Shown here: positions 1-64,000 of the stretch, piece after piece | Position numbering within the stretch: position 1 is the first letter of the stretch | Layout: each line of letters starts with the position of its first letter | Assembly: GCF_003269295.1 (NCBI RefSeq) | Contig: NZ_QLTT01000008.1 | Coordinates: forward strand, 329,227-393,226 | Length of the DNA: 64,000 nucleotides | From: Lentzea atacamensis | Lineage (GTDB): Bacteria > Actinomycetota > Actinomycetes > Mycobacteriales > Pseudonocardiaceae | Reading direction: 5' to 3' | The notes under the pieces: model-generated | Seen by the model: the letters and a program-made list of their open reading frames with translations, nothing else | Databases searched by the model: none | What the model was told of the DNA's origin: nothing | Program-made: the position numbers and the translations under genes

Positions 1-550
1 CGACCGGATGATCGCCGCGATCGGCGACTTCCCGGAGTACGACGGTTTCAGCATCGCCTGCGTCGGCGGGATCGACGCGGCGGAGGCGACCCGCAGGCTG
101 AATGCGTACGTCGTGCCGGACGACGAGCTGCCGGACCTCGGCGACTGGTACGAGGAGCCGTTCGAGGACGACACCGAGCTGGCCATGGGCGTGACGGACG
201 TGCCGGGCGGCTGCGTCGTGGTCCAGCCCTGGTACTTCAACGCGTCCAGCACGGACGTGATGCGCCGGCTGTCCGCGGGCACGGTCGCGTACGGCATGTA
301 CGCGAACCCCAAGAGCGGCGACCAGGGCAGCAGCCACCGCGACGGCGAGATCGTCGGATGGGACCTGCATCCGGGAGGTGCTCCCGCGGAGGACGACGGC
401 ACGCTCGGGGTGCTGCTGGCACACCTGTACGACGGTGAGGCCGTTGCCCACTGCTGCGCCTATGCGGGGCTGCGGCCGGTGGACAACAAGGCGTTCACGG
501 AACCGGATCGGTGGCTGCTGCTGCCCGACATCGAGTTCTGGCGCTCGTGA
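1..550 (+). CDS. Ankyrin/DUF6461-like protein, C-terminal part (5' end outside window)
   Basis: The reading frame is open from the first base, so the gene begins upstream of the window; the ATG at position 8 is internal by comparison with the two paralogues that follow. What is visible is the C-terminal domain: a YDGFSIACVGGIDAAEATRRL segment, a GGCVVVQPWYFN strand, a GTVAYGMYANPKSG loop and a closing LLLPDIEFW. This layout resembles DUF6461-type domains, which have no known activity. The stop codon overlaps the next start (TGATG), so the array is probably translated as an operon. Membership of the DUF6461 group is a judgement from motif style only. Confidence 0.75.
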   Translation, partial: DRMIAAIGDFPEYDGFSIACVGGIDAAEATRRLNAYVVPDDELPDLGDWYEEPFEDDTELAMGVTDVPGGCVVVQPWYFNASSTDVMRRLSAGTVAYGMYANPKSGDQGSSHRDGEIVGWDLHPGGAPAEDDGTLGVLLAHLYDGEAVAHCCAYAGLRPVDNKAFTEPDRWLLLPDIEFWRS

Positions 551-1503
551 TGGAGAGCGAGGGCTGGCGCGGCTTTCCGAGCACCGGCTGGCAGAGCGTG
601 GACGCCGTGCGGCGCCGGCTCGACGCGGGCGCGGACCCGAACACCGGTCCGTTCTGGATGACGCCGCTGCGCTCGGCGGTCGAGTTCGGCACGGCTGAGG
701 TGGTGGCGGAGGTGGCCGCGCGCGTCGACGACGTCGATCAGCTCGACGACGGCCGGAGCGCGCTGTGGCAGGCCGTGTACGAGGGCAAGGCCGACATCGC
801 GCGGGCGTTGCTGGCCGCGGGGGCGGATCCGTCGCGGCCGATGATGTCCGGCTGGTCGCCCGCCCGGCTGAGCCTGGTGACCGGGAACGTCATCCCGTCC
901 GGCGAGGTGCTGACCGACGAGGAGGAGCGGGCGGTCCGCGAGTGCGGCAGGCTCACCCTCGCCCTGAAGGGGTTCCGGCACTACGACGGCTACAGCATCG
1001 CGTGCGTCGCCGGTATCGACGCCGAGGAGGCGACGCGCAGGCTGAACGCGACAGTGGTGCCCACGGCCGAGGTCCCACCCGAGGTTCCGGCAGGGGACTG
1101 GTGGCCCGCTCCGTTCGGCGAGGACACCGAGCGCGCCCTCAGCGTCACGGACGTTCCCGGCGGGTGTGTTCTGGTGCAGCCCTGGTACTTCAACGCTCAG
1201 ACGCCGGTGGTGATGAAACTGCTGTCGGCGGGGACGGTCGCGTACGGCATGTACGCGAACCCCAAGAGCGGCAACCAGGGCAACATCCATCGCGACGGCC
1301 AGACCGTCGGGCGGGACCTGCATCCCGGAGGCGGCCCGGGCGAGCGGGACAGCACCTTCGAGGTGCTCCTGGCGCATCTCTACGCACACAAAGCCGTCGC
1401 CTACTGCTGTGCCTACGTGGGCCTGAGGCCGAAGAACGACAAGGCGTTCACCGATCCGGATCGGTGGCTGCTTCTGCCCGACATCGACTTCTGGCGCTCA
1501 TGA
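550..1503 (+). CDS. Ankyrin-repeat protein with DUF6461-like C-terminal domain (copy 2)
   Basis: A 317-aa protein. Residues about 1-110 hold ankyrin-like repeats (RRRLDAGADPNTG, ARALLAAGADPSRPMM), which usually mediate protein binding. Residues about 135-317 repeat the C-terminal domain of the gene before it, including GTVAYGMYANPKSG and the CCAYVGLRP segment. The ATG at 550 overlaps the previous stop by one base and fits the start of copy 3 (WRGFPSTGWQS). No signal peptide or membrane segment is visible, so it is probably cytosolic. Function unknown; the near-identical neighbours suggest recent tandem duplication. Confidence 0.85.
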   Translation: MESEGWRGFPSTGWQSVDAVRRRLDAGADPNTGPFWMTPLRSAVEFGTAEVVAEVAARVDDVDQLDDGRSALWQAVYEGKADIARALLAAGADPSRPMMSGWSPARLSLVTGNVIPSGEVLTDEEERAVRECGRLTLALKGFRHYDGYSIACVAGIDAEEATRRLNATVVPTAEVPPEVPAGDWWPAPFGEDTERALSVTDVPGGCVLVQPWYFNAQTPVVMKLLSAGTVAYGMYANPKSGNQGNIHRDGQTVGRDLHPGGGPGERDSTFEVLLAHLYAHKAVAYCCAYVGLRPKNDKAFTDPDRWLLLPDIDFWRS

Positions 1504-2456
1504 CGGACGGCTGGCGCGGTTTTCCGAGCACCGGCTGGCAGAGCGCGAACGCCGTGCGGCGCAGGCTCGACGCGGGCGCCGACCCGGACGGCGGCGTCCA
1601 CGGGACGACGCCGCTGCACCTGGCGGTGGAGCACGGCACGGCGGAGGCGGTCGAGGAACTGGCTGCCCGCGCCCGGCACGTCGACGCGATCAACCGCGGC
1701 CGGACGCCGTTGTGGCAGGCCGTGCAGGAGGGCAAGCCCGGCCTCGCTCGGGTGTTGCTGGCGGCGGGCGCCGATCCGTCGCGGCCGATGATGTCCGGCT
1801 GGTCGCCCGCCCGGTTGAGCCTGGCGACGGACCACGTCATCCCGTCCGGCGAGGTGCTGAACGAGCAGGAACAGGCGGCGGTCGATGTGCGCGACGGCCT
1901 CCTCGCGGCGGAGGAAGGGTTTCCGCACTACGACAACTACACCGTCGTGTGTGTGGCGGACATCGACGCGGCCGAGGCGATCCGCAGGCTGAACGCCGCT
2001 GTGGTCCCCGCGGCCGAGGTACCGGACACCGTGCCGGCGGGGGACTGGTTCCCCGCGCCGTTCGGCGAGGACACGGACTTCACCCTCAGCGTCACCGGCG
2101 TGCCCGGCGGGTGCGTGCTGGTGCAGCCGTGGCACTTCAACCTGCAGCTGTCCGAGTTCATGGAACGGCTGTCGGCGGGGACGGTCGCGTACGGCATGTA
2201 CGCCAACCCCAGCAGCGGCAAGCAGGGGTGCGTCTACCGCAACGGCAGGGCGGTCGACGGAGACCTGCATCCCGGCGGCGGTCCGAACGAGCACACCGAC
2301 ACCGACGCGTACCTGGTGCTGCTGGCGCACCTCTACGAGGATCACGCGGTGGCGTACTGCTGCGCGTTCGCGGGCGTGCGGCCGCCGGACAACAAGGCGT
2401 TCACTGAGCCGGACCAGTGGATTCGTCTTCCCGGCCTCAGCAACGGTCGCGCATGA
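1500..2456 (+). CDS. Ankyrin-repeat protein with DUF6461-like C-terminal domain (copy 3)
   Basis: A 318-aa paralogue of the gene before it, with a 4-base ATGA overlap that argues for translational coupling. The ankyrin part (GTTPLHLAVEHGTAEAV, TPLWQAVQEGKPGLARVLL) is closer to the ankyrin consensus than that of copy 2. The C-terminal domain keeps the GGCVLVQPWHFN and GTVAYGMYANPSSG motifs but ends differently (WIRLPGLSNGRA), so the last residues are free to vary. No catalytic motif is apparent. The array may be an immunity-like or scaffold family, but nothing in the sequence settles this. Confidence 0.85.
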   Translation: MTDGWRGFPSTGWQSANAVRRRLDAGADPDGGVHGTTPLHLAVEHGTAEAVEELAARARHVDAINRGRTPLWQAVQEGKPGLARVLLAAGADPSRPMMSGWSPARLSLATDHVIPSGEVLNEQEQAAVDVRDGLLAAEEGFPHYDNYTVVCVADIDAAEAIRRLNAAVVPAAEVPDTVPAGDWFPAPFGEDTDFTLSVTGVPGGCVLVQPWHFNLQLSEFMERLSAGTVAYGMYANPSSGKQGCVYRNGRAVDGDLHPGGGPNEHTDTDAYLVLLAHLYEDHAVAYCCAFAGVRPPDNKAFTEPDQWIRLPGLSNGRA

Positions 2457-2463
2457 TGGGCAG

Positions 2464-3294
2464 ATGCTGGAGGCACTGCGGCGTCAGCTGAGTGACGGCC
2501 TGTTCGAGAAGGTCGCGGGTCCCGAGCGCGAGAAGCACGCGCGGCGGATCCACGACGCGCCCGGTCCGCGCCTGTTCGCCGAAGACCGGCCGATCCGGCA
2601 CGTGCACGCCGATCACGCCATGTTCATCGGCGGGCTGCGGGCGTTGCTGCTGCAGTCGCTGCACCCGCTGGCGATGGCGGCGGTCGCGCAGCACTCCGAC
2701 TACCGCACCGATCCGTGGGGACGGTTGCAGCGCACCAGCCTGTTCGTCGGGGTGACCACCTATGGAACGGTCGAGGACGCGCACAAGGCGATCGAACGGC
2801 TGGGCCGCGTGCACGCGCACATCCACGGCACCGCGCCGGACGGCCGTGAGTACCGCGCCGACGACCCGCACCTGCTGGGCTGGGTGCACGTGGCCGAGGT
2901 CGACAGCTTCCTGCGTTGCCACCAGAAGTACGGCGAGCAGCCGCTCGACGACTACGACGGGTACGTCGCCGACATGGCGGTGATCGCGGACGCGATGGGC
3001 ATCCCGGACCCGCCGCGCACGACCGCTGAGCTCGAAGCGCGGCTGAACGCCTACCGGCCCGAGCTCAAAGGCACCCGCGAGGCCAGGGAGGCGGCACGGT
3101 TCCTGCTGCTCAAAGCGCCTCTGCCGGTACTGGCGATAGGCCCGTACGCGATCCTCTCGGCGAACGCGGTGGCCAGCCTGCCGATGTGGGCGCGGATGCC
3201 GTTGCGGCTGCCGTACCTGCCGATCGCCGAGGCCACCGGCGTGCGGTTCGCGGGCCATGCGTTGATGCGCGGCCTGCGGTGGGTCACGGGCTGA
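2464..3294 (+). CDS. MpaB-family (DUF2236) oxygenase
   Basis: A 276-aa protein of the DUF2236/MpaB family, which includes fungal MpaB and the bacterial rubber oxygenase Lcp, haem-dependent oxygenases that cleave C=C bonds. Family hallmarks seen: a HADHAMFIGGLRALLLQSLHPLAM segment with the expected histidines, the DPWGRLQRTSLFVGVTTYG motif, and HLLGWVHVAEVDSF. There is no signal peptide. The gene starts 8 bases after the ankyrin array and could be cotranscribed with it, and its 3' end overlaps the opposite hydrolase gene by 11 bases. The substrate cannot be inferred. Confidence 0.85.
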   Translation: MLEALRRQLSDGLFEKVAGPEREKHARRIHDAPGPRLFAEDRPIRHVHADHAMFIGGLRALLLQSLHPLAMAAVAQHSDYRTDPWGRLQRTSLFVGVTTYGTVEDAHKAIERLGRVHAHIHGTAPDGREYRADDPHLLGWVHVAEVDSFLRCHQKYGEQPLDDYDGYVADMAVIADAMGIPDPPRTTAELEARLNAYRPELKGTREAREAARFLLLKAPLPVLAIGPYAILSANAVASLPMWARMPLRLPYLPIAEATGVRFAGHALMRGLRWVTG

Positions 3295-4048
3295 GGAAGT
3301 CCATCACCAGCGGCGTCGCGATGTCGCGGAACTCCTCGAAGTAGCCGTGCCGCGCGCCCTCGATGAGGTGCGTGTCCGCGCCCGGGATCCGGGACGCGAT
3401 GAGCTCGGCGTTGGCCGTCGGGTTGAAGACGTCCTCGGTCCCGTGCACCACCAGCGTCGGCGCGGTGATCGACGGCAGCACGTCCCACGCGTCGTGCTCG
3501 CCGCTCGCGAACAGGTGCAGCTTGCGCGCGTACGGCGGCATCCGCGGGTCGCCGAGTGTGTTGTACGGGCCGCTGTAGGCAGGCGTGTACATCAGGTCGA
3601 TCAACGCCTGGCGCGCCTTCTTCTGGTCGACCTGCGCCAACGACCTGCGCACCTCGGCACTGCGTTCGACGGCGTGCGGCCCGCCGGGCGACGTGCAGCC
3701 CAGCACCAGCCGGTCGACGCGGCCGCCGTGGGAGGCGGCGATCCACTGCGCGATCCGGCCGCCCATCGACGTGCCGTAGACGTGGGCCCTGCCGATCCCG
3801 GCGTCGTCGAGGATCGCGACGCAGTCCGACGCGAAGAGCCGCGTGCTGTACGGGGATTCGGGCTTGTCGCTGGAACCGGTTCCGCGGTGGTCGGTGACGA
3901 TCGTCGTGAACCGCGCGGCGAACGACGGCAGCACCTGGTTCCACCAGCGCGACGAGTTCGACTGGCCCGCGATCAGCAGCAGGGGAGGCCCCGAGCCCTC
4001 GACCGAGTAGTGGAGCGCGGTTCCGTCAGCGGCACGAGCGTGGGGCAC
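3284..4048 (-). CDS. Alpha/beta hydrolase
   Basis: A 254-aa single-domain alpha/beta hydrolase. The nucleophile elbow GTSMGG places Ser94; the acid is probably the Asp of VVHGTEDVFNP and the base the His of EGARHGYF. An HRGTGSSDKP loop follows strand 4, as in haloperoxidase-like and 3-oxoadipate-enol-lactonase-like members. No signal peptide, so cytosolic. The gene converges on the MpaB-like gene (11-base overlap) and diverges from the chitinase. Substrate unknown: family members include esterases, lactonases and C-C hydrolases. Confidence 0.88.
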   Translation of the reverse strand: MPHARAADGTALHYSVEGSGPPLLLIAGQSNSSRWWNQVLPSFAARFTTIVTDHRGTGSSDKPESPYSTRLFASDCVAILDDAGIGRAHVYGTSMGGRIAQWIAASHGGRVDRLVLGCTSPGGPHAVERSAEVRRSLAQVDQKKARQALIDLMYTPAYSGPYNTLGDPRMPPYARKLHLFASGEHDAWDVLPSITAPTLVVHGTEDVFNPTANAELIASRIPGADTHLIEGARHGYFEEFRDIATPLVMDFLSP

Positions 4049-4083
4049 GACCGGGCAGTCTAGAACCTTGACTCCGAGGTAGA

Positions 4084-4095
4084 TGGTCTAGTCCA
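4084..4095. promoter_or_regulatory. DasR-box (dre)-like site upstream of chitinase
   Basis: The 12 bases TGGTCTAGTCCA differ at one position from the TGGTCTAGACCA core of the DasR box and of the chitinase direct repeat known from Streptomyces. The site lies about 50 bases before the chitinase start. It predicts control by N-acetylglucosamine status through a DasR homologue, which is not in this window. Confidence 0.55.
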
Positions 4096-4144
4096 ATTCC
4101 AGGAGACCCCTGCCGGCCGCCAACGCGTGTGGGATGGAGCAGCC

Positions 4145-5623
4145 ATGTTGTTGTTCGCTCGAATAAGCGCGGTGGCCGCACTGGTGCTCGGCACCGTGAT
4201 CGTGAGCCTCGCCCCTGCCAGCGCCGCCGGTGTCACGGCGACGTTCTCCAAGCAGTCCTGGGACACCGGGTACACCGCCACGGTGACGATCAAGAACGAG
4301 ACCAGCGCGGCCATCAGTTCCTGGAAGGTCGAGTTCGACTACCCGGCGTCCACGTCCGTCGGCGCCTACTGGGACTCGCTGCTCACCAAGAGCGGCAACC
4401 ACTACGCGTTCGTGAACCGCGAATACAACGGCTCCGTCGCGCCCGGCGCCAGCGTCACGTTCGGCTACAACGCTAGCGGCACCGCCGACCCGGTCAACTG
4501 CACGATCAACGGCGCGGCCTGCACCGGTGGCACCCCGCCGACGACAACGACGACAACGACGACGACCACCACGACCACCACGACGACGACCGGACCTCCG
4601 CCCACCGGCAGCCTGCCGCGCAAGGTGCTCGTCGGCTACCTGCACGCCAGCTTCGCCAACGGCTCCGGGTACATCCGCATGCGGGACGTGCCGGACGAGT
4701 GGGACGTCGTCAACCTGTCGTTCGCCGAGCCCACCAGCTCGACCTCGGGTGAGCTGCGGTTCACCCGATGCCCGGTCGCGGAGTGCCCGAACGTCGAGTC
4801 CGAGGCCGAGTTCATCGCGGGCATCAGGGCCCAGCAGCTGAAGGGCAAGAAGGTCCTGATCTCCATCGGCGGCCAGAACGGCCAGGTGCGGCTGGAGACC
4901 GCGGCGGCGCGCGACGCGTTCGTGCGGTCGGCGTCCGCGATCATCGACAAGTACGGCCTGAACGGTCTCGACGTCGACTTCGAGGGCCACTCGCTGTCGC
5001 TGAACGCCGGCGACACCGACTTCAGGAACCCGACCACACCGGTGATCGTCAACCTGATCTCGGCGCTGCGCTCGCTGAAGTCCCGCTACGGAGCCGGCTT
5101 CGTGCTGACCATGGCACCGGAGACGTTCTTCGTGCAGGTCGGCTACCAGTTCTACGGCGGCGCGGGCGGCGGTGACGCTCGCACGGGCGCGTACCTGCCG
5201 GTGATCGAAGCGATGCGCAACGACCTGACGCTGCTGCACGTCCAGCACTACAACTCGGGCCCGGTGATGGGCCTGGACAACCAGTACCACTTCATGGGCG
5301 GCTCGGACTTCCACATCGCGATGGCCGACATGGTGCTCGCCGGGTTCCCGGTGCGCGGTGACACGTCGAAGGTCTTCGCGCCGCTGCGCCAGGAACAGGT
5401 GGCGATCGGACTGCCCGCGTCCGTCAACGCGGGCAACGGGTTCACGTCCGTCGCCGATGTCCACACCGCGCTGAACTGCCTGACGAAGGGCACGAACTGC
5501 GGCAGCTACAAGCCGAAGGGCGTGTACCCGAACCTGCGCGGCCTCATGACGTGGTCGATCAACTGGGACAAGTTCAACAACTACGAGTTCTCCAAGGCAC
5601 ACCGGGCCTATCTGCCCAGGTAG
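4145..5623 (+). CDS. Secreted chitinase: CBM2, Thr-rich linker, GH18
   Basis: A 492-aa secreted chitinase that hydrolyses chitin outside the cell. The order is a signal peptide (residues about 1-28, ending PASAAG), a CBM2-type binding domain (about 29-125, with a Cys pair and conserved Trp), a 17-threonine linker, then a GH18 barrel. In the barrel, KVLISIGG is the substrate-binding strand and GLDVDFEG carries the catalytic acid Glu280. TWSINWD near the end is typical of the ChiC/ChiD-like GH18 subgroup. I chose ATG 4145 over 4127 because GGAG lies just upstream and the signal peptide then starts cleanly. A dre-like box sits in the promoter. Confidence 0.93.
   Translation: MLLFARISAVAALVLGTVIVSLAPASAAGVTATFSKQSWDTGYTATVTIKNETSAAISSWKVEFDYPASTSVGAYWDSLLTKSGNHYAFVNREYNGSVAPGASVTFGYNASGTADPVNCTINGAACTGGTPPTTTTTTTTTTTTTTTTTGPPPTGSLPRKVLVGYLHASFANGSGYIRMRDVPDEWDVVNLSFAEPTSSTSGELRFTRCPVAECPNVESEAEFIAGIRAQQLKGKKVLISIGGQNGQVRLETAAARDAFVRSASAIIDKYGLNGLDVDFEGHSLSLNAGDTDFRNPTTPVIVNLISALRSLKSRYGAGFVLTMAPETFFVQVGYQFYGGAGGGDARTGAYLPVIEAMRNDLTLLHVQHYNSGPVMGLDNQYHFMGGSDFHIAMADMVLAGFPVRGDTSKVFAPLRQEQVAIGLPASVNAGNGFTSVADVHTALNCLTKGTNCGSYKPKGVYPNLRGLMTWSINWDKFNNYEFSKAHRAYLPR
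4541..4591 (+). repeat. Threonine-codon repeat encoding chitinase linker
   Basis: Seventeen consecutive Thr codons (ACG/ACA/ACC mixtures) lie between the binding and catalytic domains. Such linkers are usually flexible and may be O-glycosylated. The repeat is prone to length change. Confidence 0.85.
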
Positions 5624-5634
5624 TTCGCTTTGCG

Positions 5635-5663
5635 GGTCGCCTGCAGACCATCTGCAGGCGACC
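5635..5663. terminator. Hairpin terminator after chitinase
   Basis: Perfect 12-bp arms GGTCGCCTGCAG and CTGCAGGCGACC enclose a 5-base loop, starting 11 bases after the chitinase stop. There is no U-tract, which is common for actinomycete terminators. Confidence 0.7.
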
Positions 5664-5766
5664 TGGAGCGATCTTGCAGACGAGTCGCCCATTGTTGTTC
5701 CCAGCGAGGCGGTGCCAGGGACACCGGCCTCGGAACTGGGGAAACAAGAGCGACTGGGGACTCGAA

Positions 5767-7068
5767 ATGACGATTCGCACCGCTGTGGCCGTCGCCGCTG
5801 TCTGCGCGGGGCTCCCGGCGTCGCAACCGCCGCGGCCGACGACTTCAACGTCCTGCTGACGTGCGCCGACACCGGCCACAACCAGCAGATGACCCGCCAG
5901 GGCGCAGTCCTGGATCGACGAGAAGCTCACCTACAACCAGGGCGGCTGCTACACCAACAGGTTCGGCAACTACCGCAGGACTGCTCCGGTCACGCCTCGA
6001 TGGCGTGTGGCGCGAGGAGGTCCTTCACCACGAGCGACATCTCCATCATCTCGCACCACACCTCGTGGGCGGAGCTCAAACCCGGTGACGCGCTGAACCG
6101 GCCCGGCGAGCACGTCGCGATCTTCGAGCGCTGGGAGGACGCGGCGAAGACCCGCCCGGTCGTGCTCAACCACGGCGGCGACCCGGTCTACGCGCACCGC
6201 ACCGTGTGGTCCGCCGCCTACGCGCGGACCTACCAGCCGATCCGCTACGACCACATCGTCGACGACGTGCCCACGAACACCAACTCGTCGCTGACCGGTG
6301 ACAACGCGCAGGAGATCGCGGCGGTCGTGGCCAACGGCGAGGTGATGGCGTGGCGCAACGCCCACGGCCTGTCCGCGGAACGGCCGTGGGACGCCAACGT
6401 CGTCATCGCGGCCGGCTTCACCAAGGAGAACCTGCGGTTCGCGGACGTCGACGGTGACGGCGACAAGGACACTCTCGCGGTCCAGGACGACGGCACCGTG
6501 AAGGCCTGGCGCAACGCCAAAAGCTGGGCGCCCCGCGGCCGAGCTCTACGACGGCGACAAGCTGATCGCCGACGGGTTCTCCCGTGACAACACGTTCTTC
6601 GCCGACCTCAACGGCGACCGGCGTGCCGAGTCATCGCGGTGATGCCCAACGGTGACGTGGTGGCATGGCGCAACGCGACCGGTTTCGCGAACGAGCGTCC
6701 GTGGGACGGGTTCGGTGAAGATCGCGACGGGTTTCACCGCGGACAACCTGTTCTTCGCCGACCTCGACAACGACGGCCGTGCCGAGCTCATGACGGTGGC
6801 CGGCGACGGACAGGTGCGAACGTGGAAGAACGTGACCGGCTTCGCGGCGTTCCCGTTCGCCGACGAGAAGAAGATCGGTGTCGGCTTCACCAAAGACAAC
6901 GTGCACTTCGGTGACATCAACGGCGGCGGCCGTGCCGAGATCATCACGGTCCAGGGCGACGGCAAGGTCGTGGCCTGGCAGAACAACCTCGGGTACGCGG
7001 ACAGCCCGTTCGGTGACTCGAAGGTGATCGCGGAGGGCTTCACGAACGAAGGCCCGCACCTGGTCTGA
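5767..7068 (+). pseudogene. Frameshifted NlpC/P60-like amidase with FG-GAP/VCBS-like repeats
   Basis: Pieced together over six frame changes, this is one secreted protein of about 430 residues. It has a signal peptide (MTIRTAVAVAAVCAG...ATAAADD), an NlpC/P60-like domain with the catalytic Cys in DCSGHASM and His in PGEHVAIF, then four repeats of the type VxAWRNAxGF...FADLDxDGRAE that look like FG-GAP/VCBS propeller blades. The frame changes fall near 5815, 5901, 5977, 6530, 6630 and 6715 and alternate between losing and gaining one base, so the last frame equals the first. No other stop or decay is seen between them. Either the gene is freshly broken or these are base-calling errors. If intact, it would act on cell-wall peptides. 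Confidence 0.7.
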
Positions 7069-7082
7069 TCGACGCCGAACGA

Positions 7083-7110
7083 GAGCGGCACCTCACCCGA
7101 GGTGCCGCTC
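7083..7110. terminator. Bidirectional hairpin terminator
   Basis: Perfect 12-bp arms GAGCGGCACCTC and GAGGTGCCGCTC with loop ACCC lie between the convergent 3' ends of the frameshifted NlpC gene and the TenA-like gene, so the hairpin can serve both. Confidence 0.75.
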
Positions 7111-7121
7111 CTTCGCGCGGG

Positions 7122-7763
7122 TCACGCCAGGGTGGACCAGAACTCCAGCTCGTAGGCCTGCAGCAGGCGGCCGTAGCGCCACGCGTGCTTCGGCTGCCAG
7201 TTCGCGTCCAGCGCGGCCTGCACCGCCGCGATCGCGCGTTCTTCGAGCTGCGGGGCGGGCGTGGCGAAGAAGTCCACGAACGCGCACGCGTCGTCGTCGA
7301 ACCCGTAGTGCTCGCGCAGGCCCTTGGCCATGCGGGCGCAGTAGCCGCCCCACGCGGTGAAGTTCGCGAGGATCGCGAGGATCACGTCGGTCGGTTCACC
7401 GTTGAGCGCCATCCACGCCTGGAACGCCGGGTAGGCCTGGCAACCGGGGTAGGGCTCGTAACTCTGGAACTCCTTGGCCGACATGCCGGCGGCCTTCGCC
7501 AGCGGTTCCAGCATCGGCAGCACGAGCTCCTCGCCGCCCGCCAGCAAGGTGAAGAACGCCCGCGCGTTCGGTTCCTCCGCCTTCGCCGCGAGTGTGAGGA
7601 ATGTTCGCCAGTCCGACGACACGATGTGGTTCTCTTCCGCGGCGAACGTCGCGATCACGGCGCGCGGCGCCTGACCGGTTTCGATCAGCTTGACCACGAG
7701 GTTGTCGTGCTCACCGGGGTGCAGCTCCGTCCGGATGCGCGTGACCAGCTCTTTTGCGTTCAT
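7122..7763 (-). CDS. TenA/thiaminase-II-like protein
   Basis: A 213-aa helical protein of the TenA/PqqC haem-oxygenase-like fold. It has an early AAEENHIVSSDWRTF helix, PYPGCQAYPAFQAWMA, an ANFTAWGGYCARMAKGL helix and a terminal WRYGRLLQAYELEFW helix, as in TenA relatives. TenA enzymes hydrolyse aminopyrimidines in thiamine salvage, but several subgroups do other chemistry and I do not see the TenA catalytic Cys. I chose the ATG at 7763 because the 51 residues upstream have no family character. The gene faces a DUF6204-like gene head to head. Confidence 0.75.
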   Translation of the reverse strand: MNAKELVTRIRTELHPGEHDNLVVKLIETGQAPRAVIATFAAEENHIVSSDWRTFLTLAAKAEEPNARAFFTLLAGGEELVLPMLEPLAKAAGMSAKEFQSYEPYPGCQAYPAFQAWMALNGEPTDVILAILANFTAWGGYCARMAKGLREHYGFDDDACAFVDFFATPAPQLEERAIAAVQAALDANWQPKHAWRYGRLLQAYELEFWSTLA

Positions 7764-7832
7764 GGGTACGATTCTTCCGCACGGCGGAAATCGTTCGCCA
7801 GACCGGCGCGCGTTCGGCCACGATGTCTGCTC

Positions 7833-8174
7833 GTGGCTGAACACACCTACCGAGTACTCGTCCGCGGCCGGTTCGCCGACCTGACCGATGACCAGCGCGC
7901 AACGCTCCGGGAACACCTGAAGGGCTTCGACCTCCTGCGCGACGGAGGGTTCAGCGAGGAGGGCGGGCTGACGTTCGACGAGAAGCTCGACTTCTTCAGC
8001 TACCGCGTGATCCTCACCGCTCCCAGTGATCCAAGAGAAGGCAAGCCCGACGAGGCGGGACTGCGGCGCGCGGCCGCGGCCCTCGACGCGCTGGGCGTCG
8101 ACTTCCGCGGGCTGCGCGCCGCCGTCACCGACATGGACGAGATGAAGATCAACCGACCGAAACGGCTGGCCTGA
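7833..8174 (+). CDS. DUF6204-like small protein
   Basis: A 113-aa cytosolic protein beginning at GTG 7833 (VAEHTYRVLVRGRF). The TYRVLVRGRFADLTDDQR opening, GGLTFDEKLDFFSYRV and a closing ...DMDEMKINRP match the style of the actinobacterial DUF6204 family, for which no activity is known. It diverges from the TenA-like gene with a 69-base gap, and its last 26 bases overlap the amidase gene on the other strand. The family label is from memory of the motif pattern. Confidence 0.75.
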   Translation: MAEHTYRVLVRGRFADLTDDQRATLREHLKGFDLLRDGGFSEEGGLTFDEKLDFFSYRVILTAPSDPREGKPDEAGLRRAAAALDALGVDFRGLRAAVTDMDEMKINRPKRLA

Positions 8175-9402
8175 GCGCCGTTTCGAGCACCGCGGCGGCC
8201 TCCAGGGCCAGGTCCTCCCGGTACATCCGGGAGATCACCTGGACGCCGGTCGGCAACCCGTCCCGCAACCCCGTCGGCACCGCCACCGCGGGCACCCCGA
8301 CGAAACTGGTCGCCTCGCACAGCTTCGTGGCCTCGAAGTACGCGGCCAGCGCCTCGGGGCTGGGACGGTCCTGGTCCGGTTCGAACGACGGGATGGTCGA
8401 CACGGGCCCGACCAGCACCGGGTACCGGTCGAGCAACCGGGCCCACTCGCGCTGGACGGCCAGGCGGGTGGCGGTGACCGCGAGGAACTCCGCCAGGTCG
8501 AGCCCCGGTCGCACCTCCAGCAGATGACGGGCGAAGAGGGCGACGTCCTCACCGGCGAACGCGGCGAACTGCTCGTAGCCGAGCGCGATCGGCGTGGCGA
8601 TCATCCGCAACGACAGCGTGGCGGCCTCGTCCAGCCGTGGCGGTGACACCGGTTCGACCTCGTAGCCCGCGTCGGCGAGCCGTTGAGCCGCCGCCTCGAC
8701 GGCCGGGTCGCCCGGCACGAAACCAGCCACCTCAGGAGCTGGTGGACCAGTCGGGGGAACGGGCACCGCGCGGGGATCGGACAGATCGGGACCGCACAGC
8801 AGCTCGTGCACCCGACGCAGGTCGGCGACGGTGCGGGCGAGCGGACCCTCGACCGTCATGACCTGGGTGGGAAACGGCGGGTCGGGCTGACCGAAGACCG
8901 CGCCCTGCGGATAGCGGCCGTAACTCGGCTTCAGCGCGCAGACGCCGTTCAGGAACGCCGGCAGCCGCAGCGATCCGCCGCTGTCGTTGCCGATCCCGAT
9001 CTGCACCATGCCCGTCGCGACCGCCACCGCGTCGCCGCCGGAACTGCCGCCCGGCGACTTCGTGGCGTCCCACGGGTTGATGGTGTGCCCCGCCAGCTCG
9101 CTGTACGTGTGCATGCCGCGTGCGTTGAGCGTCGGCATGTTCGCGTGCGCGATCGGTGTCGCACCGGCCGCCCGAAGCCGTGCCACGATCGGCGCGTCTT
9201 CCGTCTTCATGTTGCCCGTCAACGACTTCATGCCGTGCGTGGTGGCGGCGCCGGCGACGTCGATGTTGGCCTTGACCGAGAACACGACACCGGCGAGCGG
9301 GCCTGCCGGCTGCTCGGCCGGCACGTCGAACACCGTGGTCAAGGCGTTGTACACCGGGTTCAAGGTTTCGATGAGCCGCAACTGCTCTGTGAACATCCCC
9401 AT
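8149..9402 (-). CDS. Amidase (amidase-signature family)
   Basis: A 417-aa amidase-signature enzyme that hydrolyses a carboxamide to acid and ammonia. The Ser-cisSer-Lys triad is complete: Lys44 in VFSVKANID, Ser120 in PGGSSGG and Ser144 in NDSGGSLRLPA, with the usual spacing of 24 between the serines. The protein is shorter than many family members (450-500 aa) but shows no gap in the core. No signal peptide. Start at ATG 9402; a second ATG two codons on is an alternative. It does not look like GatA, because no gatB/gatC lie nearby. Confidence 0.93.
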   Translation of the reverse strand: MGMFTEQLRLIETLNPVYNALTTVFDVPAEQPAGPLAGVVFSVKANIDVAGAATTHGMKSLTGNMKTEDAPIVARLRAAGATPIAHANMPTLNARGMHTYSELAGHTINPWDATKSPGGSSGGDAVAVATGMVQIGIGNDSGGSLRLPAFLNGVCALKPSYGRYPQGAVFGQPDPPFPTQVMTVEGPLARTVADLRRVHELLCGPDLSDPRAVPVPPTGPPAPEVAGFVPGDPAVEAAAQRLADAGYEVEPVSPPRLDEAATLSLRMIATPIALGYEQFAAFAGEDVALFARHLLEVRPGLDLAEFLAVTATRLAVQREWARLLDRYPVLVGPVSTIPSFEPDQDRPSPEALAAYFEATKLCEATSFVGVPAVAVPTGLRDGLPTGVQVISRMYREDLALEAAAVLETALRPAVSVG

Positions 9403-9482
9403 GCTCCAGTCTATGCGCGGACCGGAGCACGGGGATGTGCGGTCGAAACCCGATCAGTGGAACATTGATCTTCGGGGAAACA

Positions 9483-11615
9483 TCACGGGTAGTTCGCCAG
9501 GTAGGCCTCGGTGGAACCGGCGGTCACCCGTCCACCCGAGTTGTTGATGATTCGCTCGATCGTGCCCTTGCCGCCCAACGAGATCGTCACCATGCTGTGG
9601 AACCTCACGCCCGGCGTGTTCGGCACCTCGAACGCGCGGTCGGCCACCACGCTCGGGTTGGCGTTGGCGAAGATGTAGCTGCCCAGGCCCCACGCCTCGT
9701 GCGTCGTGACGTGGTTGGCGACCTTGTAGGCCGCGTAGCCGCGCGTCGAGCCGTTCATCCACGCCGCCTGGTTCGGCACCTCGTACGGCATCTCGTTCTG
9801 GTAGAAGTACGTCCGGCCGCCCTGGCCGTTCCAGATGGTCTGGTACTTCTGGTAGTGCTCGACGAAGAGGCCGTACATCGTCACGTTGTTGCCGTTGACG
9901 ATCAACCCGGTGTCCGCCGTGTTGAGATCCCAGCCGACGCCGATGGAGTGGTCACCGCGCCACAGCCAGAGGTGGTCGCCGATCACGTCGTGGCTGTTGA
10001 CCACCAACGAGGTCGTGGCCCGTCCGACGGCCGAACCGCCGATGCGCACGTACAGGTCGTGCACCGACGTCGGGTTGGCCTGGTGACGTGCGGTGCTGCC
10101 GGGTGCGCCGATCTGCATCAGCAGCGGTGAGTTGGTCGGGGCCGCGTCGATCAGGAGGCCCGCGATCTTCACTCCGTCCACATCGGCCACATCGAGCGCC
10201 ATGTTCCCGTTGGTGGGCATGACGGTCGCAAGGCCGAGGCCCATCACGACGGTGTCCGGCCGCGTGACCCGGATCGGCTCGCTCACCTGGTGGATGCCGG
10301 GCGTGAGCAGCAGGTGCTTGCCGGCGGCGAGCTGCTGGTTGATCGTCGCGGCGCTCGTGCCCGGCTTGGCGATGTAGAAGTTCGACAGCGGGAGGTTCGT
10401 GCCCTGCTGGGTGCCGCTCGCCCACGTGGTGCCGCTGGTGTTGCTGCGCAGCGCCGGCACGAACACGTTGTAGTTGCCGGAGCTGTCGATGTTCAGGAAC
10501 GGCTTCTCACGCACGACAGGGGTCTGCGCGACGTTGGTGTACGGCGGTTCGGGGAACGACGTCTGCGGGGCGTTGCGGGCGCCGACGAACACCATGTTCC
10601 AGTTCTCACCGGTCCACGAGCCCCACTCCGTGTTGCGCGACAGCCACTGCTGCTGTGAACCGGAACGAACCTGGCCCGTGACCACGGAGTCGGCCAGGAA
10701 GCCACCGCTGGACCAGCCGCCGTCGTCGAGCTGCATGTTGCCGTAGACCTTCGTGCGGCGCATCGCGGACGCCTGCGAGACCGCCCACGTGTTCGTGCCG
10801 CCGGGTGGCCGGACCGCGAGGTTCTCCGCGCCGCGCCAGAAGTTGTGCGTCGCGTTGCCCTGGAACCAGTCGGCCTCGACGTGCACCTGACCGTTGATCG
10901 TCACGCCGTCCGGCAGCAGGCCCAGGCCGAGAACCTGGGTGAAGAAGCCGATGTTGACGTCGACGTTGTAGTTGCCCGGCTTGAACATGATCGCGTACCG
11001 GCGCGCGTCGTACTGACCTTCTTCCTGCTGCCGGAAGACGTCGTTGAGCCGCGCCTGGATCGTGCTGGCGGGCATCGACGGGTCGAAGATCAGCACGTTC
11101 GGGCCGAAGTCCGGCTGGCCCGGGTTCGGCGGCCCGCCGGTGGTGAGGCGGAAGGCCTGGGCGTTGGTGCCGTTGCAGGTGTACTGCACCAACTGGACGT
11201 CACCGGTGGAGGCGCCGGGCACGTCGAGGCACTTGCCGCTGTGGCGGCTGACGAACCGGTAGGTGTCCGTGCCGATCTGCTCGGGGCGCCATTGCTGGTT
11301 GTTGGCGTTGAAGTTCTGCCACATGTGGATCAGCGCGTTGTCCGCGGTGGACACGTTCGAGACGTCCCAGACAGCGCCTTCGCCGACCGTGAAGTAACCG
11401 TCGCTCGTGGGCGTGAACTTCCACGTCTGCCCAGAGCAGGTCTGTTGGCGGAGCTGTGCGCCGTTGGCCGATCCCAGCGATTCGACACACTTTCCGCTGC
11501 CGACGTTCGTCACTTGATAAGCGGTTCCGGGCACCACGTCGGCCTGCGCCGCGACCGTCCACACAGGAACGATCGCTGCTGCTGCCAACGCTGCCACCAG
11601 CAGGGGGGTTCTCAC
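9483..11615 (-). CDS. Secreted ricin-B lectin plus right-handed beta-helix protein
   Basis: A 710-aa secreted protein with a GTG start. The order is a signal peptide (1 to about 25, AAQADV), a ricin-type beta-trefoil (about 30-165, with QxW motifs such as NNQQWRPEQ and the Cys pairs of GKCLDVPG), a GGPPNPG linker, then about 540 residues of beta-helix repeats (DFGPNVLIFDPSMP, FKPGNYNVDVN, GDHLWLWRGDHSIG). Relatives in Streptomyces are often labelled adenylyl cyclase or coagulation factor 5/8 protein without support. The fold resembles the Pectate_lyase_3/GH55 type, so a glucan- or polysaccharide-active enzyme is the better guess. Catalytic residues not identified. Confidence 0.8.
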   Translation of the reverse strand: MRTPLLVAALAAAAIVPVWTVAAQADVVPGTAYQVTNVGSGKCVESLGSANGAQLRQQTCSGQTWKFTPTSDGYFTVGEGAVWDVSNVSTADNALIHMWQNFNANNQQWRPEQIGTDTYRFVSRHSGKCLDVPGASTGDVQLVQYTCNGTNAQAFRLTTGGPPNPGQPDFGPNVLIFDPSMPASTIQARLNDVFRQQEEGQYDARRYAIMFKPGNYNVDVNIGFFTQVLGLGLLPDGVTINGQVHVEADWFQGNATHNFWRGAENLAVRPPGGTNTWAVSQASAMRRTKVYGNMQLDDGGWSSGGFLADSVVTGQVRSGSQQQWLSRNTEWGSWTGENWNMVFVGARNAPQTSFPEPPYTNVAQTPVVREKPFLNIDSSGNYNVFVPALRSNTSGTTWASGTQQGTNLPLSNFYIAKPGTSAATINQQLAAGKHLLLTPGIHQVSEPIRVTRPDTVVMGLGLATVMPTNGNMALDVADVDGVKIAGLLIDAAPTNSPLLMQIGAPGSTARHQANPTSVHDLYVRIGGSAVGRATTSLVVNSHDVIGDHLWLWRGDHSIGVGWDLNTADTGLIVNGNNVTMYGLFVEHYQKYQTIWNGQGGRTYFYQNEMPYEVPNQAAWMNGSTRGYAAYKVANHVTTHEAWGLGSYIFANANPSVVADRAFEVPNTPGVRFHSMVTISLGGKGTIERIINNSGGRVTAGSTEAYLANYP

Positions 11616-11684
11616 GGCTCACAGGGTGGGGGCGGTTTGTTGCAACCGTCAACGAACCTAACCGTTTCCGGTCGTGTTCCGGTA

Positions 11685-11704
11685 TTGACAAATGAATTTG
11701 TCAA
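11685..11704. promoter_or_regulatory. Palindrome over the start codon of the HTH gene
   Basis: The bases ttgacaaatgaatttgtcaa form perfect 9-bp arms around a 2-base centre and contain the ATG at 11692. This is a good candidate autoregulatory operator; it also makes the true start of the HTH gene uncertain. Confidence 0.6.
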
Positions 11705-12222
11705 ATGAGACCGTGCTGGACGTGGAGCTGTCCCCGTTGCGTCGCTCGCTGCTGGAGCTGTTGAAGTCGCCCGCGTCGGCGACGCAGCTCGCGGCCGCGC
11801 TGGACCTGCCGCGCCAGCGGGTCAACTACCACGTGCGAGCGCTGGAGCAGGCAGGACTCGTCGAGCTGGTCGAGGAACGCCAGCGCCGCGGTTGCGTCGA
11901 ACGCGTGCTGCGCGCCAGGCCGGGCCGCTGCGTGGACGCCGGCGTGCAGGACCAGTTCGCCGCGACGCATCTGGTGTCGGTCGCGTCCGGGGTGGCGCGG
12001 GAAGTCGACCGGATGTCGGGTGCGGCCGCCGACGCGGGAAAGCGTTTGCTCACCTTCACGGTGGAGACGACGGTCCGCTTCGGCGCGCCCGGCGAAGTCC
12101 ACGAGTTCACCAGCGATCTGGCCGAAGCGGTGCGGCAGATCGCCTTGAAGTACGACACCGAGGAAGGCCGCCCGTACCGGGTGGTCGCGCTGGGGCATCC
12201 GGGAGTTTCCGATGAGCGATGA
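11692..12222 (+). CDS. ArsR-type helix-turn-helix regulator
   Basis: A 176-aa regulator. Residues about 10-75 form a winged helix (LSPLRRSLLELLKSPASATQLAAALDLPRQRVNYHVRALEQAGLV), and the rest is a conserved domain found in regulators that precede SRPBCC genes (AGKRLLTFTVETTVRFGAPGE). It overlaps the following SRPBCC gene by 11 bases, so the two are coupled. ATG 11692 lies inside a perfect palindrome; GTG 11713 or 11722 are possible starts if the palindrome is purely an operator. The usual metal-binding Cys of ArsR is absent, so the signal is probably organic or a protein. Confidence 0.85.
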   Translation: MNLSNETVLDVELSPLRRSLLELLKSPASATQLAAALDLPRQRVNYHVRALEQAGLVELVEERQRRGCVERVLRARPGRCVDAGVQDQFAATHLVSVASGVAREVDRMSGAAADAGKRLLTFTVETTVRFGAPGEVHEFTSDLAEAVRQIALKYDTEEGRPYRVVALGHPGVSDER

Positions 12223-12775
12223 GGGCGTGCGGATCGAGATCACCGTGGCCGCGCCGGTCGACGAGGTGTGGCAGTCGTTCCGCGACAAGGAGAAGATCCG
12301 GCACTGGCACGGCTGGGACATCCCGGAGCTGGACGCCGAGATCGACCACATCTACTTCCAGAACGTCGAGGAGGACGGCACGACGCTGATCGTCCACGGC
12401 CACGACACCTTCGCGCTGACGCCCGTCCCCGAAGGCACGCGCGTCGTGCTCACCCGCGCGCCCAAGGGCACCTCGCCGGAGTGGGACGACTACTACGACG
12501 ACATCACCGAGGGCTGGATCACGTTCCTGCACCAGCTGAAGTTCGCGCACGAGTACCAGCCGGGTGCCGCGCGCCGCACGGTGTTCTGGGACCGCGAGGT
12601 GTCGTTGCCGGTCTCGGGCAAGCCGTTCTTCGAGTCCGCCAACCAGCGCGGGGTCGTGGTGGAGGAGTGGGGGCCCGGTCTGCTGATCACGTGCCCGAAG
12701 ATGACCATCGCGACCACGTACGGGTTCTCGGACGACGAGCTGGAGGCGTTGCGCCAGAAGGGCGAGACTTCGTAG
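12212..12775 (+). CDS. SRPBCC (START/AHSA1-like) domain protein
   Basis: A 187-aa cytosolic protein of the SRPBCC superfamily: the opening IEITVAAPVDEVWQSFRDKEKIRHWHGWD is the standard first strand, helix and ligand-pocket entrance, and the C-terminal helix is preceded by SLPVSGKPFFES. Such proteins bind hydrophobic ligands or act with a chaperone. It follows an HTH gene with an 11-base overlap, an arrangement seen repeatedly in actinobacteria, where the regulator is thought to control the pair. Ligand unknown. Confidence 0.88.
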   Translation: MSDEGVRIEITVAAPVDEVWQSFRDKEKIRHWHGWDIPELDAEIDHIYFQNVEEDGTTLIVHGHDTFALTPVPEGTRVVLTRAPKGTSPEWDDYYDDITEGWITFLHQLKFAHEYQPGAARRTVFWDREVSLPVSGKPFFESANQRGVVVEEWGPGLLITCPKMTIATTYGFSDDELEALRQKGETS

Positions 12776-12933
12776 CCGGTCGTTGGGAACCGCCGAACGA
12801 GTCCGTCCGGTGGTCGTGTGGCGTCCGCCGTTCGCGCGTTCTCGATTGCTCCTTTCTCCGGTACGGGTGTGAATCTTGATCACTAGCATTCTCCGGGTCC
12901 TGTCCCATTTCGGGAAGTTCAAGGAGAACAGTT

Positions 12934-13398
12934 TTGTCGCGATTAACCGCGGTGGTGTGCTCGACCCTGATGTTCGCCTGCCTGGTACCGCAGGCGAATG
13001 CCGCACCGGACTTCCGGGAAGAGGTGGTCGCGCTCACCAACGCCGAACGTGCCAAGGCCGGCTGTGCCGCTCTCACGCGCAACGACGCGTTGGACCAGGC
13101 AGCGCAGGGCCATGGCGCGGACATGGCGGAAAAGAACTACTTCAGCCACACCGGGAAGGACGGAAGCAGCCCGTTCGACCGGATAGCGCGGGCCGGGTAT
13201 CCGAAGAACACCGGTCAGGCCGAGAACATCGCGGCCGGGTACACGACGCCGAGCGCGGTCGTGGTGGGCTGGATGAACTCCGCCGGGCACAAGAAGAACA
13301 TGCTGAACTGCTCGTACAAGTCCATCGGCGTGGGTTACGCCCACAACGCCAATGCGCAGTGGCGCCACTACTGGGTGCAGACCTTCGGCACCCGATGA
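12934..13398 (+). CDS. Secreted CAP/SCP-domain protein
   Basis: A 154-aa secreted protein. The start is TTG 12934, supported by AAGGAG seven bases upstream; it gives a signal peptide ending PQANA. The CAP domain follows directly (about 27-154): ALTNAERAKAGCAALTRNDALDQAAQGH, NYFSHTGKDGSSPFDRI, GQAENIAAGY and SAGHKKNMLNCSYKSIGVGY, with the two His and Glu that build the CAP cavity. Two Cys probably form a disulfide. Bacterial members are widespread and of unknown role. The 158 bases before it hold no gene; I see no convincing promoter there. Confidence 0.92.
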   Translation: MSRLTAVVCSTLMFACLVPQANAAPDFREEVVALTNAERAKAGCAALTRNDALDQAAQGHGADMAEKNYFSHTGKDGSSPFDRIARAGYPKNTGQAENIAAGYTTPSAVVVGWMNSAGHKKNMLNCSYKSIGVGYAHNANAQWRHYWVQTFGTR

Positions 13399-13423
13399 CG
13401 GCACTCTCCGAGGCGCTACGCCA

Positions 13424-14626
13424 TCACGTGGTGGCGGCCGGCCCGATGTAGCGGGTCAGGAAGTCGTTGCGGAAGACGCCTTTCGGGTCGTGCTCGTTCG
13501 CGAGCGCCCGGAAGGCGTCCCACTGCGGGTAGCGCGCGGCCAGCAGCGTCGGCGGCACGGTGAAGAGCTTCCCCCAGTGCGGCCGCGGCGCGATGGCCTC
13601 CTCCAGCCTGGGCAGCAGGGCGAGCACCGCCGGCGTGTTCGGCACCCAGGTGAAGTGGATGGCGAGGCTGTCGCGGTCGACGGCCGGGCTCAGCCACTGC
13701 GGTTCCGCGGAGATCGTGCGGATCTCGCAGGCCTGCACGAGCGGCGAGATCACCGTGGACATCTCGGCCAGCGCGCGCAGTGCCGTGACGGCACGGGTGC
13801 GCGGCACGAAGTACTCGGTTTGCAGCTCCTGCCCGACCGACGGCGTGAACTCCGCCTTGAAGTGAGGGAGGCGCTCGTGCCACGGGCCGGGGACGCCACC
13901 CTGCTCGGTGCAGCGCGATGGCGGCTGGCCGGTGACCGGGTGACGCGGCCCGTCGGCCGCGCGACCGGGAAACGTGAACGGCTCGTCGCCCACGCGATGC
14001 TTCACCCACAGCGTCGCGCCGCCCTGCCAGTCGACGAACGCGCTGACGCTGTAGGCACCCTCGAAGATCTGCTCGAGCTGAACCAGCAGCGTCGTCCACG
14101 CGACGTCTTCGTAGACCGTCTGCGCGACGTCGAACGACGGCACGACGTCCAGTGTCACGCTCGTGACCACGCCCAGGGCACCCATCGACACGGCGGCGCC
14201 CGCGGACGTCAGCTCGACAACCGAGCCGTCACCGCGCATGACCTCGACTGACCGCACGGCTCCCGCCAGCGACCGCGCGCCCGAGCCGTGCGTGGCCGTG
14301 GCGATGGCGCCGGCGATGGTGATGTGCGGCAGCGAGGGCAGCGTGTGCAGGGCGAGCCCCGCGTCGTGCAGCAGCGGGGCGAGGGCGGCGAGCGTCATGC
14401 CCGCGCCGACCCGGACGGTGCGGCCGTCCACCTCGAAGACCTCGGGCATCTGCGCCAGCGAGAGAAGGGTGCCCGTCGTGTCGGCGATCGGGCTGAACGA
14501 GTGCCCGGAACCGACGACGTGCACCGCGGGGGAGCCGCGGAGGATCGCGCGCAGGTCGTCGGCCGTGGTCGGCGTGACGGCCTGGGCCGCGCTGAAGGTG
14601 ACGTTGCCGGCCCAGTTGGTCTTCAT
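13424..14626 (-). CDS. aldO: Alditol (xylitol) oxidase-like flavoprotein
   Basis: A 400-aa VAO-family flavoprotein closely resembling Streptomyces AldO, which oxidises xylitol and sorbitol at C1 with O2. Seen: TNWAGN at the N-terminus, VVGSGHSFSPIA with His42 as the covalent FAD anchor, SLPHITIAGAIATATHGSG, CTEQGGVPGPWHERLPHF, and the C-terminal RPHWGKLFTVP of the ALO domain. I chose ATG 14626 over GTG 14632, which gives the AldO-like start MKTNWAGN. Cytosolic; no transporter for polyols lies next to it. A related sugar-lactone oxidase activity is the main alternative. Confidence 0.9.
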   Translation of the reverse strand: MKTNWAGNVTFSAAQAVTPTTADDLRAILRGSPAVHVVGSGHSFSPIADTTGTLLSLAQMPEVFEVDGRTVRVGAGMTLAALAPLLHDAGLALHTLPSLPHITIAGAIATATHGSGARSLAGAVRSVEVMRGDGSVVELTSAGAAVSMGALGVVTSVTLDVVPSFDVAQTVYEDVAWTTLLVQLEQIFEGAYSVSAFVDWQGGATLWVKHRVGDEPFTFPGRAADGPRHPVTGQPPSRCTEQGGVPGPWHERLPHFKAEFTPSVGQELQTEYFVPRTRAVTALRALAEMSTVISPLVQACEIRTISAEPQWLSPAVDRDSLAIHFTWVPNTPAVLALLPRLEEAIAPRPHWGKLFTVPPTLLAARYPQWDAFRALANEHDPKGVFRNDFLTRYIGPAATT

Positions 14627-14722
14627 ACGCACACCGTATGCGTCCGAGCTCGGTTAGTTGTTCTCCCTGTGGCTTCAGTGCAGACAGAAATTTGGTTACC
14701 ACTGGTGGAAGGGTGAATCCAC

Positions 14723-15708
14723 GTGGGAAACGACAACGACGTGCAGACGCTTCGACGAATGTCCGGGCTGGTCACACCCATGGCGTTGCGGGTCGCGGTG
14801 ACGCTGGGGCTGCCGGACCGCCTGCGGGCTGGTCCCGCCAGCCCCGACCTCCTGGCCACCGAACTGGACGTCAACCCGAGAGCCCTCGAACTCCTGCTGG
14901 GTCACCTCGTCACCCTCGGCATCGTCGAACGCGCCGGCACCGGCTACCGCACCACCGAGTTCGGCGAGCACCTCTGTGCGGACGCTGACAACGGACTGCA
15001 CAACCTCCTCCGCCAGGACACCGCCGCCGGGCGCGCCGACCTCGCCTTCGTCGACCCCGCCCACAGCATCCGCACCGGCGAGCCCGCCTACCCGCTGCGC
15101 TACGGCCGGGACTTCTGGGCCGACCTCGCCGAGCAGCCTCACCTGCGGGACGCGTTCGACCGGCAGATGACCTGGCGCCTCCGGGACCGGATCCCGCAGT
15201 TCGTCGCCGCCGTGGACTGGTCGCGGTTCAGGATGATCGTCGACGTCGGCGGTGGGCCCGGCGACCTGCTCGCCGCCGTGCTCGACGCTCATGCCGGGGT
15301 GTGCGGGCATCTCGTGGACCTGGAGGTCGGACCGGCGCTGCGGAACTTCAGCCGGCTGGGGGATCGCGCGCGGCGACCGCGGGCAGCTTCTTCGACCCGC
15401 TGCCGGAAGCGGACGCCTGCCTGCTCTTCAACATCCTCCACGACTGGGACGACGAGCAGTGCCACCGCGTCCTGGCCCGCTGCGTCGACGCCCTGAACCG
15501 CGACGGCCGCGTCATCATTGTCGAATCCATCCGAGGTCTGCGGGTCAGCACTGAGATGGACCTGGTCATGCTGGTGCACTTCGGCGGACAGGAGCGGAGC
15601 GTCGCACAGTTCGAGAGGCTGGCAGAAACGCACGGGTTGGTGCTCGACTCGGTGACGGAAGTCGCCGATGAGCGCTGCGTGCTCGAATTCCGGAAACATC
15701 CGATCTAA
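14723..15708 (+). pseudogene. O-methyltransferase (Methyltransf_2 type), one frameshift
   Basis: The first part (GTG 14723 to about 15350) encodes a winged-helix dimerisation region (PMALRVAVTLGLPDRL, LDVNPRALELLLGHLV) and the SAM motif VDVGGGPGDLLAAVL. The rest (to 15708), one frame lower, encodes ACLLFNILHDWDDEQC, with the catalytic His of small-molecule O-methyltransferases, and the C-terminus VLEFRKHPI. The break, equal to loss of one base, lies between 15335 and 15375, where a few residues also seem to be missing. A single change in an otherwise normal gene may be a sequencing error. The likely substrate is a hydroxylated aromatic compound; no biosynthetic cluster surrounds it. Confidence 0.75.
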
Positions 15709-15743
15709 AGTCAGATCGCCGCCGCACGGACGAAGGGACTTCC

Positions 15744-17078
15744 ATGCGTCTAGCAGCGGTCGCGGCGGCCCTGTTGATCGTGTTCACCGGCACCCCGGCG
15801 CACGCCGCGCCTGGTGTCAGCGTGCAGGTGGACCCCGCGAGCACGAGTCACGTCGGCAGGGACTTCGCCGGCTTCAGCTACGAGAAGGACCGGGTCGGGG
15901 CGCGCATGTTCAACGCCCGCAACGCCGACCTGGTCCGGCTCTTCCGTCTCCTCGGGCCCAGCCTGCTGCGCATCGGCGGCAACCTCGTGGACATGACCAC
16001 CTGGAACCCGCAGGGCACGGGCGGCAAGGCGAACGAGGCCGCGCCGTCGGACGTCCGGGAGCTGGCGCTGTTCGCCAAGGTCACCGGGTGGAAGGTCGTC
16101 TACGGCATCAACCTCAGGACCAACACCCCGGAGAACGCGGCCGACGAAGCGCGGCAGGCGGCCGAGATCCTGGGCAAGGATCTCGTGGCGTTCGAGATCG
16201 GCAACGAGCCGAACGTCTACGTCAAGACGTGGCCGGAGTACGAGGCGCTGTTCACGAAGTTCGCCGACGCGATCAGGGCGAAGGTGCCGGGTGCGAAGTT
16301 CGACGGTCCCGGCGAGGCCAACAAGACCGCGTGGGCCATGGACTTCGGCCGCACGCAGAAGGACCGCGGCGCCACCATCCTCTCCACGCACCAGTACATC
16401 GCGCGCAACGACAAGGCCTCCATCCCGGACATGCTCGCGTCCACCAGGTCGGGGCGGCTGCCCACCGCCTCCGCCGCGATGCAGAAGGCGAGGGAGGCCA
16501 CCGGGATCGGGCAGTGGCGTGTCACCGAGGCGAACAACTACTACCACGGTGGCGCGGCAGGTGTGAGTGACGTGCAGGCGGCGGCGCTGTGGTCGCTGGA
16601 CTACATGTCGGACGTCGCGGCGCGGCAGGGTTCCGGCATCAACTTCCACGGTGGCACGTCGGTCCAGTTCCCGCTGCACTACTCGCCGATCAAGTTCGAC
16701 GGGCTCAATCCCACCGGGGTGCAAGGGGTCTACTACGGTGAGCTGCTCTGGAAGCTGGCCGGGTCCGGTGCCTACCACGCGGCGAGCGTCACCGGCGCGG
16801 ACGAGGTCACGGCGTGGGGAATCGGCAACAACGTGTTCGTCAACAACAAGAGCGCGTCTGCGGTGACGGCGACGATCACGTTGCCGCGCAAGGCCCGCCA
16901 CGCAAGCGTTTACGTGCTGACGGCGCCGAAGCTCGACTCGACGGAGATCACCATCGCCGGGTCGAAGGTGGAGAAGAACGCGAAGTTCACGCCCAAGCCC
17001 AGGCACATCAGGGTGGCCGGCACGAAGACCGCGGTCGACGTGCCGGCCGGCAGCGCTGTCCTGGTGGTCACTCGCTGA
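15744..17078 (+). CDS. Secreted GH79-like (clan GH-A) glycoside hydrolase
   Basis: A 444-aa secreted protein. The signal peptide ends at PAHAAPG; RBS AAGGGA lies upstream. The barrel shows RIGGNLVDMTTW, FEIGNEPN with the likely acid/base Glu155, and WRVTEANNYYHGG with the likely nucleophile Glu262, followed by a beta-sandwich resembling the GH79 C-terminal domain. GH79 includes beta-glucuronidases, heparanase-like enzymes and methyl-glucuronidases acting on arabinogalactan or heparan-like glycans. Specificity is not decided by what I can see. The 3' end overlaps the opposite flavoprotein gene by 11 bases. Confidence 0.83.
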   Translation: MRLAAVAAALLIVFTGTPAHAAPGVSVQVDPASTSHVGRDFAGFSYEKDRVGARMFNARNADLVRLFRLLGPSLLRIGGNLVDMTTWNPQGTGGKANEAAPSDVRELALFAKVTGWKVVYGINLRTNTPENAADEARQAAEILGKDLVAFEIGNEPNVYVKTWPEYEALFTKFADAIRAKVPGAKFDGPGEANKTAWAMDFGRTQKDRGATILSTHQYIARNDKASIPDMLASTRSGRLPTASAAMQKAREATGIGQWRVTEANNYYHGGAAGVSDVQAAALWSLDYMSDVAARQGSGINFHGGTSVQFPLHYSPIKFDGLNPTGVQGVYYGELLWKLAGSGAYHAASVTGADEVTAWGIGNNVFVNNKSASAVTATITLPRKARHASVYVLTAPKLDSTEITIAGSKVEKNAKFTPKPRHIRVAGTKTAVDVPAGSAVLVVTR

Positions 17079-17846
17079 GCGCGGCGATCCGCTCCTGGGC
17101 CTCGGCGAGATCCTCGGTGGTCGGCGCGTCGTCCTGGGTCAGCGCGCGCCGCCAGTAACCCGAGAACTCGATGTCCTTCTTGGACACTCCGAGCGACACG
17201 AAGTGCCTCCGCAGTGCCCGCACCGCGGAGGCCTCGCCGCCCAGCCACACCCAGGCCGACGACGGCACGTCGGCAGCGGTCACCACCGAGACCAGGTTCT
17301 CCCCGGCGCTGCGGTGCACCCACCGCACGCCGGGGACGTCCTGCTCCTCCGCCGGGTCCGCGATCTCGACGAACGCCAGCCGCTGCCGAGAAGCGGGCAG
17401 CAGCTCGAGCAACGAGGCGATCGCGGGCAACGCCGTCTCGTCGCCCGCGAACACCAGCAGCTCCGCTGTTCCGAGCGGCCGGGCGTAGTCGGGAGACGGC
17501 CCGAACCGGCCGATGACGTCACCGATCTGAGCCGTGGCGGCCCAGCGGGAGGCGGGGCCGTTGTCGCCGTGCAGCACGAAATCCACGGTCAGCACGCCGT
17601 CCACAAGAGAGCGCACGGTGAAGCTGCGCATCCACGGCCGTTGCTCCTCGGGAATCGCGAGGTAGGCCTGGTACCAGACGCCGACGTCTGAAGACTCCGA
17701 CACCAGCGCGGAGCGACCCGGCTTGGGGAACAACAGCTTCAGCTGCTGGTCCGGCCAGGTGCGGACGGAGGCGAGTCCGTCGCCGGTGAACGTCATCCGC
17801 ACCATGCGCGGGGTCAGCGGCCGCACCGAGGTGACCGTCAGCAGGC

Positions 17847-17850
<4 letters not shown>
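17068..17850 (-). CDS. Siderophore-interacting flavoprotein (SIP family)
   Basis: A 260-aa NAD(P)H/FAD ferric-siderophore reductase-like protein. The N-terminal FAD barrel has [43 protein letters not shown]; the C-terminal Rossmann part has [19 protein letters not shown] and [17 protein letters not shown], all SIP hallmarks. GTG 17850 overlaps the stop of the UvrA-like gene as GTGA, so translation is coupled. This is an unusual partner: SIPs usually sit with siderophore genes, of which none are here. It may supply electrons for drug or siderophore detoxification; inference only. Confidence 0.9.
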
Positions 17851-20105
<2,255 letters not shown>

Positions 20106-20125
20106 CAGAACTTCCCCCACTGATT

Positions 20126-20140
20126 CTTTATGCCGTAAAG
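20126..20140. promoter_or_regulatory. Palindromic operator 1 (TetR/UvrA-like promoter)
   Basis: CTTTATGCCGTAAAG is an inverted repeat with one mismatched inner pair. It shares CTTTAYGCCGTAARG with the second site 33 bases away; together they lie between the divergent UvrA-like and TetR genes. Confidence 0.65.
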
Positions 20141-20158
20141 TATCGGCCAACGAGGTTA

Positions 20159-20173
20159 CTTTACGCCGTAAGG
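20159..20173. promoter_or_regulatory. Palindromic operator 2 (TetR/UvrA-like promoter)
   Basis: CTTTACGCCGTAAGG contains the perfect palindrome TTACG-C-CGTAA and overlaps the ribosome-binding site AAGGAG (20170-20175) of the TetR gene. Occupancy would block both promoters. Confidence 0.65.
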
Positions 20174-20182
20174 AGTCGCAAG

Positions 20183-20956
20183 GTGGTCGTCTACGCGGGT
20201 CAGGGAGACCCACGCCGTTCCATCGAGCTGCTCTGGCGCGCGGCGGGCGCGGAGAAACGTCCCGGCCCGAAGCCCGGCCTGAGCGTGGACGCGATCGTCG
20301 ACGCGGCCATCGCGGTCGCCGACGAAGAGGGCATCGCCTTTTCGATGCGCGCCGTGGGGGAGCGTCTCGGCCGCACCGCCATGGCGCTCTACACGTACGT
20401 GCCTGGCAAGAACGAGCTGGTCGACCTCATGTACGACCGCGCGATGGCCGAACTGCCGACGTCCTACCCGCTCGACGACGGCTGGCGCCCCGCCGCGACG
20501 CGCTGGGCGCACGACATGTGGGAGTTCTACGGCCGCCACGCGTGGGTGATGCAGGTGTCGCAGGCGCGTCCGGTGCTCGGCCCGCACGAGTTCGCCGTGA
20601 TCGAGGCCCTGGCCACGATCCTGGTCTCCACCGGGCTGCCCGGTCGCGAGCTGCGCGGCATCGTCGGCGCGATCAACTACTTCGTGCGCGGTGCCGCCCA
20701 GACCATCGCCGAGGCCCGCGCCGCGGGTGGCGCGACCGGTGAGGCCGACGAGGAGTGGTGGTACGCGCGGTCCGCCGTGCTCCTGGAGATCGAGCCCGAC
20801 CTGGAGAAGAAGTTCCCGATGCTGCACCTGCTGGAGCAGGATCGGGAACCGATCGATCCCGAGCTGCCCTATCTCGAGAACGACGCCCTCGAGAACTTCC
20901 GCAACGGCCTGCGCGTGCTGCTGGACGGTGTCGAAGGCGCTGTGGCAAAACCGTGA
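20183..20956 (+). CDS. TetR-family repressor
   Basis: A 257-aa TetR-type regulator with GTG start seven bases after AAGGAG. The HTH (about residues 38-80) reads GLSVDAIVDAAIAVADEEGIAFSMRAVGERLGRTAMALYTYVPGKNEL, and the long C-terminal part fits the TetR_C_1 ligand domain. Two matching palindromes separate it from the UvrA-like/SIP operon, so it probably represses that operon and itself until a ligand, perhaps a drug, binds. Its last codons and stop belong to a 25-base sequence repeated 433 bases downstream (20940-20964 and 21373-21397). Confidence 0.92.
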   Translation: MVVYAGQGDPRRSIELLWRAAGAEKRPGPKPGLSVDAIVDAAIAVADEEGIAFSMRAVGERLGRTAMALYTYVPGKNELVDLMYDRAMAELPTSYPLDDGWRPAATRWAHDMWEFYGRHAWVMQVSQARPVLGPHEFAVIEALATILVSTGLPGRELRGIVGAINYFVRGAAQTIAEARAAGGATGEADEEWWYARSAVLLEIEPDLEKKFPMLHLLEQDREPIDPELPYLENDALENFRNGLRVLLDGVEGAVAKP

Positions 20957-20964
20957 CAAAGTCC
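20940..20964 (+). repeat. 25-base direct repeat, copy 1 (end of TetR gene)
   Basis: CTGTGGCA-(A/G)-AACCGTGACA-NN-GTCC, with 22 of 25 bases shared with copy 2. It spans the TetR stop codon and marks the left edge of the hydrolase duplication. Confidence 0.7.
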
Positions 20965-21002
20965 GGACCTTCGGCGCACATGGGCCCGATGAGATCGTGC
21001 TC

Positions 21003-21389
21003 ATGGCAATCGTGCCCAGAGGGATCGGGGCAGTTGTGGCCGCCGTCGCGCTCGCGATGGTGCTGACCGCGCCGAGCACCGCGGCCACCACAGCGGTGCG
21101 GGAGCACCGGCCCGCGGTCATGAAGATGGAGTACACGGTCGGCGACCTGAACGCGGTGGTCCACTCGCCGCGCGCACTCGTCGGGACGTTGCCGCTGGTG
21201 TTCAGCTTCCGCGGCAACGACGACTACGCGCAGTCGTTGGCGCAGCAGGGGTCCGTGGTCGTGCTGGTGAGCGATCGGATCGCGGTGGACCGCCATCGGG
21301 AGCTGTGGCGGCAGCTGAGCGAGGCAGGAGGACCGCTGGTGGAACGGTTCCGCGGGTTCGCCGGCCACTTCTCTGTGGCAGAACCGTGA
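21003..21389 (+). pseudogene. Decayed duplicate of the secreted hydrolase
   Basis: A 128-aa frame that aligns with the N-terminal half of the next gene: MAIVPRGIG..AMVLTAPSTAA (signal peptide), VMKMEYTVGD, LNAVVHSPRALVGTLPLVFSF, LAQQGSVVVLVS and ELWRQLSEAGGPLVERFRGF. Blocks between these are missing in frame, among them the segment corresponding to PGFHVEPGGPVAD and the one around QWVWPCPQGDPF. It stops before the GHSRGG nucleophile, at a stop codon identical in context to that of the TetR gene. It cannot be a working hydrolase, though it could still be made and secreted. Confidence 0.8.
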
Positions 21390-21397
21390 CACGGTCC
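21373..21397 (+). repeat. 25-base direct repeat, copy 2
   Basis: Second copy of the repeat that begins at 20940. It supplies the last codons and stop of the decayed hydrolase copy, so the duplication junction lies here. Confidence 0.7.
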
Positions 21398-21435
21398 TCA
21401 CAAGTCCCCCACATGTGACCGATTTGATCACCGGT

Positions 21436-22488
21436 ATGGCAATCGCGCCCAAGAAGATCGGCACGGCCGCGGCCGTCGTCGCGTTCGCGATGGTGCTGAC
21501 CGCGCCGTACACCTCTGCTTCCCCGGAACACCGCAACGACGTCAGAAAGGTCGAGTACTCGCTCGGTGATCGGGCCTTCCAGGTGCCCGGCTTTCACGTC
21601 GAGCCGGGTGGTCCCGTCGCGGACCTCGAGCTCACCGCCGTCGTGCACGCGCCACGCACGCTCGTCGGCAAAAGGCCGCTGGTGCTGCTCGCGCACGGCT
21701 TCTGGAAGCCGTGCCAGAACGAACAATGGGTCTGGCCGTGCCCTCAAGGTGACCCGTTCCCGAGCTACCGCGGGTACGACTACCTGGGGGAGGAGCTGGC
21801 GCGGCAGGGTTTTGTGGTCGTGTCGGTGAGCGTGAACGGCGTCAACGCCGGTGAGATGGGCCAACCCGCGGACGTGGCGCGGGCCGCGCTCATGAGCAAG
21901 CACCTCGAAATGTGGCGCGACCTGAACGACGGCAAGGGTCCGCTCGCCGGAAGGCTCAAGGGGTTCAAGAACCACGTCGACCTGACCAGCGTCGGCACCC
22001 TCGGCCACTCGCGAGGTGGCCGCGGCGCTGTCTACCAGGCGTCGGACAAGCACGTCACCGAGCTCCCGGCCGGTGTGCGGATCAAGGCCGTGCTGCCGCT
22101 CGCGCCCGCCGACTACTACGCGCCGGACCCGGAAGCTCCGCAGAACCTCGACTACCGGATCACGAAGATCCCGTTCGCGGTCATGACAGGCAGTTGCGAC
22201 GGCGCGGTGAACGGCGGCACGTTCGTCGACAACGCCAAGGGCCGCAACCTCGTGCCGATCCACGCGGTCACACCGAAGTACGCCAACCACAACTACTTCA
22301 ACACCGAGTGGTCCTACGACAACGACAGCCGCTGCCCGGACACCGGCCTGAGCCCTGAGCAGCAACGGAAGGTCGCCACCACCTACATCCCGGCGTTCTT
22401 CCGCCAGTACCTGCACGGCCGGCCGAACCCGATCGTCAGCCGGGGCTTTCCGGGTGTCGACGTCGTGACGCATCAACCGATCGGCTAA
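21436..22488 (+). CDS. Secreted alpha/beta hydrolase
   Basis: A 350-aa secreted alpha/beta hydrolase. The signal peptide ends around YTSASPE. Core features: LVGKRPLVLLAHGFWKPC (oxyanion strand), GTLGHSRGGRGA with the nucleophile Ser, MTGSCDGAVNGG with the likely acid Asp, and KYANHNYFN with the likely His. The layout resembles bacterial chlorophyllase/cutinase-like and PET-hydrolase-related lipases, but the substrate is open. I chose ATG 21436 rather than GTG 21415 because the decayed copy has ATG at the matching place (MAIxP). Confidence 0.88.
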   Translation: MAIAPKKIGTAAAVVAFAMVLTAPYTSASPEHRNDVRKVEYSLGDRAFQVPGFHVEPGGPVADLELTAVVHAPRTLVGKRPLVLLAHGFWKPCQNEQWVWPCPQGDPFPSYRGYDYLGEELARQGFVVVSVSVNGVNAGEMGQPADVARAALMSKHLEMWRDLNDGKGPLAGRLKGFKNHVDLTSVGTLGHSRGGRGAVYQASDKHVTELPAGVRIKAVLPLAPADYYAPDPEAPQNLDYRITKIPFAVMTGSCDGAVNGGTFVDNAKGRNLVPIHAVTPKYANHNYFNTEWSYDNDSRCPDTGLSPEQQRKVATTYIPAFFRQYLHGRPNPIVSRGFPGVDVVTHQPIG

Positions 22489-22515
22489 GCCTCAACACGA
22501 CTTTGGGCGGTCGCG

Positions 22516-22556
22516 TCCCCCTTCCGCCACTGCCAGGCTGGAAGGCGGAAGGGGGA
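22516..22556. promoter_or_regulatory. 13-bp hairpin overlapping the RBS of the propeller gene
   Basis: Perfect arms TCCCCCTTCCGCC and GGCGGAAGGGGGA enclose a 15-base loop. The right arm contains the purine-rich RBS of the ATG at 22563. It could end transcription from the hydrolase or hide the RBS. Confidence 0.6.
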
Positions 22557-22562
22557 AATTCC

Positions 22563-24110
22563 ATGCTCAAGACCACAGCGCTGCTCACCGCGGCGCTAGC
22601 AGTCCTGACCGCCGCACCCGCTACGGCGCACGCCAACGGCGACTGGGCCGGGTGGCAGAAGGACCTCAGGGGCTCCCGGCACAACGCCGCGGAGTGGCGC
22701 ATCAACCAGCACAACGTGGGCAAGCTCAAGCTCAAGTGGGCCATGGCCTACGAGAGGGGCGGGGCCTACATCGTCCGCAGTCAGCCGGCCGTCGTCGGCG
22801 ACACCATCTACTTCGGCGCCCCGGACGGCAAGTTCTACGCCCGCAACGCGCGCACCGGCAAAGCCAAGTGGGAGTTCACACTCCCACCGGCCAGCCGGTT
22901 CGCGTACAACTCCGACGGCCCGACGGTGGCCAACGGCAAGGTGTTCTTCGGCGACAGCAACGGACGGCTCTTCGCGCTCGACCAGCGGACCGGCCGACAG
23001 CGTTGGCAGACCCAGATGGACAACACCGTCGCCGCGCAGACGACCAGCTCGCCGATCGTCCACAACGGACTTGTGTACGTGGGCACGTCGAGCAGTGAGA
23101 ACGTGCTGCCGCGTGACTACGCGTGCTGCACGTTCCGCGGTCACATCGACGCCTACGACATCGACACCGGCGCGCTGGTCTGGCGCCACTACACGGTGCC
23201 GGAACCGGTCGAGGTCGGGACGTGGCCCAACGGCGCCAAGCGGTTCGAGCCGTCCGGCGTCGGCGTGTGGAGCTCTCCGGTGATCGACCGCAAGACCGGC
23301 ACGCTCTACGTCGGCACCGGCCAGAACTACACCGGCAAGGGCGGCGAGTTCGACTCGCTGCTCGCGCTCAACGCCCGCACCGGCGCCGTCAAGTGGACCA
23401 ACCAGGTCACCGACGCCGACACGTGGCGGTGGGCCTGCAACGAACCGGATCCCGAGGGCTACTGCCCAGGGCTGAAGGACAACACCAACCTCGACTACGA
23501 CATCGGCGCGACACCGAACCTGTTCGAGGTCAACGGGCGTCAGCTCGTCGGCGTCGGCCAGAAGTCGGGCGTGTACCACGTGTTCGACGCGAGGACGGGG
23601 CAGGTCGTGTGGCGCCGGCAGCTGGGTGTGCCGTGGCCCAGCGGTGGCATCGGCGGCATCCAGTGGGGATCGAGCTACGACGGCGAGCGGCTCTACATCG
23701 CGACCTACGCCGCCGATCCCGGCAAGCTGTTCGCCGTGGACCCGGCGACGGGCGGCGTGCTGTGGGAGACCCCGGCGCCCGCAGACGGGTGCTCCACGGG
23801 CGGTGCGGCCGGTCAGCCCGGCTGCGCTCCGGCGCACGGTGTCCCGGTGTCGAGCACACCCGGCGTGGTGTGGCTGGGCGCGCAGGACGGCAAGTTCCGC
23901 GCGTACGACTCGAAGACCGGCAGGATCCTGTGGACCCACGACACGATCCAGGACGTCCGCGGTGTCAACGGCCTGACCGGGCGCGGCGGTGCCATGGCGG
24001 GGCCGGGCACGGGCGCGGTGGTGTCGAACGGCATGGTCTACGTGCAGTCGGGCTACGTGTCGGACTACGTGAACCCGCACGGGCACGTGCTACTGGCGTT
24101 CGGCTTGTAG
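22563..24110 (+). CDS. Secreted PQQ-type beta-propeller protein
   Basis: A 515-aa secreted protein with signal peptide (ending ATAHA) and WD-like PQQ repeats: GDTIYFGAPDGKFYARNARTGKAKW, GRLFALDQRTGRQRW, HIDAYDIDTGALVWR, VYHVFDARTGQVVWR. Adjacent Cys188-Cys189 (DYACCTFRG) match the vicinal disulfide of quinoprotein dehydrogenases. No CxxCH haem motif is present, so electrons would need another carrier. The nearest named relatives are polyvinyl-alcohol dehydrogenase-like proteins; sugar or alcohol oxidation is possible. Its RBS lies in a strong hairpin. Its end overlaps the AfsR-type gene by 21 bases. Confidence 0.88.
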   Translation: MLKTTALLTAALAVLTAAPATAHANGDWAGWQKDLRGSRHNAAEWRINQHNVGKLKLKWAMAYERGGAYIVRSQPAVVGDTIYFGAPDGKFYARNARTGKAKWEFTLPPASRFAYNSDGPTVANGKVFFGDSNGRLFALDQRTGRQRWQTQMDNTVAAQTTSSPIVHNGLVYVGTSSSENVLPRDYACCTFRGHIDAYDIDTGALVWRHYTVPEPVEVGTWPNGAKRFEPSGVGVWSSPVIDRKTGTLYVGTGQNYTGKGGEFDSLLALNARTGAVKWTNQVTDADTWRWACNEPDPEGYCPGLKDNTNLDYDIGATPNLFEVNGRQLVGVGQKSGVYHVFDARTGQVVWRRQLGVPWPSGGIGGIQWGSSYDGERLYIATYAADPGKLFAVDPATGGVLWETPAPADGCSTGGAAGQPGCAPAHGVPVSSTPGVVWLGAQDGKFRAYDSKTGRILWTHDTIQDVRGVNGLTGRGGAMAGPGTGAVVSNGMVYVQSGYVSDYVNPHGHVLLAFGL

Positions 24111-26708
24111 CTTCGCAAGCACGGACCCGGCCGGCAGACCGGCTCCGGTGCGCAGGTCGAGAGATCGTTGCCAGGCACGGCGAGCCTGCTCGGCGTCACC
24201 CGCAGCCAGATGGGTGTCGCCGAGCTGTTCGTGGGCTTCGGCCTCCAGCCGGAGGTCGCCGCCCAGCCGAAAGTACCTGGAGGACTGGGTGAACGCGTGC
24301 GCCGCGCGTTCGTGGTCGCCGAGGCCCTGGTAGCCGGTGCCGAGGTTGTCCCACGTCTCCGCCATGCCGATGACGTGGTCCATCGCCTGCCACATCTTCA
24401 TGGCGCGCTCGGCGTACTCGACGGCCAGGGCGTACCCACCGATCTTGCCGTAGCCCCATGCGAGTCCGGTCAACGCGTTGGCCTGGCCGTACTCGTCGCC
24501 GCACTCCTCGAACAACGCGAGACCGCGCCGCGTGTGCTCGAGCGCCTCGGGGATCCGGTCGTCCGGGCACAGCATCGCGATGTTCAGCAGCACTCCCGCC
24601 TGGCCTGCCGGGTTGCCCTCGTACACCTCGAACGCCCGCTCGAGCGCGGCCGTCGACTCGTCGAGCCTGCCCACCCTGGCGAGCCCGCGGCCGAGGTTGA
24701 TCAGCGTGCGGCCCAGGCCGTCGGTGTCGTCGAGCTGTTCCAGCGCGGCGACGGCGAGTTGTTGTGACGCCAGCAGATCGCGGTAGTGCGCCTGGCGGTC
24801 GAGGACGTCCGCGAGCGACCAGCCCATCAGCCACGTCTGCGCCGGGGTGCCGTGCGGCATCGCCGACATCAGCGTCGGGTGCTCGGCCATCAGCCACGCG
24901 AACGCATCCTCGTGCGTGCCGAACCGCGTGACCACCACGCCCGGTGCCGGCTGCGGGGTGGCCGGGCGGTGGCGGCTGGGGGTGAACACGACGCCCGCCT
25001 CGACCCCCGTCAGCGCGAGGTGGTCGAGCAACCGGTGCAGCGCCTCGTCGCGTTCCCCGGCGTGCGCCAGCTCCGCCGCGTAGTCGCGCAGCAGGTCGTG
25101 GCACGTGAACCGGCCCGGTTCGGACTCGTCGAGCAGGTTCGCCCTGGCCAGTTCCGCGAGCAGCGCCTCCGTCTTCGGCAGTCCCAGCCCAGCCAGGGAA
25201 GCGGCGCCCGCGAGGCTGATGTCGGAACCCGGCATCAGGCCGAGCAACCCGAACAGGCGCAGTGCGGGAGGGCTGAGCGCCCTGCAGGAGTGGGAGAACA
25301 CCGAGCGCAGGTCCGCCGTGACGTCATCGTCGTCGGCGAACGCGTCGAGGTCTGCCAGCTCGTCCGCCAGCGCCGCCAGCGGGAACTCGGGCTGCGTCGC
25401 CGCCCGTGCTCCGGCGAGCGCGAGCGCCAGCGGCAGACGGGCGCAGCGGCGGACCACGGTGTCGACGGCCTCCGGTTCGGCCTGGGCGCGGTCGTGGCCG
25501 ATCCGGGCGGTCAGCAGCTCGCGGGCGTCGTCGGGCGGCAGCAGGCCCAGCGGCAGCGAACGTGCCTTGTGCGTCGGCTTGAGGGCGGTCCGGCTGGTGA
25601 CCACCACGTGCGTGTTCGGGGTGCGCGGCAGCAACGGCTCGATCTGGTCGGCGTCGGTCGCGTTGTCCAGCAGCATCAGCACCCGCTTGTCCGCGAGCGT
25701 GTCCCGCAGCAACGCCGCCTGCCCGGCCAGGTCGTGCGGCACCTTCGCGCGCGGCACGTCGAGCGCGGACAGGAACCGCAGCAGCGCGTCACCGGGACTC
25801 AGCGCCGCGCCGGACGGCCCGAAGCCGTGCAGGTTCACGTAGAGCTGACCGTCGGGGAACCGTGCCGCGGCCCGGTGTGCCCAGTGCACGGCGAGCGAGG
25901 TCTTGCCGACCCCGCCGGTGCCGGTGATCACCACGACGCCGTTCGGTGCCTGGTCCAGCTCCGCGAGCTCCAGCGCCCTGCCGGTGAACGGCTTGGGCGG
26001 CGCGGGCAGCTGCCGCGGCGCCGACGCCGCCTGCAGCCGCCGGTGCAGGGTGGTGAGCTGCCGGGACGGTTCGGCGCCCAGCTCGGTCGCGAGGCGCGCC
26101 TTGAGCAGCTCGAAGTGCCTGATCGCGTCGGCGGTGCGGCCGCTGCCGTGCAACGCCTCGATCAGCTGGGCGGCGATCCGTTCGTCCAACGGGCGTTCGG
26201 CGACGAGCACCTGCAGCTCCGGCACCAGCTTCGCGTGCTCGCCGGAGCTCAGCCGCGCGTCGACGTGGTCGAGCTGTGCGGCCAGCAGCTCTGCGGCGAA
26301 GTCCCGCCGCCTCTGCCGCGCCCACGGAGTGTCCAGTGTGGACAGCAGCTCCGCGTCCGCGAGTGCGATCGCCTCCGCGGTCCTGCCGGTGCGCACGAGG
26401 TGGCGGAACAGGTGCAGGTCGATCTCCAGCGGATCGACCCGCACCACGTACCCGCCGGCCTCGCGCTCGATCAGGCCGGGCAACGTCTGCCGCAACCTGG
26501 TCAGCCACGTCTGCATCATCGCGCGGGCACGGGGCGGTGGCGTGTCACCCAGGACGCGCTCGACCAGTTCGTCGGGCCCGACCACCCTGCCGGCGTCGAC
26601 GAGCAGCACACCGAGCAGAGCGCCCAGCCGCGTCGGACCGAACTCGGTCGCGCGGCCGTCCACCCACGCCGAGACCCCGCCGAAGACCGTGAACCGCACG
26701 TTGATCAC
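24090..26708 (-). CDS. AfsR/SARP-family regulator (BTAD, NB-ARC, TPR)
   Basis: An 872-aa regulator. The order is a winged helix (1-95, VRFTVFGGVSAW...MMQTWLTRLRQTLPG), a BTAD domain (about 95-240), an NB-ARC ATPase (Walker A ITGTGGVGKTS, RVLMLLDNATDADQ, CARLPLALALAGARA), and TPRs (GWSLADVLDRQAHYRDLL onward). Proteins of this type activate secondary-metabolite or morphological genes by binding heptameric direct repeats. GTG 26708 and the GTG three codons on are both possible starts. No biosynthetic cluster is adjacent, so the target is elsewhere or nearby genes. Confidence 0.95.
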   Translation of the reverse strand: MINVRFTVFGGVSAWVDGRATEFGPTRLGALLGVLLVDAGRVVGPDELVERVLGDTPPPRARAMMQTWLTRLRQTLPGLIEREAGGYVVRVDPLEIDLHLFRHLVRTGRTAEAIALADAELLSTLDTPWARQRRRDFAAELLAAQLDHVDARLSSGEHAKLVPELQVLVAERPLDERIAAQLIEALHGSGRTADAIRHFELLKARLATELGAEPSRQLTTLHRRLQAASAPRQLPAPPKPFTGRALELAELDQAPNGVVVITGTGGVGKTSLAVHWAHRAAARFPDGQLYVNLHGFGPSGAALSPGDALLRFLSALDVPRAKVPHDLAGQAALLRDTLADKRVLMLLDNATDADQIEPLLPRTPNTHVVVTSRTALKPTHKARSLPLGLLPPDDARELLTARIGHDRAQAEPEAVDTVVRRCARLPLALALAGARAATQPEFPLAALADELADLDAFADDDDVTADLRSVFSHSCRALSPPALRLFGLLGLMPGSDISLAGAASLAGLGLPKTEALLAELARANLLDESEPGRFTCHDLLRDYAAELAHAGERDEALHRLLDHLALTGVEAGVVFTPSRHRPATPQPAPGVVVTRFGTHEDAFAWLMAEHPTLMSAMPHGTPAQTWLMGWSLADVLDRQAHYRDLLASQQLAVAALEQLDDTDGLGRTLINLGRGLARVGRLDESTAALERAFEVYEGNPAGQAGVLLNIAMLCPDDRIPEALEHTRRGLALFEECGDEYGQANALTGLAWGYGKIGGYALAVEYAERAMKMWQAMDHVIGMAETWDNLGTGYQGLGDHERAAHAFTQSSRYFRLGGDLRLEAEAHEQLGDTHLAAGDAEQARRAWQRSLDLRTGAGLPAGSVLAKLQAERQ

Positions 26709-26741
26709 CGTAGTCGGGCGTGTTCGGTCCTCGCGAGACCG

Positions 26742-27818
26742 TCACAAAAGAAAAGCCTCTCGCAGTTCGCGCACCATCAGCTCGGGCACCTCCATCGCGG
26801 CGAAGTGACCCCCGCGCTCCATCTCGGTCCACCGCACGATGTTGTGGTTGCGTTCGGCCATTCGCCGGATCGGCACACCCACGTCGTGCGGGAACACCGA
26901 CACCGAGGTCGGCGTCGGCGACTCCGGCTCCAACTCGCCCCAGGTGTCGTCGCCCTCCTGGTAGTAGCGCGCCGACGAGCCCGCGGTCCGGGTGAACCAG
27001 AAGATCGACACGTCGGTCAGCAGCGCGTCCACCGGCACGCCGATCTCCGGATCGCTCCACGTGTGGAAAGCCCACTCGATCCACTCCAGCTGCGCGACCG
27101 GGGAGTCGGTCAGCCCGTAGGCGATCGACTGCGGCCGGGTGCACTGCACCGCCACGTACCCGGACTGCTTGAACTCGTACTTGAACGCCTTCTCCACGGA
27201 CCTGCGCTCGGCCTCCACCTCCATGTCGGCGGTCTCGGCCGTCACTCCCGCGGAGAAGATCTGGTTGACGTGGATCGCGCGCACCTCGTCCCGCATCCCG
27301 AGGTAGCGGGTGAGCATGGCGCCGAAGTCGTAGCCGTGCGCGACGTAGCGGTCATATCCCAGGCGCTTCATCAGCTCGGAGAACACGTCGGCGACGCGCG
27401 GGATGGTCCAGCCGAGCTCGCGCGTCGGGCCGGAGAACCCGAAGCCGGGCACGGACGGGATCACCAGGTGGAAGTCGCGGCTCAGCGGCTCGATCATCTC
27501 CTCGAACGCGAAGCACGTCGACGGCCAGCCGTGCGTGAGCAGCAGCGGTTCGGCGTCCGGGTTCGGGCTCTTCACGTGGACGAAGTGCAGCTGGGCGCCG
27601 TCGATCTCGGTGAGGAACTGCGGGATCTTGTTGAGCCGCCGCTCCTGCTCCCGCCAGTCGAAGTCCCGCCAGCGCCGCACCAGCTCCTGCAGGTGGTCCT
27701 TCGGGGTGCCCTGGGCCCAGCTCGCGCCCGGTGGCGAGTCCGGCCAGCGGGTCTGGTCGAGGCGGCGGTGCAGGTCATCGATGTCGGACTGCGGGACGTT
27801 GATCTCGAACGGTTTCAT
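26742..27818 (-). CDS. Epoxide hydrolase (EHN-domain, alpha/beta)
   Basis: A 358-aa epoxide hydrolase that adds water to an epoxide. Residues 1-105 are the EHN domain (MKPFEINVPQSDIDDLHRRLDQTRWPD), followed by LLLTHGWPST (oxyanion HGWP), nucleophile Asp164 in AHGYDFGAM, and the His of ERGGHFAAME. I chose ATG 27818, because EHN domains start with this sequence. It diverges from the WYL regulator gene with 43 bases between, holding a palindrome, so that regulator probably controls it. Substrate unknown. Confidence 0.94.
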   Translation of the reverse strand: MKPFEINVPQSDIDDLHRRLDQTRWPDSPPGASWAQGTPKDHLQELVRRWRDFDWREQERRLNKIPQFLTEIDGAQLHFVHVKSPNPDAEPLLLTHGWPSTCFAFEEMIEPLSRDFHLVIPSVPGFGFSGPTRELGWTIPRVADVFSELMKRLGYDRYVAHGYDFGAMLTRYLGMRDEVRAIHVNQIFSAGVTAETADMEVEAERRSVEKAFKYEFKQSGYVAVQCTRPQSIAYGLTDSPVAQLEWIEWAFHTWSDPEIGVPVDALLTDVSIFWFTRTAGSSARYYQEGDDTWGELEPESPTPTSVSVFPHDVGVPIRRMAERNHNIVRWTEMERGGHFAAMEVPELMVRELREAFLL

Positions 27819-27836
27819 GCTGACGACGCTATGAGC

Positions 27837-27863
27837 ACTGTAGGACAGATATGGTCCTATAGT
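27837..27863. promoter_or_regulatory. Inverted repeat between epoxide hydrolase and WYL regulator
   Basis: Arms ACTGTAGGAC and GTCCTATAGT (one mismatch) flank AGATATG and reach into the GTG start at 27862. TATGGT (27850-27855) could be a -10 box for a leaderless message. Probably the operator for the WYL regulator. Confidence 0.55.
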
Positions 27864-28800
27864 GTCTTCTGCTCGTTTGCTGAAGTTGCTCGGGCTGCTG
27901 CAGTCGCGCCGTGAGTGGTCCGGTGCGGAGCTCGCGGACCGGCTCGGCGTCACCACCCGCACGGTCCGGCGTGACATCGACAAGCTCCGTGAGCTCGACT
28001 ACCCGGTGCACGCGTCGATGGGCACGTCCGGCGGCGGCTACCGGCTCGGACCGGGAGCGCGGCTGCCACCGTTGCTGCTGGACGACGACGAGGCGGTGGC
28101 CGTGGCCGTCGGGCTGCGAACCGCGAGCGGCATCGAGAACATCGGTGAGACGGCCGTGCGCGCGTTGCTCAAGGTCGAGCAGGTGCTGCCGTCCGCGTTG
28201 CGGCACCAGGTGGCGGCCCTGGAGATCGCGACAGTGCCGCACACGGGATCGGCGCCTTCCGTGGACGCGTCGTTGCTGACCTTGGTGGGCACCGCGTGCC
28301 GTGACCGGCAGCGGATCCGCTTCTCCTACGTGGGTCACACGGGGGAGGAGTCCCTGCGCGAGGCCGAGCCGCACCGGCTGGTGACGTGGGGTCGTCGCTG
28401 GTATCTGGTCGCGTGGGACGTGCTGCGAGGCGACTGGCGGACATTTCGGCTCGATCGGATGAGCGTGCGGACCCCGTTCGGTGCCCGGTTCACGCCGCGT
28501 GAGATTCCGGGCGGCGATGCGGGGGCGTTCGTGGCGGCTCGCGTGGCGAACCGGTGGCCAGTGCAGGGCGTGGTGCGACTGAGCGTGCCCGCTTCCCAGG
28601 CTTCGGAGTGGCGCAGCTACGGCGAGGTTTTCGCTGTCGACGAAACGTCGTGCGACGTTCGCGTGGGAGGCGAGACGATGGACGACGTGGTGTTCATGCT
28701 CGCGAGCATCACCGTCGAGTTCGAGGTCGTCTCCCCGCCGGAGCTGTCGGCAGCGCTGATCCGGGCGGCGGAGCGGTTTCGTCGGGCGGCGAAGTTCTAG
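27862..28800 (+). CDS. DeoR/YafY-type HTH regulator with WYL domain
   Basis: A 312-aa regulator. The HTH (1-60) reads RLLKLLGLLQSRREWSGAELADRLGVTTRTVRRDIDKLREL; the WYL domain (about 130-215) contains RQRIRFSYVGH, PHRLVTWGRRWYLVAWD and TFRLDRM; a WCX-like C-terminal part follows. WYL domains sense nucleic acids or small ligands. There is no separate RBS and the GTG lies at the end of a palindrome, so a leaderless transcript is likely. Control of the divergent epoxide hydrolase and of itself is inferred. It is a single WYL protein, not the paired PafB/PafC. Confidence 0.92.
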   Translation: MSSARLLKLLGLLQSRREWSGAELADRLGVTTRTVRRDIDKLRELDYPVHASMGTSGGGYRLGPGARLPPLLLDDDEAVAVAVGLRTASGIENIGETAVRALLKVEQVLPSALRHQVAALEIATVPHTGSAPSVDASLLTLVGTACRDRQRIRFSYVGHTGEESLREAEPHRLVTWGRRWYLVAWDVLRGDWRTFRLDRMSVRTPFGARFTPREIPGGDAGAFVAARVANRWPVQGVVRLSVPASQASEWRSYGEVFAVDETSCDVRVGGETMDDVVFMLASITVEFEVVSPPELSAALIRAAERFRRAAKF

Positions 28801-28868
28801 AGAATTTCTCAGGGTGCTGACAGCAGACTCCTAAGCACGCGCGGCTCAGTGGAGTCAGGGAGGTCGCC

Positions 28869-29516
28869 ATGCTGATCGATCGCACCATGCCACTCGGTAC
28901 CGCGCTGACCGTGACCTACGCGTCGGACCGTGGACCGCGCGCGCACAACGCCGACGCGTACGCCACCAACGGCCGCCGCACCTTCGTCGTGGCCGACGGG
29001 GTGGGCGACTCCACCGCGGCCGCCGAAGCCGCGCACGCCGCCGCGCAGGCCGCAGCTCTTCTCGCCGACCCGGTTGCCGCTGTCCTGGCCGCGCGTGACG
29101 CCCTCCAAGTGCACACGGGGGACGCCGTCATCGTGGTGGCCGTCGCCCGGCCGGACGGGGGCTTCGACGTCGCGTGGGCCGGTGACGCCCGTGCGTACGC
29201 GTCGAACGGTGAGGACCTCGTGCAGCTCACGACCGACCACACGGTGGCGGAGTACTTCCGCGAGCGCGGTGTGGTGCCGCAGCCACGGCTGGAGCACGTC
29301 GTGACCAACACCGTCCGGCACGCGACGCGGGAGAACATCGGGCGAGCAGGGACGCGGGCTCCGCGGCTCGTTCTCGTGTCGGACGGCGTTTACGGGCCGT
29401 TGGGGCACGACGGGATCGAGGCGATCATGGCCGGGCACGCGTCGGCCGACCGGTTGGTGCGGGCGGCGTTGTACGCGGGCGGGACGGACAACGCCACGGC
29501 GGTAGTGGTGAGCTAG
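28869..29516 (+). CDS. PP2C-type serine/threonine phosphatase
   Basis: A 215-aa cytosolic PP2C domain, shorter than the usual 240-260. Motifs in order: RGPRAHNADAYA (metal loop 1), FVVADGVGD (metal Asp), VAWAGDARAYA, LVSDGVYGPL and DNATAVVVS. All metal-binding aspartates are in place. GGGAGG precedes the ATG. Such phosphatases usually oppose Hanks-type kinases; none is in the window. The gene ends in a hairpin shared with ku. Confidence 0.9.
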   Translation: MLIDRTMPLGTALTVTYASDRGPRAHNADAYATNGRRTFVVADGVGDSTAAAEAAHAAAQAAALLADPVAAVLAARDALQVHTGDAVIVVAVARPDGGFDVAWAGDARAYASNGEDLVQLTTDHTVAEYFRERGVVPQPRLEHVVTNTVRHATRENIGRAGTRAPRLVLVSDGVYGPLGHDGIEAIMAGHASADRLVRAALYAGGTDNATAVVVS

Positions 29517-29564
29517 TGGCGTGGCCCGGGACGTTGCCCGGCAACGTTCCGGGCCACGCCACTA
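29514..29564. terminator. 24-bp hairpin shared by PP2C and ku, containing both stop codons
   Basis: Left arm 29514-29537 and right arm 29541-29564 pair over 24 positions with one G-U-type mismatch and a 3-base loop. Each arm begins with the TAG stop of its gene, so the hairpin is a true bidirectional terminator. Confidence 0.85.
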
Positions 29565-30374
29565 ACCGGCCTTCTTCTTGGTGCCGCTCCGCTTCTTCTT
29601 GCTCGCCTCGACGCTGCGCTGCAACGCCTCCATGAGGTCCACGACCCCCGTGGCCTCCGGCGGCTCGGCCTCGACGACGATCTCGCGGCCCTTCTGCTTG
29701 TCCTTGATGAGCTTGTTGACGCGTTCGGTGTAGGTGTCGCGGTAGTTCTTCGGCCGCCAGTCGTCGGCCATGGACTCGACCAGCGACACCGCCATGTCGA
29801 GCTCCTTGCCGCGCGGGGCCCGTCCCTCGGGCGTCACGTCCAGCACGTCCTCCGGCTTGCGGATCTCGTCGGCGAAGAACAACGTGTGCACGGCGAGGAT
29901 CCCGTTGTCCTCCTTCAGCGCGGTGAGGTACTGCTTGCCGCGCATGACGAACATCGCGATGCCCGCCCGGTTCGTCTTCTTCATCGCCTGCGCCAGCAAC
30001 AGGTACGGACGCGAGAACTCGGGCTTGGCCGGGCCGAGCCAGTACGTCTTCTGGAAGAAAACCGGGTCGATCTCGTCGAGGTCCACGAACGCCTCGATGT
30101 CGAGCGTCCGCGACCGGCCGGGAGCGATGTCGTCGAGCTCCTCGGGCTCCACGATCACGTACTCGCCGTTGTCGACCTCGTGCCCCTTCACGATCTTGTC
30201 GTAGGGCACCTCACGCCCAGTGCGCTCGTTGACGCGCTTGTAGCGGATGCGGTCGGAGGTCCCGCGCTGGAACTGGTTGAAGTGCACCGTGTGGTCCTCG
30301 GTCGCGCTGTACAGCTCCACCGGGATGCTCACCAGCCCGAAGCTGACCGACCCGCTCCAGATCGCCCGTGCCAT
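29562..30374 (-). CDS. ku: Non-homologous end-joining protein Ku
   Basis: A 270-aa bacterial Ku homodimer subunit, which holds broken DNA ends for LigD. It starts MARAIWSGSVSFGLVSIPVELYSATE, the standard Ku opening, and has RIRYKRVNERTGREVPYDKIVKGHEV, FFQKTYWLGP and RGKQYLTALKEDNGILAVHTLFFADEI, ending in a Lys-rich tail (KKKRSGTKKKAG) as in many actinobacterial Ku proteins. No ligD lies within the window, so this is a stand-alone copy; such genomes often have several. I see no LexA- or PafBC-type box upstream. Confidence 0.97.
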   Translation of the reverse strand: MARAIWSGSVSFGLVSIPVELYSATEDHTVHFNQFQRGTSDRIRYKRVNERTGREVPYDKIVKGHEVDNGEYVIVEPEELDDIAPGRSRTLDIEAFVDLDEIDPVFFQKTYWLGPAKPEFSRPYLLLAQAMKKTNRAGIAMFVMRGKQYLTALKEDNGILAVHTLFFADEIRKPEDVLDVTPEGRAPRGKELDMAVSLVESMADDWRPKNYRDTYTERVNKLIKDKQKGREIVVEAEPPEATGVVDLMEALQRSVEASKKKRSGTKKKAG

Positions 30375-30445
30375 GCGCGCGGAATACCCGCTTCCGCCTC
30401 GTTCAAACCGCGGGCGGACGTGTGAGCTTGCTACGGTCTGCAGGT

Positions 30446-30967
30446 GTGAGAGTGGTCGTGCTGTCCGACACCCACGCGCCGCGGTTCTGGAAGCGGTGCC
30501 CTCCAGACGTGGCCTCGCACCTGCGGTCCGCCGACCTGATCCTGCACGGCGGTGATGTCTGCGTGGCTCCCGTGCTGGACGAGCTGGCGCAGTACGCGCC
30601 GGTGATCGCGGTGTGCGGCAACAACGACGGGCCGGACGTGGTGGCGTGGGGTGCACCGGAGACCGCCGAGTTCGACATCGAGGGCCTGCCGGTAGCGATG
30701 ATCCACGACAGCGGGCAGAAGGCCGGCCGGCTGGCACGGATGCGCCGCCGGTTCCCCGCTGCCCGGCTCGTCGTCTTCGGTCACTCGCACATCCCGTGGG
30801 ACGAGGAAGAAGACGGGTTCCGCGTCTTCAACCCCGGTTCTCCCACGGACAAGCGCCGTCAGCCGCACTGCACGATCGGGCTGCTGGACGTTGTGGACGG
30901 TGAGCTTGTGAACGCGCGAATCGTGCCGGTCGCCCAGGCCGCGAGCCGCGGGCCGAGCAGCTCGTAG
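30446..30967 (+). CDS. YfcE/MJ0936-type metallophosphoesterase
   Basis: A 173-aa calcineurin-like phosphoesterase. The metal motifs are complete: VVLSDTHAP, LILHGGDV, VCGNNDGPDV and VFGHSHIPW. GTG 30446 is the start that leaves only VRV before the first metal motif, as usual in this family, which hydrolyses phosphodiesters such as cyclic nucleotides in vitro. It diverges from ku. The last 109 bases overlap the opposite hydrolase gene; the tail after NARIVPV has no family similarity and probably results from loss of an earlier stop. Confidence 0.9.
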   Translation: MRVVVLSDTHAPRFWKRCPPDVASHLRSADLILHGGDVCVAPVLDELAQYAPVIAVCGNNDGPDVVAWGAPETAEFDIEGLPVAMIHDSGQKAGRLARMRRRFPAARLVVFGHSHIPWDEEEDGFRVFNPGSPTDKRRQPHCTIGLLDVVDGELVNARIVPVAQAASRGPSSS

Positions 30968-31653
30968 ACCTTCGGGTCGAACCCCATGCCGGTGTGCGTG
31001 CTGTGCACCTCGACGCAGTCGGCGTACGGGTCCTGACACAGTTGCCAGGGCACGATTCCGTCCGAACGTGAGAAGATCGAGATGGCGGGTACCCGCAGCG
31101 GTTCGGCGAGGTCCTTCACGTGCTCTTCGAAGCACGGCCCTCGCATGCAGTCGTCGTCCAGCAACCCGGGAATGCCCGCGGAAGCCAGTCGTGCCAGAAA
31201 CCTCGCGATGCGCAGCACGTTGGGGTGCGCGCCCAACGGGTCCAGCACGGGACTGCCCAGCATCACCAGGCCGTGCACGAGGTCGGGGCGCCGGGCGGCG
31301 GCGAGACGCGCGAGGCCGCCGCCACGGCTCTGGCCGAGCAGCACCACCGGACGTCCAGTGTGCTCGGCGTGCTTCTCGGTGCTGTGCAGGAGCCGTTTCA
31401 GCAGCTCCGCGGTGCACCCGACGGTGAACCCGACACCAGAGCTCGCCGGGCGGTAGCCGCGTGCCCGCAGCCACGAGCCGGCGGGCACCAGGCTTGCCTC
31501 ACCGGCACCGAAACCGGGCACGAGCACGACGCCCAGTCCGTTGCCCTGGCCGGGATCCGCGCTCCGCCACACGGGATGGCGCAGCAGCCTCGGCACGTCC
31601 CACAACGCCCTGACCACGCTTTCGCGTGCGGCGGATCGCAATCCGTCGAACAT
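30859..31653 (-). CDS. Alpha/beta hydrolase
   Basis: A 264-aa cytosolic alpha/beta hydrolase of the lipase type: GVVLVPGFGAGEASL (oxyanion strand), VLLGQSRGGGLA with the nucleophile Ser, IFSRSDGIVPW with the Asp, and the His of EVHSTHTGMG. The fold seems complete at LLGPRLAAWATGTIRA; the last 17 residues are read on the strand opposite the phosphoesterase gene. Substrate unknown. The gene starts just downstream of the GH88/105 gene on the same strand but is not obviously part of that operon. Confidence 0.85.
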   Translation of the reverse strand: MFDGLRSAARESVVRALWDVPRLLRHPVWRSADPGQGNGLGVVLVPGFGAGEASLVPAGSWLRARGYRPASSGVGFTVGCTAELLKRLLHSTEKHAEHTGRPVVLLGQSRGGGLARLAAARRPDLVHGLVMLGSPVLDPLGAHPNVLRIARFLARLASAGIPGLLDDDCMRGPCFEEHVKDLAEPLRVPAISIFSRSDGIVPWQLCQDPYADCVEVHSTHTGMGFDPKVYELLGPRLAAWATGTIRAFTSSPSTTSSSPIVQCG

Positions 31654-31669
31654 GTCACTGGGTTGCCGA

Positions 31670-33136
31670 CTACTTAGGAGCTAAACCAAGTTCTTCGTTC
31701 ATGAGCAGGAACGCGCCCAGGCCGTGGAAGTCGTTCACCGCACGGGCTCGGCGCAGGTAGTAGGCCTCGTCGCCCACGCTGGTGCCGACGCTGATGCCCG
31801 CGATCGCGGTGCGGCCGTCCGACCCGATGGAGGCCTGGGAGAGCACCCCGCGGTACCCCTTCCGGGCGACCCGGAGGTACGACGGGCTGAGCACACGTTG
31901 TTCCACAGCCTGCGAGATCGTGTACGCGTACATGCTCGAACACGAGGTCTCCAGCCAGTTTCCCGCCAGGTCCGGCTTGATCGGCAGCTGGAACCACAGG
32001 CCGCTGGGGTCCTGGAAACGCCGGTAGCCGTCCGCGAGGTGCCGGACGATCTCCATCAGCTCGGCGCGGGCCGGGTGGGTGCGCGGTACGTGCCGCAGCA
32101 CGTCCACTGTGGCCATGCCGAACCATCCGACCGCGCGGCACCACACCTCCGGTGACTGTCCTGTGTGCTCGGAGTAGGCGTGCCGCAGCAGGCCTTCCGG
32201 GTTCTTCAGGTGCCGGTAGTAGATGGAGAGCTGCCGGGTCGCGGTGTCGACGTCGCCCGCGCGGGCGAGGAACGGCTGCACCATGAACACGCCGTCCGCC
32301 CACAGCTGACCGGTGAACGCGACGTTGTGGATCAGGCCGCCGTCGGACGTGCGCGGGTAGGTGGCGATGCGGTCGCGGATGCGCTGGGCGGCCAGCCGGT
32401 AGCGCTCCTCGCCGGTCGCCTGCGCGAGGTCCAGGAAGATGTTGCCCGCCAGCATGCTGTCGAGATCGTTGTAAGGGTTGCCGGTGCTGCCGTCGGCGCG
32501 CACCCGTGCGTCACCCCAGGCCTTGAGGTAGTCGAGGTAGCGGCCGGTGCGCCGGTGGACGAGGTACACGCTGTGCAGGAACAACGTGTCGGTGTAGCTC
32601 AGGCCGAGCGACGTGGCGGGACGGGTGGCGATCGTCGAGTCCACCACGGCCGTCGACCAGTCACGCGGGCGCGGTGCCTCGACGTCGTTCGCGATGGTCA
32701 GCGAGTCGAGGTTCGGGCCGCCCTCTGCAGTCGTGGCGGTGGCGCGGATCGTGTGGGTTCCTTGTGACAGCTGCACTGTGAGTGTCTTCGTCGCCCACGT
32801 CGTCCAGGCGCCGGTGCTCCCGAACGGCACGGTGGTGGGCGTGCCGTCGACGGTGATTTCCATCGGCCGGTCGGTCGTTGTGCCGTTGGCGTAGCGGAAG
32901 ACGAGGTCGTGTTGCCTGGCGTGCGAGGTGTAGGTGGTGAACTCGACGGCGCTGCCGATCACGTTGTCGTAGTTGACGAAACCCGTGCCGGTGTAACCGT
33001 CGTGGTTGGACTCGACGACGCCCTGGCTGCGGGTGGCGTGTTCGGCCTCGTACACGGTGGTCGCCGCTTGCGCTGCCGGTGTCGCGAGTGCGGTGATCGT
33101 GAGCGCGACCAGCCACACGGCTTTCTTGTCAGCCAA
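31670..33136 (-). CDS. Secreted CBM35-like plus GH88/GH105 hydrolase
   Basis: A 488-aa secreted enzyme. TTG start with strong RBS GGAGGAG; signal peptide to about AAQA. Residues about 27-150 form a CBM6/35-like beta-sandwich (TVYEAEHATRSQG, GTGFVNYDN, TVQLSQGTHTIRATAT). The rest is an (alpha/alpha)6 barrel with TGQLWADGVFMVQPFLAR (catalytic Asp), EVWCRAVGWFGMATVDVL and ETSCSSMYAYTISQA, typical of unsaturated rhamnogalacturonyl/glucuronyl hydrolases. These act on ends created by polysaccharide lyases. Its start overlaps the stop of the 960-aa protein by 8 bases, making it the last gene of a three-gene operon. Confidence 0.92.
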   Translation of the reverse strand: MADKKAVWLVALTITALATPAAQAATTVYEAEHATRSQGVVESNHDGYTGTGFVNYDNVIGSAVEFTTYTSHARQHDLVFRYANGTTTDRPMEITVDGTPTTVPFGSTGAWTTWATKTLTVQLSQGTHTIRATATTAEGGPNLDSLTIANDVEAPRPRDWSTAVVDSTIATRPATSLGLSYTDTLFLHSVYLVHRRTGRYLDYLKAWGDARVRADGSTGNPYNDLDSMLAGNIFLDLAQATGEERYRLAAQRIRDRIATYPRTSDGGLIHNVAFTGQLWADGVFMVQPFLARAGDVDTATRQLSIYYRHLKNPEGLLRHAYSEHTGQSPEVWCRAVGWFGMATVDVLRHVPRTHPARAELMEIVRHLADGYRRFQDPSGLWFQLPIKPDLAGNWLETSCSSMYAYTISQAVEQRVLSPSYLRVARKGYRGVLSQASIGSDGRTAIAGISVGTSVGDEAYYLRRARAVNDFHGLGAFLLMNEELGLAPK

Positions 33137-36011
33137 CAGGATCTCCTCCGGTCACCGAGAGGCTTCTGAGCGACGCGTGTCCTGGCCGCCATCCGGTCGA
33201 GACGGCCACGTACCTGGCGACGGTTGCCTGTCCGTACGTCTTTCCGTCCGTGCTGCAGGTGATGGTGTGCGGCGGGACCGGGCCGTCTGTCCATTTCAGA
33301 CCGACTCTGATGCCGTACACCGACCCGAGGTCCACGACCATGCGGCCGTCACGGCCTGGCGTCCACGAGGTGTTCTGCCGGCCGTCGACCGCGGCGGCCG
33401 GGTCGGTCATGCCGGGCGGCAGGACGGAGTTGGGGAACGTGACCCGGCCCAGCGCGAGGTCGTTCAACGGGAACGGCTTCGCCTGCGGCATGGTCACCGT
33501 GCGCTCGGCCTGGCCGAGCACGATCGACATGGTGGTGCCGTCGCGGTGGGTCAGCGTGAACCGGGCGGGGCCGCCGCGGAACGTGACCCGACGGCCGTCG
33601 TGCACGATCGCCGTGATGCCCGCGGGGATGTGTCGGGCGGTGAACCACGGTGGCTCGATCCGTGCGGTGGCGGCGGGCAGGGTGAGGGCGTAGCCGGTGC
33701 CGTTGGTGGTGGTCAGCTGAGTGCCTCGGTAGAGACGGGTGCCGTGGAGGCGGACGGTGCCGGTGACGTCGGCGTTCGACAGGTTGAAGAGGGTGAGGAA
33801 GCCGTCTGCCGTGCTCGCCTGTACTGATGGAGGGCATTGAGGTGCCGGATTCGCGGCGACAGCCCGTAGATCGGCGCGAACGTAACCTTCCACGATCCCT
33901 GAAGGGACGCTGATCGTGTCGCCGTGCACGGTTATCGGATCGGCCGCCCGCGCGACGAACCCCGCCCGGCCGTCCACGTCGAGCCAGCCGGCCGTGCTGA
34001 GGTCCGGTCGCGGATGCTCGGCCACCGTCGTCCACCCGGCGCCGTCCATCGACGTCTCGACCCGATAGGCGCCCGCCGCCGCGGTCTCCCAGCGCAGCCG
34101 CACGCGGCTCACCGTCGTGGCAGCGCCCAGGTCGACCGCGAGCCAGCTGTCGGCACGGCCGCGCTCCGCCCGTGCGACCGCCCAGCGCGTGGCCGGATTG
34201 CCGTCCGTGGCCTTGCCCGGTTCCATGCCCGTGTCGAAGGACGACGCCGTGGTCGGCTTTCCGCGCGCGAGATCGCCTTCCACGTCGAAGTCGAACAACG
34301 AGTAGCCGTACGTGGGATGCGGACGCACGCCGACCATCCGGACGTGACGTGCGGTCGTGGCTGGGAACGTCAGCTCATCGACTCGGAAGGCCTCGCGCGC
34401 GCGAACTGTCACGCGGCCGGAAGCACCGGTGTAGGTGCGGGAACCCGTGAGTCCTGGCATCCCCGTCATCGCCAGGTTGTGCACGTCCACCCGGCCGGGC
34501 CGGGGGAGAGCGCACACGATCGTCCCGGTGGGCAGCGTGGCGGTGCCGGCGAACCCGTCCGCGAACGCCAGCAGGCTCGCCGTGCCGTCGAACCCGTCGC
34601 GAACCTGTTGGTGCACCACGGCATTGCGCTTGGTGACCGTGGCGGGTGGCAGCAGCATCGGGGTGGTGCCGCTGATCTTGAACAGCCAGTCGTCGTGCGC
34701 GGGCTGCCAGGCGAACTTCGTGAACCCGGGTTTGGTCACCGTGCCCGCCCACGCCGCCGCGGACTGGTGGGTCAGCAGTCCGGGGTCGGCGCCGTGGTCG
34801 ATCGTGATCGCCGCACGTGCGAAGAAGTCAGGAACCGGGGTCACCGGCGGACGGAGTTCGTGCAGCAGGTAGCTGATCGCGAGCTCTGCCCGTGCCTCCG
34901 GCTCGTACTTCGCCTCACCGGAGAACTTCGCGAGCCGGTACACCGGCGGATGCGCCTGGTAGGCGAGCAGCCGGGACGCCAGCGCGGCTTCCGCGAAGGC
35001 CGCCATCGGGTCGCGCAGCACGGTGGAGCGGAACGCGAGCGGGATGACGTCGCGGCCGTACAGGTGCTCGCGGTCGTCGACCATGGGCATCAACGGCTCG
35101 CCCGCGTCGCTCATGGTGGCGAGGATGGTGCGCCACAACAGTTCGCCGTTGGGTTGCTTCGTGAGCACCTCGGGCAGGGGACGACCGGCGAGCAGGAAGT
35201 GCACGGCGTTGCGGCCGGACGTGCGCCACAGTTCGGACTGGTAGTGCGGTCCGAACGAGCCGTGGTTCTCCACGATGAACGTGTCGTGGAGGTTCGCCGC
35301 GGTGTTCGCCGAGATCGGCACGCCGTCCACTGTGGAGGGATTGGCGAGGTCTGCGGCGGGCAGCCCAGCCTCGTTGCGGCTCCACCGGCCGAACGCCTCC
35401 CGCCAGCCGGGTCCGTCGCCGTGCCAGGCCAGTCCCGGCGCGAGCGACTGGGCGTAGACTCCCATCTCCTCCAGCTTGGTGTCGCCGCGGTAGCCGCCGG
35501 TCAGGCCGTTCGGCGTCCAGCCGCCCGAGCGCGGGTCGTTGCCGGTGCCGAGCGAGGTCGTGTAGTCGGCCTGGCCGCGCGCGATCGTCTCCACGTCGGC
35601 GCGGGTGGCGGCGTCCAGGTCGGGCCAGAGCAGGCGGGCGGCGAGCACGAAGTACGACTGGAACGTGGTGTCCCAGAACAGGGTCTTGCCCCACTCCGTG
35701 CCGCCCGCGAGCACGTTGCTCGCGGCGAAGTGCTTGATCGTCGCGAGGGTGTGCTGACGCAGCACGTCCTTCTCGATGCCAGCCAGCGCCGCGTCGTAGT
35801 TGCCGCGCGTCAGCAGAACGGCGTTGCCGAGCACGACCGCGAACCCGAAGTCCGTGCGCCGGTAGCGGCCCGCGACCGGGTCGTACTGCGTCTCCGCCCA
35901 TCTCGTGTGCCTGAGCAGCACCTCGTAGTACGTGTCCTTCAGCTGGGCGAGCGAGATGCTGGGCGCGAGTGTCAGCAGTCCGGTCGCGTAAAGGAACTGT
36001 CTGCGATTCAT
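33129..36011 (-). CDS. Tat-exported 960-aa protein with two discoidin-like domains
   Basis: A 960-aa protein starting MNRRQFLYATGLLTLAPSIS, a twin-arginine (Tat) signal. Residues about 25-430 look all-helical and may form an (alpha/alpha) toroid (EWGKTLFWDTTFQSYFVLAARLLWPD, LHDTFIVENHGSFGPHYQSELW). Two F5/8-type C (CBM32-like) domains follow, one with ARGKPTTASSFDTGMEPGKATDGNPATRW, one near the C-terminus with PAAAVDGRQNTSW. I cannot place the catalytic part in a family. Its place between GH97 and GH88/105 suggests a lyase or hydrolase for an acidic polysaccharide. ATG 36011 overlaps the GH97 stop by one base; GTG 36017 is an alternative. Confidence 0.82.
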   Translation of the reverse strand: MNRRQFLYATGLLTLAPSISLAQLKDTYYEVLLRHTRWAETQYDPVAGRYRRTDFGFAVVLGNAVLLTRGNYDAALAGIEKDVLRQHTLATIKHFAASNVLAGGTEWGKTLFWDTTFQSYFVLAARLLWPDLDAATRADVETIARGQADYTTSLGTGNDPRSGGWTPNGLTGGYRGDTKLEEMGVYAQSLAPGLAWHGDGPGWREAFGRWSRNEAGLPAADLANPSTVDGVPISANTAANLHDTFIVENHGSFGPHYQSELWRTSGRNAVHFLLAGRPLPEVLTKQPNGELLWRTILATMSDAGEPLMPMVDDREHLYGRDVIPLAFRSTVLRDPMAAFAEAALASRLLAYQAHPPVYRLAKFSGEAKYEPEARAELAISYLLHELRPPVTPVPDFFARAAITIDHGADPGLLTHQSAAAWAGTVTKPGFTKFAWQPAHDDWLFKISGTTPMLLPPATVTKRNAVVHQQVRDGFDGTASLLAFADGFAGTATLPTGTIVCALPRPGRVDVHNLAMTGMPGLTGSRTYTGASGRVTVRAREAFRVDELTFPATTARHVRMVGVRPHPTYGYSLFDFDVEGDLARGKPTTASSFDTGMEPGKATDGNPATRWAVARAERGRADSWLAVDLGAATTVSRVRLRWETAAAGAYRVETSMDGAGWTTVAEHPRPDLSTAGWLDVDGRAGFVARAADPITVHGDTISVPSGIVEGYVRADLRAVAANPAPQCPPSVQASTADGFLTLFNLSNADVTGTVRLHGTRLYRGTQLTTTNGTGYALTLPAATARIEPPWFTARHIPAGITAIVHDGRRVTFRGGPARFTLTHRDGTTMSIVLGQAERTVTMPQAKPFPLNDLALGRVTFPNSVLPPGMTDPAAAVDGRQNTSWTPGRDGRMVVDLGSVYGIRVGLKWTDGPVPPHTITCSTDGKTYGQATVARYVAVSTGWRPGHASLRSLSVTGGDPVG

Positions 36012-38569
36012 CAGCACTTCAGCGCAGCCTCCGCCCAGTCGGCGTGGTCGAAGTTCCGGCCGTCGCCGCCGTCGGTGACGCGCAGGCTGAGCATCCGGAC
36101 GTTCGTCACGTCGACGTCGATCGGGATCGCCGCGGCTTTGCCCTTCTGGACACCGCTGTCGTGGATGAGCTTGTCGTCGCCGAACACCTGGAACGCCACC
36201 GAACCCGGCTCCCTGGTCTCGTCGTCGAGGCCGATCTTGGCGGTGAAGCGCTCACAGCCGCGGCCGAGGTAGACCGACACCTCGGACGGCGCGTGCACGC
36301 CGATTCCCCTGGCGTAGGTGACGCCGCCGATGGACAGCGGATTGCCGTCACCGCCGGAGTTCTCGCCGTTGGAGCGGTCGCGTTCGACCGGGCCCCAGCC
36401 GTTGGTCTCGCTCATGAACGGCAGATCGCTGAGGTACGCGCCGTTCGCGGGCACCGGTGGTGGCACGAACGCCCTGACCGCCTGCTCGACGTGCACGCCG
36501 TCGCCGAACGTGGCGACCACCGGCACGTCCACCAGCCCGATCGGGCTCTGCGCGCCGACCTGGACCCGCCAGCGACCGGTGATCGACTCGCCCGGCGCCA
36601 TCCTGCGGCGCTCCACGGTCGCGCCGGACACCGTCCAGCCCTCGGGGGCGGTGGCCGTCAGCGCGACGTCGCGGATCTGCCGGTCGCCGTTGGTGAACGT
36701 ACCGGTGACCTCGAAGGCCGAGCCCTTCCCGGCGTCGACGGGTGCAGCCGGCGTGACGGTCAGCGTGGTCTTCGGGACCTGGCGGATCGGCTGGTCGCAC
36801 GTCTGCAGGCCCGGCCGGTTGCGGCAGATGACCGCCGCGAAGCCGCCGTTGCGCCGCACCGGGACGTCGAGGGTGTCGGTGTTGCGCAGCACCTGCCGGT
36901 CGCGCACGACGTCGGCCCTGGTCGCCGGGTCACGGACGGTCTCGACCAGCCACTGCCCGCCGCCGAGGAAACCCAGCTGTGCGCGCAGAGTCCGGTCCTG
37001 CGTGGCGATGCCGCCGACGAACCACCTGTCGCCGTTGCGGCGGGCGACGACGGCGTGGGTGTCGGGATCGCCGTCGAGGAGCTTCGTCTCGTCCCACACC
37101 GTCGGCAGCTGGTCGAGGTAGCGCAACGCCTGCGGATGCCGTTCGTAGGCCTCGGGTTTGTCGGCGAAGTGCGTCCAGCCCGACTCGTACACGACCGGCA
37201 GCGCGGTTTCGTGCGCGATCGTCGCCTCCTTGGTGCCGACCTCCAGCGACACCGGCGTGTAGTCCATCGAGCCCGCGACGTTGCGGGTGAAGAACTGCAC
37301 GGGGTTGTTGGCGGCGGGCGGGAAGTTCTCGGCGCCGCGCACGGCTTCCATGGTGAGCACGTGCGGCCAGGTGCGGGCGAGGCCGTGCGGGATGGTGGAG
37401 CCGTGGAAGTTGACCATCAGCCGCAGGTCGGCGGTCTTCCGCAGAACCGCGTCGTACCAGCGGTAACGGTCCTGCGAGTCGGACTCCATGAAGTCGAGCT
37501 TCACGCCCTTCGCGCCCCACTGCTTGATCCTGGGCAGCACGGTGTCGCGTTCCTGCGGGGTGTCGAGGTCGCTCCAGCGCAGCCACAGCAGGATCTCCAC
37601 GCCTCTGGCGCGGGCGTAGCGGATCAGCTCCGGCACCCACTGGGCGCTCCAGCCCTCGTCGACCAGCGCGTACTCCCAGCCATGCCTCGCGGCGAAGTCC
37701 ACGTACTGCTTCTGCCGCGCGAAGTCGCCAGGGCTGGAGTGCTCGCTCAGCCACGACCACGCGACCTTGCCCGGCCTGATCCAGCTCCTGTCGTTGAACA
37801 GCGCGGGGGTGGCCAGGTCGTCGACCAGCGTGGACGTGCTGACGGTCGTCAGGTCGCCGACGATCGCGGTGCGCCACGGCGTGGTGCCCGTCGACTCGAC
37901 CTGCGGGTCGGCCAGCACGACCTGGAAGCCGGTGCCCGCCTTGCGCAGCCTGCTGCCCGCGTACCGGCCGTCCACATCGGACTCGGTGAGCAGCGCGAAG
38001 TCGTCGCCCGTCTGGAAGAGCGACGGGTAGCCGAAGTCGCCGCTGGCCTCGCCCGCCGTCGTGCGGACGCGGTTGGCCTCGTACCAGGCGTTGTAGGGCA
38101 GCAGCCAGGCCTTCGAGCCGGGGTTCACGGCGAAGCTGGACGTCTCGGAGGTGACCGTCGCGGCGTTCGGGAGGACGTAGCGGTAGGCGACACCGTCCGG
38201 GGCGGCGCGGACGACCAGGTGGAAGCTGCCCGCGGCGTTGCGGAAGCCGAGCTTGGTCTCGGTCATCCGGGTGGAGCGCTGCAGCCGTTTGCCGTGGGGC
38301 ATCTCGTAGCGCTCTATGACAACGCGGTCAGAGCGGCCGGTGAAGGTCAGGCCTTTGGTGAGATCAGCGGTGGTCGTCGTGATGCCGACGGATGCCGGCT
38401 GCAGGACGGTTCTGCCATGTCTCTGCAGGGCCAGCGTAAGATTTCCGCTGGTCAGGGCAACTTTTGCGGTGATCTGGCCTGGACCGGTGACAGTCCAGCC
38501 GGTGGGTGCGGCGGTGGCGGGCACGGCGGGCAACAGCAGGGCGAGCACGATCGCGAACAGTCGTGACAT
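36011..38569 (-). CDS. Secreted GH97 glycoside hydrolase with NPCBM-like domain
   Basis: An 852-aa secreted enzyme, first gene of the operon. The signal peptide (MSRLFAIVLALLLPAVPATA) is followed by the GH97 N-terminal sandwich (LQRSTRMTETKLGF), the barrel (YALVDEGWSAQWVPELIRYAR) with GVKLDFMESDSQ and MEAVRGAENFP, an Ig-like part, and an NPCBM-type lectin domain at the end. Asp in KLDFM and Glu in MEAVRGAE fit the retaining GH97 subgroup (alpha-galactosidase/beta-L-arabinopyranosidase) rather than the inverting SusB type. I chose ATG 38569 because TGGGAG sits nine bases upstream. Confidence 0.92.
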   Translation of the reverse strand: MSRLFAIVLALLLPAVPATAAPTGWTVTGPGQITAKVALTSGNLTLALQRHGRTVLQPASVGITTTTADLTKGLTFTGRSDRVVIERYEMPHGKRLQRSTRMTETKLGFRNAAGSFHLVVRAAPDGVAYRYVLPNAATVTSETSSFAVNPGSKAWLLPYNAWYEANRVRTTAGEASGDFGYPSLFQTGDDFALLTESDVDGRYAGSRLRKAGTGFQVVLADPQVESTGTTPWRTAIVGDLTTVSTSTLVDDLATPALFNDRSWIRPGKVAWSWLSEHSSPGDFARQKQYVDFAARHGWEYALVDEGWSAQWVPELIRYARARGVEILLWLRWSDLDTPQERDTVLPRIKQWGAKGVKLDFMESDSQDRYRWYDAVLRKTADLRLMVNFHGSTIPHGLARTWPHVLTMEAVRGAENFPPAANNPVQFFTRNVAGSMDYTPVSLEVGTKEATIAHETALPVVYESGWTHFADKPEAYERHPQALRYLDQLPTVWDETKLLDGDPDTHAVVARRNGDRWFVGGIATQDRTLRAQLGFLGGGQWLVETVRDPATRADVVRDRQVLRNTDTLDVPVRRNGGFAAVICRNRPGLQTCDQPIRQVPKTTLTVTPAAPVDAGKGSAFEVTGTFTNGDRQIRDVALTATAPEGWTVSGATVERRRMAPGESITGRWRVQVGAQSPIGLVDVPVVATFGDGVHVEQAVRAFVPPPVPANGAYLSDLPFMSETNGWGPVERDRSNGENSGGDGNPLSIGGVTYARGIGVHAPSEVSVYLGRGCERFTAKIGLDDETREPGSVAFQVFGDDKLIHDSGVQKGKAAAIPIDVDVTNVRMLSLRVTDGGDGRNFDHADWAEAALKC

Positions 38570-38587
38570 CGTTGTCATCTCCCAGGG

Positions 38588-38601
38588 TGAGACCGCTCTC
38601 A
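38588..38601. promoter_or_regulatory. LacI/CebR-like operator before the GH97 operon
   Basis: TGAGACCGCTCTCA matches 11 of 14 bases of TGGGAGCGCTCCCA, the CebR box of Streptomyces as I remember it, and lies 18 bases before the GH97 start. It predicts control by a LacI-family sugar repressor. Confidence 0.55.
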
Positions 38602-38634
38602 TCGTGTTGGGGCCGTCCTGTCCCGGTCAAGGGG

Positions 38635-38648
38635 CTGATATTTATCAG
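38635..38648. promoter_or_regulatory. AT-rich palindrome in the GH97/two-component intergenic region
   Basis: CTGATA-TT-TATCAG is a perfect 6-bp inverted repeat in very GC-rich surroundings, between the divergent GH97 and two-component operons. It may be a promoter element or an operator for either. Confidence 0.4.
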
Positions 38649-38661
38649 TCGATTTGCGGAC

Positions 38662-38691
38662 AGATGAAGAGATCTTCATCTTGGTCTCATG
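38662..38691. promoter_or_regulatory. Putative response-regulator site before the two-component operon
   Basis: AGATGAAGA-GA-TCTTCATCT is a perfect 9-bp palindrome, followed by CTCATG 11 bases after TTCATC. The 11-base period suits an OmpR/PhoB-type regulator. The same GATGAA-N6-TTCATC core with a CTCA at the same distance recurs at 40923 before the permease. Confidence 0.6.
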
Positions 38692-38970
38692 AGGGACGCG
38701 GGTTCGCCGGGCAGGCTCGGTCGCATGCTGCCGTCCGCCCGCACCGGCACGGTCCTCGTGGCCGTGCTCAGCGTGGCGTGCGCTCTGGCGGCCGTGCTGC
38801 TCGTGCTGACCGTGGTGCGGCCGGTGCCACCGGAAGTGCGCGCGCCCGACGTCCAGATAGGACGTTCAGTCGCGCCAACGCCTACGCCCGCGCCCGTGCC
38901 CACCTACACCCCGACGCCCAGTTCCGTACTGCCGCCGCCACCGCCGCTCGAAGACGACGAGGACGACTGA
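38689..38970 (+). CDS. Small single-pass membrane protein with proline-rich tail
   Basis: A 93-aa protein with a short basic N-terminus, one membrane segment (about residues 20-43, TVLVAVLSVACALAAVLLVLTVV) and a Pro/Thr-rich, acid-ended outer tail (TPTPAPVPTYTPTP, PPPPPLEDDEDD). It precedes the histidine kinase by one base, so it is probably cotranscribed and may be an accessory sensor or regulator of the kinase. The ATG lies inside the putative regulator site; ATG 38725 is an alternative start. No family recognised. Confidence 0.65.
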   Translation: MRDAGSPGRLGRMLPSARTGTVLVAVLSVACALAAVLLVLTVVRPVPPEVRAPDVQIGRSVAPTPTPAPVPTYTPTPSSVLPPPPPLEDDEDD

Positions 38971-38971
38971 C

Positions 38972-40273
38972 GTGCCCGCACGCGTGAAGATCATGTGCTG
39001 GCTCCTCGGCCTGATGACACTCGTCCTCGCGACCGTCGTGGTCGTGGTGTGGCGGTTCCTGCTCGTGGACGTCGAGGACCGGGTGAACCGCGCGCTGGAG
39101 CAGGAGACGACGGAGTTCAGCACCTACGCCGAAACCCACCCCGGCGGCACGCGGACGGTGGCCGAGGCCCACCTGCGCCTGCAGTACCCGGACGAGCACG
39201 AGGCGCACTTCGCCGTGTTCCCGGCCGGCAAGGTGCTGGTGCAGCGCTCCGAGGTGACGTACGCGCTGGAGAACGACCGCGCGGTGCTGGGCACGATCAC
39301 GTCGGCGAGCGCGCCGTGGGGAGTGGCGTCCACCCCGGCCGGCCCGTTCCGCTGGGCGAAGGTGCACGCTACCGCCGGCGGATCAGACATGTGGTTCGTG
39401 ACCGGCTACTTCGAGGACGGCGTGCTCGCCCCGGTGCACTCGACGTTGCGGGTGCTCGTCCTGGTGTCGCTGGCGGGCCTGCTGATCGCCGCGCTGATCG
39501 CGTGGTTCGTCGCGGGCGTGATCCTCGCGCCGGTGCGGATGGTCCGCCAGGCCGCCGCCGAGATCACCGAGGACGACCTGACCCGCCGCATCCCGGTGTC
39601 CGGCAACGACGACGTCGCCGCGCTGGCCCAGCAGTTCAACTCGATGCTCGACCGCCTGGAACGCTCCTTCCGGCTGCAGCGCCAGTTCCTCGACGACGCC
39701 TCCCACGAACTGCGCACCCCGATCACGATCGTCCGCGGCCACCTGGAACTGCTGGGAGACGACCCGTCCGAACGCGCCGCCGTCGTCCGTCTGTGCACCG
39801 ACGAGCTCGACCGCATGGCCCGCCTGGTGGAGGACCTGTTGCTGCTGGTGAAGTCCGAACGCCCGGACTTCCTGCGCCCGGTGCCCACCAGCCTCCCCGA
39901 GCTGACCAGCGACATCGACGCGAAGCTGCGCGCGCTGGGGGATCGTCGCTGGGTGCTGGAGTCGATCGCGGAGGGCGAGGCGGTGCTCGATCCCCAACGC
40001 GTGACCCAGGCTCTCGTGCAGCTCGCCTCCAACGCGGTCAAGCACACCTCTCGCGGCTCCACGATCCATTTCGGGTCCTCTGTGGATGGTGTGGTTTCCT
40101 TCTGGGTGGCCGATTCCGGTCCAGGCGTGCGTGACGAGTCGTTGCTGTTCTCCCGTTCGACCGGCTTGGGCCTCCCGATCGTGAAAGCCATCGCGGAAGC
40201 CCACGGCGGTCGCGTTCAAGTGCTTTCGGTTCCCGGCGAGGGAGCGACTTTTGTGGTGGAGGTACCGCGATGA
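38972..40273 (+). CDS. Sensor histidine kinase
   Basis: A 433-aa membrane kinase. It has TM1 (about 8-28), an extracellular sensor region (about 29-155), TM2 (about 156-182), HAMP (GVILAPVRMVRQAAAEIT...), HisKA with His245 in DDASHELRTPI, and HATPase with ASNAVKHTS (N box), VADSGPGV and TGLGLPIVKAIAEAHGG. It pairs with the response regulator through a 4-base ATGA overlap. The signal is unknown; the permease and glycerate kinase downstream suggest an organic acid. Confidence 0.94.
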   Translation: MPARVKIMCWLLGLMTLVLATVVVVVWRFLLVDVEDRVNRALEQETTEFSTYAETHPGGTRTVAEAHLRLQYPDEHEAHFAVFPAGKVLVQRSEVTYALENDRAVLGTITSASAPWGVASTPAGPFRWAKVHATAGGSDMWFVTGYFEDGVLAPVHSTLRVLVLVSLAGLLIAALIAWFVAGVILAPVRMVRQAAAEITEDDLTRRIPVSGNDDVAALAQQFNSMLDRLERSFRLQRQFLDDASHELRTPITIVRGHLELLGDDPSERAAVVRLCTDELDRMARLVEDLLLLVKSERPDFLRPVPTSLPELTSDIDAKLRALGDRRWVLESIAEGEAVLDPQRVTQALVQLASNAVKHTSRGSTIHFGSSVDGVVSFWVADSGPGVRDESLLFSRSTGLGLPIVKAIAEAHGGRVQVLSVPGEGATFVVEVPR

Positions 40274-40923
40274 CCGGCCGGATCCTGATCGTCGAGGACG
40301 AGGAACGCATCGCCTCCTTCGTGGAGAAGGGCCTGCGCGCCAACGGTTTCACCACATCGGTCGTGTCGTCCGGTGCGGACGCCCTGTCGTGGGCCGCGTC
40401 CTTCGACCTGGTCGTGCTCGACCTCGGCCTGCCCGACATCGACGGCTTCTCGGTGCTGCGTTCGCTGCGCTCACAAGGGGTCGCCACGCCCGTGATCATC
40501 CTGACCGCACGCGACTCGGTGCACGACACGGTGGCGGGCTTGTCCGGTGGCGCCGACGACTACATGACCAAACCGTTCCGCTTCGAGGAACTGCTGGCCC
40601 GCGTCCGGCTGCGGCTGCGCCCACCCGGTGTGCCCGAGGCCACGGTGCTGTCGTCCGGCTCGCTGTCCCTGGACCTGCGCACCCGCCAGGCCGTGCTGCC
40701 GTCCGGCCCGGTCGACCTGACCGCCCGTGAGTTCGCTCTGCTGGAACTGTTCCTGCGGCATCCGGGCCAGGTGCTGGTGCGTGAGCAGATCCTTTCGCAC
40801 GTGTGGGGCTACGACTTCGATCCGGGGTCCAATGTGGTCGACGTCTACGTTCGTTCGCTGCGCAGGAAAATCGGTGCCTCGCGGGTGGAAACCGTGCGGG
40901 GGATGGGGTATCGCCTCGTCTAG
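40270..40923 (+). CDS. OmpR/PhoB-family response regulator
   Basis: A 217-aa regulator with a receiver domain (phospho-acceptor Asp51 in VVLDLGLPD, Lys of MTKPF) and a winged-helix DNA-binding domain (LTAREFALLELFLRHPGQVLVREQIL, VDVYVRSLRRKIG, VRGMGYRL). Cotranscribed with the kinase. Its stop overlaps a GATGAA-N6-TTCATC site before the permease gene, which it probably controls together with its own operon. Confidence 0.96.
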   Translation: MTGRILIVEDEERIASFVEKGLRANGFTTSVVSSGADALSWAASFDLVVLDLGLPDIDGFSVLRSLRSQGVATPVIILTARDSVHDTVAGLSGGADDYMTKPFRFEELLARVRLRLRPPGVPEATVLSSGSLSLDLRTRQAVLPSGPVDLTAREFALLELFLRHPGQVLVREQILSHVWGYDFDPGSNVVDVYVRSLRRKIGASRVETVRGMGYRLV

Positions 40924-40951
40924 ATGAAGGCTCTTTCATCGTCGCCTCACC
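40923..40951. promoter_or_regulatory. Putative response-regulator site before SLC13 permease
   Basis: GATGAA-GGCTCT-TTCATC, with CTCACC 11 bases after TTCATC, repeats the layout found at 38662-38691 before the two-component operon. It begins in the response-regulator stop codon and ends 34 bases before the permease start. Confidence 0.6.
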
Positions 40952-40984
40952 TGTGGATCAGCCTGGCCGCGCACTCTGGTTCCC

Positions 40985-42451
40985 GTGATTCTGACGTTGG
41001 TGGTCTTCGGGGTGGCGGTGCTCCTGTGGGTGTGCACGCCGCTGGACGACACGTTCGTCGCCCTGGCGGCCGTGGCGGCACTGCTGCTGTTCGGCGTCCT
41101 GCCCGCCTCCTCGCTGGCCGCTCTGGGCGGCGCCACGACGTGGCTGCTGCTCGCGGCGTTCGTGCTCGCGGCGGGCGTGACGGCATCCGGCCTGACGACC
41201 CGCCTGGCGACGTGGCTGGTGGGCCGCGCCCGGACCGTGCGGGGCCTGGCCCACCTGGTGTCGCTCGGTCTGCTGCTGTCGGCGTTCTTCGTGCCCTCGA
41301 CGTCCGGCCGCGCGGCGCTGGCGCTCCCGGTGTTCGGCGCACTGGCCGAGGGTTTGAAGAACCGCCGCCGGGTCGTGCGCGCGCTTGGCGTGCTGTTCCC
41401 GTCGGTGATTCTGCTGACCGCGGTGGCCACGCTGGTGGGGGCGGGTGCGCACCTGATCACGAACTCGCTGCTGGAGACGGCGACCGGGCACGGCATCGGG
41501 TTCGGGTGGTGGCTGCTGCTCGGGGTGCCGCTGGCCGTGGTGAGCGCGCATTTGACGGCCGAGATCGTGTTGTGGCTTTTCACCACGCGGGAGGACCGGG
41601 CGAGGCCGCTGCAGGTGGAGGTCGCCGCGGAACAGGCCACCGTCGAGATGCGCGTGCCCGCCCTCGTGGGTGCAGCGCGGAGCGAGGGTCCCCTCCCAGG
41701 GGTCCCCTGTTCTGATTCTCCCACGCAGCACCGACAATTCCGGACGCTCGAACTCGCGCCGCCGCCTCTGGAGACTCCGGAGCAGCCCCGCGCCGACGGC
41801 ACATCGGCCGCGAAGTCATGGCGCCGCCGCACCCCCGCCCTCACCCGGCAGGAGTGGACCGCCCTCACCGTCGTCCTCGCAGTCTCCGCCGCCTGGCTCA
41901 CCGAGCCCTGGCACCACATCCCACCCGAGGTCTCCGCCCTGACCGGCGCCCTCCTCATCACCGCACCCCGTCTCGGCACCACCACCTTCAAAGCAGCCTT
42001 CGCCGAGGTGCCGTGGCCCCTCCTGGTCTTCATGGCCGCCACCACCGCGCTCGGCACAGCCCTGATCAAGTCCGGCGCCGCCGACCTCGCCGCCGGCTAC
42101 CTCGGCGGCGGTTCGGACCTGCGGCTGCTCGCCACCGTCATCGGCGTCAGCCTCGCGGCCCACCTCGTGATCCAGTCGCGGTCGGCCCGGTCGAGCGTCC
42201 TCATCCCGATCGTCATCCCGCTGGCGCTCGCGGCCGGCATGAACCCCGCCGCCCTCGCCTTCGCCTCCACCGCGGCGGCCGGCTTCTGCCACACGCTCAC
42301 GTCGTCCGCGAAACCGGTCGCGCTCTTCTCCGACGCCTACCGGCCCAAGGACCTGCTCAAGCTCTCCGCGGTCCTGGCCCCGGTCACCGGGCTGCTCGTG
42401 TTCGCGGCAGCCGTCCTGCTTTGGCCGTACCTCGGCCTACCACTGAAATGA
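40985..42451 (+). CDS. SLC13/DASS-family permease
   Basis: A 488-aa membrane transporter of the SLC13 (divalent-anion:sodium symporter) type, with about 11 hydrophobic segments. The two-fold repeat shows FVPSTSGRAALALPVFGAL in the first half and VIQSRSARSSVLIPIVIPLA in the second. A long polar loop (about 205-290) joins the halves and carries odd repeats (see 41686-41708). GTG start. Family substrates are sulfate, dicarboxylates and other organic anions; adjacency to glycerate kinase suggests glycerate or a related acid. Confidence 0.88.
   Translation: MILTLVVFGVAVLLWVCTPLDDTFVALAAVAALLLFGVLPASSLAALGGATTWLLLAAFVLAAGVTASGLTTRLATWLVGRARTVRGLAHLVSLGLLLSAFFVPSTSGRAALALPVFGALAEGLKNRRRVVRALGVLFPSVILLTAVATLVGAGAHLITNSLLETATGHGIGFGWWLLLGVPLAVVSAHLTAEIVLWLFTTREDRARPLQVEVAAEQATVEMRVPALVGAARSEGPLPGVPCSDSPTQHRQFRTLELAPPPLETPEQPRADGTSAAKSWRRRTPALTRQEWTALTVVLAVSAAWLTEPWHHIPPEVSALTGALLITAPRLGTTTFKAAFAEVPWPLLVFMAATTALGTALIKSGAADLAAGYLGGGSDLRLLATVIGVSLAAHLVIQSRSARSSVLIPIVIPLALAAGMNPAALAFASTAAAGFCHTLTSSAKPVALFSDAYRPKDLLKLSAVLAPVTGLLVFAAAVLLWPYLGLPLK
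41686..41708. repeat. Direct repeat GGGTCCCCT in the permease loop
   Basis: GGGTCCCCT occurs at 41686-41694 and 41700-41708 and encloses a CCCCT-CCC-AGGGG hairpin. Around it, GTGGG (41666) and CCCAC (41720) are inverted. The stretch encodes atypical loop residues and may be a small inserted element. Confidence 0.4.
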
Positions 42452-42459
42452 GGTCGATG

Positions 42460-43596
42460 ATGCGTTTTCTCGTTGCTCCCAGCGGTTTCAAGGAATCTCT
42501 CGACGCGTGTGCCGTCGCCGACGCCATCGCCGCGGGCATCCACCGGGTCGTGCCGGGCGCGATCGTCGACAAGGCGCCGCTCGTCGACGGCGGAGAGGGC
42601 TCGGCCAAGGCGCTCGCCGAGGCGACCGGTGGCACGGTCGTCCCCACGTTCGTGACCGGGCCGATCGGTGAGCCGGTACCGTCGCACTTCGCGTTGCTCG
42701 GTGGTCCCGGACCTCGCACGGCCGTGGTGGAGATGGCCGCCGCAGCCGGGCTCAGGCTGGTGCCGAAGGATCATCGCGATCCGGCGAGCACGACCACGTA
42801 CGGCGTGGGCGAGCTCATCAAGGCCGCGCTCGACCTCGGCGTCGACCGGATCCTCGTCGGCTGCGGCGACTCCGGCACGTCCGACGGAGGCGCGGGTGCG
42901 TTGCAGGCGCTGGGTGCCAGTGTCAAGGACGCCAACGGCGACGAGATCGGGCACGGGGGAGCGGCACTGGTCAACGCCCGCACGCTCGATCTGTCCGGAA
43001 TGGACCCGAGGCTCGACAAGGTCGAGATCACCGTGGCGTGCAACCCGCACAACGTGCTGTGCGGCGAGCGTGGTGTGGCGCGGGTGTTCGGTCCGCAGAA
43101 GGGGGCGACGCCGCGGCAGGTCGAGCAGCTCTCTGATGCCCTCGACAACTGGGCGGATCTGCTCGGCGACGTGCGGACCATCGCCGGTGGCGGCGCGTCC
43201 GGCGGGCTCGGCGCGGGACTGCACGCGGCGCTGGGCGCGACCCTCGTGCCGCGCTTCGACGTGATCCTCGAACACTCCGATCTGGACGCACGGCTGCCGT
43301 TCGCCGACCTCGTCATCACCGCGGAGGGCGCCATCGACGGCCAGACCCCGCACGGCAAGGTGCCGGCCGAGGTGGCGCGCAGGGCGAAGAAGCACGGCAA
43401 ACCGGTGATCGCGCTGGCCGGCACGATCGGTGCCGACGCCCGCGTCAACCACGACGTCGGCATCGACGCCTACACCAGCATCATCGCCGCGCCCGTCGAG
43501 CTGGACGTCGCGATCGCCAGGACCGCCGAGCTCCTCACCGACGCCACCGAACGCACGCTGCGGCTGGTGCTCGTCGGCGCGGCCCTCACACGGTGA
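42460..43596 (+). CDS. Glycerate kinase
   Basis: A 378-aa GlxK/GarK-type glycerate kinase that phosphorylates D-glycerate to 2-phosphoglycerate. Seen: MRFLVAPSGFKESLDACAVADAIAAGI (start typical of the family), VPLVDGGEGSA-type loop (PLVDGGEGSAKAL), GCGDSGTSDGGAGALQALG, ACNPHNVLCGERGVARVFGPQKGA and GGASGGLGAGL. ATG 42460 is 9 bases after the permease stop; ATGs at 42448 and 42457 are alternatives, but GAGG spacing favours 42460. Coupled to the permease, so uptake and activation are probably linked. Confidence 0.95.
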   Translation: MRFLVAPSGFKESLDACAVADAIAAGIHRVVPGAIVDKAPLVDGGEGSAKALAEATGGTVVPTFVTGPIGEPVPSHFALLGGPGPRTAVVEMAAAAGLRLVPKDHRDPASTTTYGVGELIKAALDLGVDRILVGCGDSGTSDGGAGALQALGASVKDANGDEIGHGGAALVNARTLDLSGMDPRLDKVEITVACNPHNVLCGERGVARVFGPQKGATPRQVEQLSDALDNWADLLGDVRTIAGGGASGGLGAGLHAALGATLVPRFDVILEHSDLDARLPFADLVITAEGAIDGQTPHGKVPAEVARRAKKHGKPVIALAGTIGADARVNHDVGIDAYTSIIAAPVELDVAIARTAELLTDATERTLRLVLVGAALTR

Positions 43597-44197
43597 CCTC
43601 GATCTCCTTGCCCAGCTGGGCGCCGCCGAGCAGGTCGAGGTCGTCGCCGCTCCAGAATCGGCCGGGGTCGTACCAGTTCGGCCGGCGGTGGGGCAGCAGT
43701 CCCATCTCCGCGTACGTCACCGCCACGATCTCCGCGCAGAACGCGCTCTCCAGCGTAGCGTCCGCCTTGTCCCGCAACGGAATCCGCCCGCGCAGCCAGC
43801 GTGACGCGAGCCGCGCGGTCGAGGGGAACGGCGTGCCGTCGAGCCGGGCGACCGCGCGCAGTGCCGCGTCCTCCATCTCGCGCGTCACCGGGTGGTCGAG
43901 CTGCCGCAGCCACGCCCGCTGCTTGTACTTGTCGTGCCACGTCACCACGGCGTCGCGCAGGTCGTGCAGCTGGGCGCCGCGCTGGTGCGTGCCGCTCCAC
44001 ATGTCCTTGAGCGACTTGCCGAGCTCGGCGTGCCACATCAACGGCGGCAGGTCGTCCAGCACGATCGCCATGCCCACGTGGTTCACGGGGCTGTTCGTCA
44101 TCGCCTGGATCGCCCTGTCCGCGGCGCTGCGACCGCGGAACACCCACACGTCACCGGTACGGGTCAGTTCGACGGCTTCGTCCAGGGTTATCGCCAT
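43586..44197 (-). CDS. YiiX/C92-type papain-like peptidase
   Basis: A 203-aa protein of the permuted NlpC/P60 (peptidase C92, YiiX/YebB) type: GDVWVFRGRSAADRAIQ opens the domain, SPVNHVGMAI holds the His, and AFCAEIVAVTYAEMG the Cys, in the permuted order His before Cys. No signal peptide. Such enzymes are thought to cleave lipid-amide or peptide bonds; no substrate is known here. ATG 44197 leaves only 19 bases to the divergent small membrane protein. The 3' end overlaps glycerate kinase by 11 bases. Confidence 0.82.
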   Translation of the reverse strand: MAITLDEAVELTRTGDVWVFRGRSAADRAIQAMTNSPVNHVGMAIVLDDLPPLMWHAELGKSLKDMWSGTHQRGAQLHDLRDAVVTWHDKYKQRAWLRQLDHPVTREMEDAALRAVARLDGTPFPSTARLASRWLRGRIPLRDKADATLESAFCAEIVAVTYAEMGLLPHRRPNWYDPGRFWSGDDLDLLGGAQLGKEIEVTV

Positions 44198-44216
44198 GAC
44201 CACGTAGCCTAGGCAC

Positions 44217-44378
44217 ATGAAGCTCTGGAAGGTGCTCGGCATCGCCGCGTTCGCGGGTGTCGCGGCGAGCGGTGTGCTGGTGGCCCGCGACCAGCGCCGC
44301 CGCGCCGCCTACACCCCGGACCAGGTCAGGGAACGTCTTCAGGAACGTCTGGCCGAGGCGTCGAAGACCGCCGGCTAG
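44217..44378 (+). CDS. 53-aa single-pass membrane protein
   Basis: A short ORF, MKLWKVLGIAAFAGVAASG at the N-terminus then VLVARDQRRRAAYTPDQVRERLQERLAEA. It has one membrane segment (about 5-23) and a basic, charged helix. Closely similar short proteins (MKLWKxLG...ARxxRRRxAYTPDEVRxRL) are common in actinobacteria as I recall, which supports that it is real. It diverges from the C92 gene with a 19-base gap, and its stop overlaps the GerMN gene by 4 bases. Function unknown. Confidence 0.75.
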   Translation: MKLWKVLGIAAFAGVAASGVLVARDQRRRAAYTPDQVRERLQERLAEASKTAG

Positions 44379-45445
44379 AACGTCACCCGCACCGCGGTGG
44401 TGAGGACGACCTCGCCGTTCGCGGCCGAGTGCTCCTGGAAGAACACCCATCCGGTGCCGCCGGCCGGCCGCGGGAAGGTGATCTCACCGCGGAACGGGGC
44501 CGGCGCGTCGCCGCCGCCGCCGGTGACGAAGCTCTTGGCGATCTCGGCCGTGCCGCCGTCCGTCTCGGCCACGACGCGCACCGTCACGTTGCCCTCGAAG
44601 ACGTGGGCACGTCCGGTCAGGACGAGTGGTGACGACACCGCCTCGCCGGTCTTCGGCGTGTCGACCAGGATGACGTCCGAGCGGGTGCCGGCCACCAGCC
44701 ACCGGCCACCCGCGCGTGACAGCCCGACCGCCGTCGGCAGTGTCCTCACCGGCTGGGTGCTGTCGTTCGGGGACGGTGGGTAGTACGTCGCCTCGGCGAG
44801 GTTGTCACCGGTCCACCGGAACGGCCCTTCGAACGCCGTCCGCATCCCGGCGACCTCGACGAGGAACCGCTTGCCCGCGGCCACCGCGCCCGTCTGGTCG
44901 CCCGGCGTGTCCGGGGGAGTGACCTGCAGCCAGTGGTAGAACCCCGCGACGTCGCCGTTGAACGAGTACACGGTGGACCGCACCGTCGGGAACTGCTTGA
45001 GCGTCGCGTCCAGCTCGGCCAGCAACGCGGCGCTGCCGGTGCTCGAGCTCGCGTTCGGGATGATCGTGCTGAAGTCCGTGAAGTCGGCGTGCGCCACACC
45101 GTCCGTGATCTGCACGCTCTTCAGCGACTTCGCGGTGCCCGGCACGAACATCGACCAGTAGCCCGCTTCGCGTTCGGCCACCGTGGGACCCGCCAGCAAC
45201 TCGTTCAACGCGGCGGTCGCGACCATCTGGGTCTTCGGCACCGAGCGCGGTACGGCCACGACCGCGGCCGGGTCGCCGCGGTGGAAGTACACGGAGAACG
45301 CGGTCTGTTCCGTGACAGGGGCTGTGCCGGGAGGCTGCTGCCGATCGGGCCTCAGCGCGATCAGCACGCCGCCGAGGAGCACGGCCACACCCGTCACCAC
45401 GCCGATGACCAGCCACAGCTGTCGTCTGCTCCTGAACCAGCTCAT
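44375..45445 (-). CDS. Membrane-anchored GerMN/Gmad2 domain protein
   Basis: A 356-aa protein with one N-terminal membrane anchor (about 10-32), then a GerMN domain (about 45-150, AFSVYFHRGDPAAVVAVPRSVP, ALNELLAGPTVAEREAGYWS, GVAHADFTDF) and a Gmad2 Ig-like domain at the end (PLVLTGRAHVFEGNVTVRVV). These domains occur in spore-germination and cell-envelope proteins of Gram-positives. GGGAGAAG precedes the ATG. It follows the MFS gene on the same strand after 67 bases. Role unknown, probably at the cell surface. Confidence 0.88.
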   Translation of the reverse strand: MSWFRSRRQLWLVIGVVTGVAVLLGGVLIALRPDRQQPPGTAPVTEQTAFSVYFHRGDPAAVVAVPRSVPKTQMVATAALNELLAGPTVAEREAGYWSMFVPGTAKSLKSVQITDGVAHADFTDFSTIIPNASSSTGSAALLAELDATLKQFPTVRSTVYSFNGDVAGFYHWLQVTPPDTPGDQTGAVAAGKRFLVEVAGMRTAFEGPFRWTGDNLAEATYYPPSPNDSTQPVRTLPTAVGLSRAGGRWLVAGTRSDVILVDTPKTGEAVSSPLVLTGRAHVFEGNVTVRVVAETDGGTAEIAKSFVTGGGGDAPAPFRGEITFPRPAGGTGWVFFQEHSAANGEVVLTTAVRVTF

Positions 45446-45512
45446 CGGCTTCTCCCGTCACACCCCCGAGTGCTGAGACAAGCGTGCGCCCAGACCCGGT
45501 GCGAGCGCAGCG

Positions 45513-46880
45513 TCAGCGCCGTTCCACCGCGGGTTCGGCCGCCTCGCGGTGCTCGGGAACGAGCCGGTAGGCCACGAAGGACGCCACTACGAGCAGCCCG
45601 GCCGCGACCAGTGCCGTGCCCTGCATCGCCTCCGTGAACGTGCCCGCGCGAGCCCATGCCGACAGCACGGTGCCGAGCACCGCGATGCCGAGCGCCGCGC
45701 CCAGTTCGTACGCCGTCTCCGACACCGCCGACGCCGCACCGGCCTTGTCCGCGGGCACGGCCGACACCACCGCGTCCGTCGTCAGCGTCAGCGCCAGGCC
45801 CACCCCGGCACCGACGATCACCAACGCCACCGCGATCGCGCCGTACGCCGCGGAGAACCCGACGATCGCCAGCCCGGCCGCGCTGGCCAGCAGGCCCAGC
45901 GCGATCGCCCGGCCCAGGCCGAGCCACCGCACCACCCGCCCGATCACCACGACCACGAGCATGCCCGCGATCCCGAGCGGCAGCTCCCGCAGACCTGCCT
46001 CCAGCGGCGAGTGGCCCAGCACGTTCTGGAAGTACTGCGACAGGAAGAACACCAGCCCGGTCAGGGCGAAGATCGCGATCATGCTGGCGCCCACGGCACC
46101 GCTGAACGCCGGCCTGCGGAACAGCGCCACGTCGATCATCGGGTGCGCGGACGACTGCTGCCGCCGCACGAACAACCACACCCCGGCCACGCCCACCAGA
46201 CCCGCCACCAGTGCCGTCCAGGTGGGGCCGACCAGCGCGACTTCCTTGATCGCGTACACCAGTGGCACCACGCCCACCGCCGACAGCAGTGCCGACACCA
46301 GGTCGAACGGGCCCGGATCGGGGTCGCGGGACTCCGGCAGCCACCACGCGCCGGACACCAGCAGCAACGCCATCACCGGCAGGTTGATGACGAACACCGA
46401 ACCCCACCAGAAGTGCTCCAGCAGAATCCCGCCGACCAGCGGGCCCAGTGCGGCACCGGCCGTCGCCATCGCCGCCCACACCGCCACCGCCCGTGTGCGC
46501 TCCACGGGGTCGGTGAACAGGTTGCGGATGATCGACAGCGTCGACGGCATGATCGTCGCGCCCGCCACGCCGAGCAGCGCGCGAGCCACGATCAGCCAGC
46601 CCGCCGACGGCGCGAAGGCCGCGAGCAGCGACGCCACCCCGAACCCGGCAGCGCCCGTCAGCAGCAGCTTCTTGCGGCCGATCCGGTCGCCGAGCGTGCC
46701 CATCGTGACGAGCAGACCGCCGAGCACGAACGAGTAGATGTCGCCGATCCACAGCACCTCGGCCGGCGACGGCCCCAGGTCACGACCGAGCGCCGGAATC
46801 GCCAGCGCCAGCACCGTGGCGTCCACCGCGATCAACAACAACGCGAGCGCGAGCACGCCCAGTGCTGCCCACTTCCGCAC
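45513..46880 (-). CDS. DHA2-family MFS drug transporter
   Basis: A 455-aa, about 14-segment proton-driven efflux protein of the EmrB/QacA group: AVDATVLALAIPALGRDLG (TM1), LVTMGTLGDRIGRKKLLL (motif A), LGVAGATIMPSTLSIIRNLF, AAMATAGAALGPLVGGILLEHFWW (motif C). GTG 46880 has AAGGGGGA just upstream, so the longer frame is not used. It diverges from a TetR gene with two similar palindromes between, which makes it the likely target of that repressor. Confidence 0.94.
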   Translation of the reverse strand: MRKWAALGVLALALLLIAVDATVLALAIPALGRDLGPSPAEVLWIGDIYSFVLGGLLVTMGTLGDRIGRKKLLLTGAAGFGVASLLAAFAPSAGWLIVARALLGVAGATIMPSTLSIIRNLFTDPVERTRAVAVWAAMATAGAALGPLVGGILLEHFWWGSVFVINLPVMALLLVSGAWWLPESRDPDPGPFDLVSALLSAVGVVPLVYAIKEVALVGPTWTALVAGLVGVAGVWLFVRRQQSSAHPMIDVALFRRPAFSGAVGASMIAIFALTGLVFFLSQYFQNVLGHSPLEAGLRELPLGIAGMLVVVVIGRVVRWLGLGRAIALGLLASAAGLAIVGFSAAYGAIAVALVIVGAGVGLALTLTTDAVVSAVPADKAGAASAVSETAYELGAALGIAVLGTVLSAWARAGTFTEAMQGTALVAAGLLVVASFVAYRLVPEHREAAEPAVERR

Positions 46881-46896
46881 GAGATCCCCCTTAGCC

Positions 46897-46908
46897 GACC
46901 ATCTGGTC
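46897..46908. promoter_or_regulatory. TetR operator candidate 1 (MFS side)
   Basis: GACCATCTGGTC, an inverted repeat with 5-bp arms. It shares ACCRTCTGG with the site at 46922. Confidence 0.5.
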
Positions 46909-46921
46909 TGCAAATCAACGT

Positions 46922-46935
46922 ACCGTCTGGACGGT
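46922..46935. promoter_or_regulatory. TetR operator candidate 2 (TetR side)
   Basis: ACCGTCTGGACGGT, a 6-bp inverted repeat around TG, 25 bases from the first site and 27 before the TetR start. Confidence 0.6.
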
Positions 46936-46962
46936 CGGCTGAGCAACCACTAGGTTGACCTC

Positions 46963-47517
46963 GTGCCTGGAGAACAACGCAATGCGCCCCGCACTCGCCG
47001 TGAAGTGATCGAAGCGGCCGCGCGCGCGTTGATCACGCACGGGCCCGGAGTCAGCCTCGACGCCGTCGCCAGGGAAGCGGGCGTGTCGAAGGGTGGCCTG
47101 CTGCACCACTTCCGCACCAAGCAGGCGTTGCTCGTCGGCCTGATCGACGAGTGGTTCGGCCACTACGACGTGATGGTCGAGAGCCTGCTCGAACCGGAGG
47201 ACACGCCGGGCCGGTGGACCCGCGCGCACATCCGGGCGACGTTCACGACGGACGAGCTGTGGTCTCACCCATCTGTCGTAACGGCGTTGCTCGGCGTCCC
47301 GGAACTGCAGCAGCGGTTGGATGTCGCCGCGGCCCGCTGGCGCCAGCAAATCGATTCCGACGGGCTTCATCAACAACGCGCGGACCTGATTTCACGTGCA
47401 CTCGACGGAGTGACGCTGGCAGATCTCCTGTGGCGCGGTCAGGAGACACCCGAAGAGCGCGAACACACCCGTGACCTGCTGCTGAAGCTCACCGAGCAGA
47501 CCGGGCCGCTCGTCTGA
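46963..47517 (+). CDS. TetR-family regulator
   Basis: A 184-aa TetR-type repressor: residues about 10-58 (RTRREVIEAAARALITHGPGVSLDAVAREAGVSKGGLLHHFRTKQALL) form the HTH, and the rest is a short ligand domain as in QacR-like regulators of efflux genes. GTG start at 46963. It diverges from the DHA2 transporter, with two palindromes in the 82-base gap, and most likely represses both. Confidence 0.93.
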   Translation: MPGEQRNAPRTRREVIEAAARALITHGPGVSLDAVAREAGVSKGGLLHHFRTKQALLVGLIDEWFGHYDVMVESLLEPEDTPGRWTRAHIRATFTTDELWSHPSVVTALLGVPELQQRLDVAAARWRQQIDSDGLHQQRADLISRALDGVTLADLLWRGQETPEEREHTRDLLLKLTEQTGPLV

Positions 47518-47518
47518 C

Positions 47519-47566
47519 GTTGTCCACCGATCGTTGTCAAGTGGAACAACGCTGAGACTGGACAAC
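47519..47566. promoter_or_regulatory. Cluster of GTTGTCCA half-sites before the ArsR-like gene
   Basis: Four half-sites in 48 bases: GTTGTCCA (47519), GTTGTC (47533), GAACAAC (47544, inverted) and TGGACAAC (47559, inverted). The outer pair and the inner pair each form an inverted repeat, a layout that suggests a cooperative operator. Confidence 0.5.
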
Positions 47567-47612
47567 GAGAACTGCGTACCGTCGGAAGTGGTTGCACTCC
47601 GGGGGGAAGCAA

Positions 47613-48533
47613 ATGCCGATAGTGTTGTCCGAATCCGTGCCCAAGGGGCGCGGGTTGACGATTCTCTTCGAGTTGGAAGATCTCGCGCGCACCCGGTTCG
47701 CGCCGGCGCCGCTGCCGATGTACGAGCTGGTCTTCACGGTGCACGGCGGTAGCTGGGACCGCCTGCTGCTGCCGCAGATCCGCCCGCTCGCCGAGCTGAT
47801 CAGGCCCGGCCGGTTCATCCCGGACTTCTTCAACTCCGCGCGACCCGACTTCGACGAGGCCGTGCGCCAGGTGCTCGACGTGCCCTCGACGCGGGTGCGC
47901 GACCAGATCGCGAGCATGCTGGGCACGACCTCGCCGTGGCTGCGGTCGTTCGCGGCCGGCACTCCGACCTCGCGGCAGGACCTGAGGTCGGCCCTCAACG
48001 CGGGTTTCCGCGACCTGCTGGGCAACAACTGGCCGGAGACGCGCCAGGCGTTCGACGCCGAGGTGCGGCTGCGGTCGTCGCAGGCGGTGTCGCGCGGGCT
48101 GGGGGATCTGCTCGGCAAACTCCACCCGTCGATCTCGTGGAACTCGCCCGCCCTGCACGTCGAACTGGGCTGGGACACCGAGATCTCGTTGCGCGGCACG
48201 GGAATGCTGATCGTGCCGGTGCTGCACGGGCTCACCCGCCCGGCGGTGTCGATGTTCGCCGAACCGCAGCCGCTGCTCTTCTACCCCGCGGCGCCACCGC
48301 AGCCGAGCGGCGCCAGCCTCGAACTGGCCCTCGGGCGCACCCGGACGCTGGTGCTGCGGGCGCTGACGTCCGAACGCACCACCACCGAGCTCGCCAGGCA
48401 CGTGGGCATCAGCCTGCCCACCGCGTCGCAGCACGCCACCGCCCTGCGCACCGCGGGGTTCGTGTCCACCCACCGCAACGGCCGGTCGGTCCGTCACCGC
48501 CTGACCAGACGCGGCTGGGAACTGCTCAACTGA
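47613..48533 (+). CDS. HTH regulator with long N-terminal domain (ArsR-like C-terminus)
   Basis: A 306-aa protein. The C-terminal 70 residues are an ArsR-like winged helix (LGRTRTLVLRALTSERTTTELARHVGISLPTASQHATALRTAGFVSTHRNGRSVRH). The N-terminal 230 residues (LTILFELEDLARTRFAPAPLPMYELVF...) match the DUF5937-type sensor part seen before such HTHs in actinobacteria, as far as I can judge. ATG 47613 follows GGGGGGAAG. A cluster of GTTGT boxes lies upstream, probably its own operator. The TPR gene follows after 16 bases. Confidence 0.85.
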   Translation: MPIVLSESVPKGRGLTILFELEDLARTRFAPAPLPMYELVFTVHGGSWDRLLLPQIRPLAELIRPGRFIPDFFNSARPDFDEAVRQVLDVPSTRVRDQIASMLGTTSPWLRSFAAGTPTSRQDLRSALNAGFRDLLGNNWPETRQAFDAEVRLRSSQAVSRGLGDLLGKLHPSISWNSPALHVELGWDTEISLRGTGMLIVPVLHGLTRPAVSMFAEPQPLLFYPAAPPQPSGASLELALGRTRTLVLRALTSERTTTELARHVGISLPTASQHATALRTAGFVSTHRNGRSVRHRLTRRGWELLN

Positions 48534-48549
48534 CCCCCGGGAGGCCCGC

Positions 48550-49935
48550 ATGACCGCGTTGCCGCGGTACCGCACCGACCCGAGCCCTCGCGCGCTGGCC
48601 ACCCGGCTGCGGGCACTGCTCACCGCCCAGGTCCCCGTCGCCTGCGGTGTCTACGCCGGCCTTTCCGCTCCCGTCGCCACTTCGCCGTTGCACGCGAAGA
48701 TCACACACGCCATGGCTCAGGCGTTCGTGACGGGCACTTCGGCGGGTGTGCCCCGCTTCGAACCGCCACCGTCCGCACAGCTGCGGCTGCTCACGGCGGC
48801 GAGCTGGGGGCGGCTCGACGGAGTCGGCGTGGACATGACGACGTTCCCCGTCGACCTCGCCTCCGAACTGTGGTGGCGGGTGCACGAACGCGCGCTCGGC
48901 TCGTTGCGCACGGCCGAACGCCGCGTCGCCTGCGATCTGTTGCTGCGCCTGGGATATCCGCAGCGCGCGGCGTCGGTGATAGGGCTGACCGTGATCGACG
49001 CGCACCGGCAGGTGCTCTCGCCGGAGCTCGCCATGGAACAGCTCGCGGTGTTGCGCTGCCACCTCCCGGCGTCCGCGGTCGAAGCGATGGCGTTGCGGGG
49101 AGCTCGTTCCGGGTTGCCGGCCGAGACACGGCGCGACCTCGCGCTGTTCGTGGTGTTCCGCAACGCGGCCCGCGGAGCCGACTCCACGTCCCTGCGGGCC
49201 GGTGCGGCACTGGCGGTGAAGGCGTCCTCGGAGCTGCCGCACAACGGTTTCACCATGGCGCTCCACCGCGCGCGGCTGTACCGGGCGATCGCCGCGGTTC
49301 CCTTCGTCCGGCGCGACATCACCGAGACGCACCGGCTGCTCGGACGCGCGCTGGAATGCCTGACGTCGATCACGCCGGGCTCGGCGGAGATGGACCAGCT
49401 GGCGTGGGCGGACGAGGCGTACGCGCTGCACTGCTTCCTCGTGCGGACCCACCTGGCCATCGGCCTGGGACAGCGCGCGGCCGGGTACGCCGACGAGCTC
49501 GTCGAGCTCAGTCCCGGCGACCACCGGACGTGGGCGTTGCGCGGCGACGCGCTGGCCGCGTGCGGCCGGCTGGACGACGCGATCGAGGCCTACACGCGTG
49601 GTGTGGCACTGGGTGGCTGGGGCGCGGCGCGAGCTGCTCACCTCCGCGGGTTCCTGCTGGACCGGCTCGGGCGGGTGGCCGAAGCCGCCGAGGACTACGT
49701 GTTGTCGCGACGCATCGACCCCACAGCGTCGGTCGTGTCAGCGAGCATCGGCCGTCACCAGCAACCTGAGGTGCGCGCGGAGCCAGGTGGCCGCGGCCGG
49801 GCCGTCGGCGAACGCCGTGACCTGGGCCGCCGCCGTGCGCAGGCCCGTGCGGTGCAGGTGCGCGGCGACCTCGCGCACGCGGGCGAGCAGGCTGTCCGTG
49901 AGGTTGTCCAGTCCTCGATGCGCCGCATCGGCTAA
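48550..49935 (+). CDS. TPR-containing protein
   Basis: A 461-aa, mostly helical protein. TPR-like units are clear at about residues 300-385 (LAIGLGQRAAGYADELVELSPGDHRTWALRGDALAACGRLDDAIEAYTRGVAL, then LRGFLLDRLGRVAEAAEDYVLSRRIDP). The family-like part ends near residue 400. The last 60 residues are Arg-rich and read on the strand opposite the SWIM gene for 198 bases, so an earlier stop may have been lost. GGGAGG precedes the ATG. Cotranscribed with the ArsR-like gene; a regulator partner is possible. Confidence 0.72.
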   Translation: MTALPRYRTDPSPRALATRLRALLTAQVPVACGVYAGLSAPVATSPLHAKITHAMAQAFVTGTSAGVPRFEPPPSAQLRLLTAASWGRLDGVGVDMTTFPVDLASELWWRVHERALGSLRTAERRVACDLLLRLGYPQRAASVIGLTVIDAHRQVLSPELAMEQLAVLRCHLPASAVEAMALRGARSGLPAETRRDLALFVVFRNAARGADSTSLRAGAALAVKASSELPHNGFTMALHRARLYRAIAAVPFVRRDITETHRLLGRALECLTSITPGSAEMDQLAWADEAYALHCFLVRTHLAIGLGQRAAGYADELVELSPGDHRTWALRGDALAACGRLDDAIEAYTRGVALGGWGAARAAHLRGFLLDRLGRVAEAAEDYVLSRRIDPTASVVSASIGRHQQPEVRAEPGGRGRAVGERRDLGRRRAQARAVQVRGDLAHAGEQAVREVVQSSMRRIG

Positions 49936-51561
49936 CACCAGCAACGCGCCGTCGACCGCCGCGCTCAGCGGATCGGACGTGGTGACGCCCGGCGGCAAGG
50001 GTTGCGGCGTGGTGCCGGGCGCCAGGTCCGGCACCACCACGCCCGCGTCGGTGCGCACGGCGAGCGGGTCGACGACCAGCGTGCCGCGGTGCCTGCGGAT
50101 GGTGCCGGTGATCGTCGTCGGGTTGGCGCGCAACGCGGTCGCAAGCGCGTCGAGCGCGTGTGGCGCCACCGCCCGGTGGGTCGCTTCGAGAACGCATTGG
50201 CTGCGGTGGTTCTGGGTGCTGGGTGACGTGTGGTGCAGCGTGGCGGTGAGACGCTGGGCCGCCGGGTCGTAGGCCACCTCCGTCACCTCGCTGACCCGGA
50301 CCACGCGCACCAGTTCCGCCTCGACCCTCGCCCGCACCTGGCGTGGCGGCAGGTCGGCCAGGTGCGCGGCCGCGGCGTCGTAGTCGTCGATCACCAGCGC
50401 CTGCGGCAGATCGTCCCAGGACGTGCCTACCGGGGTGAGCGACGTTTTGGCCACCCTGCTCGTCTTCAGCGTCACCACGCGGCTCGCGCTGCGGGTCGCC
50501 GACTCCGACACGACGTTGGCCGCGGCCAGTTTCTGCCCCGTGCGCAGGGGAGTGTCGCGGTGCACCAGCACCACGTCGCCCGACGCGAAGAACACGTCCG
50601 CGGTGGTGGCGCTGCGCAGGCGTGCACCCAGCGCCGTCAGCCGGACTCGCCGCAACGGTGTCTCCGCGGGTTCGTCGAAGCCGAGGACCTCGGCGCGCGG
50701 GCCGGTCGCGGTGGTCCGCGCGTGCAGCTCGGTCAGCAGCGCGGCGAACCGCTGCGCCTCGTAGTCGGCGCTGCGCCGGCGATAGGCGGTCAGCTGCGCC
50801 AGCAGGTCGGTGATCACCGAGGCCGGCCAGTGCAGGCGCTGCGCGGTCAGGTCGCGGTGCAGGCGCTGCCACGCGACGTCCAGCACCTCGCTCGCGTTGG
50901 TGGCGCCGTCGAGCAGCAGCTGGTCGAGCAGGTCGGTGACGGCGGTCAGATCCGTCGCGGTGGTGGGAGATCCGCCCACGTCGACCGTGTCGGTGCCGAG
51001 TGCGTCGGCCTCGCGGAACGCCCACACCGCGAGCGCCGTCGCCTCGTCGCGGTTGACCGCGTCCGTGTGGACGTAGGACAGGTCGCCGGGCACCAGGAAC
51101 GTCACCGTGCACGTCGGGAGCTCGGCCTGCGCGGTCCGGTCCTCCGCGGTCGGGCGGCGGAGCCTGGCGCGGTAGCCGGCCTGGAACGCCCGGCGGGCGC
51201 GGCGCAGCGTCCGTTCACCCATCAGCGCCGTCAGGTCGTCGTCGGTCACCGCGCCCGGCGACCACAGCTCCGCCGGTGCACCGGCCTCCTGAGTGCGTTG
51301 GTACGCCAGGACAACGGCGATGCGATGCCGGCACACGCCCGCCGCGCCACAGCTGCACCGGGCCGCGTCGAGGGGGGTGTTCGGCGGCAGCGTCGTCGTT
51401 GTGCCGTCCGGGAACTCGCCCTGGACGGCACCGTCCGGATCGGTGCCGAGCACGGGGACGGCCCCCGCGTCGAGCTCCTTGACGGCACGCTTCACCAGGC
51501 CGCGGTTGGCCAGCGCCGCGAGCGCGTCCGGGGTGAGTGCCAGCAGGTCGGGTCTGGTCAC
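49738..51561 (-). CDS. SWIM zinc-finger protein (YehQ-like)
   Basis: A 607-aa cytosolic protein, last gene of the MoxR/VWA operon. The SWIM motif CxCx5CxH (Cys69, Cys71, Cys77, His79, CSCGAAGVCRH) is complete; the remaining 500 residues contain a FLVPGDLSYVHTD segment and mixed alpha/beta regions of no known family. SWIM domains bind DNA or proteins. GTG 51561 overlaps the VWA gene stop as GTGA. Its E. coli counterpart in the yeh cluster is YehQ, also uncharacterised. The last 198 bases overlap the convergent TPR gene. Confidence 0.85.
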   Translation of the reverse strand: MTRPDLLALTPDALAALANRGLVKRAVKELDAGAVPVLGTDPDGAVQGEFPDGTTTTLPPNTPLDAARCSCGAAGVCRHRIAVVLAYQRTQEAGAPAELWSPGAVTDDDLTALMGERTLRRARRAFQAGYRARLRRPTAEDRTAQAELPTCTVTFLVPGDLSYVHTDAVNRDEATALAVWAFREADALGTDTVDVGGSPTTATDLTAVTDLLDQLLLDGATNASEVLDVAWQRLHRDLTAQRLHWPASVITDLLAQLTAYRRRSADYEAQRFAALLTELHARTTATGPRAEVLGFDEPAETPLRRVRLTALGARLRSATTADVFFASGDVVLVHRDTPLRTGQKLAAANVVSESATRSASRVVTLKTSRVAKTSLTPVGTSWDDLPQALVIDDYDAAAAHLADLPPRQVRARVEAELVRVVRVSEVTEVAYDPAAQRLTATLHHTSPSTQNHRSQCVLEATHRAVAPHALDALATALRANPTTITGTIRRHRGTLVVDPLAVRTDAGVVVPDLAPGTTPQPLPPGVTTSDPLSAAVDGALLVLADAAHRGLDNLTDSLLARVREVAAHLHRTGLRTAAAQVTAFADGPAAATWLRAHLRLLVTADAR

Positions 51562-52661
51562 GAGAGTTTCTCCGCCACGAATTCCGCGAGTTGGCCCGGG
51601 GTCATGGCGCCGACGTGGGCGCCCGCGTTCGCGAGGCGCTGGCCCAGCGCGCGGTCGTAGTCCGGGTTCGCCTCCTCGTCCAGCGCCGCGAGGCACAGCA
51701 CGTGCGTGCCCTGTTCGCACAGGCCCTTCACCGTGCGGACCAGGTGGTCCGCGTTGCCGCCCTCGTAGAAGTCGCTGATGAGCACGACGATCGCCCGGCG
51801 CGGGCTGTCGACGAGGCTCGCCCCGTACACGGTCGCCTTGGCGATGTCCGTGCCGCCGCCGAGCTGCACCTTCATCAGCAGCTCGACCGGGTCGGTCACG
51901 TCGGACGTCAGGTCGACCACGTTGGTGTCGAAGGCGACGAGGTGCGTCCTGAGCCCCGGCAGGTTCCACAGGCAGGCCGCGGTGACAGCCGAGTGGATCA
52001 CCGAGCCGGTCATCGACCCCGACTGGTCGACCAGCAGGATCACCTGCCACTGCTCGACGTGCTTGCGGGTGCGGGAGAAGAACTTCGCGTGCTCGATCGA
52101 GAGCTTGCGCTCATCCGGCTGGTAGCGCTGGAGGTTCGCCCTGATCGTGGCCCGGAAGTCGAAGTTGCGCGAGTTGCGGTGGATGCTCGGCCGCCGCGAC
52201 CTCGTGCCGCTGAACGCCTGCCGCACCTCGGTCCGCAGCTTCTCCATGAGCTGCCTGACGACGGCCTCGACGATCTTGCGCGCCAGCGCGAGCACGGCGG
52301 GGTTCATCAGGTGCTTGGTGCGCAGCACCGCCCGCAGCAAGGCCTGGTTCGGCTCGATGCGTTGCAGCACCTCGGGATCCGTGACGACGTCGGTGATCTC
52401 GTACCGCTCGACGGCGTCGCGCTCCAGCCGCTCGATCGTCTCCCTGGGGAAGAGCCGGTGCACCTGGTCCAGCCAGTCCACCGTCTGCAGCACGGAGTCC
52501 TCGTTGCCGCCCTTGCGCACCCCGCGTTCGGCGAGCTCGGGATCGCGCCCGTAGAGCCACTGCAGCGCGGCGTCCCGCGCCGCCGCGGAACCCTGCAGCG
52601 CGCCGGTGCAGCGGGAGGCGGGCTCGCCGAGGATCAGCCGCCAGCGTTCCAGGTCAGTCAT
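51558..52661 (-). CDS. VWA-domain protein (YehP/CoxE-like)
   Basis: A 367-aa cytosolic protein. The C-terminal VWA domain (about residues 200-367) keeps the MIDAS DQSGSMTGS (Asp212) and LGGGTDIAKA, ending VLISDFYEGG; the N-terminal 190 residues are helical and conserved in CoxE-like VWA proteins. VWA proteins of this type act as substrate adaptors of MoxR AAA+ ATPases, as CoxE does with CoxD. ATGA overlap with the DUF5682 gene, GTGA overlap with the SWIM gene. Matches YehP by domain and position. Confidence 0.92.
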   Translation of the reverse strand: MTDLERWRLILGEPASRCTGALQGSAAARDAALQWLYGRDPELAERGVRKGGNEDSVLQTVDWLDQVHRLFPRETIERLERDAVERYEITDVVTDPEVLQRIEPNQALLRAVLRTKHLMNPAVLALARKIVEAVVRQLMEKLRTEVRQAFSGTRSRRPSIHRNSRNFDFRATIRANLQRYQPDERKLSIEHAKFFSRTRKHVEQWQVILLVDQSGSMTGSVIHSAVTAACLWNLPGLRTHLVAFDTNVVDLTSDVTDPVELLMKVQLGGGTDIAKATVYGASLVDSPRRAIVVLISDFYEGGNADHLVRTVKGLCEQGTHVLCLAALDEEANPDYDRALGQRLANAGAHVGAMTPGQLAEFVAEKLS

Positions 52662-54871
52662 GCCAGCCCGCCCTTGGTGAGTAGCGCCTCGACGCGGTGT
52701 TCCACGGCCAGTGCCTCCGCAACGACCATCGGGTCGGCGGTGAGCCGGGTGAGGTTCCTCGCGTCGCCCTCGACGCCGCGGTGGGCGAGGACGGTCCCCG
52801 CGATGGTCTCCCTTTCCCTCGGCGGGAAGTAGCTGAAGGCGAGCCGCAACGCGGGCAGCGCCACCAGGAACTCCTCCTCGGTCATCGCGCTGACCAGCTC
52901 GTCCAGCACCCCGACCAGATCGGGGCTCGCCAGCACCTCTTCGCGGGCCACCGCGAACAACCCCGCGAGCCAGTCGCCGAGCGCCGCGATGCCGCGGACC
53001 TTCCGCACGTCCGGCTGCGCGCCGAGCGCCCAGGCCAGGCCGAGCGCCGCACCCCGCAGGTCCGGCGGCGCCTGCACGTCGTTGCTCACGCGCGTCGCCA
53101 CACCAGTGACATCCGCTGTGTCCAGTGACAGCGCGGCGTTCGCATGCAGCACGGCGTCCCTGGTCGCCGCCATCGTCCTGAGCCGGTGCGGGTCGGCAGG
53201 CGCCGGTCCGCCGTGCAGTCCCTCGATCAGCCACAGCACCCTGGCCGTGCCCGCGTCGATCACCGCGCCCAGCAACGGGTCCTTCGCCGTGCCGAACAAC
53301 CTGTCGTGCCGCCACAACCCGAGCACACCGCTCAGCACGTCGCCGAGTGCGGCAAGGTCACCCGTCTCCTTGACGCCTTCGCCGAGCGACGCCTTGACCC
53401 TCTCCGACAGCGTCGAGATGCCGCACAGCACCGCGTCGAACAGGATCCCCGCGAGGTGCCGCAGCTGCGCGTGCCGTGCCTGCCGTTCGAGCGCCACCCC
53501 GGCCGCTTCCTCCAGCGTGGCACCGTGCTCGGCGGCCTCGATCAACGCCGCCAGCCGCTCCTCGACCGGTGTGAGGAGCCACTGCTCGTCCAGCTGCGGC
53601 GCGGTACCCCCCGACGGCCCGCTCGTGCGCTCGAAGCCGGGAATCCCCAGCACCCGCAACCGGTGCAGGATCCTGCTGCGCTCCAACGCGTCCGGGTCCG
53701 TGAGGTCGAGCGCGATCTTGCCCTCCTGGTCGAGCCCGTGCGCCCGCAGCAGCTGCTGGACGGCGTCGACCAGCGGCGGCGCCGGTGTGCTCGGATGCAG
53801 CCGCCCGACCTTGTCACCCCGCAGCGCCCCGATCATCTCGACGAGCGCCGGGTGCGCGCCGGGCCGCAACGTGCCGCGCCGATTCCACGGCGGCGGCTGC
53901 GTCAGGTCCTCGGAGATCAACGCGCTGGTCAGTCCGTCCAGCACGTCCGTGCGGGCCGGGTGCTCGTGCCCACGCAACCGCGCCAGCGCCCCGGCCTGGG
54001 TGTGCGCGGCGACGAGGTCAGCCGTCGACACCGGCTGCTGCCTGCGGCGCAGCCTCGTCGCCACCGACTCGACGAGCCAGTCCGCCGCCCGCCGCGGCCC
54101 GTTCTCCCAGACCTGCTGGTAGTAGCCGGGTGACGGCATGCCCGACTGGTACCCGGTGAACGCGTCCAGCCGCGCGTGCGAGTACGGCACGAGGTAGCTG
54201 GCGCCGCGCTCGCGTTCCGGCACCCCCGGCCACTCGGCGTCCTCTGCCGGACGGCTGTCGAGCTCGGCCTTCAGCGCGGGCGTGTGGAAGCCGCCGGTGA
54301 CCACGACGACCGGCCTGCCACCCGCGTGCCTCACGGCCGCCCGCACCCAGCGCGCCATGTACTCCTCGCGCGCCGCGTCGCCGTCGTCCGCGGCGGCCGT
54401 GCCGCGCAGGACGTCGAAGTACTCGTCCAGCCCCTTCGGCTCCGGTTCGGACTCGAAGAGGTGGTCCCACAGCACGTCGACGTTGTCGACCGCGAACTCC
54501 CGGCACAACCGCTCGACGACCTCGGCGTAGCGCAGCTCGGCGTCGGCGTACCTGTTCGTGACGCCGTGGAACGCCTCGTGCCACGCGGGCAGGTCGATGA
54601 ACCTGACCTCCGCACCGTGCCGGCGCCCCTCGGTGATCGCCACCCACTCCGGCGAGTAGTCGCAGAACGGCGTCCACGAGGCGTGCTGGTCGGAGTAGCT
54701 GAACAACGCGATCGGCAGCTCGTGTCCCAGCAGCAGCTCGTCGACGCGCTCGTTGAAGTCGGCAGGGCCCTCGATCAGCACGTACGCCGGCCGGTGGGTG
54801 CGGATGGTGTCGGCGACCAGCCGGGCACAGGCGGGACTGTGGTGCCGGACGCCGACGAACACGGCCCCCAT
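52658..54871 (-). CDS. DUF5682 protein (YehM-like)
   Basis: A 737-aa cytosolic protein beginning VFVGVRHHSPACARLVADTIRTHRPAYVLIEGPADFN, the signature start of DUF5682, with later SYSDQHASWTPFCDYSPEWVA, VVVTGGFHTPALKAEL and SYLVPYSHARLDAFTGYQSGMPSPGYYQ. The first 300 residues recall the TraB/Tiki/EreA-like fold (RHHSP, GGFHTP with conserved His), which would suggest a metal-dependent hydrolase; this is a guess. The C-terminal half is helical. Overlaps both neighbours (TGATG with MoxR, ATGA with VWA). Corresponds to E. coli YehM. Confidence 0.88.
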   Translation of the reverse strand: MGAVFVGVRHHSPACARLVADTIRTHRPAYVLIEGPADFNERVDELLLGHELPIALFSYSDQHASWTPFCDYSPEWVAITEGRRHGAEVRFIDLPAWHEAFHGVTNRYADAELRYAEVVERLCREFAVDNVDVLWDHLFESEPEPKGLDEYFDVLRGTAAADDGDAAREEYMARWVRAAVRHAGGRPVVVVTGGFHTPALKAELDSRPAEDAEWPGVPERERGASYLVPYSHARLDAFTGYQSGMPSPGYYQQVWENGPRRAADWLVESVATRLRRRQQPVSTADLVAAHTQAGALARLRGHEHPARTDVLDGLTSALISEDLTQPPPWNRRGTLRPGAHPALVEMIGALRGDKVGRLHPSTPAPPLVDAVQQLLRAHGLDQEGKIALDLTDPDALERSRILHRLRVLGIPGFERTSGPSGGTAPQLDEQWLLTPVEERLAALIEAAEHGATLEEAAGVALERQARHAQLRHLAGILFDAVLCGISTLSERVKASLGEGVKETGDLAALGDVLSGVLGLWRHDRLFGTAKDPLLGAVIDAGTARVLWLIEGLHGGPAPADPHRLRTMAATRDAVLHANAALSLDTADVTGVATRVSNDVQAPPDLRGAALGLAWALGAQPDVRKVRGIAALGDWLAGLFAVAREEVLASPDLVGVLDELVSAMTEEEFLVALPALRLAFSYFPPRERETIAGTVLAHRGVEGDARNLTRLTADPMVVAEALAVEHRVEALLTKGGLA

Positions 54872-55941
54872 CAGCCGGGCAGCAGGTGGCGGGCCCGGTG
54901 CAGCTCCTGCCACTGCTTCCCCTTGCGCCGCGGCGCGTGCTGTTCCAGGTACCGGCGCAGGCGAGCCAGGTCCTCCGCGTTGTCCTTGGCCGCCGTGCCC
55001 GCCAGGCACTCGACGACGTCGGCCGCCGTCCCCGCCTCGCCGCGCAGGAACCACCCGCGCAGCCCCACCGCGTGCGCCACCGACACCGCCTCCGCCGTGC
55101 TCATGACGGTGGTCAGCCGGTCGTTGCCCTCCCTCAGGTCGCGGAACGTCCTGACGAGCACCTCCAGCACGTCCCGCTTCGGCGCGAGCTCGACGCCGGA
55201 CTTGGCGAGCAGCTTCGCCGACTCCTGCTCGACCAGCGCGAGCTCGGTGTCGAAGTCCGCGATGGGGAACACCGTCTCGAAGTTGAACCGCCGCTTCAGC
55301 GCCGCGCTCATCTCGTTGACACCCCGGTCGCGCGTGTTCGCCGTGGCGATCACGTTGAACCCGTCCTGCGCGAACACCATGCCGTCCGGGCCGTTCAGCT
55401 CACCGATCGCCATCACGCGGTCGGACAGCATCGACAGCATGCAGTCCTGGACCTCCAACGGGCAACGCGTGATCTCCTCGAACCGCACCACCTTGCCCTC
55501 GGCCATGCCGCGCAGCATCGGCGCCGGCACGAGCGACCGCGGCGACGGGCCCTCCGCCACCAGCAACGCGTAGTTCCACGAGTACTTGATCTGGTCCTCG
55601 GTGGTCGCCGCGCCGCCCTGGATCGTCAGCGTCGACTCGCCGCTGACCGCCGCCGCGATCAGCTCGGACAGCAAGGACTTGGCCGTGCCCGGTTCGCCGA
55701 CGAGCATCAGCCCCCTGCTGGTGGCCAGCGTGACGAGCGCTCTGTCCACAAGGGACGGATCGCCGACGAACTTCTTCGTGATCCCCCGCTTCTCGTCGCC
55801 CACCACGAACCTGCGCGCGGCTTCGAGGCTCAACGCCCAGCCGGGCGGCTTGGGCGCGGTGTCGGAGTCGCGCAGCCGGGCGAGCTCGTCGGCGTGGCGG
55901 ACTTCGGCCGGCGGGCGCTGCATCGTCTGAGTGCTGGTCAT
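54871..55941 (-). CDS. MoxR-family AAA+ ATPase (YehL-like)
   Basis: A 356-aa AAA+ ATPase. Walker A GEPGTAKS (82-89), Walker B-like VVRFEEITRCP, NVIATANTRDRGVNEMSAALKRRFNFE (sensor 1 and arginine finger), plus a C-terminal lid with the WFLRGEAGTAAD segment. MoxR ATPases form rings that remodel client proteins brought by VWA partners, one of which lies two genes down. The Walker B has Phe-Glu-Glu in place of the usual Asp-Glu. Start ATG 55941 overlaps the WGR-DUF4132 stop as ATGA. Corresponds to YehL. Confidence 0.94.
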   Translation of the reverse strand: MTSTQTMQRPPAEVRHADELARLRDSDTAPKPPGWALSLEAARRFVVGDEKRGITKKFVGDPSLVDRALVTLATSRGLMLVGEPGTAKSLLSELIAAAVSGESTLTIQGGAATTEDQIKYSWNYALLVAEGPSPRSLVPAPMLRGMAEGKVVRFEEITRCPLEVQDCMLSMLSDRVMAIGELNGPDGMVFAQDGFNVIATANTRDRGVNEMSAALKRRFNFETVFPIADFDTELALVEQESAKLLAKSGVELAPKRDVLEVLVRTFRDLREGNDRLTTVMSTAEAVSVAHAVGLRGWFLRGEAGTAADVVECLAGTAAKDNAEDLARLRRYLEQHAPRRKGKQWQELHRARHLLPG

Positions 55942-58900
55942 GACTGCAGGGACTCCAGTTCGGAAAGGAGCTCGGACACGGTGATCGGGTCGACGTCGAA
56001 GGTGCGCGGCGCGTTCTTCGGCGCGGACCAGTCGCCGCTGCCGGTGGGAGAGAACCACATGTCGGTGAAGCTGACCTCGGGGAAGACGTCGACGGCGCCG
56101 ACCGCGATGCCGGGGTCGAGGGAGGCGACGAGCGCGCCGCCACCGGGGAACGGCCGCGTGATCCAGCACTCGACCCCGGCGTCCTGCGGTTCGCCGCGGA
56201 CCCAGCCCTTCTTGGTGAGGCCGAGGATCTTGCCGATCGGGCGGGGCACGTTGCTGTACTTCTCGAGGTGGGGGAGCAGGTCGTCACCGGGAGCCAGGAG
56301 GTGGACCGGGCGGCCCAGCTGCGGGAACGGCTGGAGGATCTCGTAGTCGGCGAACACCTCGCCCCAGCGCGGCTCGGCCTGGAGACTCACCGGGTGAGCC
56401 ACCCGGACGACGGCGTTGTCCGGGAGGGTGATCTCGTCGTCGGCGGCGTCGGCGAGGGTGCGGTCCTCCGCCAGCCGGAACGAGAGGCCTTCGTCGGTGA
56501 TCCACACGAGGCGGCGGACAAGGTGCCAGAGCAACGGGTGTGCGGCCAGAACCGTGTGGAACTCCTCCGCGGTCCACGTCCGCTGGTCGACCATGGCACG
56601 TTCGAGACGCTGGATCTGGTCGGCCGCGATCGTCCTGACGTCCTTCTTCAACGCAGCGAACCGCCTGTGCTCCAGCGGTGCCTTGTCCTGGTCGTCCTTG
56701 GCGGCTGGCTTCGGGAGATCCTTGCGGCGCTTGCCGTCCGGGTCGAGCACGAACGGCTTGAGCTGCTCGTCGAAGCCCACGGTGAACCGGCGGGGCCCGT
56801 AGTCGATCACCAGGGTCGCGGCGTCGTCCAGGCCCAGGCGCGGGACGAGGCGGTCGGACAGCTGGTCGCGGCTCAGGCCCAGCTCGGCGGCGATCTGGGC
56901 GATCTTCTCCTGGGCGCGGGTCTTGAGGCCCTTGAACGACACCTTCTCGGCGATGCTGTTCAGGTGCGACAGGGCGACCTCGGTGCCGATGTCGGCGAGC
57001 ACGTCCAGCCCCGCGACCGCCCTGGCGTGCTGGCTCTCGCCGGGCCAGTTGCGGATCAGCGGAGACAGGGCCCGGACCGTCTCGTCGTTGCCGAACCAGC
57101 CGAGCGCGCTCAACGCCCAGCTCTCCTTCGACGGCCCGCCGGCCTGCAACCAGTGCTCGAAGACGGCCCACGCGAACGCCGCGAGCGATGCCGGGTCGAG
57201 AGCCTCCCTGGCCACCGGCAGCCCGGCGTAGATCTCGCCAGGCTTGGACAGTGCCGCCGTCATGAGCAGGTGCCCGGTGGCCTCCGCCGGCAGGGCGTGC
57301 GCGCGGTCGCGGAGCAGCACCTGGGGCAGCAGCCGGGTGTCGGCCCACTCACCGATCACCGGCAGCTTGGTGGGCAGCACGTCGAGCGGGTCGACGGACA
57401 ACACGACGTCGATCGCCGTCTCCGCGCCGCAGGACGCGGCGATGGACTTCACGTCCACGCCGATGCCGTGCAGGTGTCGGATCGCGGCCTCGGCGTTGCG
57501 GCGCGCGGTGCCTGGCGTGCCGGCCGCCGCCGGGATGAGCAGCCGGGCGGCCAGTTCGCGGTGCCGGGCCAGCCAGGCGAGCCCCCAGCGCCTGGCCTGC
57601 CTGGTCCTCGCGAACCAGTCGGCCATCACGGCAGCCACCTCGGCGGACGCGAAGGGCAGCAGCACCACACCGCCCGTCGCGGGGGTGGCCTGGCCGAGCC
57701 GCAGCAGGGCGGGCACGGCGTCGACCCCGAACCGGGCGGCGAGCCGCTTGCCCCAGTCCTCGAAACCGTAGGAGTGCGTCGGCTTCCACTCCGCGACCAG
57801 GTGCCGCACTTCCGCCTCGGGCGCGAGGAGGAACAGTTCGCTGTCGAAGTAGCCGGCCCGGCCCGCGAGGTAGTCCCCGAGCAACGTCTGCCAGCTGCGG
57901 TCCGAGTACCAGTCGTGGCCCGACTCGAGCCACTTCTCGCGTTCGCCCGGTTCCCAGACCACCGTCGCGTCCGGCACGGGGAGATCCGCCACCACCACGG
58001 GCTTCACCGGCGGACGGCGCCGCAGCCACGGCGGCGAGGCGAGCAGCGGCGGCAACAGGTCCGTGCCCGCCTCCGGCACGACCTGGCCCTCGGACGCGGC
58101 GAGCAGCGTGGTGACCTCGGCCGGCACGTCGAGCGACGGATGTGACAGCAGGTGCGCCTTCAGCAGCTGTCGCGCTTCCTCGCTCTGCTCGACCCGTTCC
58201 ACGAGCAGCCGCGCCGCCCGCCGCGGGAACGCCGTCATCGCGGACAGCAGCGCGGGCCGCACGTACTTGGTGTCGTGGCGGTCGAGCAGGATGGTGAACG
58301 CCTCGTCCGTCGGCAGGACCGCGAGGATCTTCAGCGCCAGCTTGCGGCGGTCCGCGACCTGGTACTGCTCGTCGAGCTCCGCCGCGAGCATCGGAGCGAT
58401 GGCCGGCCCCAGCACGTACAGCGCCGTGTAGAGCACGAAGGCAGAGCTGGGCAGCGACCGGCCGACCTTGACGAACTCCTCGTACGTGCTGGCACTGCAC
58501 GGCAGCAGCCACCACGGCGACACGTAGGACTGGCGGCACACCTCGTCGAACCAGTCCGCCCGCGACGGCACCAGGAACGACCGCAGCTGCCGCACCTCGA
58601 GCGTGGCACTCAACCCCGCCAGCGCGGCCTCCGCGGCCTCGACTTCCGCGTCACCGGCGACCGCCAGCGCATAGCGGACGGCGATGAGCATCTGACCCTC
58701 GACGTCGGTACGACCGGCGTGGAAGTGCCCCTTCCGGCGGTGCAGGCGGGTACCGGTCCACTTCTGCCGCCGCTCGTTCCACTCCTCCGCGAACGTCAGC
58801 GCGACGAACTCGATGACCGCGACGGCGGCGAACGCCGCGCCGTGGTCGGCGATCCAGGCGTGCACCGACGCCGGCCCGGACGACGTGATGGCCGCGATCG

Positions 58901-59456
58901 CCGCCGCGCCAACGGGGTTCGCGTTTCCGGCGAGGTGTTCTTTGGCCGCGTCGACCAGATCGGCGTTCGGGTTGTGCGCGGAGAGCGCGCGCTCGATCGT
59001 GGCGGCCTTCTCGACGATCTGGAGCCGGGCCTCGGCGGCTTTGGCGTGGTCGACCGAGAACTCCGGTGCCGGGTCGAACCCGCGCTGCCGCACCACGTCG
59101 CGCAACCAGGCTCTGGGCATGACCCAGGTGTCCTCGTCGACGACCGGTTCCGGCTTGGCAGCGGCGCCGGTGGGTTGCGCGGCTGCGCGAGCGGCGGTCG
59201 GCTGGGCGGGTGCGGGCTGGGCAGCCGCCGGAGCCTGAGCGGCCGTGGCCGAGCCGACCGCGACGTAGCCCTTCTTCTCCTTCTCCCCCACCAGTTTCGC
59301 GACGTGCGCCTCGGCCGCCTCCGCGGACGCCAGCTCCTTGGTCTGGGTCTGGCCGGCCGTCTCCAGCCGTCCGAAGCGGACGCTCACAGAGGATCCTTCC
59401 CGGCCGATCTCCCAGAACTTCGCCGAGCTGCCCGCGACGAGCTCCCACCTGCGCAC
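55938..59456 (-). CDS. WGR-DUF4132 protein, copy A (YehI/MolR-like)
   Basis: A 1172-aa cytosolic protein. Residues 1-80 are a WGR domain (RRWELVAGSSAKFWEI, VSVRFGRLETAGQTQTKELAS), with FGR in place of WGR; an Ala/Pro-rich linker (about 85-125) follows, then a long HEAT-like helical body and a DUF4132 domain near 865-1050 (LVIDYGPRRFTVGFDEQLKPF, RLERAMVDQRTWTAEEFHTVL). WGR domains in PARPs contact DNA. GTG 59456 is chosen because AGGAGG lies seven bases upstream, the paralogue starts alike, and the predicted promoter at 59492-59514 excludes ATG 59489. First gene of the MoxR/DUF5682/VWA/SWIM operon. Confidence 0.92.
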   Translation of the reverse strand: MRRWELVAGSSAKFWEIGREGSSVSVRFGRLETAGQTQTKELASAEAAEAHVAKLVGEKEKKGYVAVGSATAAQAPAAAQPAPAQPTAARAAAQPTGAAAKPEPVVDEDTWVMPRAWLRDVVRQRGFDPAPEFSVDHAKAAEARLQIVEKAATIERALSAHNPNADLVDAAKEHLAGNANPVGAAAIAAITSSGPASVHAWIADHGAAFAAVAVIEFVALTFAEEWNERRQKWTGTRLHRRKGHFHAGRTDVEGQMLIAVRYALAVAGDAEVEAAEAALAGLSATLEVRQLRSFLVPSRADWFDEVCRQSYVSPWWLLPCSASTYEEFVKVGRSLPSSAFVLYTALYVLGPAIAPMLAAELDEQYQVADRRKLALKILAVLPTDEAFTILLDRHDTKYVRPALLSAMTAFPRRAARLLVERVEQSEEARQLLKAHLLSHPSLDVPAEVTTLLAASEGQVVPEAGTDLLPPLLASPPWLRRRPPVKPVVVADLPVPDATVVWEPGEREKWLESGHDWYSDRSWQTLLGDYLAGRAGYFDSELFLLAPEAEVRHLVAEWKPTHSYGFEDWGKRLAARFGVDAVPALLRLGQATPATGGVVLLPFASAEVAAVMADWFARTRQARRWGLAWLARHRELAARLLIPAAAGTPGTARRNAEAAIRHLHGIGVDVKSIAASCGAETAIDVVLSVDPLDVLPTKLPVIGEWADTRLLPQVLLRDRAHALPAEATGHLLMTAALSKPGEIYAGLPVAREALDPASLAAFAWAVFEHWLQAGGPSKESWALSALGWFGNDETVRALSPLIRNWPGESQHARAVAGLDVLADIGTEVALSHLNSIAEKVSFKGLKTRAQEKIAQIAAELGLSRDQLSDRLVPRLGLDDAATLVIDYGPRRFTVGFDEQLKPFVLDPDGKRRKDLPKPAAKDDQDKAPLEHRRFAALKKDVRTIAADQIQRLERAMVDQRTWTAEEFHTVLAAHPLLWHLVRRLVWITDEGLSFRLAEDRTLADAADDEITLPDNAVVRVAHPVSLQAEPRWGEVFADYEILQPFPQLGRPVHLLAPGDDLLPHLEKYSNVPRPIGKILGLTKKGWVRGEPQDAGVECWITRPFPGGGALVASLDPGIAVGAVDVFPEVSFTDMWFSPTGSGDWSAPKNAPRTFDVDPITVSELLSELESLQS

Positions 59457-59491
59457 TGCCGTACCTCCTGGGTCAGGTTCCGATGTCATGG

Positions 59492-59514
59492 ACCGTACTG
59501 ATGGGGTCTGACAA
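59492..59514 (-). promoter_or_regulatory. PafBC/RecA-NDp-type promoter of WGR-DUF4132 copy A
   Basis: On the minus strand it reads TTGTCAGAC, eight bases, TACGGT. This fits the tTGTCRgtg-N8-TAnnnT pattern of LexA-independent DNA-damage promoters of mycobacteria as I remember it. The -10-like TACGGT ends 35 bases before the GTG start, placing the transcript start about 29 bases upstream of the gene. Confidence 0.65.
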
Positions 59515-59529
59515 TTTTTGGTGCAACGC

Positions 59530-62500
59530 TCACGCGCGCAGGGACTCCAGTTCGGACAGGACCTCGGAGACGGTGATGGCGTCGAGCTCGACGGTGGACG
59601 GGGCGTTCTGCTGTACAGACCAGTAGCCGTCGCCGCTGGTGGAGTACCAGAGCTCGGCGAACTTGATCTCCGGGAAGACGTCGACGGCGCCCACCGCGAT
59701 GCCGGGGTCGAGAGAGGCGACGAGTGAGCCACCGCCGGGGAACGGGCGGGTGATCCAGCACTCGACGCCGGCGTCCTGGGGTTCGCCGCGGACCCAGCCC
59801 TTCTTGGTGAGGCCGAGGATCCTGCCCACCGGGTGGGGCTCGTCGCGGTAGTTCTTCAGGCGGGTCAGGAAGTCCTCGCCCGGTGCCAGCAGGTGCACCG
59901 GGCGGCTCAGCTGCGGGAACGGTTGCAGGATCTCGTAGTCCGCGAACACCTCGCCCCAGGCGCCCAGACAGTCCCGGAGGTCGGCCGGGTGCGCCACGCG
60001 GACCGTCGCGCCCTCGGGGAGGGTGATCTCGTCGTCGGCGTCGTTGGCGAGGGTGCGGTCTTCGGCCAGGCGGAAGGACAGGCCCTCGTCGGTGATCCAG
60101 ACCAGTCGGCGGACGATGTGCCACAGCAGGGGATGGGCGGCCAGGACCGTGTGGAACTCTGAGGCGGTCCAGGTGCGCTGGTCGACCATGGCGCGTTCGA
60201 GGCGGTGGATCTGGTCTGCTGCCACGGCTCGGACGTCTTTCTTCAGCGCCGTGTAGCGCTTGTGTTCTTGCGGTGCCCGGTCCTCGTCGTCGCGGGCGCC
60301 GGGTTTGGGGAGGTCCTTGCGGCGCTTGCCGTCCGGGTCGAGGACATAGGGTTTGAGCTGCTCGTCGAAGCCGACGCGGAACTGGCGCGGGCCGTAGTCG
60401 ATCACCAGGGAGGCTTCGTCGTCGAGGCCGAGGCGCGGGACCAGGCGGTCGGCGAGCTGGTCGCGGGACAGGCCCAGTTCGGCGGCGATCTGCGAGACCT
60501 TCTCCCGGGCGCGGGTCCTGAGGGCCTTGAACTTCACCTTCTCGGCGATGCTGTTCAGGTGGGACAGGGCCACCTCGGTGCCGATGCCGGCCAGGACGTC
60601 CAGCCCTGTCACGGCCTTGGCGTGCTGGCTCTCGCCCGGCCAGTTGCGGATCAGCGGGGACAGCGCGCGGACCGTCGTGTCGTCGCCGAACCAGCCCAGC
60701 GCTGTGAGCGCCCAGCCTTCCTTCGACGGTGCACCGACCTCCTGCCACCGCTGGAAGACGGCCCACGCGAACTCGGCCAGCGAGTCCCGGTCGAGCGCGT
60801 CGCGGACGATCGGCAGGCCCGCGTAGACGTCGCCCGGCTTGGACAGGGCAGCCGTCATCAGGAGATTGCGGGCGGCCTCGGGGGACAGGGCGTGCCTGCG
60901 GTCGCTCAGCAGGACCTGCGGGAGCAGCCTCGTGTCCGCCCACTCGCCGATGACCGGCAGCTTGGCGGGCAGCACGTCGGCGGGGTCCACCGACAGCAGC
61001 GCCCGCAGGCCTGCGGCTGACTCGGCATCGGGAGCGACGGCGACGACGTCCACGCCCATGCTCTGGAGCTGGCGGATCGCGGCCTCGGCGTTGCGGCGCA
61101 GGGCACCCGGTGCGCCCAGTGCGGCGGGGATGAGGAAGCGGGCGGCCGTCTCGCGATGCCGGCCGAGCCAGTCGAGGGCCACGCGCCGGGCCTGCTTGAG
61201 ACGCACCAGCCAGTCGGCCATCAGCGCGGCCACCTCGGGGCTGGCGAACGGCAGCAGGATCACGGCGGCGTTCGTGGCCGACTCGACGATGCGCAGCAGC
61301 GGGGGCAGCGCGTCGAGGCCGAATCGCGCGGCCAGCCGCTTGCCGGCAGGCTCGGAGCTCCAGCCGAAGTTCGGCTTCCAGTCCGCCAGCAGGTGCCGCA
61401 CCTCGTCCTCGGGCGCCATCAGGAACAGGTCGTTGGCGCGGAAGCCGATCCGGCGAGCCTCGTACTCCTTCAGCAGCTCCCGCCAGTCGTGGCGGTTGCT
61501 CCAGCAGGCGGCTTTCAGCCATTCCTCGCGTTCACCCGGCTGCCACACGACCGACGGCGCGGGCACCGGGACGTCCGGCACCACGACCGGCTTCACCGGA
61601 GCCCTGCGGTGCAGCCACGGCGGCGAAACCAGCAGCGGCGGCAACGCTTCCGCCGGTGCTTCTGGCACCAGCGCGGAGTCGATCGGCGTGAACCCGGCGG
61701 GCACCTCCAGCTGCGGGTGCGTCACCAGGTGGACGCCCAGCAACTTCCGCAGCTCGTCGTTGCCGGACGACCGCTCGGCCAGCAGCCGGGCCGCCCGCGC
61801 CGGGAACGCGCCCATCGCCGACAGCAACGCGGGCCGCACGTACTTGGTGTCGAGACGATCGAGCAGGATCGTGAACGCCTCGTCGGTGGGCAGCGCCGCG
61901 AGGACCTTGAGCACCCGCTTGCGGCCGTCCGCGAGTTGGTGTGGCCTGTCGAGCTCTTTCGCGAGCAACGGCGCCACGGCCGTCCCGAGCACGTACACCG
62001 CGGTGTGGAGGATGAACGTGCTGCCGGTCAACGACGCCTCGGCCTGCATGAACTCGTCGTAAGTGCTGGCGCTGCAGGGGAGAAGCCACCAGTGGGTCAA
62101 CGAGTTCGGCTGCTGACAGGCCTCGTCGAACCAGTCGGCGCGCGACGGCACCAGATAGGCGCGGGCCATCACCGCGTCGAGCCCGGTCTTGCGCTCCAGC
62201 ACGGCTTCCGCCGCGTCGCGCCCGGCGTCGTCCGCGACGGCCAAGGCGTAGCGGAGAGCCGTGAGCATCTGGACGTCCACACTCCCGTTGCTCAGGTGCA
62301 CGGGGCCGTAGCGGGACAGGTGGGGTTTGCCCCAATCGGACTTGTGCGGCATCCACGTCGCGTTGACGTGCATGCCGATGCTCTCGATCATCGCGTCCAC
62401 CGCGAACGTCAGCCCGTGGTCGGCGATCCAGTGGTGCACCGTCGCCACGTCGCGCCTCGTCATGACCGCGATCGCCGCCGCTCCAACGGGATTGACGTGC

Positions 62501-63033
62501 CCGGCGAGGTGGTCGCGCGCTGCCTGGACGAGGTCCTGGTCGGACTCCGGCTCGGCCATGACGCGGTCGAGGGTGGCGATCTGCCTGACCGCGCGCTGCC
62601 GGCCCTCGGCGGCCAGTTCGGCGTCGACGGAGAACACCGGTGCCGGATCGAACCCGCGCTGCCGCACCACCTCGCGCAGCCACGCCTCGGGCATGACCCA
62701 GGTGTCCTCGTCGGCGACAGGCGGCTTGGTGGGTGTCTCGGTGGCAGGAGGAGAAGCGAAGGTGGCGGCGGGTTGGCCGGCGTTGTCGCGGTCGGTGCTG
62801 GGCTGCTCGGCGGCGGCAGCCTGGGTTGAGCCGACGGGTCGGTAGCCCTTCTTCTCCTTCTCCGCCACCAGCTTCGCGACGTGGGACTCAGCCGCCTCCG
62901 CAGACGCCAGCTCCTTCGTCTGGGTCTGCCCGGCCGCCCCCAGCCGTCCGAACCGGACGGTCACCACCGACCCGTCGCGGCCGATCTCCCAGAACTTCGC
63001 CGAGCCGCCAGAGACGAGCTCCCATCTGCGCAC
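59530..63033 (-). CDS. WGR-DUF4132 protein, copy B (YehI/MolR-like)
   Basis: A 1167-aa paralogue of copy A: WGR domain (RRWELVSGGSAKFWEIGRDG, VTVRFGRLGAAGQTQTKELAS), a different linker, the same helical body (VPSRADWFDEACQ, LPCSASTYDEFM) and DUF4132 (LVIDYGPRQFRVGFDEQLKPY, RLERAMVDQRTWTASEF). The similarity runs from end to end, so this is a tandem duplication. GTG 63033 follows GGGGG at the same seven-base spacing as in copy A; ATG 63039 would sit almost on the RBS. It has its own promoter of the same type and lies 73 bases before copy A. Confidence 0.92.
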   Translation of the reverse strand: MRRWELVSGGSAKFWEIGRDGSVVTVRFGRLGAAGQTQTKELASAEAAESHVAKLVAEKEKKGYRPVGSTQAAAAEQPSTDRDNAGQPAATFASPPATETPTKPPVADEDTWVMPEAWLREVVRQRGFDPAPVFSVDAELAAEGRQRAVRQIATLDRVMAEPESDQDLVQAARDHLAGHVNPVGAAAIAVMTRRDVATVHHWIADHGLTFAVDAMIESIGMHVNATWMPHKSDWGKPHLSRYGPVHLSNGSVDVQMLTALRYALAVADDAGRDAAEAVLERKTGLDAVMARAYLVPSRADWFDEACQQPNSLTHWWLLPCSASTYDEFMQAEASLTGSTFILHTAVYVLGTAVAPLLAKELDRPHQLADGRKRVLKVLAALPTDEAFTILLDRLDTKYVRPALLSAMGAFPARAARLLAERSSGNDELRKLLGVHLVTHPQLEVPAGFTPIDSALVPEAPAEALPPLLVSPPWLHRRAPVKPVVVPDVPVPAPSVVWQPGEREEWLKAACWSNRHDWRELLKEYEARRIGFRANDLFLMAPEDEVRHLLADWKPNFGWSSEPAGKRLAARFGLDALPPLLRIVESATNAAVILLPFASPEVAALMADWLVRLKQARRVALDWLGRHRETAARFLIPAALGAPGALRRNAEAAIRQLQSMGVDVVAVAPDAESAAGLRALLSVDPADVLPAKLPVIGEWADTRLLPQVLLSDRRHALSPEAARNLLMTAALSKPGDVYAGLPIVRDALDRDSLAEFAWAVFQRWQEVGAPSKEGWALTALGWFGDDTTVRALSPLIRNWPGESQHAKAVTGLDVLAGIGTEVALSHLNSIAEKVKFKALRTRAREKVSQIAAELGLSRDQLADRLVPRLGLDDEASLVIDYGPRQFRVGFDEQLKPYVLDPDGKRRKDLPKPGARDDEDRAPQEHKRYTALKKDVRAVAADQIHRLERAMVDQRTWTASEFHTVLAAHPLLWHIVRRLVWITDEGLSFRLAEDRTLANDADDEITLPEGATVRVAHPADLRDCLGAWGEVFADYEILQPFPQLSRPVHLLAPGEDFLTRLKNYRDEPHPVGRILGLTKKGWVRGEPQDAGVECWITRPFPGGGSLVASLDPGIAVGAVDVFPEIKFAELWYSTSGDGYWSVQQNAPSTVELDAITVSEVLSELESLRA

Positions 63034-63073
63034 TGCCATACCCCCGGAGTCGGTTCGAAGCTGATGTCGACGA

Positions 63074-63096
63074 ACCGTACCCAGGGGGTCTGACAG
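63074..63096 (-). promoter_or_regulatory. PafBC/RecA-NDp-type promoter of WGR-DUF4132 copy B
   Basis: On the minus strand CTGTCAGAC, eight bases, TACGGT: the same layout and spacing as in front of copy A, and conserved bases continue on both sides (GTCTGACA, TTTT). Strong sign that the box is functional rather than chance. Confidence 0.65.
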
Positions 63097-63122
63097 TTTT
63101 GATGATCAAGCGAAAGCGCTGG

Positions 63123-64000
63123 TCAGAGCTCCCACCAGAGCGCGGTGTCCGGCGGAAGGAGCAACTGCCCGTCACGCACGCCGTAGTACGAGGACGCCAG
63201 CAGCACCGCGCCCGGATCCGGCAGCGAGACGACCTCGCCGGACAGGTTCACCGCGCACGCGAGGCCGTCCCGCTCGAACCACAGCACGTCGGCTGGCCCG
63301 TCGACCCACTTCACCCCGTCACCGGCACCCAGCGCGGGGTGCTCGCGGCGGATGCGCAAAGCGTTGCGGTAGAAGGACAACATCGAGTCCTGGTCATCCG
63401 ACTGCGCCTCCACGCTGAGCTTCGCCCAGTCCGCGGGCTGCGGCAGCCACGACCCGCCGGTGCCGAACCCGAGCGACGGGCCGGACGCGGTCCACGGCAG
63501 CGGTACGCGGCAGCCGTCACGGCCGCGCTGGGTGTGGCCGGAGCGTTCCCACATCGGGTCCTGCAGCACCTCGTCCGGCAGGTCCAGCACCTCGGGCAGC
63601 CCGAGCTCCTCGCCCTGGTACAGGTACACCGATCCCGGCAGCGCCAGCATCAACGCCAGCGCGGCCCGCGCACGCCGCACACCGGTCTCGCCGCCGCCGT
63701 ACCGCGTCACGTGCCGTTGCACGTCATGGTTCGACAGCACCCACGTGGTAGGCGCACCGACCGGAGCCACCGCCGCCAACGACGAGTCGATCACCGCTCG
63801 CAGCGCGTCGTGCTCCCACTCGGCCGTGAGGTAGTGGAAGTTGAACGCCTGGTGCATCTCGTCGGGACGCAGGTACAGCGCCGTCCGCTCGGCAGAAGGC
63901 GTCCACGCCTCCGCCACCAGCACGCGCTCGCCGGGGTACGAGTCCACAACGGTGCGCCACTCGCGGTGGATCTCGTGCACGCCGTCCTGGTCGAAGAACG
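63123..64000 (-). CDS. GH13 alpha-glucosidase-like enzyme, C-terminal part
   Basis: The gene runs off the right edge, so the N-terminus is missing. The visible 292 residues hold the GH13 motifs VLVAEAW (general acid Glu), LSNHDVQRHVTRYGG (transition-state Asp) and QGEELGLPE, then a C-terminal beta-domain ending PPDTALWWEL. This fits alpha-glucosidase/oligo-1,6-glucosidase types of the GH13_23/30 kind that cleave maltose or isomaltose units in the cytosol. It lies upstream of the WGR-DUF4132 genes on the same strand, 89 bases from copy B, but copy B has its own promoter. Confidence 0.92.
   Translation of the reverse strand, partial: FFDQDGVHEIHREWRTVVDSYPGERVLVAEAWTPSAERTALYLRPDEMHQAFNFHYLTAEWEHDALRAVIDSSLAAVAPVGAPTTWVLSNHDVQRHVTRYGGGETGVRRARAALALMLALPGSVYLYQGEELGLPEVLDLPDEVLQDPMWERSGHTQRGRDGCRVPLPWTASGPSLGFGTGGSWLPQPADWAKLSVEAQSDDQDSMLSFYRNALRIRREHPALGAGDGVKWVDGPADVLWFERDGLACAVNLSGEVVSLPDPGAVLLASSYYGVRDGQLLLPPDTALWWEL

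Follow-up and report, generated by a model that had tools for sequence, protein, structure and literature searches.

A YehL-type MoxR operon behind PafBC-type DNA-damage promoters in Lentzea atacamensis

What task would bring together proteins with a WGR domain, a MoxR ATPase, a VWA protein, a SWIM zinc-finger protein and a member of the family DUF5682, and when would the cell call on them? This question is raised by six genes in a 64,000-nucleotide stretch of the Lentzea atacamensis genome, referred to below as the window. In the open-access literature, no function was found for the YehL operon, and no mention was found of DUF5682 or DUF5691, nor of "SWIM zinc finger" together with PafBC. Among the matches listed, judged from titles and the beginnings of abstracts, none treats an operon of the window's type.

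Gene content and relatives of the operon

All six genes lie on the minus strand (Table 1). A preliminary description had reported five overlapping genes for WGR-DUF4132, MoxR, DUF5682, VWA and SWIM proteins, preceded by a second WGR-DUF4132 gene. This arrangement is confirmed by Pfam, by the SWIM motif and by the junction letters read in the sequence: ATGA (WGR2/MoxR), TGATG (MoxR/DUF5682), ATGA (DUF5682/VWA) and GTGA (VWA/SWIM). The upstream gene, WGR1, adjoins the five-gene set across a gap of 73 nt, without overlap, and the second promoter-like site lies inside this gap. WGR1 and WGR2 each carry a WGR domain and a DUF4132 region (Pfam E 6e-53 and 1.4e-53 for DUF4132), WGR2 being a tandem paralogue of WGR1 (66% identical by blastp).

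Table 1. Genes and promoter-like sites of the operon, in window coordinates
Feature	Coordinates	Strand	Basis
PafBC/RecA-NDp-type promoter 1, CTGTCAG-N10-TACGGT	63074..63096	-	motif, before WGR1
WGR1	59530..63033	-	Pfam; GTG start 63033 or ATG 63039
PafBC/RecA-NDp-type promoter 2, TTGTCAG-N10-TACGGT	59492..59514	-	motif, before WGR2
WGR2	55938..59456	-	Pfam, blastp
MoxR AAA+ ATPase, YehL type	54871..55941	-	AAA_5 E 2.2e-33
DUF5682 protein, YehM type	52658..54871	-	Pfam E 8.4e-106
VWA (CoxE-like) protein, YehP type	51558..52661	-	VWA_CoxE E 3.6e-55
SWIM zinc-finger protein, YehQ type	49738..51561	-	CxCx5CxH; Pfam SWIM 17.7 bits

By its gene families and their order, this is an actinobacterial YehL-type MoxR operon, YehL being one of seven MoxR subfamilies (available part of PMC3893208). 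The likeness to E. coli proposed earlier was right: in K-12, yehI-yehL-yehM-yehP-yehQ encode these five families, and the order is identical. The MoxR protein is 66% identical to YehL over 355 aa, the VWA protein 59% to YehP and the DUF5682 protein 39% to YehM, while the SWIM protein aligns with YehQ at 27% over 581 aa. E. coli K-12 also has a second WGR/DUF4132 unit ahead of yehI, presumably molR; unlike in the window, it consists of a WGR fragment (yehF) and a pseudogene (yehH). The E. coli operon further differs in the small gene yehK between yehI and yehL, and in YehI, which has no Pfam WGR match. PafBC-type control is, to our knowledge, not known for it.

The same Lentzea genome holds a second operon, on contig C2, with the order SWIM-DUF5691-MoxR-DUF5682. 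It has core families in common with the window operon and a PafBC-type site approximately 60 nt ahead of its first gene, but no adjoining WGR or DUF4132. Its DUF5682 and MoxR proteins are 28% and 45% identical to those of the window; consequently, it is more distant from the window operon than that of E. coli. The co-occurrence check suggested earlier was run, and the core order WGR-MoxR-DUF5682-VWA-SWIM was found again across 80 actinobacterial loci, some copies being partial, cut or broken. These loci are the closest of 516 and therefore an uneven sample, and their genes, like those of several other regions compared here, were called with a simple codon-GC script that places some starts wrongly. 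A natural DUF5682-VWA fusion also exists.

Promoters of the DNA-damage type

PafBC is a RecA-independent DNA-damage regulator of actinobacteria. The consensus of the RecA-NDp promoter is given as tTGTCRgtg-8nt-TannnT in the available part of PMC5656591. The pattern tTGTCRg-N10-TAnnnT occurs once approximately 35–40 nt ahead of each WGR gene, with exact spacing at both sites; letters 8–9 of the -35 element are A and C where the consensus has weak t and g. The window holds these two sites and no others, whereas 0.06 are expected from shuffling. In the 9.3-Mb genome, TTGTCAG-N10-TANNNT is found at 22 sites, versus 1 for the reversed pattern. A family scan (NCBIfam), which left out five of the 22 sites (L060, L062, L072, L076 and L079), identified seven of ten proteins after genomic sites as RecA, UvrA, UvrB, UvrC, a DEDD exonuclease/UvrC-like fusion, a GyrB-like and a DnaN-like protein. 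The genome also encodes PafA (Pup_ligase) and, downstream of it, two WYL/WCX proteins corresponding to PafB and PafC, one of which matches HTH_PafC at E 2.8e-43; two other predicted genes lie between PafA and this pair. In S. coelicolor, a RecA-NDp gene is reported to be UV-inducible (available part of PMC5087735).

The sites recur in the related loci. Across the 80 loci, 50 strict sites were counted, 45 at the operon 5' end and 5 elsewhere, compared with 0 for the reversed pattern. A strict site stands at the operon in 41 of 66 loci versus 2 of 822 other genes. With one mismatch allowed, the proportion rises to 60 of 66, the reversed control then giving 33 against 116. "At the operon" means on the operon strand, from 300 (strict) or 320 (one-mismatch) bases upstream to 30 bases downstream of the start of a called WGR, MoxR or DUF5682 gene, or up to 900 bases upstream if no called gene intervenes. 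From both counts, 14 of the 80 loci were left out that had no site and an operon reaching the locus end. The two sets of 14 differ: the distance rule puts L129 and L130 out of the one-mismatch count despite their strict sites, and L141 and L153 are in it. Even at one mismatch, 6 of the 66 loci have no site (L137, L139, L144, L150, L156, L162). The strict site is absent from ten other DUF5682 loci, of more distant relatives (L109–L116, L118, L119), and from 5 of the 20 type A loci of the genus, some of which are incomplete.

Published work places relatives in other phyla under other damage regulators. In the portions available of published LexA-regulon lists, E. coli molR is a member. For the LexA-like box before yehF, counting the pattern gives no excess over chance (8 found, 7.3 expected), and the LexA point therefore rests on the literature. 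Of three alphaproteobacterial operons, each inspected over 180–600 bases, those of Agrobacterium and Rhizobium lack a LexA-type box even when one mismatch is permitted, and that of Sinorhizobium has no exact box and just one match with a mismatch, which is no more than chance would give; the boxes of Iodobacter occur at one mismatch only, likewise at chance level. In D. radiodurans, DR2173 (WGR) and DRA0165-0166 (DUF4132) belong to the families of the window and are, as is predicted for the window genes, placed under a damage regulator, being mitomycin C-induced DdrO targets according to the available excerpts of the literature. Regulator and motif (DdrO/RDRM) differ, however, from PafBC. D. 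taeanensis has an operon SWIM-DUF5691-MoxR-DUF5682-VWA directly preceded by an RDRM-like palindrome, in which DUF5691 replaces the WGR-DUF4132 of the window.

Because two copies of a DNA-damage promoter precede its genes, the operon very probably takes part in the cell's response to broken DNA, as judged from the sequence. The promoter link between the operon and DNA damage is new here. The earlier idea of a DNA-linked system gains strong independent support from the paired PafBC-type promoters and from the literature that puts relatives under LexA and DdrO.

Predicted proteins and a possible TIKI-like domain

In MoxR and VWA, none of the Walker A, sensor, arginine and MIDAS residues is lost, and among 78–80 relatives they are nearly invariant, including the MoxR Walker A motif GEPGTAKS (78 relatives) and the VWA MIDAS (DQSGS ... 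T271 ... D297). Partnerships of a MoxR ATPase with a VWA protein are known from NorQ/NorD and RavA/ViaA, whose targets are respiratory enzymes; the available excerpts name no WGR, SWIM or DUF5682 partner. In the excerpts on NorD, the VWA domain contacts the target through its MIDAS and is modelled as a plug of the ring. Compared by sequence with solved structures, MoxR matched nothing but Midasin, weakly, and one uncharacterised protein, and VWA had no convincing relative. The SWIM score lies slightly below the Pfam cut-off of 19.6, and the CxCx5CxH motif is invariant in all 65 relatives, out of 76, that have letters at that place.

WGR1 is predicted to combine a PARP-like WGR domain with a long helical scaffold. 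The WGR domain spans residues ~1–69, a long helical (HEAT-like) solenoid ~120–864 and the DUF4132 region ~875–1163. In the AlphaFold2 model (pLDDT 83, pTM 0.62), residues 1–69 align with 2ra8 at Z 12.5 and residues 1–72 with PARP1 on a DNA break (7s6m) at Z 8.3 (VIA-align).

The DUF5682 model (pLDDT 87.5, pTM 0.82) comprises an N-terminal domain (~1–212), compared here as modelled within the larger chain, and a helical C-terminal region. The top five rows of VIA-align, a list from which the absence of a family does not exclude that family, all span model residues 1 to 205–212; three come from a single subunit of Tetrahymena complex IV (Z 9.6–10.4). Where Z 7–8 is common background, residues 1–212 align with ChaN (2g5g) at Z 9.4 over 154 residues and 4.9 Å, and with HopBA1 (5t09) at Z 8.5 over 144 residues and 3.7 Å. 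Both are counted as TIKI in the available part of PMC6254334, which describes TIKI hydrolases as able to cut proteins specifically. Residues H10, H11, E34, E75, E140, E169 and H196 are invariant in the 77–80 relatives with letters there. In an arrangement that may correspond to that of the TIKI superfamily (ChaN, HopBA1, Ere, TIKI/TraB), an invariant His follows strand 1 of the model, a Glu ends strand 2 and a His follows a later strand. Unlike that superfamily, DUF5682 has a helical extension of ~500 residues, belongs to a MoxR operon and shows sequence similarity only under thresholds. Below cut-off, PF04187 (ChaN) matches 8 of 28 family members (best E 0.034) and PF01963 (TraB) 2 of 28 (best E 0.2), and in the window protein such matches are confined to residues 166–197. 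Foldseek returned nothing at E <= 0.001, hhalign of the N-terminus with E. coli YbaP gave 0.5% probability, and comparison with solved structures by sequence yielded no convincing relative (best E 0.065). Overall, there is moderate support for a resemblance of the predicted N-terminal domain to TIKI-superfamily hydrolases.

Proposed role and alternatives

On balance, the operon probably encodes a damage-induced MoxR-VWA remodeller, with WGR scaffolds bringing it to DNA and DUF5682 as a candidate hydrolase. Operon induction, complex formation, DNA binding, hydrolysis and the substrate are steps that we infer: single-stranded DNA made by damage would activate PafBC, which in turn would switch both promoters on. 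MoxR, as a ring with VWA for its substrate-contacting adaptor, would then use ATP to remodel its target in the manner of NorQ/NorD or RavA/ViaA. DNA that is broken or damaged may be read by the WGR-HEAT-DUF4132 proteins, which may also act as scaffolds, while the SWIM protein may form a second contact, to nucleic acid or to a repair protein. DUF5682 may work with the MoxR/VWA pair as a candidate TIKI-like hydrolase. Remodelling or dismantling of a protein bound at damaged DNA would be the most likely task.

A bolder proposal, rather doubtful as a whole, would make the operon a bacterial counterpart of the eukaryotic clearance of DNA-protein crosslinks or stalled complexes. Carried by a HEAT scaffold, WGR sensors of the PARP-like type would find the break, the MoxR-VWA ring would pull on the stuck protein, and DUF5682, as a TIKI-type peptidase in the same complex, would cut it. 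Depending on the phylum, such systems would be induced by PafBC, LexA or DdrO, each independently of the others. Different lesions or clients would be handled by at least four rebuilt versions (WGR-DUF4132, SWIM-DUF5691 and two others).

It is unlikely that the operon encodes a chaperone for metal cofactors or enzyme maturation, in which MoxR-VWA would insert metal and the damage link would reflect a client needed at that time, as in the molybdate reading of MolR. The VWA protein is CoxE-like (E 3.6e-55), CoxD/CoxE and NorQ/NorD insert metal, and excerpts of the literature describe NorQ/NorD and CoxD as maturation factors. The available part of PMC8533742 ties E. coli MolR to molybdate, not to repair, and mentions molybdopterin for DUF4132; it also reports, however, that moeA and moeB are not differentially expressed upon DdrO depletion. 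The promoters of the operon are of the DNA-damage type, no molybdenum gene is annotated beside the E. coli operon in 26 kb, and WGR and SWIM domains would fit metal insertion poorly.

The preliminary description had also considered a conflict system. Defence genes are patchy, whereas all 24 genomes of the genus have DUF5682 and, judged from match scores, 21 of the 24 have a window-type copy; in E. coli, some or all of the operon is matched in 5374 of 5426 genomes, and 80% or more of it is present in 3973. A DUF5682 relative occurs in just 1 of 50,697 phage records. MoxR-VWA modules are reportedly described in conflict systems, and operon copies occur in 35 of 72,556 plasmid-collection records, one adjoining restriction-modification genes and transposases. 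In PADLOC, WGR weakly matches WGR_XIII (E 9.7e-8), but over the WGR domain alone; MoxR matches only REase_II (E 0.027), the DUF5682, VWA and SWIM proteins give nothing at E <= 0.1, and no match to the defence-system models extends beyond one shared domain. Because of the window-type copies in the genus and the presence of most of the operon in so many E. coli, phage defence is disfavoured. An anti-phage or conflict system, with the DNA-damage promoter as alarm and DUF5682 as killing or cleaving effector, is thus quite improbable, and this part of the preliminary description finds no support.

Very improbable is a damage-induced checkpoint or cell-death device, in which the machine would activate the TIKI-like hydrolase to cut an essential protein at irreparable damage: it could draw on the same PafBC-type promoters, on the conserved His and Glu of DUF5682 and on the specific cleavage of proteins by TIKI hydrolases (available part of PMC6254334), but Pfam recognised no antitoxin-like partner in the operon, and most genomes of the genus, like most of those of E. 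coli, retain it.

For the remodeller preferred here, a hydrolase domain in DUF5682 would supply the chemistry. The YehL operon is common, occurring in most E. coli and in many actinobacteria. Taken with the published facts on LexA (molR) and DdrO (DR2173, DRA0166), the actinobacterial promoters would turn an orphan into a testable DNA-damage machine, and a widespread orphan system gains its first testable role.

The operon and its E. coli counterpart

The operon is a member and a variant of the uncharacterised YehL-type system. The last five of its six genes overlap in the sequence of the window, by ATGA, TGATG, ATGA and GTGA in order. Coordinates, overlaps and Pfam matches agree with the preliminary description of five overlapping genes of this domain set behind a second WGR-DUF4132 gene. 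WGR1 and WGR2, 66% identical, form a pair of tandem paralogues. The motifs of MoxR, VWA, SWIM and DUF5682 are intact and nearly invariant among 65-80 relatives; the CxCx5CxH motif of SWIM is conserved in all 65 relatives, of 76 aligned, that have letters at those positions.

Location of the operon genes, their promoters and related features (L039, locus from contig C2 of the same genome, G000; L201, Deinococcus taeanensis locus)
Feature	Location	Strand	Content
Glycosidase, upstream	window 63123-63998	-	C-terminal part, alpha-amylase family, cut by window end
Promoter 1	window 63074-63096	-	before WGR1
WGR1	window 63033-59530	-	Pfam WGR + DUF4132
Promoter 2	window 59492-59514	-	before WGR2
WGR2	window 59456-55938	-	Pfam WGR + DUF4132
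MoxR	window 55941-54871	-	Pfam AAA_5
DUF5682	window 54871-52658	-	Pfam DUF5682
VWA	window 52661-51558	-	Pfam VWA_CoxE
SWIM	window 51561-49738	-	Pfam score just below cut-off; CxCx5CxH kept
Type B site	L039 13978-14000		PafBC-type, upstream of first gene
Type B SWIM	L039 12811-13917		
Type B DUF5691	L039 11328-12749		
Type B MoxR	L039 10199-11281		
Type B DUF5682	L039 8068-10206		
D. taeanensis palindrome	L201 7723-7739		RDRM-like, directly before first gene

The proposed match to E. coli yehI-L-M-P-Q is borne out by identities to the K-12 proteins of 66% (MoxR/YehL), 59% (VWA/YehP), 39% (DUF5682/YehM) and 27% (SWIM/YehQ). In K-12, too, a second WGR/DUF4132 unit precedes the operon, in broken form (yehF and the yehH pseudogene), so the pairing of WGR genes is common to both. 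At least part of the operon is matched in 5374 of 5426 E. coli genomes, and 3973 carry 80% or more of it at a single site; in about a quarter of genomes, less than 80% of the operon lies in one place in the metG/DUF4132/yeh region (L003). PMC9334617 reports a resistance transposon in the E. coli DUF4132 region, which is disrupted in 184 ST131 isolates.

Distribution and versions of the system

DUF5682 is found in all 24 Lentzea genomes. Reading of scores places a window-type copy in 21 of them (one in two pieces) and a second, more canonical copy in all 24. A phylum-wide draw gives DUF5682 in 21 of 296 genomes and 12 of 199 genera. Named genomes yield at least 516 relatives, of which the best 80, every one actinobacterial, were taken; since only the top-ranking were retained, they are a sample of the closest relatives. 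Co-occurrence in the gene neighbourhood, proposed earlier as a check, holds in these best 80 of at least 516 loci: WGR genes (one to three or more) are followed in order by MoxR, DUF5682, VWA and SWIM, exceptions being cut-short, broken or mis-called loci. Tandem WGR-DUF4132 genes (L121-L200) number from one to at least three, differing among genera and also inside a genus; some loci hold broken copies, and several hold additional copies with their own promoter site. Plasmid-collection records (35 of 72,556 positive) extend the range to Deinococcus, to alpha-, beta- and gammaproteobacteria and to a few further groups; two alphaproteobacteria have the order MoxR-DUF5682-DUF4132-VWA-SWIM. A relative occurs in a single phage record of 50,697. 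Given this spread across Lentzea, actinobacteria, proteobacteria and most E. coli against one phage record, the system appears to be an accessory one retained in many lineages rather than a defence island, and the earlier suggestion of a conflict system is not borne out.

Four versions can be distinguished. Type A is the WGR-DUF4132 kind of the window. Type B consists of SWIM-DUF5691-MoxR-DUF5682, with an adjoining VWA in some genomes. Type C comprises a 648-aa protein without a Pfam match, VWA, MoxR and a 935-aa protein with a DUF5682-like domain, and type D a DUF4132 protein, a 1668-aa protein, MoxR and a DUF5682-VWA fusion; this natural fusion speaks for a joint function of DUF5682 and VWA. 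The genome of the window itself carries a type B operon with no adjoining VWA by gene calls; one VWA lies several kb off on the opposite strand. Its DUF5682 is just 28% identical to that of the window, more distant than E. coli YehM, so the A/B split is old or the copies arrived separately.

Promoters of the DNA-damage type

Upstream of both WGR genes, 34-40 nt from their starts, stands [CT]TGTCAGACCCC....GTACGGT, a strict site of the PafBC (RecA-NDp) type. These two are the only strict sites in the 64-kb window (0.06 expected). According to PMC6789036, PafBC acts through this promoter motif; PafBC is also treated in PMC11804915 and PMC10693628. Genome-wide, TTGTCAG-N10-TANNNT has 22 sites against 1 for the reversed control. 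Of the 22 proteins downstream of these, 16 besides WGR2 were scanned. NCBIfam names seven of ten (GyrB-like, DEDD exonuclease/UvrC-like, RecA, UvrA, UvrB, DnaN-like and UvrC), the remaining three being one ABC ATPase and two without a match; the other six give Pfam DUF4240, BNR repeats, nSTAND1, isochorismatase and glyoxalase, the sixth having no match. Such repair families behind its sites identify the motif as the mark of a regulon rich in DNA-repair genes in this genome. The PafBC regulator is encoded as well; two WYL/WCX proteins lie downstream of pafA, one with a PafC HTH domain (E 2.8e-43).

Two further observations concern this motif. The nSTAND1 NTPase gene behind it (L067, G000:C6:441341-441363) belongs to a family that occurs in conflict systems. 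At about 97.4-98.8 kb of contig C1 (L059, L060), three successive PafBC-type sites lie inside about 1.3 kb, DUF4240 behind one and a protein similar by eye next; this is possibly a damage-induced tandem family.

The promoters recur across loci. Within the best 80 of at least 516 loci (1.70 Mb), 45 of 50 strict motifs stand at the 5' end of either the operon or one of its WGR, MoxR and DUF5682 genes and 5 elsewhere, and the reversed pattern is absent. Once 14 cut loci that lack a site are excluded, a strict site is present in 41 of the remaining 66, compared with 2 of 822 other genes. With one mismatch allowed and GTC fixed, the proportion is 60/66, and the 116 sites in total (69 at the operon, 47 elsewhere) compare with 33 for the reversed control. 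A version in which the first -10 letter differs, TTGTCRG-N10-[AC]ATACT, is common to five Nonomuraea loci and to those of Acrocarpospora and Microtetraspora. Among further genomes, counting strict sites anywhere within the 13-19 kb locus, the motif is present in 15 of 20 type A and 12 of 12 type B Lentzea loci, in all 8 type B loci from a related genus, in 5 of 6 type C loci (L083-L088), in 2 of the 3 loci of type D (L081, L120, L117; 7/9 together with type C), and in 0 of 10 other loci. These further sets hold 48 strict sites versus 2 reversed. All eight loci from the related genus have the site directed away from MoxR; in the one inspected it points towards a divergent SWIM gene.

In other phyla, relatives are linked with other damage regulators. 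E. coli molR is taken here to be the yeh locus. PMC4576408 and PMC11039860 place molR among LexA-regulated genes, and PMC8533742 describes MolR as a WGR protein, in line with this equation. A LexA-like box 9 nt before yehF is, by pattern counting, not above chance. For D. radiodurans, PMC8533742 gives DR2173 (WGR) and the DRA0165-0166 operon (DUF4132) as DdrO targets with RDRM motifs, and lists them as mitomycin C-induced and DdrO/IrrE-dependent. The D. taeanensis SWIM-DUF5691-MoxR-DUF5682-VWA operon is preceded by TTACGCCAGAAACATAA, which is the sole match to TTATG-N7-CATAA at up to two mismatches in 25 kb (it has one) and differs by eye at two positions from the consensus printed in PMC8533742. 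Three alphaproteobacterial operons have no convincing box upstream. Different damage regulators acting on one set of families are the strongest argument for the role of the system; novelty here is confined to the actinobacterial part and the D. taeanensis site.

Predicted folds and a possible mechanism

The DUF5682 model (28-row alignment) has pLDDT 87.5 and pTM 0.82. The five best structural matches of residues 1-212 comprise three entries for one complex IV subunit from Tetrahymena (Z 9.6-10.4), ChaN of C. jejuni (Z 9.4) and HopBA1 (Z 8.5). ChaN and HopBA1 are TIKI-superfamily members, whose active enzymes use 2His/2Glu, according to PMC6254334. In the model, the invariant residues appear to fit this plan: H10/H11 follow strand 1, E34 closes strand 2 and H196 comes after a later strand. 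Among weak Pfam matches ChaN ranks first; it occurs in 8 of the 28 members (lowest E 0.034) and covers only residues 166-197 of the window protein. The N-terminal domain is probably TIKI-like. WGR1 (pLDDT 83, pTM 0.62) is predicted to consist of WGR, a long helical solenoid and DUF4132; its WGR domain aligns with 2ra8 (Z 12.5) and with human PARP1 on a DNA double-strand break (Z 8.3). For NorQ/NorD, PMC9976466 models the VWA protein as the plug of a MoxR ring, contacting the client through MIDAS.

In the mechanism proposed, DNA damage would induce the operon, and MoxR-VWA would form a remodeller for which the WGR proteins serve as scaffolds and DUF5682 is the candidate hydrolase; as a guess, it may act on a protein at damaged DNA. 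What is new is evidence for the YehL-type system as a DNA-damage-response operon, together with a likely TIKI-like domain.
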